Both the position numbers and the translations under genes were made by a program. From positions 1 to 30,166 of IMG/VR virus record IMGVR_UViG_3300010399_000251: 30,166 bases of DNA; one strand, written 5' to 3'. This document shows positions 1-30,166 of the stretch, piece after piece; positions within the stretch are counted from its first letter, which is position 1; each line of letters begins with the position of its first letter. Under the pieces are notes generated by a model, which worked only from the letters and a program-made list of their open reading frames with translations, made no database searches and was not told where the DNA came from. The DNA is from a virus.

Positions 1-98
1 CTTGACGGCCATAGAGCAGCGGCCTTTTTCGTGCCGGGGGGCTTTTCCCACAACATCCACAAATACGTGCCAACAAACTCTTGTTCCCAAGGTATCAT
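1..98 (-). CDS. WEPEF-family micro-protein, member A (partial, cut by the left edge)
   Basis: Thirty-two codons are visible before the window ends, beginning MIPWEQEFVGTYLWMLW. The first residues match the N-terminal signature shared by the other small genes in this cluster: Met, two residues, aromatic, acidic, x, Glu, Phe. Trp14 and Trp17 align with the same positions in the members at 95-289 and 465-635. The ATG at 98 overlaps the stop of the upstream gene (ATGA), and a strong Shine-Dalgarno (GGAGGGG) lies inside that gene's last codons. The function is unknown. The family assignment comes from the shared N-terminus only, because the C-terminus is outside the window. Confidence 0.7.
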   Translation of the reverse strand, partial: MIPWEQEFVGTYLWMLWEKPPGTKKAAALWPS

Positions 99-289
99 AA
101 GCGCCCCTCCTTCTCTGCCCAATCATGAAAATCAATCATTTTCTCGAATGGTATGATGCGCGCAACGGTCGAGCGAATATCTTGGCTCCCCTGTTGTCCT
201 ATACAGCCCAGGCTAAACCCCACACCGTCCGACCGGCTCCATTTGAGCCAAAGCGCTGCCATCACGAATTCCGGCTCCCACACAGTCAT
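95..289 (-). CDS. WEPEF-family micro-protein, member B
   Basis: A 64-residue protein beginning MTVWEPEFVMAALWLKW. It carries the fullest form of the family signature (W4-E5-P6-E7-F8), then a short amphipathic aromatic stretch with W14 and W17, then a more variable polar tail that ends acidic and basic. There is no signal peptide and no convincing membrane segment. The start overlaps the preceding stop codon by four bases (ATGA), so translation is probably coupled. It most resembles member D (465-635), with which it shares WEPEF, an LW/W pair and a G-x-x-F further on. I do not recognise it outside this window. By context it may work with the MoxR-VWA pair encoded in the same operon, but that is inference. 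Confidence 0.75.
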   Translation of the reverse strand: MTVWEPEFVMAALWLKWSRSDGVGFSLGCIGQQGSQDIRSTVARIIPFEKMIDFHDWAEKEGRL

Positions 290-468
290 AATTGCACCAT
301 CTTAACCATGACTAGCCAAAAGTCCCGATCCGACAAAGTCGCCCAATGGCGGTTCAGGCTGTCCGTCCAATCGCCAGACTGGCGTCGCGACGGCAGTACG
401 GCGTCCGCATTCCGCTCCCACATGAACGTCATGTAGGCCGCCAAAAACTCGCTGTCGAAGGGGATCAT
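286..468 (-). CDS. WEPEF-family micro-protein, member C
   Basis: A 60-residue protein beginning MIPFDSEFLAAYMTFMW. It keeps the family pattern in a relaxed form: aromatic F4 and acidic D5 replace Trp-Glu, E7 and F8 are kept, and W17 aligns with members A, B and D. The rest is polar with several Trp residues and ends in a hydrophobic VMVKMVQL stretch. ATGA overlaps join it to the genes on both sides, and an AGGAAC sequence in the preceding gene could act as ribosome-binding site. The function is unknown. It belongs to the sub-group of four consecutive members (A-D) lying downstream of the VWA gene. Confidence 0.75.
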   Translation of the reverse strand: MIPFDSEFLAAYMTFMWERNADAVLPSRRQSGDWTDSLNRHWATLSDRDFWLVMVKMVQL

Positions 469-635
469 GGCTTGTTCCTATAATAATTATTATAAAGCTT
501 AGCTAGCCCGGACGGCGATACATGCCTATCGACCATAGTGCGCGTCATCTTGACACTAGTAAAAGCTTCGCCTTTGGGCTTAACCCAATGGGTCCACAAA
601 AGTGCTGCAAAGAACTCCGGCTCCCAAACAATCAT
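465..635 (-). CDS. WEPEF-family micro-protein, member D
   Basis: A 56-residue protein, short enough to be missed by a 60-codon cutoff, found by translating the gap between its neighbours. It begins MIVWEPEFFAALLWTHW and ends in a Tyr/Asn-rich tail (LYNNYYRNKP). The signature W4-E5-P6-E7-F8 and the W14/W17 pair match member B closely. Its ATG at 635 overlaps the TGA of the VWA gene, and its own TGA at 465-467 overlaps the ATG of member C, so all three are probably translated as a coupled set. The function is unknown. The exact overlaps at both ends and the shared N-terminus argue strongly that it is real. Confidence 0.75.
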   Translation of the reverse strand: MIVWEPEFFAALLWTHWVKPKGEAFTSVKMTRTMVDRHVSPSGLAKLYNNYYRNKP

Positions 636-1828
636 CGCCGACCCCGCTTGATAATCGCGTCCAAGCCCACGCTGCGCATCTTAAATTGGTCCCGAAACGC
701 GTCCACGTTGGCCTGGTACAAAACCCAAGTCCATACACTCGGCCGTTTCGGCGCGACCAACTCCGCCTGTCCGTCCGTCAGAACCAACACAGCGTCGGGA
801 TAGCGCGCCTTGCGCAAGCAGTATTCCTCGACGGGCGTGAAGTTTGTCCCGCCCCCCCGCATTGGCATCACCGTGTTGGTGCGAAAATCCGCCCAAGTCT
901 TCGTCTCGGTGTTGAAAAGAATAACTTCTAGGTCATAGGTCGCGCCCGAGTTGCGCACCAAGTTGCACAAGCGATCAACGCCCGACTCATCCATACTTCC
1001 CGATACGTCGATGGCGATAAGCGCCGACTTGCGCGGCTGAGGGGTCCGGCGCGGAAGGACTGCCTCCCGCCCGGCAAACATATCGACTCCCGCATAGCGC
1101 TTGGGGATGTTGCGCCAGGTTTCCTTCACTTTCGAGGAATCCAGGGTTTCCGCCATGAAGCGCTCCCATCGTGCTTGCTCATCCGAGACTAGAACCTGCG
1201 CCGGCTTGTCGCTTTTGGCGGTTCCCCATTCCTTCGTGACTTCGATTTTGTTGCCACTGTCTGTGCCCGGCGCATCCGCTCGCGCCAATTGCGCCTCAGC
1301 GTCGCCTGTGGCGTCCCCAGCGCTTCCCGCGGGAGGAGGTGGGTACTTGGCCGCAATTTCCCGCATCAGCGTTTCTACGGCATCCTGGCGCGTATCGCGG
1401 CCAAGCATGGAGGGTCCGTCAACGCCTTTCGGGACCCGCGCATAGCCCAAGCTGTAGAGCAAGTCGTTGATTTGGCAATCCCGCGCGTAGTTGTGCAAGA
1501 GCGCCCCGTCCCACCCGTTATACCAGTCTTTCGGATTTTCCTTGAAGTCCTGTCCCGCCATCAAATCTCCCGCCAGGAGATGCTGCGTCTCATGCACCAT
1601 GATGGTCTTGACTTGGGCAGGCGAAAGGCCCTTCAAGTGCAGCGGGTTAAACCCCAGGATGATGCCAGGCCTGCCCTTGCGCGCCATGACGGCCATAGGC
1701 GCGTCGAGCGTGATTGGCGCAACGGCGGTCACCTCCTGTAGGATAAGATCGGCATTAACGCGCATATCGACGCTAGTGGCGTGGTAAGCAATTTCTTTGA
1801 TGAGGGAAAGGATGTCACTTGTTTTCAT
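632..1828 (-). CDS. VWA-domain protein with HExxH metallopeptidase-like N-terminal domain (DUF2201-like)
   Basis: A 398-residue protein with two recognisable halves. The N-terminal half has a zincin-like motif, VHETQH (H79, E80, H83), followed by ARDCQINDLL (115-124), which resembles the conserved D-x-x-I-N element of the DUF2201 N-terminal putative metallopeptidase domain. A Pro/Gly/Ala linker (about 163-192) follows. The C-terminal half is VWA-like, with a full MIDAS set: D274-x-S276-x-S278 in AIDVSGSMD, T329 in GGGTNF, and D352 in LVLTDGQ. VWA proteins of this type usually partner MoxR AAA+ ATPases, and such an ATPase lies in the same operon (2980-3945), separated by six micro-protein genes. 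The likely role is adaptor or effector of a MoxR-driven remodelling machine. Its substrate is unknown. ATGA overlaps join it to both neighbours. Confidence 0.88.
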   Translation of the reverse strand: MKTSDILSLIKEIAYHATSVDMRVNADLILQEVTAVAPITLDAPMAVMARKGRPGIILGFNPLHLKGLSPAQVKTIMVHETQHLLAGDLMAGQDFKENPKDWYNGWDGALLHNYARDCQINDLLYSLGYARVPKGVDGPSMLGRDTRQDAVETLMREIAAKYPPPPAGSAGDATGDAEAQLARADAPGTDSGNKIEVTKEWGTAKSDKPAQVLVSDEQARWERFMAETLDSSKVKETWRNIPKRYAGVDMFAGREAVLPRRTPQPRKSALIAIDVSGSMDESGVDRLCNLVRNSGATYDLEVILFNTETKTWADFRTNTVMPMRGGGTNFTPVEEYCLRKARYPDAVLVLTDGQAELVAPKRPSVWTWVLYQANVDAFRDQFKMRSVGLDAIIKRGRR

Positions 1829-2001
1829 GTTTGCTCCAACAGGGATAAGGTGTCGTACAGGTCCATAAACTCATTCTCTTGTTTCGGGCTAAGAAAGCGG
1901 CGAGCTGTGTGGCCGCAAAAACCAACCCAATAGAAATTGAGATCATCTTGGAGATACGCCAGGGCGACCCAAAACTCGACTTCATAGACAACTGGCGTCA
2001 T
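1825..2001 (-). CDS. WEPEF-family micro-protein, member E
   Basis: A 58-residue protein beginning MTPVVYEVEFWVALAYL. Aromatic Y6, E7, E9 and F10 follow the family signature with one or two extra N-terminal residues. The E-F-W-[VI]-A run and a nearby D-D pair match member J (2807-2980), so E and J form a sub-group. I chose the ATG at 2001 because AGAAGG sits eight bases upstream and the resulting start matches the family. A GTG at 2010 would add three residues and overlap the preceding stop. The gene ends in an ATGA overlap with the VWA gene, which implies coupling. The function is unknown. Confidence 0.72.
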   Translation of the reverse strand: MTPVVYEVEFWVALAYLQDDLNFYWVGFCGHTARRFLSPKQENEFMDLYDTLSLLEQT

Positions 2002-2006
2002 GGCTT

Positions 2007-2180
2007 TCACCTTCTCTCAAGCTTCCGGTACGCCGACTGGTACGTGAAATGGTCCGAGTCGAGTTCCCCAAAATACTGCCTCCCACGCCTCTGCCACCAA
2101 CCATAAAGCGGTTCGATCCGCTCGGGTCGCTTAGCTAGCATCCACAAAACCGCGCTGAATTCTCCGTCGATTGGCGTCAT
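2007..2180 (-). CDS. WEPEF-family micro-protein, member F
   Basis: A 57-residue protein beginning MTPIDGEFSAVLWMLAK. The signature is present as I4-D5-G6-E7-F8 with W13, closest to the distal member at 5962-6117, which also begins with P-I-D and has W13. The rest is basic and aromatic. A longer open frame runs upstream to 2414, but its extra 78 residues overlap member G in another frame and look like a shadow. The internal ATG at 2180 forms an exact ATGA overlap with member G's stop, as elsewhere in this array, so the short form is preferred. The function is unknown. Confidence 0.7.
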   Translation of the reverse strand: MTPIDGEFSAVLWMLAKRPERIEPLYGWWQRRGRQYFGELDSDHFTYQSAYRKLERR

Positions 2181-2356
2181 CGGGGGAACGCCAAACCCAT
2201 GGCAGTCCTGTAAACACCTAAGCAGTTGTCGTATGTTGCACTGCCAGTTAGGCGCGCCAGTAGCCCAGTTGGCACGAACCTTGCCATCTCGTTCCATTGG
2301 GCGCGAGGAACCGCCATTGCCAAGGCAAACAAAAACTCTGCGTCGTAAACAATCAT
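2177..2356 (-). CDS. WEPEF-family micro-protein, member G
   Basis: A 59-residue protein beginning MIVYDAEFLFALAMAVP, too short for a 60-codon cutoff. The family signature appears as Y4-D5-A6-E7-F8. A second shared element, P-R-A-Q-W (17-21), matches S-P-A-Q-W in member H and S-S-A-E-W in member I, which makes G, H and I a sub-group. A strong Shine-Dalgarno (AGGAGGA) lies inside the end of member H, and the ATG at 2356 overlaps H's TGA. The gene ends in an ATGA overlap with member F. It lies antisense to and out of frame with other open frames here, but the overlaps and homology favour this reading. Confidence 0.72.
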   Translation of the reverse strand: MIVYDAEFLFALAMAVPRAQWNEMARFVPTGLLARLTGSATYDNCLGVYRTAMGLAFPR

Positions 2357-2559
2357 CGGGCCTTCCTCCTGAACGGCTTGTCCAAGCCATCCATACGCAA
2401 AATGTTGCCGTCAATCTCCGACCAGTTGTAGCGAAGTTTGGCCGCCGCTGCCATCAGATCAGGACGGGCCTGGAAGATAGGCGCCACGGCACTCCACTGA
2501 GCCGGCGATGCGTAGTAGTCGAAAATTGCGATGATTTCTGGCTCGATTGGTACTATCAT
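2353..2559 (-). CDS. WEPEF-family micro-protein, member H
   Basis: A 68-residue protein beginning MIVPIEPEIIAIFDYYA. It is the most diverged array member at the signature: there is no aromatic at the usual position, and the core reads E6-P7-E8-I9, so Ile replaces Phe. It keeps the S-P-A-Q-W element (18-22) of the G/H/I sub-group and has a longer, more helical C-terminus (FQARPDLMAAAAKL). It starts three bases after member I's stop, with a G-rich run (GGGGGG) as ribosome-binding site, and ends in an ATGA overlap with member G. The function is unknown. Confidence 0.7.
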   Translation of the reverse strand: MIVPIEPEIIAIFDYYASPAQWSAVAPIFQARPDLMAAAAKLRYNWSEIDGNILRMDGLDKPFRRKAR

Positions 2560-2562
2560 GTG

Positions 2563-2757
2563 TTACATACCCCCCCGAAGCGTCAATGGTTGCGTCATGC
2601 CGTGATACGTCACAAAAATGCGAGTGTACGCTTGCCTCGTTCGTGTCGGGAGTGCGATCCGGATGCTTCTGCGACCTCCTTCGCGGAATACTTCCCATTC
2701 CGCTGAAGATGCGCAAAGATAGATCACCAGCAAAAACTCTTTCTCCCAGACAACCAT
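2563..2757 (-). CDS. WEPEF-family micro-protein, member I (first gene after the internal terminator)
   Basis: A 64-residue protein beginning MVVWEKEFLLVIYLCAS, with signature W4-E5-K6-E7-F8 and the S-S-A-E-W element (17-21) shared with members G and H. The C-terminal half is rich in Arg and Thr. GGAGGA lies seven bases before the ATG at 2757. Unlike its neighbours it is not overlapped upstream. A hairpin followed by a T-run separates it from member J, so transcription of I, H, G, F, E, the VWA gene and D-A may depend on readthrough or on a promoter I could not identify. The function is unknown. Confidence 0.74.
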   Translation of the reverse strand: MVVWEKEFLLVIYLCASSAEWEVFREGGRRSIRIALPTRTRQAYTRIFVTYHGMTQPLTLRGGM

Positions 2758-2769
2758 GACTTCCTCCTA

Positions 2770-2801
2770 GAAAAAAGAAAGGCGGGCTCACAACCCGCCT
2801 A
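2770..2801 (-). terminator. Rho-independent terminator inside the micro-protein array
   Basis: Read on the minus strand, AGGCGGGTT-GTG-AGCCCGCCT forms a GC-rich stem of about nine pairs (one G-T wobble), followed directly by TTTCTTTTTT. It lies a few bases after the stop of member J (2807-2980). It would end or attenuate transcription coming from the MoxR gene, separating an upstream part (MoxR, J) from a downstream part (I to A, with the VWA gene). Confidence 0.75.
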
Positions 2802-2806
2802 GTCTA

Positions 2807-2980
2807 TTAGTAGAGCGACTGGCGCATTGCACGCCACATCCGCTCTACCCCGTTGTGCGTCGGCCATCCGGGGAGCCCCTCAGCCTGACGCGAGTAGTGA
2901 TAGCCGCGACGTCGCCCGTTGATTATGTCGTCAAGCTCCCAGTACGCAATCCAGAACTCCGGTTCCCACACGACCGGCAT
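2807..2980 (-). CDS. WEPEF-family micro-protein, member J, directly after the MoxR gene
   Basis: A 57-residue protein below the usual length cutoff, beginning MPVVWEPEFWIAYWELDD. It has the complete W5-E6-P7-E8-F9 signature, and its E-F-W-I-A run matches E-F-W-V-A in member E. The C-terminal half is basic and ends ERMWRAMRQSLY. The MoxR stop and this start share bases (TGATG), so the two are probably made in a fixed ratio by translational coupling. A terminator follows its stop. This tight link to the ATPase is the best contextual evidence that the micro-proteins belong to the MoxR-VWA system. The molecular function is unknown. Confidence 0.75.
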   Translation of the reverse strand: MPVVWEPEFWIAYWELDDIINGRRRGYHYSRQAEGLPGWPTHNGVERMWRAMRQSLY

Positions 2981-3945
2981 CACGTGATGGGCCCGTGCTT
3001 GGCCTCATACTCCGCGCGGAGCTTGCGCAATTCGGCCATCTTGTCCCACACCATCTCTGGAGTGATATTGGCGGCTTTCATTGCCTCTGCCAAGTCCTCG
3101 GTAGCTTGCGCCAAACTCGGGTCATTCAGCGCCTTCTGGAACTTCTCCTCCATCCAGATTGGCGGCGGTCCCGCCGACTCCGCCTTCTCGATTCCCGCGG
3201 CGCTCACCTTGAGATTACCCAGCATCTCGCGCAAGCGAGCCACCGGCACCTGGGGGTCGTTGAACGCCCGTTCGAGCGGCATGCCGGCAGCGAACGCCAT
3301 TGCAGCGTACACCAAGCGGCGCGGCGGGACGTACACGTTCTTGACGTGCTCCGTGTACCAAGACTCGAACGCCGCCTCGGCGGGGCCTTCACCCAACACC
3401 TTGCGCATTGGGACCTGGGGATACTCTGGCACCACGTCAATGAACGCATGGAAGCGGTCAATCAACGCGTCGTCCAATTGCTGGACGTCATACTGGCCTT
3501 GGCCAGGCGGGTTGATACCCGTATGGATGGCCTTGAGCTTGGGAAGCGGTTTGCCGTTGATTGTCTTGAATTGGACAATCTCGAAAATCATGTTGAGCGT
3601 GCGCGGTGATGCGCGATTCAGCTCATCCATGAAGATGACTTCCGCTTCGAACAACTCGGGCACGCTGAAGAATTCCAGGACGCCCTTTTCTTTGTTCGGG
3701 ATTGGAATCCCGCCAAAGTCGATCTCCGGGTCCATCAGCGGGGCGCTCTTGTACCACAACTTGAGCCCCGCTTGCTTGCAAGCGTCTTGGATGGCGCTAG
3801 TCTTGCCCACCCCATGCTTGCCGACAAGCATGACGTTGTGGCCAAGCTTGGTATAGGTGATAAGGTCCTGAACCAGCAAATCGTAAGCTTTGTACTTCGT
3901 ACCCGCCGATTGCACTGTCTTCTCTGTTTTCTTTGCCTTAGCCAT
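2980..3945 (-). CDS. MoxR-family AAA+ ATPase
   Basis: A 321-residue AAA+ protein. Walker A is G42-K-H-G-V-G-K48-T49. Walker B is IFMDELNRA (D107, E108), with the E-L-N-R-A form typical of MoxR ATPases. A sensor-1 Asn lies in TGINPP (N145), and an arginine-finger region in LDDALIDRF (R164). A helical lid follows, to about residue 245. MoxR ATPases act as chaperone-like remodelling enzymes with VWA partners, and one is encoded downstream (632-1828). The C-terminal tail (262-310) is odd: it is a gapless homologue of the small protein encoded just upstream (3938-4174). AGGAGG precedes the ATG, and the start overlaps the upstream gene by eight bases. Confidence 0.92.
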   Translation of the reverse strand: MAKAKKTEKTVQSAGTKYKAYDLLVQDLITYTKLGHNVMLVGKHGVGKTSAIQDACKQAGLKLWYKSAPLMDPEIDFGGIPIPNKEKGVLEFFSVPELFEAEVIFMDELNRASPRTLNMIFEIVQFKTINGKPLPKLKAIHTGINPPGQGQYDVQQLDDALIDRFHAFIDVVPEYPQVPMRKVLGEGPAEAAFESWYTEHVKNVYVPPRRLVYAAMAFAAGMPLERAFNDPQVPVARLREMLGNLKVSAAGIEKAESAGPPPIWMEEKFQKALNDPSLAQATEDLAEAMKAANITPEMVWDKMAELRKLRAEYEAKHGPIT

Positions 3946-4174
3946 TGTTGGCCTCCTTTTTTAGGGCGCGTTGCCGCGCCATTTCTTTCCAAACCGTAGC
4001 AAAACTAAGCCCAGCAGCCTCTAGCAGCCGTTCTAATTCAGCCGTCTTCGCCGCCATAGCCGGATCTTGCTGCGCGGCTAGAAACTGCGGTTCGTTCCAG
4101 GTTGGCGTTTCTTTTTGAGCCTCTTGTGCGAGCCAATCCTCTGCACTCATGGCTTCGATCTCGTTAGCTGTCAA
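3938..4174 (-). CDS. Small protein homologous to the C-terminal tail of the adjacent MoxR ATPase
   Basis: A 78-residue helical protein. Residues 24-72 align without gaps to MoxR residues 262-310, with about 18 identities in 49. They share P-x-W-x-E-x-x-F at the start, D-P, A-A, V-W-x-x-M-A and R-x-L at the end. It looks like a free-standing copy of the ATPase tail and may form mixed assemblies with it or compete for the same partner. The sequence W-N-E-P-Q-F-L-A-A also echoes the micro-protein signature. I chose the TTG at 4174 because it overlaps the upstream stop (TTGA) and has a GAGGTG ribosome-binding site. An ATG at 4150 is a reasonable alternative that keeps the homologous domain. Confidence 0.8.
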   Translation of the reverse strand: MTANEIEAMSAEDWLAQEAQKETPTWNEPQFLAAQQDPAMAAKTAELERLLEAAGLSFATVWKEMARQRALKKEANNG

Positions 4175-4608
4175 TTCAGCACCTCACCTTTCTTCGATGC
4201 ACCCAAGGAAAGCTTAACGACATCGTTGCCGGCGGGGTCATTATGTTCACGCACACGGCCCTTAATCTCATCGACGCACTCATCGCTCAACTCGGTGACT
4301 TTGGCGGCTCCAGCGCGGAATTTTGCCTCAATTTCCGGGTCTGCGAGCTTCTCGCGAAGTGTCGCGATTGTCGCGGTCACGCCTTCGCAAGCATCTTCCC
4401 CTTCCATCCAATGCGCCAGGAGGTCTGCTGCCAATTCCTCGATGGCGTGCTCCGGCATCATGACCATAACACGAATCGCCATGGCCTGGACTTCAGGGTT
4501 GTCAAGGATTGCCAAGATGACGCCTGGGGTCCCGCGCACTGCGTCACCTTCAGGCAAGTTGTTGTGGACTAAGAAATGGGCTACAAGCCCAAGCTGTGCA
4601 GTTTGCAT
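4171..4608 (-). CDS. Hypothetical alpha-helical protein upstream of the MoxR module
   Basis: A 145-residue protein, mostly predicted helical and acidic, with no signal peptide or clear membrane segment. The middle is hydrophobic-helical (VQAMAIRVMVMMPEHAIEEL), followed by a charged helical region. I recognise no family. A CGGAG ribosome-binding site lies just before the ATG. The gene ends in a TTGA overlap with the MoxR-tail homologue, so it belongs to the same coupled operon. A structural role in the ATPase complex, or a substrate role, would be speculation. Confidence 0.75.
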   Translation of the reverse strand: MQTAQLGLVAHFLVHNNLPEGDAVRGTPGVILAILDNPEVQAMAIRVMVMMPEHAIEELAADLLAHWMEGEDACEGVTATIATLREKLADPEIEAKFRAGAAKVTELSDECVDEIKGRVREHNDPAGNDVVKLSLGASKKGEVLN

Positions 4609-4612
4609 CTAC

Positions 4613-4648
4613 GACTCCGTTGTTAGGGTTTGTTCCCTTCACAGAGTC
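4613..4648 (-). promoter_or_regulatory. Possible hairpin covering the ribosome-binding site of the gene starting at 4608
   Basis: GACTC (4613-4617) pairs with GAGTC (4644-4648), and AGGG (4625-4628) with CCCT (4635-4638), leaving a six-base loop and an internal loop. On the minus-strand mRNA the first arm includes the GGAG of the 4171-4608 gene, so folding would hide its ribosome-binding site. The pairing is short and could be chance. Confidence 0.25.
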
Positions 4649-4656
4649 ATACTGCG

Positions 4657-4845
4657 TTAAGGCGATGGCGGGTTGTATTTTTTAGTGATAGGCGGATTAG
4701 CGCTAGGAAAGGCGCGGTTTATCTCACGTAGCGTCTGGTCTAACCGCACTAGGCTCACCGTCAGGCGAGCCGGGCTCCCCGGCGGGAGCATTGCTTTCAG
4801 CGTTTTCAGGAATTCCAGGTGCCATATCACTTGTTGCTTGCTCAT
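4657..4845 (-). CDS. Doubtful small ORF with a WEPEF-like N-terminus
   Basis: A 62-residue frame beginning MSKQQVIWHLEFLKTL. The V-I-W-H-L-E-F run resembles the micro-protein signature, but it starts inside the gene at 4724-5098 in another frame and overlaps its Pro/Gly-rich end by about 120 bases. No clear ribosome-binding site precedes the ATG. A shorter start at 4794 would remove most of the overlap, and the signature too. It fills the otherwise empty 4657-4723 stretch. I list it as possible only. Confidence 0.3.
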   Translation of the reverse strand: MSKQQVIWHLEFLKTLKAMLPPGSPARLTVSLVRLDQTLREINRAFPSANPPITKKYNPPSP

Positions 4846-5098
4846 ATTCGATTGTCGCGATTTCCATGGAAGCCAGGTTTTTGGCCGCCGCCAGGAATTC
4901 CTGCTTGTTTTTGGGCGGATTTTTCATTAACTCCGAGCTTACCACCTTGACCACGCGGTCAGGCAGGTTGGGCGCGAAAGCTTCATAGCAGCCAAGCAAG
5001 AGCAAGGCGCGAATCTCAAATTGACTGAGGCGGTCAACCTCCGCTTCTAGGCGGTCCTGAACGGCGGTACGGGTGACAGTGCGCTGAAACTTGCTCAT
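4724..5098 (-). CDS. Hypothetical protein with helical N-terminal domain and disordered tail
   Basis: A 124-residue protein. The start at 5098 (MSKFQRTVTRTAV) is chosen because AAGGAG lies seven bases upstream; the open frame extends further but without a good start. The first 80 or so residues look helical and folded, with a Leu-rich core (FEIRALLLLGCYEAF). The last 30 residues are rich in Pro, Gly, Glu and Ser and probably unstructured. A Q-E-F-L-A-A-A stretch mildly echoes the micro-protein motif, which may be chance. No family was recognised. It is second in the minus-strand operon. Confidence 0.72.
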   Translation of the reverse strand: MSKFQRTVTRTAVQDRLEAEVDRLSQFEIRALLLLGCYEAFAPNLPDRVVKVVSSELMKNPPKNKQEFLAAAKNLASMEIATIEYEQATSDMAPGIPENAESNAPAGEPGSPDGEPSAVRPDAT

Positions 5099-5117
5099 GG
5101 GAAACTCCTTGGTAGCC

Positions 5118-5576
5118 TTAGTAGGCGGTAGAGTAGAGACTATACGCACAAACCGTGCTACTAGCAAGTCCCGTTGAAAGCACAGATTGCGCTGTGATGG
5201 CAGACAGATTGGCCGGCGATGTAGCGAGCGTCCCGACTGGCGTCAAGGCGGGAGGGTACTGAGGCACCAGCATGAACATGCCGGGCGCGAGGACGAATTG
5301 GACGGCAGCGGAAGCGGCGACGTTCGGGACGGTGACAAACAAGTAGTTTAATGAATCTGTGTTCACAATCGCCATCGTTGTTGCGCCAGTTGTGGCGTTA
5401 GAAGGGACGGCCAAGGTCCCGGCAGAGGCAAAGGGCGCAGCGCCTGCCGTCATGAGCACAAGCGTGCTAAGCAAGTCCATGGCGGGTTGTTGATTGGGGG
5501 CGGGAAAAGTCTCGACAGGCTGCAATTGATTGGTCGGGACCCAAGCGGCGGATACAGAAAGCTGATTAGTGGCCAT
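5118..5576 (-). CDS. Virion-like beta-rich hypothetical protein, first gene of the minus-strand operon
   Basis: A 152-residue protein rich in Ala, Thr, Val, Ser and Pro with almost no charged residues. That is the composition of phage surface or decoration proteins such as those at 28234-29235. There is no signal peptide and no specific motif. It is the promoter-proximal gene of the operon that carries the MoxR ATPase. An AGGA sequence lies about ten bases before the ATG. A structural protein heading a remodelling operon is unexpected. It could be a substrate of the machine, but that is inference, and a non-virion role is equally open. Confidence 0.7.
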   Translation of the reverse strand: MATNQLSVSAAWVPTNQLQPVETFPAPNQQPAMDLLSTLVLMTAGAAPFASAGTLAVPSNATTGATTMAIVNTDSLNYLFVTVPNVAASAAVQFVLAPGMFMLVPQYPPALTPVGTLATSPANLSAITAQSVLSTGLASSTVCAYSLYSTAY

Positions 5577-5577
5577 G

Positions 5578-5586
5578 TGCTATAAT
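5578..5586 (+). promoter_or_regulatory. Extended -10 promoter for the cyclotransferase-like gene
   Basis: TGCTATAAT is a perfect extended -10 element (TG-n-TATAAT). No convincing -35 lies 16-18 bases upstream, which extended -10 promoters can tolerate. Transcription would start near 5593, about 40 bases before the ATG at 5632. The element overlaps the start of the divergent gene at 5576, so the two transcription units may interfere. Confidence 0.5.
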
Positions 5587-5613
5587 CCTCGGAGAACGCG
5601 TATTCCCCACAAT

Positions 5614-5627
5614 ACCACAAAGGTGGT
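5614..5627 (+). promoter_or_regulatory. Short inverted repeat overlapping the ribosome-binding site at 5632
   Basis: ACCAC-AAAG-GTGGT is a perfect five-base inverted repeat with a four-base centre. Its right arm contains the AGGTGG that serves as ribosome-binding site for the ATG at 5632. It could be an operator or an mRNA hairpin that limits translation. Confidence 0.35.
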
Positions 5628-5631
5628 CCCC

Positions 5632-6000
5632 ATGCCTAACCCCTTGATTCCATTCTTTTTTTACGGAGAATTGAAAGACAAGCGTAAGCCCAACACAGTC
5701 TCGACGCCCGGACTCTTGCGCATGCGGGGCGATGATGCGGCGGCGCGGTTCGGAAACTATGGTGGTCATCGGGTTTGGGGACAAGTCAAGTATGTGCGCA
5801 TGGAAGCTGTTAAAAACCTGGATAGGTTTGAAGCCCCGGAATACAAGCGCGTTGTGGTGCGGCTTTCAAACGGGACTAGGGCCTTCGCTTATGCGGACAT
5901 AAAACCAGCTTGGGAACACGAGGACGTCGTGGAGGACGGCATCTATCGCGGTAAGCGTACGCTAAGAATTGACGCGGTCAAGACCAAGCGCGACCCATAA
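5632..6000 (+). CDS. Gamma-glutamylcyclotransferase-like (AIG2-fold) protein
   Basis: A 122-residue protein. Near the start it has FFFYGELKDK (8-17), the Y-G-x-L substrate-binding loop typical of the gamma-glutamylcyclotransferase/AIG2 fold. Later it has VWGQV (48-52) and NLDRFEAPEYKRVVV (62-76), matching the family's L-D-x-F-E-...-Y-x-R segment; E67 would be the candidate catalytic residue. Family members cleave gamma-glutamyl-amine or gamma-glutamyl-amino-acid bonds, but the phage substrate is unknown. The start at 5632 is chosen for its AGGTGG site and because it puts the motif in its usual place. It has its own extended -10 promoter and stands alone between minus-strand blocks. Its last 39 bases overlap a minus-strand gene tail-to-tail. 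Confidence 0.75.
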   Translation: MPNPLIPFFFYGELKDKRKPNTVSTPGLLRMRGDDAAARFGNYGGHRVWGQVKYVRMEAVKNLDRFEAPEYKRVVVRLSNGTRAFAYADIKPAWEHEDVVEDGIYRGKRTLRIDAVKTKRDP

Positions 6001-6117
6001 GTCATACGCTTCGTCGATGCATTTGTCGACCTGCCGATTGTAGTTCCCATTCCCCAAACCCGTTTCGACGCCTAGCGCCCAAACTGCCAGAATCGTTTCG
6101 ACGTCGATTGGAATCAT
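5962..6117 (-). CDS. Distal WEPEF-family micro-protein (51 residues)
   Basis: A 51-residue protein beginning MIPIDVETILAVWALGV. It matches member F (2007-2180), which begins M-T-P-I-D-G-E-F, in P3-I4-D5-x-E7 and W13. Phe8 of the signature is replaced by Thr. The tail is soluble and acidic. Its ATG at 6117 forms an ATGA overlap with the 6114-6512 gene, the same arrangement as in the main array. The last 39 bases overlap the end of the plus-strand cyclotransferase-like gene. Membership rests on a short N-terminus and the overlap pattern, so it is less certain than the array members. Confidence 0.6.
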   Translation of the reverse strand: MIPIDVETILAVWALGVETGLGNGNYNRQVDKCIDEAYDLWVALGLDRVNS

Positions 6118-6512
6118 TTAAGCACAAACCGAAAGCCGCGCCCGGTTTCACTATAATCGATACCGTCCACAACCTGCTTAGTCGTGACTTCCTGCATCTT
6201 GGTGAAGCGCTGGACGGTTATACCAGTTTCAGTCTCTACAAGATGCGCAATGCCATCTTGTGCCACAATGTATGCAACTTGGCTGCATTCCTTGGCAATG
6301 GCACGCGCAAACTCCGCCGCATAGTCCCCGCGCAAGAGCAAGCTGCGCTCTGGAATCCCGGCCCATCGGCCTTCGATAACCTCGACGGGAATGCCCTTCA
6401 TAGCGGCCATAAGCACAGTGTCGAGAAAGCCATTCTCCGACACATCGGTGCCTTCGATATAGGTGCTAACGATTGCCCATTTACCTTCGAAAAGACGCTC
6501 TTGGTTAATCAT
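6114..6512 (-). CDS. Hypothetical mixed alpha/beta protein
   Basis: A 132-residue protein, starting at 6512 (MINQERLFEGKWAIV) where CGGAG lies about eight bases upstream; the open frame extends further without a better start. Alternating hydrophobic patterns such as WAIVSTYIEG, VEVIEGRW and QVAYIVAQ suggest a folded alpha/beta domain. There is no membrane segment, and I recognise no family or catalytic motif. It lies in a run of very small minus-strand genes, coupled to the micro-protein downstream by an ATGA overlap and overlapping the CxxC mini-protein upstream by eight bases. Confidence 0.72.
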   Translation of the reverse strand: MINQERLFEGKWAIVSTYIEGTDVSENGFLDTVLMAAMKGIPVEVIEGRWAGIPERSLLLRGDYAAEFARAIAKECSQVAYIVAQDGIAHLVETETGITVQRFTKMQEVTTKQVVDGIDYSETGRGFRFVLK

Positions 6513-6627
6513 GACTTGCTCCGTTGTTGTTGATGTTCGATTGTCGCCAGGGTTCAAGCCTTACCTGGCATGGCTGAGGATTCTGGCGTTGACTGCGTTC
6601 GCCGCACTTACGGCATAACACCATCAT
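6505..6627 (-). CDS. CxxC mini-protein (40 residues)
   Basis: A 40-residue frame beginning MMVLCRKCGERSQRQ with a C5-x-x-C8-G knuckle and a third Cys at 20, which looks like half of a zinc ribbon. It lies between 6634-6783 and 6114-6512 and overlaps the latter's start by eight bases, matching the compact style of this block. No clear ribosome-binding site is seen, and the rest of the protein is low-complexity. It could be a small zinc-binding regulator or a chance frame. Confidence 0.4.
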   Translation of the reverse strand: MMVLCRKCGERSQRQNPQPCQVRLEPWRQSNINNNGASHD

Positions 6628-6633
6628 CGTCGT

Positions 6634-6783
6634 CTATTCATACTCGGCTTGGTCACGCTTGGGTTGCTTTTTTTTCGCCTTCCCGTCCCGCCTGTCCCGC
6701 CTTCTTTCCTCCCGCGCATCAGTCTCCTCGGCCGCGCTTGTTCTAATGTGCCGGGGCTTGATGTAGGTGGATGTAGGTTTCAT
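6634..6783 (-). CDS. Small, highly basic protein
   Basis: A 49-residue protein starting at 6783 with MKPTSTYIKPRHIRTS. The second half is almost entirely Arg, Lys, Asp and Glu (for example REERRRDRRDGKAKKKQPK) and probably disordered. It may bind nucleic acid or a membrane surface. The start overlaps the upstream stop (ATGA), which favours it over the ATG at 6822. No family was recognised. Confidence 0.6.
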   Translation of the reverse strand: MKPTSTYIKPRHIRTSAAEETDAREERRRDRRDGKAKKKQPKRDQAEYE

Positions 6784-6920
6784 TGTGCACCAACCTTTGC
6801 TCCAAAAGTGACGCCAATCCATCCGGATTCACCGCGGCGTGCCACATAGCCAACCAGTGCACCAACGGCGAACCAATTGTAGATGGTCCAGTTGTAGGTA
6901 AAGTTGTGGTATGCGCCCAT
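6780..6920 (-). CDS. Small hydrophobic membrane-type protein (46 residues)
   Basis: A 46-residue protein beginning MGAYHNFTYNWTIYNWF. It has an aromatic N-terminus and a hydrophobic core (WFAVGALVGYVARR), then a Gly-rich end. One short membrane segment is likely. It starts in a TGATG overlap with the 6920-7096 gene and ends in an ATGA overlap with the basic protein. It is below normal length cutoffs but precisely placed. A role in lysis (holin-like) or envelope modification is possible; the sequence does not decide it. Confidence 0.6.
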   Translation of the reverse strand: MGAYHNFTYNWTIYNWFAVGALVGYVARRGESGWIGVTFGAKVGAQ

Positions 6921-7096
6921 CATGACCGAATCTCCGTCACAATGTCTTCCTCTGTCACAATGTGGTACGGTTGCGCGCTCGCCGTCCCGGCCTTAAATGA
7001 CAGCCATTCCGTGAGTTGGATGTATGCGCCCGTGTAGTACACAAACCCACCTACACATACATTGAGGCCGATTGCTGAAACGACTAAACCTAACAT
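6920..7096 (-). CDS. Small membrane protein with N-terminal TM segment (58 residues)
   Basis: A 58-residue protein starting at 7096 with MLGLVVSAIGLNVCVGGF, giving one N-terminal hydrophobic segment (2-22), followed by a soluble acidic C-terminus. GGGAG lies seven bases before the ATG, so this start is preferred over 7138. The topology is that of a signal-anchored small protein. It lies with two other membrane micro-proteins, which suggests an envelope-targeted cassette. The specific function is unknown. Confidence 0.65.
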   Translation of the reverse strand: MLGLVVSAIGLNVCVGGFVYYTGAYIQLTEWLSFKAGTASAQPYHIVTEEDIVTEIRS

Positions 7097-7167
7097 GTTC
7101 GCTCCCGCGCCGTCAGGCGCACAGTGTCCTGTCTCCAATTAATCATACACGCGCTCTGGCGCGTTGG

Positions 7168-7308
7168 TTAGAAATCGTCTATGTCATCGTTGCCGTATCG
7201 TGCAATGAAGGCCGCGTCCCGCTGCGCTTGCTCTGCAGCTTCTTGCGCCAGAACGTTTTGCCAGTAAATGACACAGCCGACCAGAAAGATTGCGACGCTG
7301 ATGCTCAT
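7168..7308 (-). CDS. Small membrane-anchored protein (46 residues), first of the second minus-strand block
   Basis: A 46-residue protein beginning MSISVAIFLVGCVIYWQNV, a short hydrophobic anchor (3-15), followed by an Ala/Gln/Glu-rich helix and an acidic tail (NDDIDDF). The layout resembles small inner-membrane spanin-type or accessory lysis proteins, but no motif confirms that. No ribosome-binding site is obvious. A TATGAT sequence on the minus strand (7315-7320) lies seven bases before the ATG, so if it is a promoter the mRNA would be nearly leaderless. Confidence 0.5.
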   Translation of the reverse strand: MSISVAIFLVGCVIYWQNVLAQEAAEQAQRDAAFIARYGNDDIDDF

Positions 7309-7355
7309 ACTTAAATCATACCCGCCAGTTGAAACCTTGGCTACAAAATCGTCAC

Positions 7356-7385
7356 TTGAAATGGAATGCCGTGACCTGCTACAGA
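7356..7385 (+). promoter_or_regulatory. Possible promoter before the packaging/virion operon
   Basis: TTGAAA (7356-7361) and TACAGA (7380-7385) are separated by 18 bases. The -35 matches five of six consensus positions but the -10 is weak. It is placed about 40 bases before the first gene of the long plus-strand operon. Confidence 0.3.
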
Positions 7386-7423
7386 AAGAACGCCTGACAA
7401 CGTGATAGGAAGGTGGCGCTGCA

Positions 7424-7870
7424 ATGAAGAAATCCGAACTCGAACGTCAGCGCCAAGCCTACGCACTCCCCTCTCACAACAACTCCACAACCACCGACGC
7501 CCTCCGCGCACGTGTGTCCTCCGAACTCAACGTCGTGAAGGACGCTTACGACACTGGCTCGCAAGCCCTGACGGAGCTGAATAAGCTAATTAGTCTGAAA
7601 TCTGGGGAACTCGACAGCAAAGAGCTAGCCAACCTAGCCAAGGCCTATGCTGACATCTCGCGCACACTCATCGCGCTACGCGACGAAGGGCGCACAACCA
7701 TCCGAGAGGCGCAGGCTGTTGACCCCCCTGGACCGGAGCGTGAGGTGATGGAGGCTGAACTTACAACCCCTGCAAAAATTTCTTCCCCTCGCGCGACCCC
7801 CCTCGCAATTGGTCAATACTTACAAGGACTTAACCCGGCCCCGGCCGAGAAAGATGACGAAAATGAATAA
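7424..7870 (+). CDS. Possible terminase small subunit or other packaging-associated protein
   Basis: A 148-residue soluble protein. The polar N-terminus (MKKSELERQRQAYALPSHN) is followed by helices (about 25-95) with regular hydrophobic spacing, such as LTELNKLISLKSGEL and LAKAYADISRTLIAL, then a Pro-rich tail. Being helical, of this size and the first gene of the operon ahead of terL, it is a reasonable small-terminase candidate. I see no diagnostic helix-turn-helix, so the assignment is positional inference. GGAAGG precedes the ATG. Confidence 0.6.
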   Translation: MKKSELERQRQAYALPSHNNSTTTDALRARVSSELNVVKDAYDTGSQALTELNKLISLKSGELDSKELANLAKAYADISRTLIALRDEGRTTIREAQAVDPPGPEREVMEAELTTPAKISSPRATPLAIGQYLQGLNPAPAEKDDENE

Positions 7871-8084
7871 GCGCATGATGGAACTTCAGGACTTGGCACG
7901 TACTTTGCAAGCGGAATATGGCTTTTTGGCCCTTCGCCAAGAGATGGACGACGAGCGCCGCAAGGAGATCAAGAAGGAACTTGCGAAGGGCGAGGCTGAG
8001 TTTAACGCACTGCGTCAACAGCCGCAGGAGGTTCCAGCCGAGGAGCCCAAAACGGCCGCCGCTGACGCGGCGGTGCCTCAGTAA
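7863..8084 (+). CDS. Small charged helical protein
   Basis: A roughly 73-residue protein, starting MNKRMMELQDLARTLQ at 7863. A highly charged helix (ALRQEMDDERRKEIKKEL) is likely coiled-coil and is followed by a Pro/Ala-rich end. Alternative starts are 7854, three codons earlier, and 7809. I prefer 7863 because GAGAAAG lies at a suitable distance and the overlap with the previous gene is then eight bases. No family was recognised. It might act with the preceding packaging-type protein. Confidence 0.6.
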   Translation: MNKRMMELQDLARTLQAEYGFLALRQEMDDERRKEIKKELAKGEAEFNALRQQPQEVPAEEPKTAAADAAVPQ

Positions 8085-8521
8085 TGAAATCTCCCGAGTT
8101 CACGATCCGCAAGCCGGTGGCCTCCGACGTAGAGTTCATCATCAAGACGTGGGCTCGGGAGATGCGTCGCGCCTATACGCGCAAGTTCCCGGATCGTCTC
8201 TTTTACAATGAATTCCAGAAAATCATATTATCCCTGACTTCAAAGGCCCAGGCCCGTGTTATATGTCTTTCTGATGATGCTAATTATATTGTCGGTTTTG
8301 TCGTCGGAGAGCACTTTGCTGCTGCGAAAACCCTTGTGGTTCATTTTGCCTATATACGTCCTCCGATGCGTCGTCTGGGCCTGGGCGCTGAGGCATGCGC
8401 TTCTCTGGGCTACCAGCCAGGGGATGAGATAGTCGCCACCTTCTGGCACCCCTACCTGGACCGATTTGAGCGCAAAGACCTGATTCATAACCCCTTTGTC
8501 CTGATGGGAATCAAACAATGA
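8084..8521 (+). CDS. GNAT-like N-acyltransferase fold protein
   Basis: A 145-residue protein. It opens with FTIRKPVASDVEFIIKTW, the usual beta1-alpha1 of a GNAT domain (R-x-x-x-x-x-D). Next comes a beta4-like NYIVGFVVGEH and then FAYIRPPMRRLGLGAEA, which resembles the acyl-CoA-binding R/Q-x-x-G-x-G/A loop. The C-terminus departs from typical acetyltransferases (VATFWHPYLDRF). GNAT-like genes are often found just ahead of phage terminases, with unknown substrate. Part of the gene (about 8215-8345) is visibly more AT-rich than its neighbours. The start and stop codons overlap those of adjacent genes. Confidence 0.65.
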   Translation: MKSPEFTIRKPVASDVEFIIKTWAREMRRAYTRKFPDRLFYNEFQKIILSLTSKAQARVICLSDDANYIVGFVVGEHFAAAKTLVVHFAYIRPPMRRLGLGAEACASLGYQPGDEIVATFWHPYLDRFERKDLIHNPFVLMGIKQ

Positions 8522-8982
8522 AATTCCGCACAACCCACGACCACACCTTATTCCCCAACGTCACTCGCGAGTTCAACGACGCGCAGCCCTGGTTTGCCGG
8601 CTGGACTTGGAGTGTAGGGAAAGGTGGGATAAATCTCATCGATCCCGCCCGGAACCATTTCTTCTTTCCCTGGACGTCTGTTCAGTACATGGTGACTAAT
8701 GACCAAGAAACTAGTGATGGGGCCGAGTGGCCCCAAGCCCCAGGTGTCGGAGTTCGACCGGCTGTTGGAAACGCAAATCCTCAAGCAAGCGGGTCAGTCC
8801 CAAACCTCCCGCTCAGCGTTCCAGCAGGCGAAGCAGCGGCTCCTAGCCCGCCGAGCGACTCTGTTCCCGATGCAGCTGGCGTTCATCATGAGCCCGGCCA
8901 AGAAGAAAGCGGCAGTGTGCACCCGCCGCGCGGGAAAGACGTTCGCGTGCCGCCATCTGGCCGCCGAGGCCGTAGTAAATAG
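8518..8982 (+). CDS. Small protein with a long out-of-frame extension over terL
   Basis: The frame starts in an ATGA overlap with the GNAT-like gene. The first 60 or so residues look like a real small beta domain, with INLIDPARNHFFFPWTSVQYM near its end. In this position phages often carry a protein of about 70 residues ending soon after such a segment. Here no stop occurs until 8982, so the frame runs 284 bases into terL. The extra 90 residues are Pro/Gly/Ser/Arg-rich and look like a shadow of the terL frame. Either the protein really has this tail, or a frameshift (biological or sequencing) hides an earlier stop near 8700. Confidence 0.55.
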   Translation: MKFRTTHDHTLFPNVTREFNDAQPWFAGWTWSVGKGGINLIDPARNHFFFPWTSVQYMVTNDQETSDGAEWPQAPGVGVRPAVGNANPQASGSVPNLPLSVPAGEAAAPSPPSDSVPDAAGVHHEPGQEESGSVHPPRGKDVRVPPSGRRGRSK

Positions 8983-10255
8983 CGAGTGGTCCGACCGCCA
9001 GAAGGCACAACCTGTGGTGCAGTACATCACCACGACCCGCGCCAAGGCCCTCGACCTGTTCTGGACCCCCTTCAAAGAGCTTTGCCGCGAGATTGGACTG
9101 GAGGCGCACTGGGACGACCACTCCCTCCGCGCCCAATTCCCCAATGGCGTCCTGGTTCGCGCCGGCGGGTGCGACGATCGGGAGGCGATTGAGTCCTACC
9201 GCGGTGATGCCTACGTCCTAGTCATTGTCGATGAGGCCGCCTCGCTAGGGGTCCGGGCCGAGGAGCTTGTGGTGGCGGGTATCTCCATGGCCCTTGCTGA
9301 CTACGGCGGGACTATCGCCATGATCGGGACGCCGGGACAGGTCCAGGCGGGGATCTTCTACCAGGTCTATTGCAACAATCGCGAAGGCTGGGAGAAACCT
9401 TTCAAGTGGTCCTACATGACCAACACCGCCTTTCCCCCGGAGGTCCGGACGGACCAGTGGGTGCGGGAGAACATCGGGCCTCTCGACTCCCCGAAGGTCT
9501 TGCGGGAGGCCTATGGCGAGTGGGTGCCGGACAGCTCCACGCTGGTTTACTCGGGTTACGAGGAATCCAAGGTTAAGTGGGACGGCAAGCTTCCCGAGGG
9601 CCACCAATGGCGCTATATCCTGGGGATGGACCTGGGGTGGAACGACCCGACCGCCTTCGTTGTAGGAGCCTATGCCAAAACGCACCCAAACCTCTACATC
9701 GTGTTTTCAGAGTCGGCCCCTCATCTACTACCCACCCAGGTCGCAGAACGCATCCTGGCCCTCCAGGCGCGCTTCCAGATCACCCGAATTGTGGTCGACT
9801 ACGCTGGTGCGACGACCAAGGGAAATATGGCCGAGTGGAACATGCGCTACGGGTTCGGGATGGTAGCCGCGGAAAAGTCGAAAAAGCTGGATTATATCGA
9901 ACACCTGAATTCCGAGTTTTACCGGGGCATGATCAAGATCGCCCCCTCGGCCCAGAAGCTCAAGAACCAGCTGGCGACCCTCCCCTGGGCCGAGTTGGAC
10001 CCGGAGCAGGTGCGCCACGACACCAAGCAGTCCCTCAAAGAGCATCCGGGATTCGAGAACCACGAGACGGACGCACTTTTGTATTGCTTCCGCGAGTCCC
10101 TCCACTACCGGAGCAAGGTCCCGACAGCCGACGAGCCGTACGGGACGGAGGAGTGGCACCGGCTCCAGCAGCTACACGCCAAGCGCACCGCCTTGAAGAA
10201 TGCGGGCAAACCGGCTAAGTTCAAGTATTCTCAACTCACTAAGAATGGTCGGTAA
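8699..10255 (+). CDS. terL: Terminase large subunit
   Basis: A 518-residue packaging motor. The ATPase domain has Walker A C-T-R-R-A-G-K80-T81, Walker B YVLVIVDEA (D178, E179) and a coupling segment IAMIGTP (206-212). The nuclease domain has the expected acidic residues: D311 in ILGMDLGWNDP, D367 in IVVDYAG, and D458 in HETDALLYC, the RNase H-like two-metal site. The length is normal for the family. It cuts concatemeric DNA and pumps it into the prohead through the portal encoded next but one. The chosen start at 8699 has only weak GGTG upstream; starts slightly downstream are possible. Confidence 0.95.
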   Translation: MTKKLVMGPSGPKPQVSEFDRLLETQILKQAGQSQTSRSAFQQAKQRLLARRATLFPMQLAFIMSPAKKKAAVCTRRAGKTFACRHLAAEAVVNSEWSDRQKAQPVVQYITTTRAKALDLFWTPFKELCREIGLEAHWDDHSLRAQFPNGVLVRAGGCDDREAIESYRGDAYVLVIVDEAASLGVRAEELVVAGISMALADYGGTIAMIGTPGQVQAGIFYQVYCNNREGWEKPFKWSYMTNTAFPPEVRTDQWVRENIGPLDSPKVLREAYGEWVPDSSTLVYSGYEESKVKWDGKLPEGHQWRYILGMDLGWNDPTAFVVGAYAKTHPNLYIVFSESAPHLLPTQVAERILALQARFQITRIVVDYAGATTKGNMAEWNMRYGFGMVAAEKSKKLDYIEHLNSEFYRGMIKIAPSAQKLKNQLATLPWAELDPEQVRHDTKQSLKEHPGFENHETDALLYCFRESLHYRSKVPTADEPYGTEEWHRLQQLHAKRTALKNAGKPAKFKYSQLTKNGR

Positions 10256-10257
10256 TT

Positions 10258-10464
10258 ATGGATCCCCAAGAGCTTCAATTTGTTACCGCTCTCATCAACA
10301 ACGCGCGCACGCAAGGTGTAGCCGAGATCACTTACAAGGGCTTGACCGTCAAGTTCCGCCATGCTCCCGGCACGGAAGTCCAGACGGTCCAGATACCTAA
10401 GCGCGCCCCGGCACAATTCAACTGGTCCACGGACCTGACCCCGAACCTCCCGAAGGCTGAGTAA
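10258..10464 (+). CDS. Small protein between terminase and portal
   Basis: A 68-residue soluble protein beginning MDPQELQFVTALINNAR. The predicted helix is followed by a beta hairpin (VAEITYKGLTVKFRH) and a Pro-rich end. It starts three bases after the terL stop and its stop overlaps the portal start (TAATG). Small proteins here are common in podovirus-like genomes, but no function can be read from the sequence. Confidence 0.75.
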   Translation: MDPQELQFVTALINNARTQGVAEITYKGLTVKFRHAPGTEVQTVQIPKRAPAQFNWSTDLTPNLPKAE

Positions 10465-12428
10465 TGGGCTACGACGATAAAGGCAATTCCGCTCCCAATA
10501 TTGACTGGTGGTGCGATGAGGAAGTTATTGAAGGCCAGCGGCACGCGGTGGCTTTTGGCTGTCTTGCTGCTTTGCGCTCTATGCAGTCGCCGCGCTTGTA
10601 CGCCGGACTGCTCTACGAAGCAACCTACGAACAACGGAACATGTTCAGCTCCGATGTAGCGACCTCCAACGTTTTCCCGTCGATGGGGTTTGGCCCCTGG
10701 AGCGGCAAGATGGAGGTCAACCTCCTGACCTATAACGCCATGCAAGTCGGGTTCGACACGCTGGTGTCCAAGTTGACGCAGGCGGACAGCCGCATCGAGT
10801 TCTTGACTGATGGCGGCAACTGGCAGGCCCGCAAAAAAGCCCAACAACTTGAGAAACTCTGCAAGGGCGAGTTCTACCGACTGGACTTTTATGAGCATAA
10901 ACAAGAGATTGAATTGGATATGCTCCTTCATGGGCGGGGCTATCTTAAGTTTTACATCGATCATACGACGAAAGCGCCCGCCATTGAGCGCGTCCACCCC
11001 CTCGATATCTTCTACGATGAACTTGAAGCGCGAGATAACCCTCCGCAGACCATGTATCAAGTACGAATTGTGGCAAAGTCGACCCTCAAGGCGCAATACC
11101 CGGAACTAGCGGAGCAAATTGACGCCGCTCAGATGTCCGGCGACAGCCTCGTCTACTCGACCCGCGGGATTAACATCAATCAGATGTGCGAAATCCTGGA
11201 ATGCTGGCGTTTGCCCAGCGTGACTGGGGCCGGGGACGGCCGGCACGGCCTGTTCATCATCAATGCGACGCTGGAGTACAGCGAGTGGACCGAAATGGAG
11301 TTCCCTTTCGCCACCATGACCTGGACTAATCGGCGTCGGGGCCCCTATCCTGTCCCGGCAGCGGAGCAGGTGATCTTCCTGCAGCGCAATTTGAACCGCC
11401 TGATCCAGCGGGAGCATGAGTGCATCTACACTTTGAGCGCCCCTTACCTTCTCCTGCCTGAGTCGAACCAGGTGGATCCGAACAATTTTGCCACCGACGT
11501 CGGCAATATGGTGCCATACCAGGATGGGTCGGGCGCAAAACCCGAGTTGATCGTCAACAAGGTCGTCCCCGATGACATTCGTGTGTCGATTGCTCAGCTT
11601 AAACGCGATATTTCTGATATTCTTGGTATTACTGGCCTTGAGTCCGTGGGCGAAAAGCCTGCCGGCCTGGATTCCCAGCCTGCTCTTCAGGAGTTTACCG
11701 AGCAAACCTCGCTCCGACATGAGAAAACCCTGAAGGAAAACGAGCGGTTTGTGCTCCGCGCGGGCATGAAACTGCTCACCACCATCCGCCAGATCAAGGA
11801 ACAGTACGGGGATTACGCCGCTTTCGGTCAGGGCCGCAAGGAAGTGGAGGAGATCAAGTTCTCCAACGCCGATTTGCCGCCCAACGCGTACCGGATGCAG
11901 CTGGCGAACGCCAACATCCTGCCGACAACCCCCGCGGGACGCCTCAACCGCATCACGCAACTGGCGGGGACGGGCGCTTTCAGCCCGAAGGAAGTCATCC
12001 GCATGTTCCAGTCGCCCGATATCGAGGCGATCATGGACGACGAGACGTCTACCATTGAGGATATCGAGTGGACGATCTACGAACTGACGCGGGAAGGCGG
12101 GAAATACCTGCCTCCAACGGAATTCCAGGATCTCCAGGTTGGTATCGAGAAGGTAAACGCCGCGCTGCTCAAGGAACGCCGGCTTGGCGCGCCCGATGAG
12201 GTCATGGAGCGCCTGGATCGCTGGATTGCGGAGGCCCTCCAGATGCAGCAGGACCAGCAGGCGGCCATGATGAAGCAACAAATGCAGATGCAGCAGGCCA
12301 TTCAGCCTACTCCTGCCGACCCGAACAACCCGAACGCGACGATGAACGCGCCTGGCGCGGCTCAGTCAGCTAACTCTCCCGGCTTACCGCCGGGTGGCCT
12401 TGGTGGCGGCCAGCCACCGCAGCAATAA
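10464..12428 (+). CDS. Portal protein
   Basis: A 654-residue protein in the canonical place after the terminase and before the scaffold. Its N-terminal half has portal-like features: an early Tyr/Trp-rich region, LLHGRGYLKFYIDH near 150-165, and HPLDIFYDELEARD near 173-187. A long helical region in the C-terminal half would form the stem and crown. The C-terminus is unusual: a Gln/Met run (MQQDQQAAMMKQQMQMQQA) followed by a Pro/Gly/Asn-rich tail, which probably forms a flexible barrel or crown extension. It forms the dodecameric DNA gate at one capsid vertex. The call rests on position, size and these patterns. Confidence 0.88.
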   Translation: MGYDDKGNSAPNIDWWCDEEVIEGQRHAVAFGCLAALRSMQSPRLYAGLLYEATYEQRNMFSSDVATSNVFPSMGFGPWSGKMEVNLLTYNAMQVGFDTLVSKLTQADSRIEFLTDGGNWQARKKAQQLEKLCKGEFYRLDFYEHKQEIELDMLLHGRGYLKFYIDHTTKAPAIERVHPLDIFYDELEARDNPPQTMYQVRIVAKSTLKAQYPELAEQIDAAQMSGDSLVYSTRGININQMCEILECWRLPSVTGAGDGRHGLFIINATLEYSEWTEMEFPFATMTWTNRRRGPYPVPAAEQVIFLQRNLNRLIQREHECIYTLSAPYLLLPESNQVDPNNFATDVGNMVPYQDGSGAKPELIVNKVVPDDIRVSIAQLKRDISDILGITGLESVGEKPAGLDSQPALQEFTEQTSLRHEKTLKENERFVLRAGMKLLTTIRQIKEQYGDYAAFGQGRKEVEEIKFSNADLPPNAYRMQLANANILPTTPAGRLNRITQLAGTGAFSPKEVIRMFQSPDIEAIMDDETSTIEDIEWTIYELTREGGKYLPPTEFQDLQVGIEKVNAALLKERRLGAPDEVMERLDRWIAEALQMQQDQQAAMMKQQMQMQQAIQPTPADPNNPNATMNAPGAAQSANSPGLPPGGLGGGQPPQQ

Positions 12429-12443
12429 TTGGAGTCCCTCGTT

Positions 12444-13421
12444 ATGGATAGCCCTTTCGTGACCATCAATGAAGCAATGAAGAATAGTTTGTCCGGCCTG
12501 AACGATACTATGGGCCCGGAAATCCACAAAGTCGAGATGGATAACCCTCCCTCGACCGGCTTTGCCGCCGTTGACGCCTCCCGTGATCCCGCGGAGCTTG
12601 CCAACGTGCAGGAGCCGGCTGGGACCCCGCCCAAGAAGGCGAGCCCGACCCTCCCGGACGAGAAGTTTGACTCCCGCATGGCCAAATTGGCCAACCAGGC
12701 GCAGAAAGTGCGCCAAGAGCAGCTGGCAATCAAGGCTGAGCGCGAGAAGTTGGCCGCCGACATGGCGGAACTAGAGCGTTATCGCCAACTTAAGGCGATC
12801 GCTAAGGAAGATCCGGTCGCTTTGGCCGAGGCCTTCGAGTACAAGCCCGACGAATACGCCGCGACCCTGATGGAGAAGGGCTCGATGAGCCCCGAGCGCC
12901 GGCGCTTGCTGGAACAGGCCAAGGAAATCAATGACTTGAAGTCCTGGAAGCAGCAGCAGGAGGAGCAGGCCCGCCAGCAGAGCCTCCAGCAGTCCGCTGG
13001 GGCCGTCCGGCGCGAGATGGAGGAGTTTGCGGCTGCGGCAGGCGAGCAGTACGACCTGGTGCGCCGAACTGGTGCCTTCGACAAGGTCCTGGCCCGCATC
13101 TCGATGCATTATCAGCAGACCCAGGCGGCTGGCGAGCCGGAATTAATGTCTTACGATGATGCCTTTGCTTTGGTGGAAAGCGAACTTGAACAACAATACG
13201 CACCTCTGATAGAATCCCCGAAGTTTAGAACTCGTGGTGAGGCAGCTGTGCCTTACCAAGCGGCCCCGTCAGCCCCCGCTCCCGCACGTAAACCAACCGG
13301 AACCATAAACAGCAAGATGCGTGGCACGACCACGAAACCGCCCAAGGCCATGTCCGAAGGCGAGCGCATGCAAAAGGCAGGCGAAGTTCTTTTACAACAA
13401 ATTTGGGGCCGACGCGGATAA
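12444..13421 (+). CDS. Capsid scaffolding protein
   Basis: A 325-residue protein between portal and major capsid protein. After a Pro-rich N-terminus it is dominated by charged helices (for example LAIKAEREKLAADMAELERY and KSWKQQQEEQARQQ), consistent with an elongated coiled-coil scaffold. It ends with a basic Lys/Arg segment (KMRGTTTKPPKAM), the usual coat-binding end. I start at the ATG at 12444, with GGAG upstream; a TTG at 12429 is less likely. No protease motif is visible, so the scaffold is probably expelled or degraded by another means. Confidence 0.85.
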   Translation: MDSPFVTINEAMKNSLSGLNDTMGPEIHKVEMDNPPSTGFAAVDASRDPAELANVQEPAGTPPKKASPTLPDEKFDSRMAKLANQAQKVRQEQLAIKAEREKLAADMAELERYRQLKAIAKEDPVALAEAFEYKPDEYAATLMEKGSMSPERRRLLEQAKEINDLKSWKQQQEEQARQQSLQQSAGAVRREMEEFAAAAGEQYDLVRRTGAFDKVLARISMHYQQTQAAGEPELMSYDDAFALVESELEQQYAPLIESPKFRTRGEAAVPYQAAPSAPAPARKPTGTINSKMRGTTTKPPKAMSEGERMQKAGEVLLQQIWGRRG

Positions 13422-13443
13422 GCGTAGCCCATAGGACACTACG

Positions 13444-14742
13444 ATGAGTTCATTTGTCAACGCGGGGCAACCGCAACTATTCAAATACCTGTACCCGGAT
13501 GACGGCTGGCACATGCTTGTGTCGGCGCAGCGCCCCTTCTTGGCCATGGTGCCAAAGGGCGAGGCGGCGACGGGCGTGACCAGTTCGGGCGGCGCGATGG
13601 GCGCTGGCACCGGTATCGTCCATGTCTGGAACTACTCGAATCCCCAGGCGGCCTCGATGTCCCACGGCTCGGCTTTGGCCCAGCAGGACAGCTTGGTCAC
13701 CGGTCAGCAGATCTTGGTTCAATTGAGCCAAGTGTACGCCTACCTCCGCTTCAACGCGAAGGAATTGAACGCCAGCAAGAACAACATGGCGGCCTACATG
13801 AGCACCAAAAAGCTCAACGTGGACCAGGCCATTGAGCAGATCTCGCTGGAACTCGACCTGGCGCTCCATCGCCCGGGTAACGGCATCCTCGGGACCGTGA
13901 CCAACGTGACCGGCAACGTCATCACCTTGGCGACCACGACTTCGATCCAGCAATGGCAGAAGTTCATGCGCATTGTGTCGGCGTCGACGTACCCGACCAG
14001 CGGCGCGGCTCCTACCCTGGGACCGGGCAATGCCCAAGTCTTGGGTGTGAACCAGTCGTACACCGGTACGGGCTTCACCATCCAGCTGACCGTGGACAAC
14101 GCGGCCGGTTTCGATGCGACGACCAACAAGTACATCATCCGCTTGGGCAACACGTTGGGCTTTAGCTCGACGAACCAAGAAGGCAACATCATCGGTATGG
14201 CCGCCTGGGTTCCCGACAGCCGCGGTACGCCGCAAGCTGGCGAGAACTTCCTCGGCTCCGGTTTGGACCGCACCACGGACCTGTATCGCTTGAGCGGCAT
14301 CCAGATCAGTGGCTCGGGCAAGACCTATCGCGAAGCGATCCAAGAGGCGTGCGCTGTTGTGCACAGCTTGGGGGGCCGCCCCGATGTGTGCTTGATGAAC
14401 CCGATTGACTGGCAGAAGGCCAACATCGAGTTGCAGGGTTACGCGCGTTACGAGGAATTCACGGTTGGCAACATTGCCTTCTCCGCTCTCGTCATCGCAA
14501 GCCCCTCGGGCAACAAGTTGCGCCTTATGTCGGACCCGAACCAAGACGTCGGTTTCGTGCGCGGTATCACGCTTGACAGCTGGAAACTGTGGCACTTGAA
14601 CGACCTGGTTCACACGATCATGGACGACGGCCTGGAACTCCGCAAGGACCCGGGTGCGGACGCGTTCCAGCTCGGTATTCGCTGCTGGCCCCAGTTGGTC
14701 TGCTTCGATCCGCGCGCGAACTTCGTGATCAGCGGTTTCTAA
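13444..14742 (+). CDS. Major capsid protein
   Basis: A 432-residue protein directly after the scaffold. The N-terminal arm (MSSFVNAGQPQLFKYLYPDD) precedes a helical stretch (about 115-150), then a beta-rich insertion (about 155-240) and a C-terminal domain with REAIQEACAVVHSLGG and PDVCLMNPIDWQKANI, typical of coat proteins with the HK97-like fold. Codon use is notably uniform and GC-ending, as expected for a highly expressed gene. The assignment rests on order, size and composition rather than a diagnostic motif. Confidence 0.88.
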   Translation: MSSFVNAGQPQLFKYLYPDDGWHMLVSAQRPFLAMVPKGEAATGVTSSGGAMGAGTGIVHVWNYSNPQAASMSHGSALAQQDSLVTGQQILVQLSQVYAYLRFNAKELNASKNNMAAYMSTKKLNVDQAIEQISLELDLALHRPGNGILGTVTNVTGNVITLATTTSIQQWQKFMRIVSASTYPTSGAAPTLGPGNAQVLGVNQSYTGTGFTIQLTVDNAAGFDATTNKYIIRLGNTLGFSSTNQEGNIIGMAAWVPDSRGTPQAGENFLGSGLDRTTDLYRLSGIQISGSGKTYREAIQEACAVVHSLGGRPDVCLMNPIDWQKANIELQGYARYEEFTVGNIAFSALVIASPSGNKLRLMSDPNQDVGFVRGITLDSWKLWHLNDLVHTIMDDGLELRKDPGADAFQLGIRCWPQLVCFDPRANFVISGF

Positions 14743-14762
14743 TAAACTATACGGGCTCCCCT

Positions 14763-14792
14763 GGGTAAGTCGCTGCGTTGACGCAGTAACCC
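14763..14792 (+). promoter_or_regulatory. Hairpin between major capsid gene and the next gene
   Basis: CTGCG-TTGA-CGCAG (14773-14786) is a perfect stem with a four-base loop, and outer GGGT/ACCC bases add weak support. No T-run follows, so it is not an intrinsic terminator. It may protect the abundant capsid mRNA or act as a processing site. Confidence 0.4.
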
Positions 14793-14811
14793 GTAACCAT
14801 CGAGGTCTTTC

Positions 14812-15282
14812 ATGGCATCACCGTATCGTATTAAAGAGATGGTCAGTTCCAACGTTCCGGCGGATATCCGTATCGCTGGCACGTTCTCGCTGACCACCGG
14901 CGGAGCGCCTGGCGCTCTGGTGCGGCCTTCGGCTGGTTCGCAGGCGGCAGCTGGTCAAGGTAACTTGTTTACCGTGACGCAGTTGGGGTCCTACGGCGGC
15001 TTGACGGCAGCTAACGTGTACCAAGTCACGTTGACGGAAACCTACTGGAAAAGCGTCGCTTGTGACGCCCAGTACCAGTACCCCTTCAGCTTGGCCTTGA
15101 GCACGTCCGGGTTTACCGTGGATTGCTTTGCAACTCCGCTGGACCCGACTACAAACAGCTTCCTGATCTTTTTGACGACGCCTGCTGGGGTTATCACTAG
15201 CTCCCTCAACGCGACGATCACGACCGGTCAGATTGGGTTTGAAGTCATCTGCGTCAATACTACGTCCCCGAATACTCTGTAA
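14812..15282 (+). CDS. Virion protein, possibly capsid decoration
   Basis: A 156-residue protein beginning MASPYRIKEMVSSNVPADIR, then rich in Thr, Ser, Ala, Gly and Val with few charges. This beta-rich composition is typical of decoration or head-associated proteins. It lies between the capsid and connector genes with GAGGTCTTTC as ribosome-binding site. There is no specific motif; a head-fibre or neck role is also possible. Confidence 0.7.
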   Translation: MASPYRIKEMVSSNVPADIRIAGTFSLTTGGAPGALVRPSAGSQAAAGQGNLFTVTQLGSYGGLTAANVYQVTLTETYWKSVACDAQYQYPFSLALSTSGFTVDCFATPLDPTTNSFLIFLTTPAGVITSSLNATITTGQIGFEVICVNTTSPNTL

Positions 15283-15297
15283 TATAGGAGGCCCGCT

Positions 15298-16011
15298 GTG
15301 GCTACTTCACCCGTTACCCGTGCTTCATTGGTGGCGCGTGTGGCCCAGCGGGCCAACACCTCCGGCTACGCAGATCCCTCCGTAAACGGGGAAATCTCGC
15401 AACTCGTGGATTCCTCTCTCGCCAAGCTGCACAACATGCTGATTGGCCTGTACGAGGACTATTTTACCAAGACCGATACTATAACCCTGGCGAACGCCCA
15501 GGACACGTACAACCTGCCCGGCGACTTCTACAAGATGCGGACGATGTTCTACGTGGACCAGTCTGGCTACCGCTGGCCCATGCGCCGGCTGGAGATCCAG
15601 GACCTGACCAACGTCCCGCTCACGATAACATACTATGCCGTCCCGTATGGCTATGTTGTTATGAACAACTCCATCACGGTCTTCCCCAAGCCGATCAACC
15701 TCTCGACGCCCTACAACCTGCTGATGTACTACATCCCGCAGTACACGCCTCCCGCCAATGACGCTACGCCGATCGACTATCAGTTCGTCTTCGGCTGGGA
15801 CGAATGGGTGGTCAACGACGTTGTGGTCCAGATCCGCAACAAGGCGATGATGCCGACCGACGAGGTCGTGCGGGAGCGGGACGCGCTGGAAGTCAAGCTG
15901 CGCCACCAGGCCTACAACCGGGACGCTGGGGAGCCGCACCGCTTCCGCGACAACGGCTGGGGTGGGAATCAACCCTTCACCCGATACGGGAATTTTGCGC
16001 TTAAGGGGTAA
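15298..16011 (+). CDS. Head-tail connector / adaptor protein
   Basis: A 237-residue protein starting at a GTG (15298) behind a strong AGGAGG. The helical N-terminus (SLVARVAQRANTSGY and ISQLVDSSLAKLHNML) precedes a middle segment, DTYNLPGDFYKMRTMFYVD, the L-P-x-D-F-x-K pattern of podovirus head-to-tail adaptors. The C-terminal helix contains YQFVFGWDEWVVNDVVVQI and then KAMMPTDEVVRERD. By analogy it bridges portal and nozzle. Its position after the capsid genes and before the tail genes supports this. Confidence 0.8.
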   Translation: MATSPVTRASLVARVAQRANTSGYADPSVNGEISQLVDSSLAKLHNMLIGLYEDYFTKTDTITLANAQDTYNLPGDFYKMRTMFYVDQSGYRWPMRRLEIQDLTNVPLTITYYAVPYGYVVMNNSITVFPKPINLSTPYNLLMYYIPQYTPPANDATPIDYQFVFGWDEWVVNDVVVQIRNKAMMPTDEVVRERDALEVKLRHQAYNRDAGEPHRFRDNGWGGNQPFTRYGNFALKG

Positions 16012-16014
16012 TCC

Positions 16015-16191
16015 ATGGCTACCATGAAAGACGCTACCATCTCGGTCCCTGCCTCCGCCCCGCGGCACTTGCATAAGGACCCGGAGACGAACAAGGCGCT
16101 CCAGCAGCTGGCCGACACCACGCTGGACCCGCTCCTCCAGGCTGTGGCACAATTGCAGTCTCAGATCGCTACGCTCCAGAAGGCTAAGTAA
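16015..16191 (+). CDS. Small helical protein between connector and tail-fibre genes
   Basis: A 58-residue protein, below the usual length cutoff, beginning MATMKDATISVPASAPRHLH. The C-terminal half is a heptad-like helix (LLQAVAQLQSQIATLQKAK) that probably trimerises or forms a coiled coil. It follows the connector by three bases and its stop overlaps the next start (TAATG). It may be a small tail or fibre-associated protein. No family was recognised. Confidence 0.7.
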   Translation: MATMKDATISVPASAPRHLHKDPETNKALQQLADTTLDPLLQAVAQLQSQIATLQKAK

Positions 16192-17825
16192 TGGCAAACG
16201 TTATAACTCCCAATATGGCGCTCACCGAGCCTGGCATCCTGACGGAGCCGGGCCCCACCTGGGCGGGCGATCTCAACGCCGACTTGACCCTCATTGATGC
16301 GCACGACCACACCAGCGGCAAGGGCGTACAGGTTCCAACGGCGGGGCTGAACATCAATGCCAACGTCCCGTTCAACAACTTTGGCGCTACAGGCCTGGCC
16401 TACGCCAGCCTTAATCCCGCGGCGTCCATTCCGCCCTCCAGCACGATTGTTGACTCGATCTTTACGGCCACCGTGTCCGGGCGGGCGGAGTTGTTCTACC
16501 AGGACAGCCAAGGTGTCAATATTCAGCTGACTTCGACTGGCGCGGTGAATCAGAACTCAACGACCCCCGCCTCCAATGGTTTTTCCGGTTCAGGCTACAA
16601 CACCTCAGGCGGCGCGTACGCAATCTGGAACTCTGCGCCCCAGGTCTATAGCTTCACGTCCAACGGCTCGACGCTGGCGTCAGTCGCGGCAGCTAACGTC
16701 TTCTCCTACGGCCTGGTCTATAGCGCGACTGGTGGCTCCTTGGCCGCGCCCAATACCGGCTACGCCATGCGCGGCAACTCGACAGCGCTGACGTTCCTTT
16801 ACGACACGTCTGGGTCGGGCAACTTCACCAATACCGCGTTCCAGTATGTCACAGCCACAACCCGCCTTGTCGTCAACCCGGTCGGTACCCTGGACACCAC
16901 TACGGCCTCGGGCCTGGACGCCTATACCTCCGCCAGCACTGGCACAACGCTGGTGGCCCAGCGGGCCATTTCCCGCTTTGGTACCACGGCGGTCGGCCAG
17001 GGAGCGGCGCAAGAGTTCTGGAGCAACAACGCATCTAGCGTTTACGTGCGGCAAGCGCAGATCTCTAGCTTCTGGGACACCGTCGGGGCCGGCGCAGGTT
17101 TGTCGCTCACAGCAGCGGCTACGGGAACACTGGCGACGTCCCCCGGTATCCAGATTCGGAATGTAGGCGGGACGCAGACAATTGGTCTCGGTGGCTTGGC
17201 TGTCGCCGGGCAAGGCGTGACAGCGTACTCTGACCTGGTGCCTTCCGCGGCAAATACCCGCTCGCTCGGCTCAGCCTCTCTGTATTTTGCCAACGTGTAT
17301 ACAAATGTCCTACAGAACGGCAATCCAGCGGAGATGCGCATTATTGCCGGCTCGGCTGGCAACGCGGAGATCCTCAACCTCCAGTCCGACTCAGCCGTCA
17401 ATGTGCGCAATTTTGCTGATAGCGGCTGGGGCAACTTTGCAGCGGGAGCAGTTACTGCCAATGCCTCTTCGACGGTCAACGGCAATTTGCAAGTCAACGG
17501 CAACATTACTGCGACTGGTGGCGTCTCAGGCGGCGGGTCGCAGCTGCAATACAGCAACACTGTTTCTTCAGGCGGGACAATCTCGGGCTCGGCTGGCGTT
17601 ACCGTCTCCTCCTGGTCTGGCGGCGGCTCGAATGCCAACTCCGTAATCACTCTGACCTACTCCGGCACCGTCCCGTCCCGCGTAGTTCTGCAGGCTCTGT
17701 CGGCTACAGCCACGGACGTTATGGGTGTAGCCTCGCCCTCCGGCAATAGCGTTACCGTTTATGCGCGCGACGTTGTCGCCAACGTCGGCAACCCAGTTGG
17801 GTTCTACATCCTTGGGTTCACATAA
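16191..17825 (+). CDS. Tail fibre / minor tail protein
   Basis: A 544-residue protein. The N-terminus contains LTLIDAHDHTSGKG and NINANVPFNNFGATGL, a pairing common at the start of phage fibre proteins. The rest is Gly/Ser/Thr/Ala/Asn-rich with few charges, as in elongated beta-structured fibres. A segment near 345-375 (ANTRSLGSASLYFANVYTN) is the familiar L-G-S-x-x-x-x-F-x-N-V-Y fibre motif. A Gly/Ser linker leads to a distinct C-terminal domain (about 450-544). It probably projects from the tail and contacts host glycans. Its stop overlaps the next gene's start. Confidence 0.75.
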   Translation: MANVITPNMALTEPGILTEPGPTWAGDLNADLTLIDAHDHTSGKGVQVPTAGLNINANVPFNNFGATGLAYASLNPAASIPPSSTIVDSIFTATVSGRAELFYQDSQGVNIQLTSTGAVNQNSTTPASNGFSGSGYNTSGGAYAIWNSAPQVYSFTSNGSTLASVAAANVFSYGLVYSATGGSLAAPNTGYAMRGNSTALTFLYDTSGSGNFTNTAFQYVTATTRLVVNPVGTLDTTTASGLDAYTSASTGTTLVAQRAISRFGTTAVGQGAAQEFWSNNASSVYVRQAQISSFWDTVGAGAGLSLTAAATGTLATSPGIQIRNVGGTQTIGLGGLAVAGQGVTAYSDLVPSAANTRSLGSASLYFANVYTNVLQNGNPAEMRIIAGSAGNAEILNLQSDSAVNVRNFADSGWGNFAAGAVTANASSTVNGNLQVNGNITATGGVSGGGSQLQYSNTVSSGGTISGSAGVTVSSWSGGGSNANSVITLTYSGTVPSRVVLQALSATATDVMGVASPSGNSVTVYARDVVANVGNPVGFYILGFT

Positions 17826-20800
17826 TGTCGCTATCCCCGCAAACCGTTGAGGTGGCTCTAGCGCAGAGCATCGACCTCAAGACTGATCCGAAGCTGGTTG
17901 ACGCTCAACACATGCTGACGATGAATAACGTCCGGTTTACGTCTGCAAATGCTGTGGATAAGCGGCTCGGCCAGAGCAAGTTGCCGACTAAAACTAACGT
18001 GCAGGACCCGCTGAACGTTTCCGTCGTTACAACGTCGTCCAAGAACCTACTGACCTACAACGAGTCGACTTGTGGGGACGCGACCGGAACCGCCACTGAG
18101 TGGGTATTCATTAACGGGCTGAACTCGTACAATACGCCCATTGTGGGTACCGGGACCCTTACCGTCGTGACCAGCACCGCGGCTGGCGCGCCGTTCCAAG
18201 GCACCAAGGCCCTGCACTTCACTACGTCAGGCAACAACGGCCAGGGCGCAGCTGTACTGCAAGTCCCGTGCCAGCCCAACACACAGTACACCTTCTCCGC
18301 CTATGAGTGCGACTCCTCGGGCGGTAACGTGTTTCTGGGTTTGTGCGACAACACCGGCACGTCGAACGGCGTGAACCACAGCACGCCGTCAAACACCTGG
18401 ACCCGCATCTCCGCTACACTCACGACGAGCAACACGGCGACAATGCTCCAGATTGGCGTCAATCTTTCGACTCGCGTGGTTGGCGATCAGGACATCTACC
18501 TGGACGCCTGGCAGCTGGAGCTGGGCTCCGGAGCCTCGACCTGGGCGGCCGGAGCAGGTGCGACAACCACCTACACGACGTACCAGCCGCACTACATCAC
18601 GCAAGGCAAGGCTCTCGCGAAGTACGGGTCCGAGCTTTTGGCGTATGACGGCTCGAATCTATTCGGCTATTCCCAGAGCGCGCAGACTTGGCTCAATCGT
18701 GGCGCTGTGACTGAAGTGTCGATGAAAGACAGCCCCATTGGGCTCGGCCAGTTTTCCGCCCAAGGATACGCCAGCGCGCTGTCCGGCAACTACATGGCCT
18801 ATGCGTGGGATGTAGCGGGAGGCGGCTGCTATTACTCCATCCAGGACCTACAGACCGGGAACCTTGTGGTGCCGGCGACGCTGATGCCGCAATCGGTATC
18901 GACGCCTCAGGTCTTTGTCTACAACAACGACTTCTATTTCATCTACCTTGGTACCGCCGCCATTATGGGCATTCGCATCAACGGCGGGCAGCCGTGGGCT
19001 GGCCCAATTAACGGCGAGTACGTCTACCTGAACGGCGTGTACAGCGCGCTTGCTGTGGCGCAAAGCACGAAATATCTTTACATTGCCTATGTGAACTCCC
19101 GCAATAACGTGAACGTCGTTCGGGCTGACTTAGCGCTAGACGTGGTAACCGCGCCAACCAACATCACGACTGGACTGGCCTTCCCGCAACTATCGGCAAG
19201 CATCGCCAACGGTCAGTTTTTGATCATGGTCGCCGAGCCGTCCGTGCCTAGCGAGATTAGCGTCTGGGGGGTCGATTTGACGTCACTGGCTCAAGTCTCG
19301 CGCGTGACTTTTGCCGCGCCCGATCCTAGTTGGGTGTTCGACGGCATGTATATTACAGGGCTCTTGGCGTACGGGACCTTTGGCCGCCAAGTTTGTGTCT
19401 ACCTGACCGACACCACGTCCCCGGTTGGCGTCCAGCCTAGCGTCGGGATTCCGAGCAACCTCCGCCCCGCCAGCTCCTTTGTCGCAGTTGGTTCCACAAC
19501 ATATGGCGTGTTCGTGACGCCGCAGGTCAACATCTTGGGCGCTTTGTCACAACAAGCCACGTACTACCTATGCACTGTAAGCGCCGTAGGCCTTCCCTCG
19601 CCTGTCTTTAGATTCTACTCTGACGCTGCTGGTTCATTTGGTCCGCTTTACTCGGTTCCTAACCTTGCCTACTCGGCTGGTACGTTTTACCTGGGCGCGT
19701 CGCGCAAGACGGCGCTCCGCGCCGATGCGTCCGGCACTGTGTATGCGCAAGATGGTATTTATGGGGTGCAGCTGACCTTCCCTACACAGTCCTCTATGAC
19801 GGCGCAGGAGGCCTACGGCTCGGCGCTCATCAATATCGGCAATACCTATTCCTACGATGGGTCCATCCTCGTCGAGGATGGGTTCTGGGAGTTCCCGGAT
19901 GGGTTGAGCGCCACCATCCAGCCGGGCGCTGGGTCCCTGTCGGCTGGCGCTTACTTTTACCAGGCGACCTACGAGTGGGTAGATGCCGCGGGCAATGTGC
20001 ACTACTCTGCGCCGTCTTACGCCCTGGAGGTCGTTGTTTCGGCGTCTGCCGCTGTGCAGGTCATTGTGCCTTACACGGCTTTGACGCTAAAGCCCAACGC
20101 GACAGTCAACTTATATCGCTCCGCCGCCAATACGTCTTCGCCGCTATACAAAATCGGCTCCTTCCCGAACCTGCTGTCGAGCGGCACGGTTACGTTTAGC
20201 GACGCGCTGGCGGACTCCCAGATCGAGGGGCAGCAGTTCCTCTACGCACCGCAGGATGGCTCTGGCGAGCTTGAGAATGACCCTCCGCCGCCCTTTCGCT
20301 ATCTGACGCTCACCAAGACCCGCGCGTTCGGCATCCCGCAGGACGATCCTTTCGCACTTTGGTATTCCAAGCCCCTCCTGCCTGGCCGGCCGGTCGAGTG
20401 GTCCTCTGCGCAGATAATTCAAATTGAGCGCCAGGGCGGGACACCGTCCGGCCTTGGCTACGTCGACACCTACGCGATCGTCTTTAAAACTCAGCGGATT
20501 TACTACTTATTTGGAGACGGGCCTAACGCTGGAGGCGGGGGCTCCCAGTATGGTGCGTTGCAGACCATTTCCGCGACCACGGGGTGCATCAACAACGCGG
20601 CAACAATCAACGCAACAGACGGCTGCTACTTTGTCTCCTCGACGGGTCTTAGTCTCATTCAGAAAGGGTCCTTGGACCCTCATCCGACGTTTGGCCTTCC
20701 GGTCCAACCGCTCATCCAGTCTCTGGCACTTAGTGCTGGCGTGATTGTCCCCGGACAGAATACCTTGCGCTGGATTTCGACTACCGGCGCGGCGGTGATA

Positions 20801-21376
20801 TACGACTACTTGCTGCAGAAGTGGTACACGTTCGACAATTATGCCGCTGTTGGGGCTACCCAGTGGAACTCGACTATGGCCCGCCTGCAGGCCAATGGGG
20901 TTGTGTACTATGAAGACCCGACGACTTATCTGGACGACGGGCATCCTGTCACGATGACGGTAGAGACCAGCTACTTGAAGCTGGGGCAGTTGACGCAGGG
21001 CTACGCTGCTGTTTGGTATGCCATGATTTTGGGAATCTACCGGGATTCCCACGATTTGACGATTCAGGTTACCTATGATTACCTGGACGCCCCGTCCCAG
21101 ACATACGTCTTCCATGCCGGCGCGGTTGGCAATTTGGGCGCGTTTGGCTCTGGCACGACCTACGGGCAGGACCCCCTGTATGGGGCGAATATTTACCCAG
21201 CATATTCAACAGCTTACCAGCCGAGGCTTGCCCTGCAGCGTCAGACCTGCCAGGCAATCAAGTTTACCATGACAGACTCGAAAATCACGGGCCGATCGGC
21301 TACTCTGAACGTACTTGCCCTTGAGTTGGGCGTCGTGGGCGGCCTGAATAGAACAGCAATGAGGACGCAAGTATGA
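17825..21376 (+). CDS. Large tail hub/nozzle protein with inserted carbohydrate-binding-like domain
   Basis: An 1183-residue protein. Residues 35-54 (NVRFTSANAVDKRLGQSKLP) match the N-x-x-F...K-R-x-G start of podovirus tail-nozzle/stabilisation proteins, whose body is propeller-like. Residues about 74-252 interrupt that body with a CBM_4_9-like jelly-roll: NLLTYNES, then YTFSAYECD, WTRISATLTTS and IYLDAWQLELGS. The hub sequence resumes near 265 (AKYGSELLAYDGSNLFGYS). Towards the C-terminus, FRYLTLTKTRAFGI, GYVDTYAIVFKTQRIYYLFG and YDYLLQKWYTFDNY are hub-like features. It should sit below the connector and close the DNA channel; the inserted domain could bind surface glycans. Fold assignments are by pattern only. 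Confidence 0.78.
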   Translation: MSLSPQTVEVALAQSIDLKTDPKLVDAQHMLTMNNVRFTSANAVDKRLGQSKLPTKTNVQDPLNVSVVTTSSKNLLTYNESTCGDATGTATEWVFINGLNSYNTPIVGTGTLTVVTSTAAGAPFQGTKALHFTTSGNNGQGAAVLQVPCQPNTQYTFSAYECDSSGGNVFLGLCDNTGTSNGVNHSTPSNTWTRISATLTTSNTATMLQIGVNLSTRVVGDQDIYLDAWQLELGSGASTWAAGAGATTTYTTYQPHYITQGKALAKYGSELLAYDGSNLFGYSQSAQTWLNRGAVTEVSMKDSPIGLGQFSAQGYASALSGNYMAYAWDVAGGGCYYSIQDLQTGNLVVPATLMPQSVSTPQVFVYNNDFYFIYLGTAAIMGIRINGGQPWAGPINGEYVYLNGVYSALAVAQSTKYLYIAYVNSRNNVNVVRADLALDVVTAPTNITTGLAFPQLSASIANGQFLIMVAEPSVPSEISVWGVDLTSLAQVSRVTFAAPDPSWVFDGMYITGLLAYGTFGRQVCVYLTDTTSPVGVQPSVGIPSNLRPASSFVAVGSTTYGVFVTPQVNILGALSQQATYYLCTVSAVGLPSPVFRFYSDAAGSFGPLYSVPNLAYSAGTFYLGASRKTALRADASGTVYAQDGIYGVQLTFPTQSSMTAQEAYGSALINIGNTYSYDGSILVEDGFWEFPDGLSATIQPGAGSLSAGAYFYQATYEWVDAAGNVHYSAPSYALEVVVSASAAVQVIVPYTALTLKPNATVNLYRSAANTSSPLYKIGSFPNLLSSGTVTFSDALADSQIEGQQFLYAPQDGSGELENDPPPPFRYLTLTKTRAFGIPQDDPFALWYSKPLLPGRPVEWSSAQIIQIERQGGTPSGLGYVDTYAIVFKTQRIYYLFGDGPNAGGGGSQYGALQTISATTGCINNAATINATDGCYFVSSTGLSLIQKGSLDPHPTFGLPVQPLIQSLALSAGVIVPGQNTLRWISTTGAAVIYDYLLQKWYTFDNYAAVGATQWNSTMARLQANGVVYYEDPTTYLDDGHPVTMTVETSYLKLGQLTQGYAAVWYAMILGIYRDSHDLTIQVTYDYLDAPSQTYVFHAGAVGNLGAFGSGTTYGQDPLYGANIYPAYSTAYQPRLALQRQTCQAIKFTMTDSKITGRSATLNVLALELGVVGGLNRTAMRTQV

Positions 21377-22362
21377 GCTTTATCGACACCTTAGCGGGTA
21401 ACGTTAGCCAGGACCAGACCAAGCAGATTTTTGGCCAGGTCCAAGCCCCGCAGCAGGGCACCTACCAGATTCCCGGGCTTTCCGGGTATACCAATACTTT
21501 GGGCGGGCTCGCAGCCCAGGTCCCGAACGCGCCGAACTACGGCCAGATGATCCAGCCCCAGCTGAACAACCAGCAGGCGCTCCAGCAGTATTTCCAGAAC
21601 GTCGGTAACGGCACGCAGCAGACGGCCGCAGATGCCCAGCTGCAGCAAGGTCAGCAAACCGCAGCCCGGAACATCCAATCGGGCGTAACGTCGGCGCAGG
21701 GCATGTCCCCGGCCCTCCAGATGCGCCAAATGCTCAATGCTCAGGCGACAAATGCGGGACAGCTGGCGGGACAGTCCGCCCAGCAGAAGTTGCAAGAACA
21801 GTTCCAGGGGGCCCAGCTTGCCAACGCCTCCTCGCAGGCTATCGGCCAGCAGCAGATGGCAGCGGTACAACAGCAATACCAGGGCCAGATGCAGGGCATC
21901 CAGGCGCAGCAGTCGATTGCGCAAGGCATCTTTAACGCGAATGCCCAGCAAACCAACTATAACGTAGAATTTGCGCAAAACCAGCAAGCCTATCAGATGT
22001 TCCAGGCGCAGCAGCAATACCAGGCCGCTAAAGACCATGCCGCCGCCATTGGCGGACTTGTCCATGCGGGCATTGGTGCGGTCGAAGCTGGCGCAGGCGC
22101 GGCACTTACGTTCGGCTCGATGGGTGCTTTGGCCCCCCTTGGCGTCGGGATGATGGCCGGCGGGATTGGCCAGATGGGTGGCGCTATGGGCGGCGGAGGT
22201 GGTGCCTCTCCCGCTATGTCGCAATACCTGCAATATCTCCAGGGCCAGGGCCAGCGTCCCGCCTATGGTAACAACAATGGTCTGGGGGCCGGCAATGGCG
22301 ACATGAACGGCGGGGCCCCTGGCTCCTTCGTTGATCCTTACGCAGGTGGCGGAGGTTTCTAA
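21373..22362 (+). CDS. Gln-rich internal virion (ejection) protein with membrane-active segment
   Basis: A 329-residue protein with extreme Gln content. A long helical Gln/Ala-rich region (about 60-225) is followed by a hydrophobic Gly/Ala/Met region (about 223-272, such as GGLVHAGIGAVEAGAGAAL and GALAPLGVGMMAGG) and a Gly/Asn-rich tail. This build is typical of small podovirus ejection proteins that leave the capsid first and help form a conduit across the outer membrane and periplasm. The ATGA overlap with the hub gene places it in the virion operon. Function is inferred from position and composition. Confidence 0.7.
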   Translation: MSFIDTLAGNVSQDQTKQIFGQVQAPQQGTYQIPGLSGYTNTLGGLAAQVPNAPNYGQMIQPQLNNQQALQQYFQNVGNGTQQTAADAQLQQGQQTAARNIQSGVTSAQGMSPALQMRQMLNAQATNAGQLAGQSAQQKLQEQFQGAQLANASSQAIGQQQMAAVQQQYQGQMQGIQAQQSIAQGIFNANAQQTNYNVEFAQNQQAYQMFQAQQQYQAAKDHAAAIGGLVHAGIGAVEAGAGAALTFGSMGALAPLGVGMMAGGIGQMGGAMGGGGGASPAMSQYLQYLQGQGQRPAYGNNNGLGAGNGDMNGGAPGSFVDPYAGGGGF

Positions 22363-23057
22363 TGGGTTGGGCAGACAACACACTCCTTCGGCAGCTTATG
22401 GACCAGATGAACTCCATCCCGGGGCCTGGACGCGCTGCGTCATCGCCGATGTTCAATCAGCACCTAGCGCAGGCGCAGAATCAGCAACAGGCGCAGCAGC
22501 TTCAGCAGCAGGTTGCCGGCGCTCCGCGCTTGGACAATCCCCACATGGAGGCCCGTCCCGACGAGCTTTCTGTCCGGCGCAAACCCAACGAGCCCGTCCA
22601 GGAAGGCGACAACTACACGACCGACCCGATCGACGAGCACTCCGCCACCCGCGACGAGGTTCCCGGGATGTTGCGCCGGCCTGAGGTTGGGACCGTGACT
22701 TCCGCCGGCGTGATGGGTGCTCACCGCATGGACTCGCAGGGCCAGGCGCTCTACAACCACCTCCAGATGCAGGGGGCAAATATCGATCCCTCTGAGCTTC
22801 GCGCCTCTCCTTCTGCTGAGGAGGCCTACATGGAAGGCGGCTATAGTCCCGCTCCTGGCGGTAAGCCTGTGGACTTCGAGTCTCCGATGGCAACGGACGC
22901 ACAATGGGGCGACGAGAGTCAGAACCCGGGCGCGATGGCTCGTGCTGAGCAAATGGCGGCGGCTTTGGACCACCCAGTCGCTAAAGCCCTGATTGGCGAG
23001 AAGAAACACGCAGCCTTGAAAACCTTGCTTTCTATGATGCATAAGAAGGACCAGTAA
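22362..23057 (+). CDS. Gln/Pro-rich virion-associated protein
   Basis: A 231-residue hydrophilic protein, starting in a TAATG overlap. The N-terminus has a Gln-rich helix (HLAQAQNQQQAQQLQQQV), the centre is acidic and probably disordered, and the C-terminus is a helix (AEQMAAALDHPVAKALIGE) ending in basic residues. It is sandwiched between ejection-type genes and is probably an internal virion or assembly protein. No motif was recognised. Confidence 0.65.
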   Translation: MGWADNTLLRQLMDQMNSIPGPGRAASSPMFNQHLAQAQNQQQAQQLQQQVAGAPRLDNPHMEARPDELSVRRKPNEPVQEGDNYTTDPIDEHSATRDEVPGMLRRPEVGTVTSAGVMGAHRMDSQGQALYNHLQMQGANIDPSELRASPSAEEAYMEGGYSPAPGGKPVDFESPMATDAQWGDESQNPGAMARAEQMAAALDHPVAKALIGEKKHAALKTLLSMMHKKDQ

Positions 23058-24553
23058 TGGCCGACCAAGCAACACAAGACGCTGCCGAGCAGCTGATCCA
23101 GGGCGCTAGCGATCCCGCTGAGGAGTCGGCGCAGACGGACCAGTCCAATGCGCTTGCCGCGAACAATCTGCAGAAAACTAGTGCTGGCGTTTCCTCCTAC
23201 GGGTCCAACGTCGATCCCGCTGCCGTGGCGCGGGCTAACGCCTCGATCGACAAGCTGGGCCATGTGGGTTCCCGCTGGGAGAAAATCGCGCAGGATGCCG
23301 CCCAGTCCCAAGTAGACATTGGCGAACGGGGCGTCAAAACACAAGAGACGGACTACGCCGATTACAAGAAGCAAAATGACGCGATGGTCAAGCCCCTCCA
23401 AGAGGAGGCGGCCACTCGGACCAAGGAATACGACAAGGCGGTCGACGCGCGCGAGAAGTTCCGCGTCAAGGCGCAGCAGCAGATTGACATGATGGACTCG
23501 ATGGCGAAACAGATTGCCACAGAGCACGTCCACGACTTTTGGGCCGACCGTAGCACCGGCAACAAGATTACCTACGTTCTTGGCGCGATGCTGGGCGGGG
23601 CCGCGCAAGCGTTCTACGGCGACCGCACCAATCCCGTCGTTGAGATGGTCGACAAGGCGGTTCAGCAGGACCTGATGATGCAGCGCCTCCGGATGGAAAA
23701 GCGTAAAGAGGATTACTCGAATCGAAACCTGCTTCTCGGGAAATTCATGGATTTTGGGATCCATACGCAGGAAGCGCAGGACAAGGCTTACGTTACCGCC
23801 ATGAATGGCGTGGTGGGCCGGCTACAAGCCGCCAAGCAGCTGCTTACGACGCCCGAGCAGCGTATGAAGGTCGACCAGGCTATCACCAACATCCAGATGA
23901 AGACGGCTGCGGCCCAGCAGAACATCGCCATGCAGATGGTCGGCAAGGACTTCCAACAGGCGAACGCCGAGGCGCACCTGAACGCCCAGATGGTGACTGC
24001 CACCAAGACGGTCTCTGGCGCGTCCGAGCAACGCGCCCAGACTGCCGCCAAACGCGCCAACTTGCGCGAGGAGGAGCTGAACCTGAAGAAGGGCCAAATC
24101 CAGAGCGAGAAAGATCTTGTGGATTGGGAGCCGGCGGATGAGCGCGGGTTCATCGGCACAAAGCAGGACTTCTCTAACTTCCGCAAGGCTGAGTCTGCCG
24201 CCACGACGGTCACGGATCGCATGGACAAGCTCGTCATGGATCTAAAGAAGGGCCGGATCAAGAACTTAACACAGTGGGGTAACTACTCGGAACTCCAGCA
24301 GGATATCGCCAACCTGATCGAGGCTGCAAAGCAGCCGGGCCTGGTCAACACTGGCGCGAATTTCCAAGGTATTGAGAAGACGCTGATCGAGAAGGGATAC
24401 ATGGCCGACAACGGCGACTTGCTCGACCCGCAGAACGCCGCGCGCCTCATTATGCAGAAAGAGCACGCGACCTGGAAGGAAGTCGCCAACAAGGCGCACC
24501 AGTTTAACGCCAAGCCGCGCAAGTCCCATCCGATCTTTGGCGGCGGCAAATAA
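23057..24553 (+). CDS. Coiled-coil internal virion (ejection) protein
   Basis: A 498-residue protein dominated by long charged helices, for example residues about 95-165 and 210-350, with heptad spacing. One hydrophobic stretch lies near 172-187 (YVLGAMLGGAAQAFYG). There is no enzymatic motif. Second of the large proteins in the ejection block, it has the profile of podovirus internal core proteins that are injected with the DNA to build the translocation channel. TAATG overlaps join it to both neighbours. Function is inferred. Confidence 0.7.
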   Translation: MADQATQDAAEQLIQGASDPAEESAQTDQSNALAANNLQKTSAGVSSYGSNVDPAAVARANASIDKLGHVGSRWEKIAQDAAQSQVDIGERGVKTQETDYADYKKQNDAMVKPLQEEAATRTKEYDKAVDAREKFRVKAQQQIDMMDSMAKQIATEHVHDFWADRSTGNKITYVLGAMLGGAAQAFYGDRTNPVVEMVDKAVQQDLMMQRLRMEKRKEDYSNRNLLLGKFMDFGIHTQEAQDKAYVTAMNGVVGRLQAAKQLLTTPEQRMKVDQAITNIQMKTAAAQQNIAMQMVGKDFQQANAEAHLNAQMVTATKTVSGASEQRAQTAAKRANLREEELNLKKGQIQSEKDLVDWEPADERGFIGTKQDFSNFRKAESAATTVTDRMDKLVMDLKKGRIKNLTQWGNYSELQQDIANLIEAAKQPGLVNTGANFQGIEKTLIEKGYMADNGDLLDPQNAARLIMQKEHATWKEVANKAHQFNAKPRKSHPIFGGGK

Positions 24554-26553
24554 TGAGTCGTTTCGACGACATGGGCAAGTCGGCCGAAGCTGACGCCCCA
24601 GCCGCCGAGGAGCCACATATCGGCGTACTCGACAAGGCCAACACGGTGGAGCACGGCGTCCTGCAGATGGTGCCTGGCGGTGAATTCCTGGCCCGAAAGC
24701 TGGGTACTGCCGCGGCCCACGCCCTCCATCTCCCGATTGACGATAGTCCCGCCAGCCAAGCCGAAGCAAAGGCGACTTACGAGGCGAACCCAGGCTCTGA
24801 GCTTGTCGGCAACGCAATTGGCGCGGCCGCTATGGGCAAGGCCATGCCTGAAGGCGGCAATGCCGCTGAGTCGGCTCTCCAGGCCGGGATGCTCGCGCCC
24901 GCTTACAAGCTTGGCGAAACCGCCAATCAGGCGGACCTCCAGCACCGCAAGATCGACGCCGAGATGATTGAACACTCGTTCAACTTCAAGGATATCCTTG
25001 AGGCCGCCGGGATTGGCGCGGTGTTCCACGTGGGCGGCCATATGGCTGGCAAGGCCATGACGGCGGCTGGCGATGTCGCCAAGGGGTTCGCCGAGGAATC
25101 GGCGGGCAAGTTGTTCCCCAAATCCGCCGCGAAGCTCAAGCGCGCGCCAACTGACATTGGCGAGCAGGCGCTCCAGGAGGGCTGGCTCAAGCGCTCTGAC
25201 AAGGCCGCCGAGTTGGCGGAAGACGCGGGAAAGCGGATGGAGCAAGAGGCCGCGAAGGCGGAACTTGATCCGGTTTTCTTTCAGCAGGCGGAGAAGCGCC
25301 TCGGCCCGATCCTGCAAGCGGCCGAGAAGTCGCCTGAGGCGTCAGAAGCTGCGGCGGAAGTCCAGAAGTACGCCAAGCGCTTCGCTAAGGCTGGGGCGGG
25401 CGAACTCCAGTATTCCGGCCAGGAATTCCAGACGCTTATCAGCGACTTGCGCGGGAAGGCGCGGGCGACCAAGAACACCTCGCAAAAAGCCGTCTTCAAC
25501 GACGTTGCCGCGCAGTTGCGCGACCATATGGCGACCCACCTGGAGGCACAGGATCCGGGCGCTGGGGCCCGCTATCGCGACGCCGTTTCGGACTACCGCA
25601 TCTACGCCAGCGTTGAGAAGGAAGCTGCCAAGGGGGCCGAGAAGGTCCTGCGCTCCTCCGACGTTGCTAAGACGCTTGGGCGCAACGCCATCCTTCCCGC
25701 CGCGGGGTCCGTCCTCGGTCCCGCCGGCACAGCTGCCGGCTTTGCGATGGACCTGATGGGGGCCCAGTCAACCTGGAATACCCTGAAAAAGAACAAAGCC
25801 TTGTTCTGGGACGCCATCTCCAAGATCCCGCCTTCCGTGCGGCAATCGAAGATGGTCGGCGCGGTGATCGACACGCTCATGTCCGGCACGAAGCACACCC
25901 TTCTGCGCGAGAACTCCATTGGGCTGGACGAGGGCCCGCCCGACGAAACCTACGACAAGTTAGTTGGCGGGATTCAGACCTCCATGGCCGACCCCAACAA
26001 GATGGCGTCCGGCCTGTCCGATCACCTGGACCATCTGGAGCCGGTGCAGACTGCGGCTGTAACCTCGAATATTGTGAATAAGCTGCAAACCGTGGCGGTC
26101 GAGGCCCCTCAGAATCACGGCCCCATGACGGCGTTTGGCGTTGGCACCAGCGTGAGCCAGCGGGAGAAGCGGGACTACCTGCGAAAAGTCGAAGCAAAAT
26201 TCGACCCTTACAACGCTGTGGCGTCGGGTCGGCGCGACATGATCCAAGAGGCGGAAAAGCATAACCCCGAGACCGTCAATGCGATCAAGCAGGAAGTCAT
26301 TCGGCGCATGCAGACGGACCCCAAGATGTCCTACTCGACGAAACGGCGCTTAGCGGGTATACTAGGACTTCCGGGAGTGCCAATGCAAGATCCGGCGCTG
26401 GCAGGCCATCTCCAACAGGCGATCAAGACTCGCCGAGAGGCCAAGTCAGCCGCGGGACAGGCGGGAAGCGCCCGACAGATGAACGCAAGTTTGAAGAATA
26501 ACTCGGCGACGCTCACGCGGGCCCAAAGGCTTTTAAACTCCGGAGACAAGTAA
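24553..26553 (+). CDS. Large internal virion (ejection) protein
   Basis: A 666-residue, Ala/Lys/Glu-rich, mostly helical protein. Hydrophobic Gly/Ala-rich stretches occur near 93-105 and 378-403 (NAILPAAGSVLGPAG), and could insert in membranes. The C-terminus is rich in basic residues and Ser/Asn (ASLKNNSATLTRAQRLL). There is no lytic transglycosylase or peptidase motif within it, unlike some larger podovirus internal proteins. It is the last and largest of the ejection block. Function is inferred from order, size and composition. Confidence 0.7.
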   Translation: MSRFDDMGKSAEADAPAAEEPHIGVLDKANTVEHGVLQMVPGGEFLARKLGTAAAHALHLPIDDSPASQAEAKATYEANPGSELVGNAIGAAAMGKAMPEGGNAAESALQAGMLAPAYKLGETANQADLQHRKIDAEMIEHSFNFKDILEAAGIGAVFHVGGHMAGKAMTAAGDVAKGFAEESAGKLFPKSAAKLKRAPTDIGEQALQEGWLKRSDKAAELAEDAGKRMEQEAAKAELDPVFFQQAEKRLGPILQAAEKSPEASEAAAEVQKYAKRFAKAGAGELQYSGQEFQTLISDLRGKARATKNTSQKAVFNDVAAQLRDHMATHLEAQDPGAGARYRDAVSDYRIYASVEKEAAKGAEKVLRSSDVAKTLGRNAILPAAGSVLGPAGTAAGFAMDLMGAQSTWNTLKKNKALFWDAISKIPPSVRQSKMVGAVIDTLMSGTKHTLLRENSIGLDEGPPDETYDKLVGGIQTSMADPNKMASGLSDHLDHLEPVQTAAVTSNIVNKLQTVAVEAPQNHGPMTAFGVGTSVSQREKRDYLRKVEAKFDPYNAVASGRRDMIQEAEKHNPETVNAIKQEVIRRMQTDPKMSYSTKRRLAGILGLPGVPMQDPALAGHLQQAIKTRREAKSAAGQAGSARQMNASLKNNSATLTRAQRLLNSGDK

Positions 26554-27021
26554 ATGGCATACAGAATTCCAGCACAGATTTTCGGCACCGTAGGCAACCG
26601 TCCCGACTGGGTGGCCTCGCCTCTTGCGGTGACCGGCACAAACACCTACCTCTCGACGCCTGTGGTCCAGCTTTCCAGCGGCTATACGAACCCGAACCCC
26701 GGCCATATTATGGACGCCACCGGCAATGCGCCGATGTTCTCGTACCAACTCGGCGTGGTCAGCGGGACGCCGTCCGGCACCTTCAACGTCTACACGTCGA
26801 ATGACCCGCGGGCGGCTGAGCCGGCCCAGTTTAACAACGTGATCTGGACACTTGTTCAGTCAGTCGGGTTCACCTCAGGTGTGACCACAACGGGCTCCCA
26901 GAGCAACACCGCGGTTGTGGTTCAGAACGGCATGCGCTTCAGCTACGCCTCCTGGGTCAACTCGGCGGGCTCCGGCACCATCCTTGGGTTCGCCACGACT
27001 ATTGGCGGGGCGGGGGCATAA
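26554..27021 (+). CDS. Small beta-rich virion protein
   Basis: A 155-residue protein beginning MAYRIPAQIFGTVGNRPDWV. It is low in charge and rich in Thr, Ser, Asn, Gly and Val, with a segment GTFNVYTSNDPRAAEPAQF and WTLVQSVGFTSG that looks like a beta-sandwich. It is likely a tail or capsid surface protein. It abuts the ejection gene, and an HNH endonuclease gene with its own promoter follows, which suggests the endonuclease inserted after it. Confidence 0.68.
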   Translation: MAYRIPAQIFGTVGNRPDWVASPLAVTGTNTYLSTPVVQLSSGYTNPNPGHIMDATGNAPMFSYQLGVVSGTPSGTFNVYTSNDPRAAEPAQFNNVIWTLVQSVGFTSGVTTTGSQSNTAVVVQNGMRFSYASWVNSAGSGTILGFATTIGGAGA

Positions 27022-27049
27022 TTGACTTGTCGTTTCTTTATGATATAGT
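27022..27049 (+). promoter_or_regulatory. Sigma70-type promoter of the HNH endonuclease gene, predicted leaderless
   Basis: TTGACT (27022-27027) and TATAGT (27044-27049) lie 16 bases apart, and TG-A precedes the -10 as an extended element. The expected start of transcription is close to 27056, the A of the ATG, so the mRNA would have no leader and no Shine-Dalgarno. It begins directly after the previous gene's stop. Confidence 0.65.
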
Positions 27050-27055
27050 GCTCCC

Positions 27056-27505
27056 ATGAAGTTCAAAGCGGACAAACTCTTGATCGACGTACAAGGACCA
27101 GACGAGTGCTGGGAATGGCTTGGTTCGTGCCAACCATCCGGCTACGGCCAAGTGCGGGATCCCGCCCTAAAGACCATGATTACTGCGCATAGGCGCATGT
27201 ATGAGATCGTGCACGGTCCGATTAATGATCGATTTAAGTTAGTTATGCACACATGCGACAACCGCAAATGTGTTAATCCGGCGCACCTCCGGCTTGGCTC
27301 CCATAAAGAGAATACGCAAGACATGCGCCAAAAACAGCGCGCGCGCGGGCAGCCGCGTAAACTCTCAGACGAACAAGTTGCCAAAATTAGAGAGTTGTGG
27401 TTGGAGTTTTCTGTTTCGCAAAAACAATTAGCCGACGCGTTTGGTGTAAATCCATCGGTCGTCTCTAGATTACTAGGCCGCAAATCGTCCTGGGAATATA
27501 GGTAG
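27056..27505 (+). CDS. HNH homing-type endonuclease with C-terminal DNA-binding domain
   Basis: A 149-residue protein. The N-terminal HNH_3-type domain shows ECWEWLGS (17-24) with GYGQ, AHRRMYEIVHGPI (44-56), then VMHTCDNRKCVNPAHL: H65 and C67, then C72, N74 and H77, with N86 in GSHKENTQDM. C-terminal residues 103-142 (KLSDEQVAKIRELW to PSVVSRLLGRK) form a helix-turn-helix for target recognition. Such free-standing genes spread between phages by cutting unoccupied sites. It has its own promoter, is more AT-rich than the flanking virion genes, and lies right before a fibre gene that has lost its normal start codon. A recent insertion is likely. Confidence 0.9.
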   Translation: MKFKADKLLIDVQGPDECWEWLGSCQPSGYGQVRDPALKTMITAHRRMYEIVHGPINDRFKLVMHTCDNRKCVNPAHLRLGSHKENTQDMRQKQRARGQPRKLSDEQVAKIRELWLEFSVSQKQLADAFGVNPSVVSRLLGRKSSWEYR

Positions 27506-27514
27506 GAGTTAGCT

Positions 27515-28156
27515 ACGAGTTCTTATTACTTTGTAGGACAATCAGTAGGCGGGACAAACGGGGGCGGCGGGACGTCGACCGCGCCTGGATTTACCGCGAC
27601 TAACAACGCGCTCGGCTACAACTTCGCCAACGGGACATCAATGACGTCACCGGCTAACGGCGGGATTGTGTTCAATGCTTCGCCCACTACCACTAATACG
27701 AACGTGTTTCTTCAGCTTGGCACCGGCACTGGTGACCAAGGCGGTAGCGGAGGTATATGGTTCGGCACTAAGGGTAACTCGTCTACTCCGTACATCTATC
27801 AAAACGGAGCCGGCGCATCGCTTGCCGTTACCGCGGGCAACCGCGGCGGAGCCTCGCTTCAAGTTGCGGGGGCTGTCTGCGGGACAAGCATGACTGGTAT
27901 CACCTCAGGGCTCGGTGGCCTAAATACCCTAGGCGCCATTACGTTTCCGTCTGTAACAACCGGCGCAGTGGTCTTTACTGCGGCCACAGGCACATTAACG
28001 AACGCTGGGTTTACCTTCAACGCGGGTGTGCAATTCGCGAATATAGCCACGGCGAGCGCGCCCACAGGAATCAAGGGCCTTGTCTACTACGACACAACGC
28101 TAAACAAGCTGCGGGTCTACACGGGTTCGGTATACGAAACGATCACCTCAGCTTAA
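27515..28156 (+). CDS. Tail-fibre-like protein with apparent ACG start codon
   Basis: A fibre-type protein: Gly/Thr/Asn/Ser-rich, with a C-terminal LVYYDTTLNKLRVYTGSVYE, a very common phage fibre end motif. The first ATG is at 27641, but the same frame is open upstream to the HNH stop (27503-27505) and reads like a natural N-terminus (SSYYFVGQSVGG, then a Gly run). At 27515 an ACG sits six bases after GGAG, exactly where ATG would be expected. I therefore give the gene as 27515-28156 (about 213 residues) with an ACG start. If ACG is not used, translation would start at 27641 (171 residues) without a clear ribosome-binding site. Confidence 0.65.
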   Translation, partial: TSSYYFVGQSVGGTNGGGGTSTAPGFTATNNALGYNFANGTSMTSPANGGIVFNASPTTTNTNVFLQLGTGTGDQGGSGGIWFGTKGNSSTPYIYQNGAGASLAVTAGNRGGASLQVAGAVCGTSMTGITSGLGGLNTLGAITFPSVTTGAVVFTAATGTLTNAGFTFNAGVQFANIATASAPTGIKGLVYYDTTLNKLRVYTGSVYETITSA

Positions 28157-28174
28157 CCTACATTTCCCTACATC

Positions 28175-28203
28175 TTGAAAGATCGATTAAACCCGGCTAC
28201 ACT
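28175..28203 (+). promoter_or_regulatory. Sigma70-type promoter before the paralogous virion protein pair
   Basis: TTGAAA (28175-28180) and TACACT (28198-28203) have the ideal 17-base spacing. Transcription would start near 28210, with AAGGAAAAG as ribosome-binding site before the ATG at 28234. Confidence 0.5.
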
Positions 28204-28233
28204 CTGATTTAACTCCTTGCAAGGAAAAGAACC

Positions 28234-28740
28234 ATGGCAACAGCTCCAGTAGTAATCCCAGGCGCAGTCACTAAGTTGGCTGACGCCGTCCTCTTGAACA
28301 TGAACAGCGTAGCGGCCCAGCCCGTATTTACGGTCCCCGTAGGTATGCGCGCGGTTGTGACGCAGGTCATTATCCGCGACACCAGCGTTGCCCTGACGGG
28401 TACGGCCAACGGTAACGTAGCGGCAACTTTCGCGTTCGCGACTGCTGGCGCGGTCCCTGTCGTGTACAGCTCGGCTGGTGCGACGCTGACAGCCTCGACG
28501 GCTGGTGCATTCCAGTTCGTGGCGGCAGGTCAGACCTCCGCCGGCTTGGCAGCCAACAGCGGCGAAGTGACGGCATCGGTGCAAAGCATTGGTTCCTCGT
28601 CCGCGGCTACTGCGACCACCCCGGTCCCGATTGCGCGCCAGAACGACGTGCTCAACGTCACGTTGTCCTACTCTGTGGCGGCTCCCGCGGCGGGCAACTT
28701 CTGCAAATGCGACGTGCTCGGTTACCTGGAAGCCCTGTAA
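28234..28740 (+). CDS. Virion protein, first of a tandem paralogous pair
   Basis: A 168-residue beta-rich protein, low in charge and rich in Ala, Val, Thr and Ser. Residues 34-52 (TVPVGMRAVVTQVIIRDTS) align with 40-58 of the next gene. Near the end, R-Q-N-D-V-L-N-V-T-L-S-Y-S aligns with P-G-D-T-L-Y-I-K-F-A-Y-A there. It resembles small surface or receptor-associated proteins often found after fibre genes. It has a good ribosome-binding site and its own promoter. No enzymatic motif is seen. Confidence 0.7.
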   Translation: MATAPVVIPGAVTKLADAVLLNMNSVAAQPVFTVPVGMRAVVTQVIIRDTSVALTGTANGNVAATFAFATAGAVPVVYSSAGATLTASTAGAFQFVAAGQTSAGLAANSGEVTASVQSIGSSSAATATTPVPIARQNDVLNVTLSYSVAAPAAGNFCKCDVLGYLEAL

Positions 28741-28743
28741 TCC

Positions 28744-29235
28744 ATGGCTTTCACTGTAACAGCAGCGCCAGTCGCGAAGGTGATCACCCCGGGCGTGGAG
28801 CAATTCCTCGTCTCGGGACGCACCGTGGACCTTTCGGTCACGACGCCTCAAGCGCTGTTTGTCGTCCCGCCTGGCCTGACGGCTCACATTGAATCCGTCT
28901 CGATCCACAACCCCAGCGTGACTGTGTCGGCGGCGCAAGCCTCCAGCCAAACGTTCGGGTTCACGGTCGGGTTCGATTCCGTCTCCGCCGTCAACGTCCT
29001 GCCGGCAGTGAGCGTCCTGGCTCCCGCCTCGGCTCAAACTGCCACCTTTCCCGCCGGCCAGTTCTTCCGCGCCGTTGTCGCCGACCCAACGGCTACGACA
29101 GGTGTGGCTGGTCACTCCTTCGGCAATCCTGGCGACACCCTGTACATCAAGTTCGCGTACGCTGGCGGCAATGCCCCTCCGACCGGGACGCAGATTCGGG
29201 TAGGCGTCATGGGCCACTTGGCGACGACAACCTAA
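28744..29235 (+). CDS. Virion protein, second of a tandem paralogous pair
   Basis: A 163-residue beta-rich protein. V-P-P-G-x-x-A-x-I-x-x-V-x-I-x-N-x-S-V (41-59) and the C-terminal GDTLYIKFAYA and VGVMGHL match the preceding gene in order and spacing, so the two probably arose by duplication and have diverged widely since. It starts three bases after the previous stop, and its own stop overlaps the next start. It is likely a tail or capsid surface component. Confidence 0.7.
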   Translation: MAFTVTAAPVAKVITPGVEQFLVSGRTVDLSVTTPQALFVVPPGLTAHIESVSIHNPSVTVSAAQASSQTFGFTVGFDSVSAVNVLPAVSVLAPASAQTATFPAGQFFRAVVADPTATTGVAGHSFGNPGDTLYIKFAYAGGNAPPTGTQIRVGVMGHLATTT

Positions 29236-29489
29236 TGGAATGGCTCCAGACACATGCGGAAGCTATGGCGGTCCTCGTCGGCGCTGTCCTCTCTGTCTGG
29301 GGCCTTTTCGCCAAACTCGACAACTCCCTGACCAAGCACTTCTCGCAGGCTTTTGCAACTAAACAGGATTTTGAGCGTTTAGAGAAAAAAGTCGATTCGC
29401 TGGTCGTGGCGCGGAAAGTTGACGTGGCGCGTCAAAAAGAGCGGGCCAAGCTCGTCCAAAAGGCAAAATTCGACTCCGATCTCATGTAA
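29235..29489 (+). CDS. Single-TM, coiled-coil protein (holin- or spanin-like)
   Basis: An 84-residue protein with one N-terminal hydrophobic segment (about 8-26, EAMAVLVGAVLSVWGLFAK), followed by a charged coiled coil (FERLEKKVDSLVVARKVDVARQ) and a basic end. This is the layout of small phage holin/inner-membrane spanin-type proteins. No outer-membrane partner lipoprotein was found in the window. Its position at the end of the virion operon, close to a putative transglycosylase, fits a lysis role, but the sequence alone does not prove it. Confidence 0.65.
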   Translation: MEWLQTHAEAMAVLVGAVLSVWGLFAKLDNSLTKHFSQAFATKQDFERLEKKVDSLVVARKVDVARQKERAKLVQKAKFDSDLM

Positions 29490-29493
29490 TTCC

Positions 29494-29522
29494 TTGACAG
29501 CCCGGGGGCCCTGGGCTAATCT
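29494..29522 (+). promoter_or_regulatory. Possible promoter just upstream of the terminator
   Basis: A perfect -35 (TTGACA, 29494-29499) is followed 17 bases later by a weak -10 (TAATCT). A GC-rich inverted repeat (AGCCC...GGGCT) fills the spacer. The predicted start near 29529 lies only about 60 bases before the terminator's T-run. Confidence 0.35.
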
Positions 29523-29549
29523 AAATTTGCTCCTGTTATTCCCTCCCTA

Positions 29550-29589
29550 GGCCCCGGTGGTTCGCTCCTTTCCCGCCGGGGCCTTTTTT
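29550..29589 (+). terminator. Strong rho-independent terminator ending the virion operon
   Basis: GGCCCCGGTGG pairs with CCGCCGGGGCC (11 pairs, one wobble) around a loop of about twelve bases, followed by six T. It is unidirectional: on the minus strand no T-run follows the stem. It separates the virion/lysis operon from the metallopeptidase gene at 29606. Confidence 0.85.
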
Positions 29590-29605
29590 CGTCTAGGGTG
29601 TCCCA

Positions 29606-30148
29606 ATGGCGAACAAACTACCACTCGAATACGATGTTTTGCAGAACGGGGCTCACCGGGAATTAGGGGAATCCAAGCTTTGGGGGCACAAGATCCGCCT
29701 GGTCGAGACGGTCCATAAGCGTATGGAGCCTTACGATGGGCTTTGCATCTGGTTCCGGGGAAAGATGACGATCTGCTTCCACCCCCGCGTCACACGCAAT
29801 CTGCGGCGCTTACAGGAGGTGTTTTGGCATGAGGCGACACACGCGGTGGAGTATTTGAACGACCCGGAGTTCCTTACGGCAACTCACCTGAACGGATGTT
29901 CTATGTTGGCGCAGGCGATGGAGGAGGCGATTTCTCAGCTTCAGCGGAATCTGCGCTGGGAGCCTGACTTTCAGCGAGAACTTGCCGCCAAGAAGCGTAA
30001 AATCGCACGACGCGGGCGCAGTAAACCAAAGTCGAGTCCGGCGCAAGATGGAACGGACGCCCCGAATTATACCGAGACGCAATCTCCGACACATCCTTCG
30101 TCCGCGCCTGAGCCTGAATCTGTTTCACCAGTCGAGCCGCCAGCTTAG
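29606..30148 (+). CDS. Zincin-type putative metallopeptidase
   Basis: A 180-residue protein with a clear zinc-binding motif FWHEATHAVEYL (H75, E76, H79), and a downstream helix with E106/E107 (LAQAMEEAISQL) that could give the third ligand, as in ImmA/IrrE-type and related phage zincins. There is no signal peptide, so it would act in the cytoplasm; the target is unknown. AGGGTG precedes the ATG. After about residue 135 the sequence becomes Pro/Ser/Thr/Glu-rich, and this tail lies antisense to a minus-strand coding frame, which may explain its composition. Confidence 0.78.
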   Translation: MANKLPLEYDVLQNGAHRELGESKLWGHKIRLVETVHKRMEPYDGLCIWFRGKMTICFHPRVTRNLRRLQEVFWHEATHAVEYLNDPEFLTATHLNGCSMLAQAMEEAISQLQRNLRWEPDFQRELAAKKRKIARRGRSKPKSSPAQDGTDAPNYTETQSPTHPSSAPEPESVSPVEPPA

Positions 30149-30166
30149 CGTTGTAGGACGGGTTCA
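29901..30166 (-). CDS. C-terminal end of a putative lytic transglycosylase (partial, cut by the right edge)
   Basis: An open minus-strand frame that enters from the right edge; 88 codons are visible. It reads NPSYNAKLAARLVKQIQAQ, then VSEIASRYNSG, then STLVYCARVVRFY, ending in a Pro/Ser/Ala-rich tail. The order N-P-x-x-N near a helix, then A-x-x-Y-N-x-G, then Y-x-x-x-V is that of the C-terminal half of transglycosylase SLT-type lysozyme-like domains, where Y-N-x-G lines the substrate groove. It would cleave peptidoglycan. The catalytic Glu region is outside the window. The frame overlaps the plus-strand metallopeptidase gene by 248 bases, tail-to-tail. Confidence 0.6.
   Translation of the reverse strand, partial: NPSYNAKLAARLVKQIQAQARTKDVSEIASRYNSGRPFHLAPDSTLVYCARVVRFYASWRQVLAESQAPSADSAEAEKSPPPSPAPT

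Follow-up and report, generated by a model that had tools for sequence, protein, structure and literature searches.

The question raised by this locus is why a phage would surround a MoxR/zincin-VWA gene pair with a series of very small genes whose products begin alike and then diverge. We know of no identified client for a phage-encoded pair of this kind. The window, that is, the whole stretch of 30,166 nucleotides analyzed (IMG/VR record IMGVR_UViG_3300010399_000251), was examined for the composition of the series and for its relationship with the pair. A sequence-only reading had described an array of ten minus-strand genes at positions 1–2980, and all ten (A to J) are found as described: A is truncated by the contig edge, and the nine complete members (B to J) have 56–68 codons each. 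An eleventh member, K (51 aa), had been missed, as it lies 3 kb off and outside 1–2980. Lengths are uniform across the microproteins (51 to 68 aa). The features are as follows:

1–98, minus strand: microprotein A, head MIPWEQEF, cut by the contig edge
95–289, minus strand: microprotein B, 64 aa, head MTVWEPEF
286–468, minus strand: microprotein C, 60 aa, head MIPFDSEF
465–635, minus strand: microprotein D, 56 aa, head MIVWEPEF
632–1828, minus strand: zincin-VWA protein, 398 aa, with HETQH and the MIDAS elements DVSGS, GGGT and TDG; DUF2201_N/DUF2201; PHROG 1314
1825–2001, minus strand: microprotein E, 58 aa, head MTPVVYEVEF
2007–2180, minus strand: microprotein F, 57 aa, head MTPIDGEF
2177–2356, minus strand: microprotein G, 59 aa, head MIVYDAEF
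2353–2559, minus strand: microprotein H, 68 aa, head MIVPIEPEI
2563–2757, minus strand: microprotein I, 64 aa, head MVVWEKEF, with AGGAGG upstream of the start
2780–2800, minus strand: terminator-like hairpin with a U-run, between J and I
2807–2980, minus strand: microprotein J, 57 aa, head MPVVWEPEF
2980–3945, minus strand: MoxR-type AAA+ ATPase with GKHGVGKT and VIFMDE; PHROG 1297; PF20030
3938–4174, minus strand: 78-aa ORF with a TTG start, resembling the C-terminal end of MoxR
5962–6117, minus strand: microprotein K, 51 aa, head MIPIDVET, with a 4-base overlap with the upstream gene

Ten of the eleven members occupy the interval from MoxR to VWA or follow immediately on the VWA gene. The structural genes are encoded on the other strand from the array. 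Exact ATGA overlaps had been pointed out; from MoxR to A, 4-base overlaps are indeed found at 7 of 11 junctions, including those into and out of the VWA gene, but the remaining junctions measure −1, 3, 5 and 49 bases. An alternative GTG start is possible for J at 2983. The sub-groups initially pointed out are present (W17 in A–D, [PS]xA[QE]W in G–I, and EFW[VI]A in E and J), and a DNA run common to several starts, GTNTGGGARCCGGARTTC, has three exact occurrences.

In the ten A–J ORFs, the head reads M-x(1-4)-[WYFI]-[ED]-x-E-F or close to it. When ATG, GTG and TTG starts opening ORFs of at least 25 aa were scanned over the whole window, the strict pattern was matched by 9 of 1664 starts, all of them inside the array. 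The chance rate in shuffled N-termini is 9.7e-5 per start, so that about 0.16 matches are expected; E escapes the strict pattern because of one extra residue. With a leave-one-out profile, none of 1000 shuffles scored as high as the actual head for any of the ten complete members (B–K), and A was recovered at E 2.2e-4 by a profile (A4) built without it. Only M1 and E7 are invariant in a MAFFT alignment of A–J. A motif-anchored alignment that includes K, partly circular as the motif itself is the anchor, has an acidic residue at position 5 and Glu at position 7 in 11/11 members; similarity reaches approximately residue 15, and a single mildly alike column is found beyond, near residue 20. Codons for shared head residues are identical in 89 of 215 pairs, compared with a simulation mean of 97.8, and are therefore no more alike than expected by chance. 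Hence, the motif is kept as protein and not by recent copying. Neither recent duplication as the source of the heads nor a DNA-level signal at the 5′ ends is supported by this test. The profile scores and the randomized synonymous codons fit the original proposal of a conserved head.

The variability of the tails was also corroborated, as homology between them is undetectable by the leave-one-out profile: depending on the member, the score of the tail after the motif is equaled or exceeded by 94 to 935 of its 1000 shuffles, or by 35 (D) to 935 (H) if tails are taken to start ten residues further on. Selected diversification of the tails, which the earlier reading had proposed, is one possibility; another is an ancient small-protein family that has diverged. 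Coding support for the tails is uneven, with the in-frame codon score ranking first of six frames in six of ten members (C, D, E, H, J and K), second in B, G and I, and third in F. Structural models of D (pLDDT 65) and G (pLDDT 71), both of low confidence, are helical from residue 6 and differ in helix number, G being an all-helical model with four helices. A Foldseek search with the G model gave best E values of 2.9 (BFVD) and 5.0 (PDB).

The gene pair itself carries intact motifs. The zincin-VWA protein matches PHROG 1314 (E 3.8e-23), a family whose own name is HNH endonuclease, and Pfam DUF2201 (30.4 bits, cut-off 26.4), with DUF2201_N at 20.1, below its cut-off of 23.2; its HExxH and MIDAS motifs are intact. 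The MoxR protein matches PHROG 1297 (E 1e-19), PF20030 (27 bits at a cut-off of 27) and AAA_5 (25.5, above 22), and Walker A and B motifs are present. The window therefore contains both elements of a PHROG 1297 + 1314 pair, a MoxR-like AAA+ protein and a nearby HExxH/VWA protein with a MIDAS. In a single comparison, ORF 3938–4174 aligns with the C-terminal end of MoxR over 57 residues (35% identity, E 2e-8). The 398-aa VWA protein carries DUF2201_N and DUF2201 only, with no effector domain of the VMAP type, and no third core component (VMAP, iSTAND, FtsH or beta-propeller) was detected among the operon genes scanned, on a contig that ends inside the array.

Searches for relatives of the microproteins agreed with the earlier statement that no described family of this kind is known: A–J have no family match in PHROGs (best E 0.14, one member) or in Pfam (best E 0.22, one member). 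Tblastn of INPHARED with B, D and G, three of the eleven members, detected no relative (best E 2, 1 and 3). Three IMG/VR scans for head patterns picked out 12, at least 119 and 28 stretches, respectively, and a GTDB scan picked out 93. Among the 268 loci listed and the window, two or more head-bearing ORFs of 28–130 aa were found only in the window and its own sub-loci (L001–L003), with the qualification that IMG/VR, GTDB and INPHARED may omit records very near the window. Eight other loci had two head hits each, but not two of 28–130 aa, among the matches listed. The head profile had no match in 14 phage records, the window giving 11 matches as positive control. When arrays had earlier been sought through similarity of heads, 20 sequences yielded a single large contiguous cluster, the one in the window. 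Phage relatives sought via terminase and capsid (INPHARED and IMG/VR) and portal (INPHARED) yielded nothing usable; the terminase matches were a distant one, in Enterobacter phage KKP_3711, and one IMG/VR stretch. Single VWA and MoxR sequences used as IMG/VR queries found no relative, and an alignment of five VWA proteins retrieved 15 loci.

The sequence-only reading had named recurrent arrays beside MoxR/VWA genes in other phages as what would support it. Arrays with this head motif were not found in the scans above, but a different, terminal-tag array exists in Thermus phages YS40_Isch and TMA, which encode MoxR and zincin-VWA inside arrays of proteins with a frequent [ED]x[VIL]F-COOH terminus. 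With array limits set after looking, Phe-ended proteins make up 23/30 of the YS40_Isch array versus 12/143 elsewhere (p 4e-14), and 25/31 of the TMA array versus 6/33 outside, in a 49-kb stretch. Only five BLAST-detectable pairs exist among the 30 YS40_Isch array proteins, 25 of which are 130–249 aa long, and the YS40_Isch VWA protein matches DUF2201 models below cut-offs only. As in the window, divergent small proteins flank the pair on both sides and share a short terminal tag, often acidic-x-hydrophobic-Phe. Unlike in the window, the tag is C-terminal, the YS40_Isch proteins are mostly larger, and no homology to the window array is detected.

Most scored loci have no array. Of 22 MoxR/VWA loci, 21 were scored for a tag array (L028 was left out), and only Acinetobacter phage Presley, present in two copies (L017 and L027), passes; its array resembles ordinary paralogues. 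In Axy10, Ebordelon, Moorella MTATph1 and phiFa, z did not exceed 2.1 for either common heads or C-terminal tags. The window array has a z of 10, calculated from a hand-made ORF list and not from the control’s ORF caller. Excluding the window, an array is present in 3/20 scored pair-bearing phages versus 0/53 control loci (p 0.018), in a comparison where phages were counted by hand with repeats removed and control sets needed 8 ORFs and test sets 6; if the Thermus phages are merged, the figure is 2/19 (p 0.067).

The interpretation that we prefer, tentatively, is that the head serves as a docking tag for the neighboring MoxR AAA+/zincin-VWA machine and that the tails are exchangeable targets or payloads. 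Residues 1 to approximately 15 ([WYFI]-[ED]-x-E-F, then a hydrophobic helix) would form an N-terminal tag on all eleven presumably expressed microproteins, and the machine would read it; most simply, the VWA MIDAS metal would coordinate the invariant Glu7. The basis for the latter step is that acidic client residues are bound in CbbO and NorD. The CbbO VWA domain is reported to bind a Rubisco carboxylate, D82 or E75 (PMC4660213); in NorD the MIDAS is required, and its candidate partners in NorB, D220 and E222, form a D-x-E pair like that of the heads (PMC9976466). Each tail might act as an adaptor, recruiting a different host or phage protein for remodeling or cleavage by the machine, or might itself be the client or payload. 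A docking motif with changing payloads had been suggested before; protein-level head conservation and undetectable tail homology fit that suggestion, but docking itself is a step that we infer.

Several observations argue for docking: the array is interleaved with the pair, and overlaps run into and out of the VWA gene; the HExxH and MIDAS motifs of the VWA protein are intact; E7 is invariant, residue 5 is acidic, and head residues are kept while their codons are randomized; two related Thermus phages have other tag-bearing arrays about a pair of this type; and part of the MoxR C-terminus is found again in an ORF of its own, resembling the coupling-domain pattern proposed for MoxR-vWA conflict systems (PMC7159879). 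Against docking, K is separated from the pair by 3 kb and follows another gene; a tag array is absent from most pair-bearing phages; and the Thermus tag is C-terminal and non-homologous, its likeness to E-x-E-F being judged by eye. Besides, neighboring phage genes need not act together.

Other explanations were weighed against the same evidence. The microproteins may be members of an ancient, rapidly diverging family whose small helical proteins share a single fold; the head would simply be the first helix of that fold, and neither docking nor exchange would take place. The all-helical models of D and G, both helical from residue 6 onward, the uniform lengths, and the randomized synonymous codons, which mean old divergence, speak for this unlikely alternative. 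However, the leave-one-out profile shows no pattern retained in the tails; conservation is among the highest at acidic residues 5 and 7, and not just at core positions; and the models are of low confidence and unequal in helix number. Early host-takeover peptides would have a head that binds one host protein and tails that differ in a second contact, the MoxR/VWA pair being incidental. Phages commonly carry small, unrelated early genes, and K stands apart from the pair; as the other microproteins interleave and overlap with the VWA gene, and as such pairs in Thermus phages are likewise surrounded by tag arrays, we find this explanation doubtful.

Rather unlikely in our opinion is that the head acts as a signal for packaging in the manner of the T4 capsid targeting sequence, with the tails as a varied set of anti-host proteins that travel in the capsid and are injected. 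T4 internal proteins resemble the array in design only: they, too, are small and varied apart from a brief N-terminal segment that is conserved. The principle of a conserved targeting sequence on highly diverse proteins has already been published for them (PMC3012670), and an N-terminal signal sends P1 DarB to the capsid (PMC9024508). The genomic setting differs, however: the array is opposite in strand to the structural genes and interleaved with MoxR/VWA, and no prohead protease was recognized among the proteins scanned, many of them unassigned and from a contig that may be a fragment. Moreover, one mildly alike column past residue 15 or so leaves no clear common cleavage site. Least probable, and very improbable in our judgment, is that the peptides are decoys or inhibitors that block a host MoxR/VWA-type or other AAA+ defense, with the array providing variants against many hosts. 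Bacteria do possess diversified MoxR-vWA conflict systems (PMC7159879), but the phage’s own MoxR and VWA proteins would also meet the peptides, and nothing found here ties the latter to a host system.

Comparison with known systems places the docking proposal in context. Jumbo phages (PMC7824862) and Schitoviridae (phrog_1297/phrog_1314) have the same two-gene core, with HExxH fused to VWA; the Schitoviridae loci examined lack head-sharing microproteins, unlike the window. For the jumbo-phage MoxR/metallopeptidase-vWA pair, a role in virion assembly and processing has been proposed (PMC7824862). MoxR-vWA ternary conflict systems, with effector-associated domains and FxSxx-COOH peptides, resemble the window in having a MoxR-vWA core with diversified partners, a coupling domain that appears twice, and a zincin with small, fast-diverging proteins that carry a terminal motif; they differ from the window in being cellular and in having large effectors, a separate zincin gene and a C-terminal motif (PMC7159879).

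A broader and unlikely speculation is that a programmable MoxR/zincin-VWA machine has evolved more than once in phages and that interchangeable small proteins enter it via a short acidic-aromatic tag. The remodeling or proteolytic core would be fixed, and the arrays would be a library of adaptors or clients, with an N-terminal [ED]-x-E-F tag in the window and a C-terminal [ED]-x-[VIL]-F-COOH tag in YS40-type phages. Two lineages in which diverse small proteins with one terminal tag surround such a pair make tag–machine binding directly and cheaply testable. If the tag binds the machine and a change of one Glu or Phe abolishes the binding, phages would possess their own version of adaptor-based proteolysis, with specificities stored as a library in the genome, and scans for terminal tags would reveal more such systems.

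Minor observations can be summarized as follows. Head look-alikes were set aside because they are short matches, not above chance where tested, and the profile does not recognize them: IPWETEL in a Schitoviridae VWA protein, WNEPQF/WMEEKF in ORF 3938–4174 and MoxR, and WEPDF in the SprT-like protein at 29606–30148 (P 0.19). Resemblance of the G model to F-box proteins was ignored, as the Foldseek matches are weak (E 5.8–9.3). Terminator-like hairpins with a U-run occur at 10 sites in positions 1–8600 compared with 9.7 in shuffles, without excess. Lastly, a twelfth member is possible at most in ORF 4657–4845, which contains VIWHLEF and lacks an acidic residue at position 5.

Ten short ORFs (microproteins A to J, nine of them complete) lie in the first 3 kb of the window on the minus strand, interleaved with two recognisable genes. 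The features referred to below are:

2980-3945, minus strand, MoxR-type AAA+ ATPase
632-1828, minus strand, zincin-VWA protein, the zincin motif lying at the N-terminus and the VWA domain at the C-terminus (HETQH, DVSGS, GGGT, TDG)
5962-6117, microprotein K, an eleventh member 3 kb upstream, with a 4-base overlap with the preceding gene

Judged by its motifs, the product of 632-1828 is a zincin plus VWA protein whose MIDAS is complete; the label 'HNH endonuclease' given to its family (PHROG 1314 and several phage records) found no support in them. Next to the MoxR gene, an ORF at 3938-4174 resembles a stretch of 57 residues near the C-terminus of MoxR, with 35% identity (E 2e-8 in the comparison of this single pair). 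This repeat of a MoxR stretch is reminiscent of MoxR-vWA conflict systems, in which coupling domains are present twice. Within 2745-2830, a terminator-like hairpin precedes microprotein I, and a downstream U-run can pair with the ribosome site of I; an attenuator is possible, and the folding energy of the region is not unusual (z -1.2). A possible twelfth member, MSKQQVIWHLEFL, is found at 4657-4845, overlapping ORF 4724-5167 by about 120 bases.

The microproteins share an N-terminal head. Its strict pattern occurs at 9 of the 1664 starts in the window, every one of them in the array, while about 0.16 would be expected. When leave-one-out profiles were used, all ten complete members outscored all 1000 shuffles of themselves. 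Tails alone gave no such excess; the closest was that of D, whose score was reached by 35 of 1000 shuffles in one of two tail tests. Hence, the similarity of the heads is beyond chance. In an alignment of 11 members, which is partly circular as it was anchored on the motif itself, similarity spans residues 1 to about 15: M comes first, [WYFI] at position 4, an acidic residue at 5 and Glu at 7 are present in 11/11, and Phe at 8 in 9/11; position 11 is small or hydrophobic, 12 and 15 are mostly hydrophobic, and past the head one further column is mildly alike. A MAFFT alignment of A-J has M1 and E7 invariant and F8 at 90%. In tail coding score, the true frame ranked first of six in 6/10 members, second for B, G and I, and third for F, so that these four tails fall slightly under some other frame.

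Identical residues in the head are encoded by the same codon in 89 of 215 pairs, and the codon usage of the phage predicts 93 to 98 (95% range 80-121). As the share is no higher than expected, synonymous positions have been randomised while residues were kept. This observation makes it less likely that the heads are alike through recent tandem copying or gene conversion, or owing to a signal in the DNA, and favours long selection of the head as protein.

No library family matched A-J. Contigs of IMG/VR and GTDB were scanned for head patterns, and 14 phage records were searched with a profile, backed by a positive control; neither the profile nor, among the matches listed, the scans revealed a second array with this head. 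Within those matches and collections, where near relatives may be missing, the array thus appears to occur in this phage only. Neither INPHARED nor IMG/VR contains a close relative of the window terminase or capsid, and INPHARED has none of the portal; the window, a viral contig of 30,166 bases, is perhaps a fragment. Few MoxR relatives turned up in INPHARED, and the 6 records include the Thermus phages YS40_Isch and TMA. The top match is in uncultured phage LR756511.1 (38.7% over 61%), where two proteins (13626-14885 and 17754-18308) on either side of the MoxR/zincin-VWA pair show partial likeness by eye.

Arrays of other kinds adjoin the same kind of pair:

YS40_Isch (L273), 22469-40957, and TMA (L274), 16304-35789: about thirty mostly unrelated ORFs flanking the pair on both sides
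Acinetobacter phage Presley (L017), 225-2693: an array of seven ORFs, each 96-132 aa long, lying upstream of MoxR

In both Thermus phages a protein containing HEILH and DTSGS comes after the ATPase; in YS40_Isch it matches DUF2201 and DUF2201_N, both below cut-offs. The 30 YS40_Isch array proteins (130-249 aa in 25/30) are little alike, and BLAST joins 5 pairs of them at E<1e-3. In both phages, however, array proteins frequently end in EVF, DVF, DLF, EIF or TLF, and many carry a C-terminal tag [ED]x[VIL]F. With array limits drawn after the pattern was seen, 23/30 array proteins of YS40_Isch end in Phe versus 12/143 others (p 4e-14), and 5 of these 12 sit near the array; the fuller pattern [DE].?[VILM]F$ is found in 15/30 versus 1/143. 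In the fetched stretch of TMA, the figures are 25/31 versus 6/33 and 16/31 versus 0/33, respectively. Terminal similarity, computed for 26/30 and 26/31 proteins as short ones were omitted, gave C-terminal z (last four residues) of 24.3 in YS40_Isch and 23.6 in TMA, and N-terminal z of 1.4 and 0.6. The window is the opposite: N-terminal 10.0, C-terminal 1.2 (a hand-made list of 15 ORFs including ten array members).

The control consisted of 53 loci, originally fetched by head-pattern matches, from which 61 ORF sets were scored; none reached a z of 4, the maxima being 3.2 and 3.8. With this ORF caller, YS40_Isch scored 21.9 and TMA 20.8 (C-terminal) and Presley 5.7 (N-terminal); it gave no score for the window, where it picks antisense ORFs. 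Among 22 loci fetched via the VWA or MoxR gene, 21 were scored and Presley alone passed (fetched twice, N-terminal z 6.2 and 6.4). The seven ORFs of its array are paralogues, and BLAST links three pairs of them at E<0.01; their N-terminal strands are similar, and several have at the C-terminus a segment resembling A[KR]xNLLG. Counting that of the window, at least three phage lineages therefore have arrays beside the pair, and most phages with the pair have none. Window and repeats excluded, an array is present in 3/20 phages versus 0/53 control loci (p 0.018), or in 2/19 phages if both Thermus phages are merged (p 0.067). This frequency supports a link between arrays and pair without proving it.

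What the head might do is suggested by CbbQ/CbbO and NorQ/NorD. In CbbQ/CbbO, the VWA protein acts as substrate adaptor by holding on to a carboxylate of Rubisco (PMC4660213). In NorQ/NorD, activity requires the MIDAS while NorQ binding does not, and the candidate MIDAS partners on NorB are D220 and E222 (PMC9976466); the window head has the same acidic-x-Glu spacing in 11/11 members. WEPDF also occurs within a SprT-like zincin at 29606-30148 (Pfam match under cut-off), with no excess over chance. Taken together, these points are most simply read as follows: the head would offer Glu7 to the MIDAS of the adjoining VWA protein, after which the MoxR ring and the zincin would act on the tail itself or on whatever the tail holds; in the two Thermus phages the C-terminal acidic-x-hydrophobic-Phe would fill the role of the head. 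A jumbo-phage survey proposes that such a pair serves virion assembly and peptidolytic processing (PMC7824862); if this role applies, the tails would be assembly factors and not anti-host proteins. Expression, binding and action of the microproteins are what we infer. The sequence-only reading had likened the head to a docking motif; docking to the neighbouring machine is the preferred interpretation, but a tentative and somewhat doubtful one.

Other explanations were considered. Proteins of this design can serve another end: the internal proteins of T4 are a highly diverse set with a conserved targeting sequence (PMC3012670), and the window head might likewise be a targeting sequence. The microproteins may also simply be helical proteins of one family that have diverged. 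AlphaFold2 models built on paralogue alignments are all-helical for D (pLDDT 65; helices 6-17, 29-38 and 41-53) and G (pLDDT 71; helices 6-15, 18-27, 30-37 and 42-56); in both low-confidence models a helix begins at residue 6, within the motif, and Foldseek found no significant match for G in BFVD and PDB. The open-access texts, in the portions available, yielded nothing on microprotein arrays beside phage MoxR/VWA or, with the YS40 genome paper outside this scope, on C-terminal tags in YS40-type phages.

Follow-up and report, generated by a model that had tools for sequence, protein, structure and literature searches.

The 78-aa protein encoded directly upstream of a MoxR-type AAA+ ATPase in this phage is homologous to the C-terminal tail of that ATPase. 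Judged from the sequence, this is a real domain duplication, so far unique, within a chaperone operon of a type already known from phages. The window analyzed is the entire virus contig of 30,166 bases; none of the collections searched yielded a close relative of it. A tailed-phage structural block is located on the plus strand (terminase, 8699-10255; portal, 10464-12428). The genes on the minus strand are arranged in the order 145-aa protein, 78-aa protein, MoxR ATPase, microproteins, VWA protein and more microproteins; they are packed tightly, and many are joined by ATGA-type overlaps. The features concerned are the following:

632..1828, minus strand: VWA protein with an N-terminal zincin-like metallopeptidase domain, the MoxR partner (Pfam DUF2201/DUF2201_N; phrog_1314)
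2980..3945, minus strand: MoxR-type AAA+ ATPase, 321 aa (Pfam bpMoxR/AAA_3/AAA_5)
2992..3189, minus strand: MoxR tail module, about residues 253-318, defined by homology to the 78-aa protein
3938..4174, minus strand: 78-aa stand-alone tail protein, an open reading frame (ORF) homologous to the MoxR tail
about 3951..3957, minus strand: AGGAGG ribosome-binding site of MoxR, within the 3' end of the 78-aa gene (from the sequence)
4171..4174, minus strand: TTGA overlap between the stop codon of the 145-aa gene and the TTG start codon of the 78-aa gene (from the sequence)
4171..4608, minus strand: 145-aa protein (ORF), the next gene upstream of the 78-aa gene, no function assigned

The original prediction that residues 24-72 of the 78-aa protein align without gaps to MoxR residues 262-310, with 18 of 49 positions identical, proved to be exact. 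The best local alignment pairs residues 18-74 of the 78-aa protein with MoxR residues 256-312 (57 columns, 35% identical, no gaps), with a BLASTP pairwise E-value of 1.6e-8 and a phmmer score of 26.5 bits. The observed alignment score of 96 was reached by none of 5000 shuffles, the maximum of which was 73, and the Gumbel P was estimated to be about 6e-7 to 7e-7. Scanning all six frames of the record with MoxR as the query returned only MoxR itself and the 78-aa ORF (E 1.8e-6). The original prediction had named a comparison with shuffled helical sequences as one that could refute it. In a test close to this one, using 745 real segments with a content of A/E/K/L/Q/R/M/D of at least 60%, the best scores were 43 against the 78-aa protein and 49 against the tail, and the homology was accepted because these peaks lie so far from the observed 96. 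BLASTP, shuffles, six-frame scan and helix-rich controls thus all agree that the stand-alone duplicate of the tail is real. The residues common to both copies are W, F, DP, A, L, AA, VW, MA, R and L, and the aromatic residues W26, F31 and W62 of the free copy correspond to W264, F269 and W300 of MoxR.

No DNA match between the two copies was detected by blastn beyond 8-mers. Codon positions 1, 2 and 3 are identical at 28, 27 and 18 of the 49 aligned codons, respectively; the third positions are the most diverged (a modest difference between positions 1 and 2 versus 3, Fisher P 0.02), and 10 of the 18 identical residues are encoded by different codons. The lack of DNA similarity together with third-position divergence is the pattern expected for an old duplication that has been kept at the protein level. 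Together with the intact frame, the third-position divergence speaks for two coding copies that have both been maintained, rather than for a recent duplication or for a remnant in decay, on the basis of a single sequence pair, which falls short of a full selection test.

The copy was correctly predicted to adjoin the ATPase gene; it can be added that, as the string is transcribed, the 78-aa gene precedes MoxR. The 78-aa gene starts with TTG, preceded by GAGG about 7 bases upstream, and an alternative ATG is present at residue 9. The gene overlaps both its neighbors, sharing 8 bases (3938-3945) with the MoxR reading frame, and the sequence from the MoxR ribosome-binding site through the start codon reads AAAAAAGGAGGCCAACA-ATG. 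Because of the placement of this ribosome-binding site and the gene overlaps, the 78-aa gene and MoxR are probably translationally coupled. A canonical slippery heptamer, A_AAA_AAG, was also observed towards the end of the 78-aa reading frame and in register with it (about 3954-3966, minus strand), just ahead of the MoxR ribosome-binding site. A -1 frameshift at this site fusing the 78-aa frame into MoxR was rejected; the heptamer is probably incidental, since a shift by -1 does not lead into the frame of MoxR. The neighboring 145-aa and 124-aa proteins were considered as further copies of the module and ruled out by pairwise comparison, the 145-aa protein being unrelated to both the 78-aa protein (P 0.46) and the MoxR tail (P 0.65).

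The 78-aa protein is predicted to contain helices at residues 11-20, 28-36, 38-53 and 58-77. The AlphaFold2 model, for which the supplied alignment included both copies, has a mean pLDDT of 74, with values of about 81-89 across residues 31-70. It consists of four helices, the last three of which form the module common to the MoxR tail; the shared module comprises residues 18-74, and the first, N-terminal helix is an extra one of the free copy's own. The module is predicted to be a compact helical unit.

The Pfam scores of the MoxR ATPase are above the cut-off for AAA_5 and at the cut-off for bpMoxR. It contains Walker A (G42-T49) and Walker B (D107-E108) motifs, and residues G42, G45, G47, K48, D107, E108, N145, R164 and R209 are invariant across its relatives. 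N145, R164 and R209 are presumably the sensor 1 Asn, the Arg finger and the sensor 2 Arg, respectively. The nearest solved folds found by Foldseek were NorQ (E 1.4e-10), including NorQ-NorD complexes, and CbbQ (E 1.3e-9); the matched chains have about 230-267 residues, and the aligned part is the AAA+ module. This module ends at around residue 247, where the homology to the relatives stops, and is followed by an Ala/Gly/Pro-rich low-complexity linker at about residues 248-262, which precedes the tail. The location of the tail outside the NorQ/CbbQ-like AAA+ core and after a low-complexity linker fits an independent docking module. In the AlphaFold2 model of MoxR, built without the free copy, the core is confident and the tail has low confidence. 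One row that came from the phage-record collection was left out of the alignment used for structure prediction. The helices of the modeled tail (263-272, 283-291 and 296-317) broadly match in position those expected from the free copy (266-274, 276-291 and 296-315), within the limits of this low-confidence region.

Related phage MoxR proteins have a conserved extension at their C-terminus; the idea that the tail is this extension was found to be unsupported. The profile of the tail pair matched the extension profile of the relatives with an hhalign probability of 2% and the three closest MoxR relatives with one of 0.2%, and the MoxR segment before the tail matched the relatives' profile at 79%. 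The tail looks like an addition made in this lineage after the AAA+ module, on the low-complexity linker, and is probably derived, since the MoxR relatives are without it. The set of relatives, drawn from phages, viral contigs and genome contigs, comprised about 130 loci (redundant) with 78 distinct C-terminal regions; the tail was absent from all of them, and no convincing free copy of it was found nearby. A comparison of each locus's own MoxR with its other ORFs gave two kinds of match, both of which were rejected as tail copies: the ORF in loci L024 and L073 is antisense to MoxR, and that in L138 is a second full-length ATPase. A two-copy profile gave no other significant match among the 15,485 ORFs of the MoxR loci (next best E 0.11). 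No homolog of the module was found by tblastn against 50,697 phage records, in viral contigs with either a single-protein query or the two-copy alignment, or in the whole records of 22 MoxR-bearing viruses, a scan that had no positive control. Nothing resembling the free copy was found in the PDB by sequence or by fold or in BFVD, and the 78-aa protein matched no family in Pfam, PHROGs or NCBIfam. These results indicate that there is no close relative and are not proof of absence, because some of the scans used a few short peptide patterns or a two-sequence profile. The module therefore appears, as far as these searches extend, in this phage only, and with a single genome carrying it, no argument can be drawn from conservation across phages.

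The VWA protein encoded downstream of MoxR contains an HETQH motif and the MIDAS residues D274-S276-S278, T328 and D352. H79, E80, H83, D274, S276, S278, T328 and D352 are invariant in the alignments. A VWA gene directly follows MoxR in 94 of the 113 loci with a VWA match, with a spacing of -74 to 143 bases; the MoxR-VWA pairing is conserved across the relatives. In this phage, the two genes are on the same strand and in the same order, 1151 bases apart, with five microproteins between them (1825-2980). MoxR-VWA gaps of 1.2-1.7 kb were also observed in L037, L090, L046 and L047. In N4-like phages and in PHROG 1314, the VWA-metallopeptidase is often annotated as 'HNH endonuclease', and the aligned proteins carry HExxH and the VWA MIDAS; this label looks like a propagated misannotation. 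A second protein in the contig (29606-30148, plus strand) has a zincin-like motif, WHEATH, and is separate from the VWA-metallopeptidase.

Ten microproteins of about 50-68 aa are encoded on the minus strand, at 1-289, 286-635, 1825-2010, 2177-2757, 2807-2983 and 5962-6117, the first of which runs off the contig. They have an N-terminal motif, M-[IV]-[VP]-[WYFI]-[ED]-x-E-[FTI], encoded by varied codons, and their remaining sequences are unrelated. This set of proteins sharing their N-termini is real and odd. The motif gave one chance match in the ORFs of the other loci (15,485 ORFs scanned in all) and eight isolated pattern matches in viral contigs, none of them with MoxR, VWA or the tail. It was originally proposed that W-x-E-x-x-F of the tail and the free copy is close to W-E-x-E-F of the microproteins, and that all three may bind one receptor. 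This part of the prediction did not hold: the spacing differs, the microprotein motif is located at the extreme N-terminus and is absent from both the MoxR tail and the 78-aa protein, and none of 22 pairwise comparisons was significant after counting (lowest P, 0.036, arising in a different part of the protein). W.E..F itself occurs 70 times in the 1.24 million ORF residues scanned, including in the portal protein of this phage. Rejection of the microprotein link leaves the main observation, the duplication, unaffected.

How might the free copy act? In the CbbQO and NorQD systems, the MoxR hexamer is joined by a single VWA protein, which reads the substrate via its MIDAS, and the VWA partners bind both the ring and the substrate (PMC4660213, PMC9976466). 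For jumbo phages, in which the MoxR/VWA-metallopeptidase pair is known, a role in virion assembly has been proposed (Iyer et al., 2021, PMC7824862). In the proposed mechanism, a short, mostly helical module would have joined the C-terminus of MoxR after the AAA+ lid, via a flexible linker, and a second copy would have been retained as a separate gene directly upstream. MoxR and the downstream VWA-metallopeptidase would form a remodeling chaperone, probably for virion proteins, and six tails on flexible linkers would surround the MoxR ring, by analogy with CbbQO and NorQD. The free copy would either pack against the tails of the ring or occupy the site at which the tails dock, whether this is on the VWA protein, on the substrate or on the face of the ring, and in either case would tune the number of engaged tails. 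Action of the free copy on the ATPase, or sharing of the tail's partner, is plausible because the two proteins contain the same module, their genes belong to one tight string, and the ribosome-binding site of MoxR lies inside the 78-aa frame. The chances that the free copy acts in trans on this same MoxR-VWA machine are considered about even, its partner and the direction of regulation being suppositions. It is proposed more tentatively that the phage may control its own MoxR-VWA machine through a separately translated copy of a docking module, as a translationally coupled trans regulator or subunit. Of the mixed oligomers suggested originally, only tail-tail contact is retained as possible; joining of the AAA+ ring by the free copy is unlikely, because it has no ATPase domain. 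In addition, 37% identity over 49 residues may permit different partners for the tail and the free copy.

Other explanations of the duplication were weighed. The small protein may have existed before the tail, with a job of its own (for example, as a virion, scaffold or host-directed protein), and MoxR may have later captured a copy of it as a tail that directs the ATPase to the site or complex occupied by the small protein, leaving the free copy as a client or landmark rather than a regulator. The tail-less MoxR relatives, which make the tail a probable derivative on MoxR, and the extra N-terminal helix predicted for the free copy would agree with this order of events. However, the searches yielded no homolog of the small protein elsewhere by which an independent role could be demonstrated, and a shared function would explain its tight coupling with MoxR just as well; this origin is regarded as rather unlikely. 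The 78-aa gene could instead be what is left, at the 3' end, of a second MoxR gene that arose in tandem and whose ATPase domain was lost; it would then be translated and have no selected function. If a tandem duplicate lost its 5' part in this way, the surviving tail copy would sit exactly upstream of the intact gene. Nevertheless, the frame, the ribosome-binding site and regularly shared residues persist although the DNA similarity is gone, and a functionless remnant so old, with third codon positions the most diverged, should have decayed, making this explanation improbable.

A single motif in the tail, the free copy and the W-E-x-E-F microproteins, through which all of them would bind the same receptor (the VWA protein, for example), is suggested by some letters that the 78-aa protein has in common with microprotein m3, such as EPxFxAA, and by the position of the microproteins, which flank the MoxR and VWA genes as well as lying in the interval between them. 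This reading is nonetheless very improbable, given that W, E and F are spaced and placed differently, that no alignment is significant and that W.E..F also occurs by chance in unrelated ORFs. Chance convergence of two Ala/Glu-rich helical segments could be imagined from the richness of both in helices. It is practically negligible against a score of 96 (maxima of 43-49 for the 745 helix-rich segments and 73 for the 5000 shuffles) and rare W, DP, VW and M residues shared at fixed spacing over 57 ungapped positions.

If the free copy indeed acts on the MoxR-VWA machine, it would be a regulator or subunit that works in trans and that the MoxR system has derived from itself. Pairs of MoxR and VWA genes are widespread in phages: only a few searches yielded some 130 loci. 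The free module could be used as bait for the binding partner of the tail, and its removal or excess would probe regulation of the machine by the tail.

The CbbQ-CbbO and NorQ-NorD systems are not known to include a terminal extension that is also encoded as a separate protein. Their MoxR core fold is like that found here, and their MIDAS-containing VWA protein is the substrate adaptor (PMC4660213, PMC9976466). The p618/p892 pair of Acidianus two-tailed virus consists of interacting, virus-encoded MoxR and VWA proteins involved in tail assembly (cited in PMC4660213, PMC7824862); set against this phage by description only, it differs in lacking the peptidase domain (PMC7824862). The pairs of jumbo phages (PMC7824862) and of N4-like phages, the latter labeled as ATPase and either 'HNH endonuclease' or metallopeptidase, have the same two genes, in the same order and with the same HExxH and MIDAS residues, as the phage described here. 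Unlike in those pairs, MoxR here carries an extra tail, a free copy of this tail is encoded upstream, and the two genes are separated by 1151 bases containing five microproteins.
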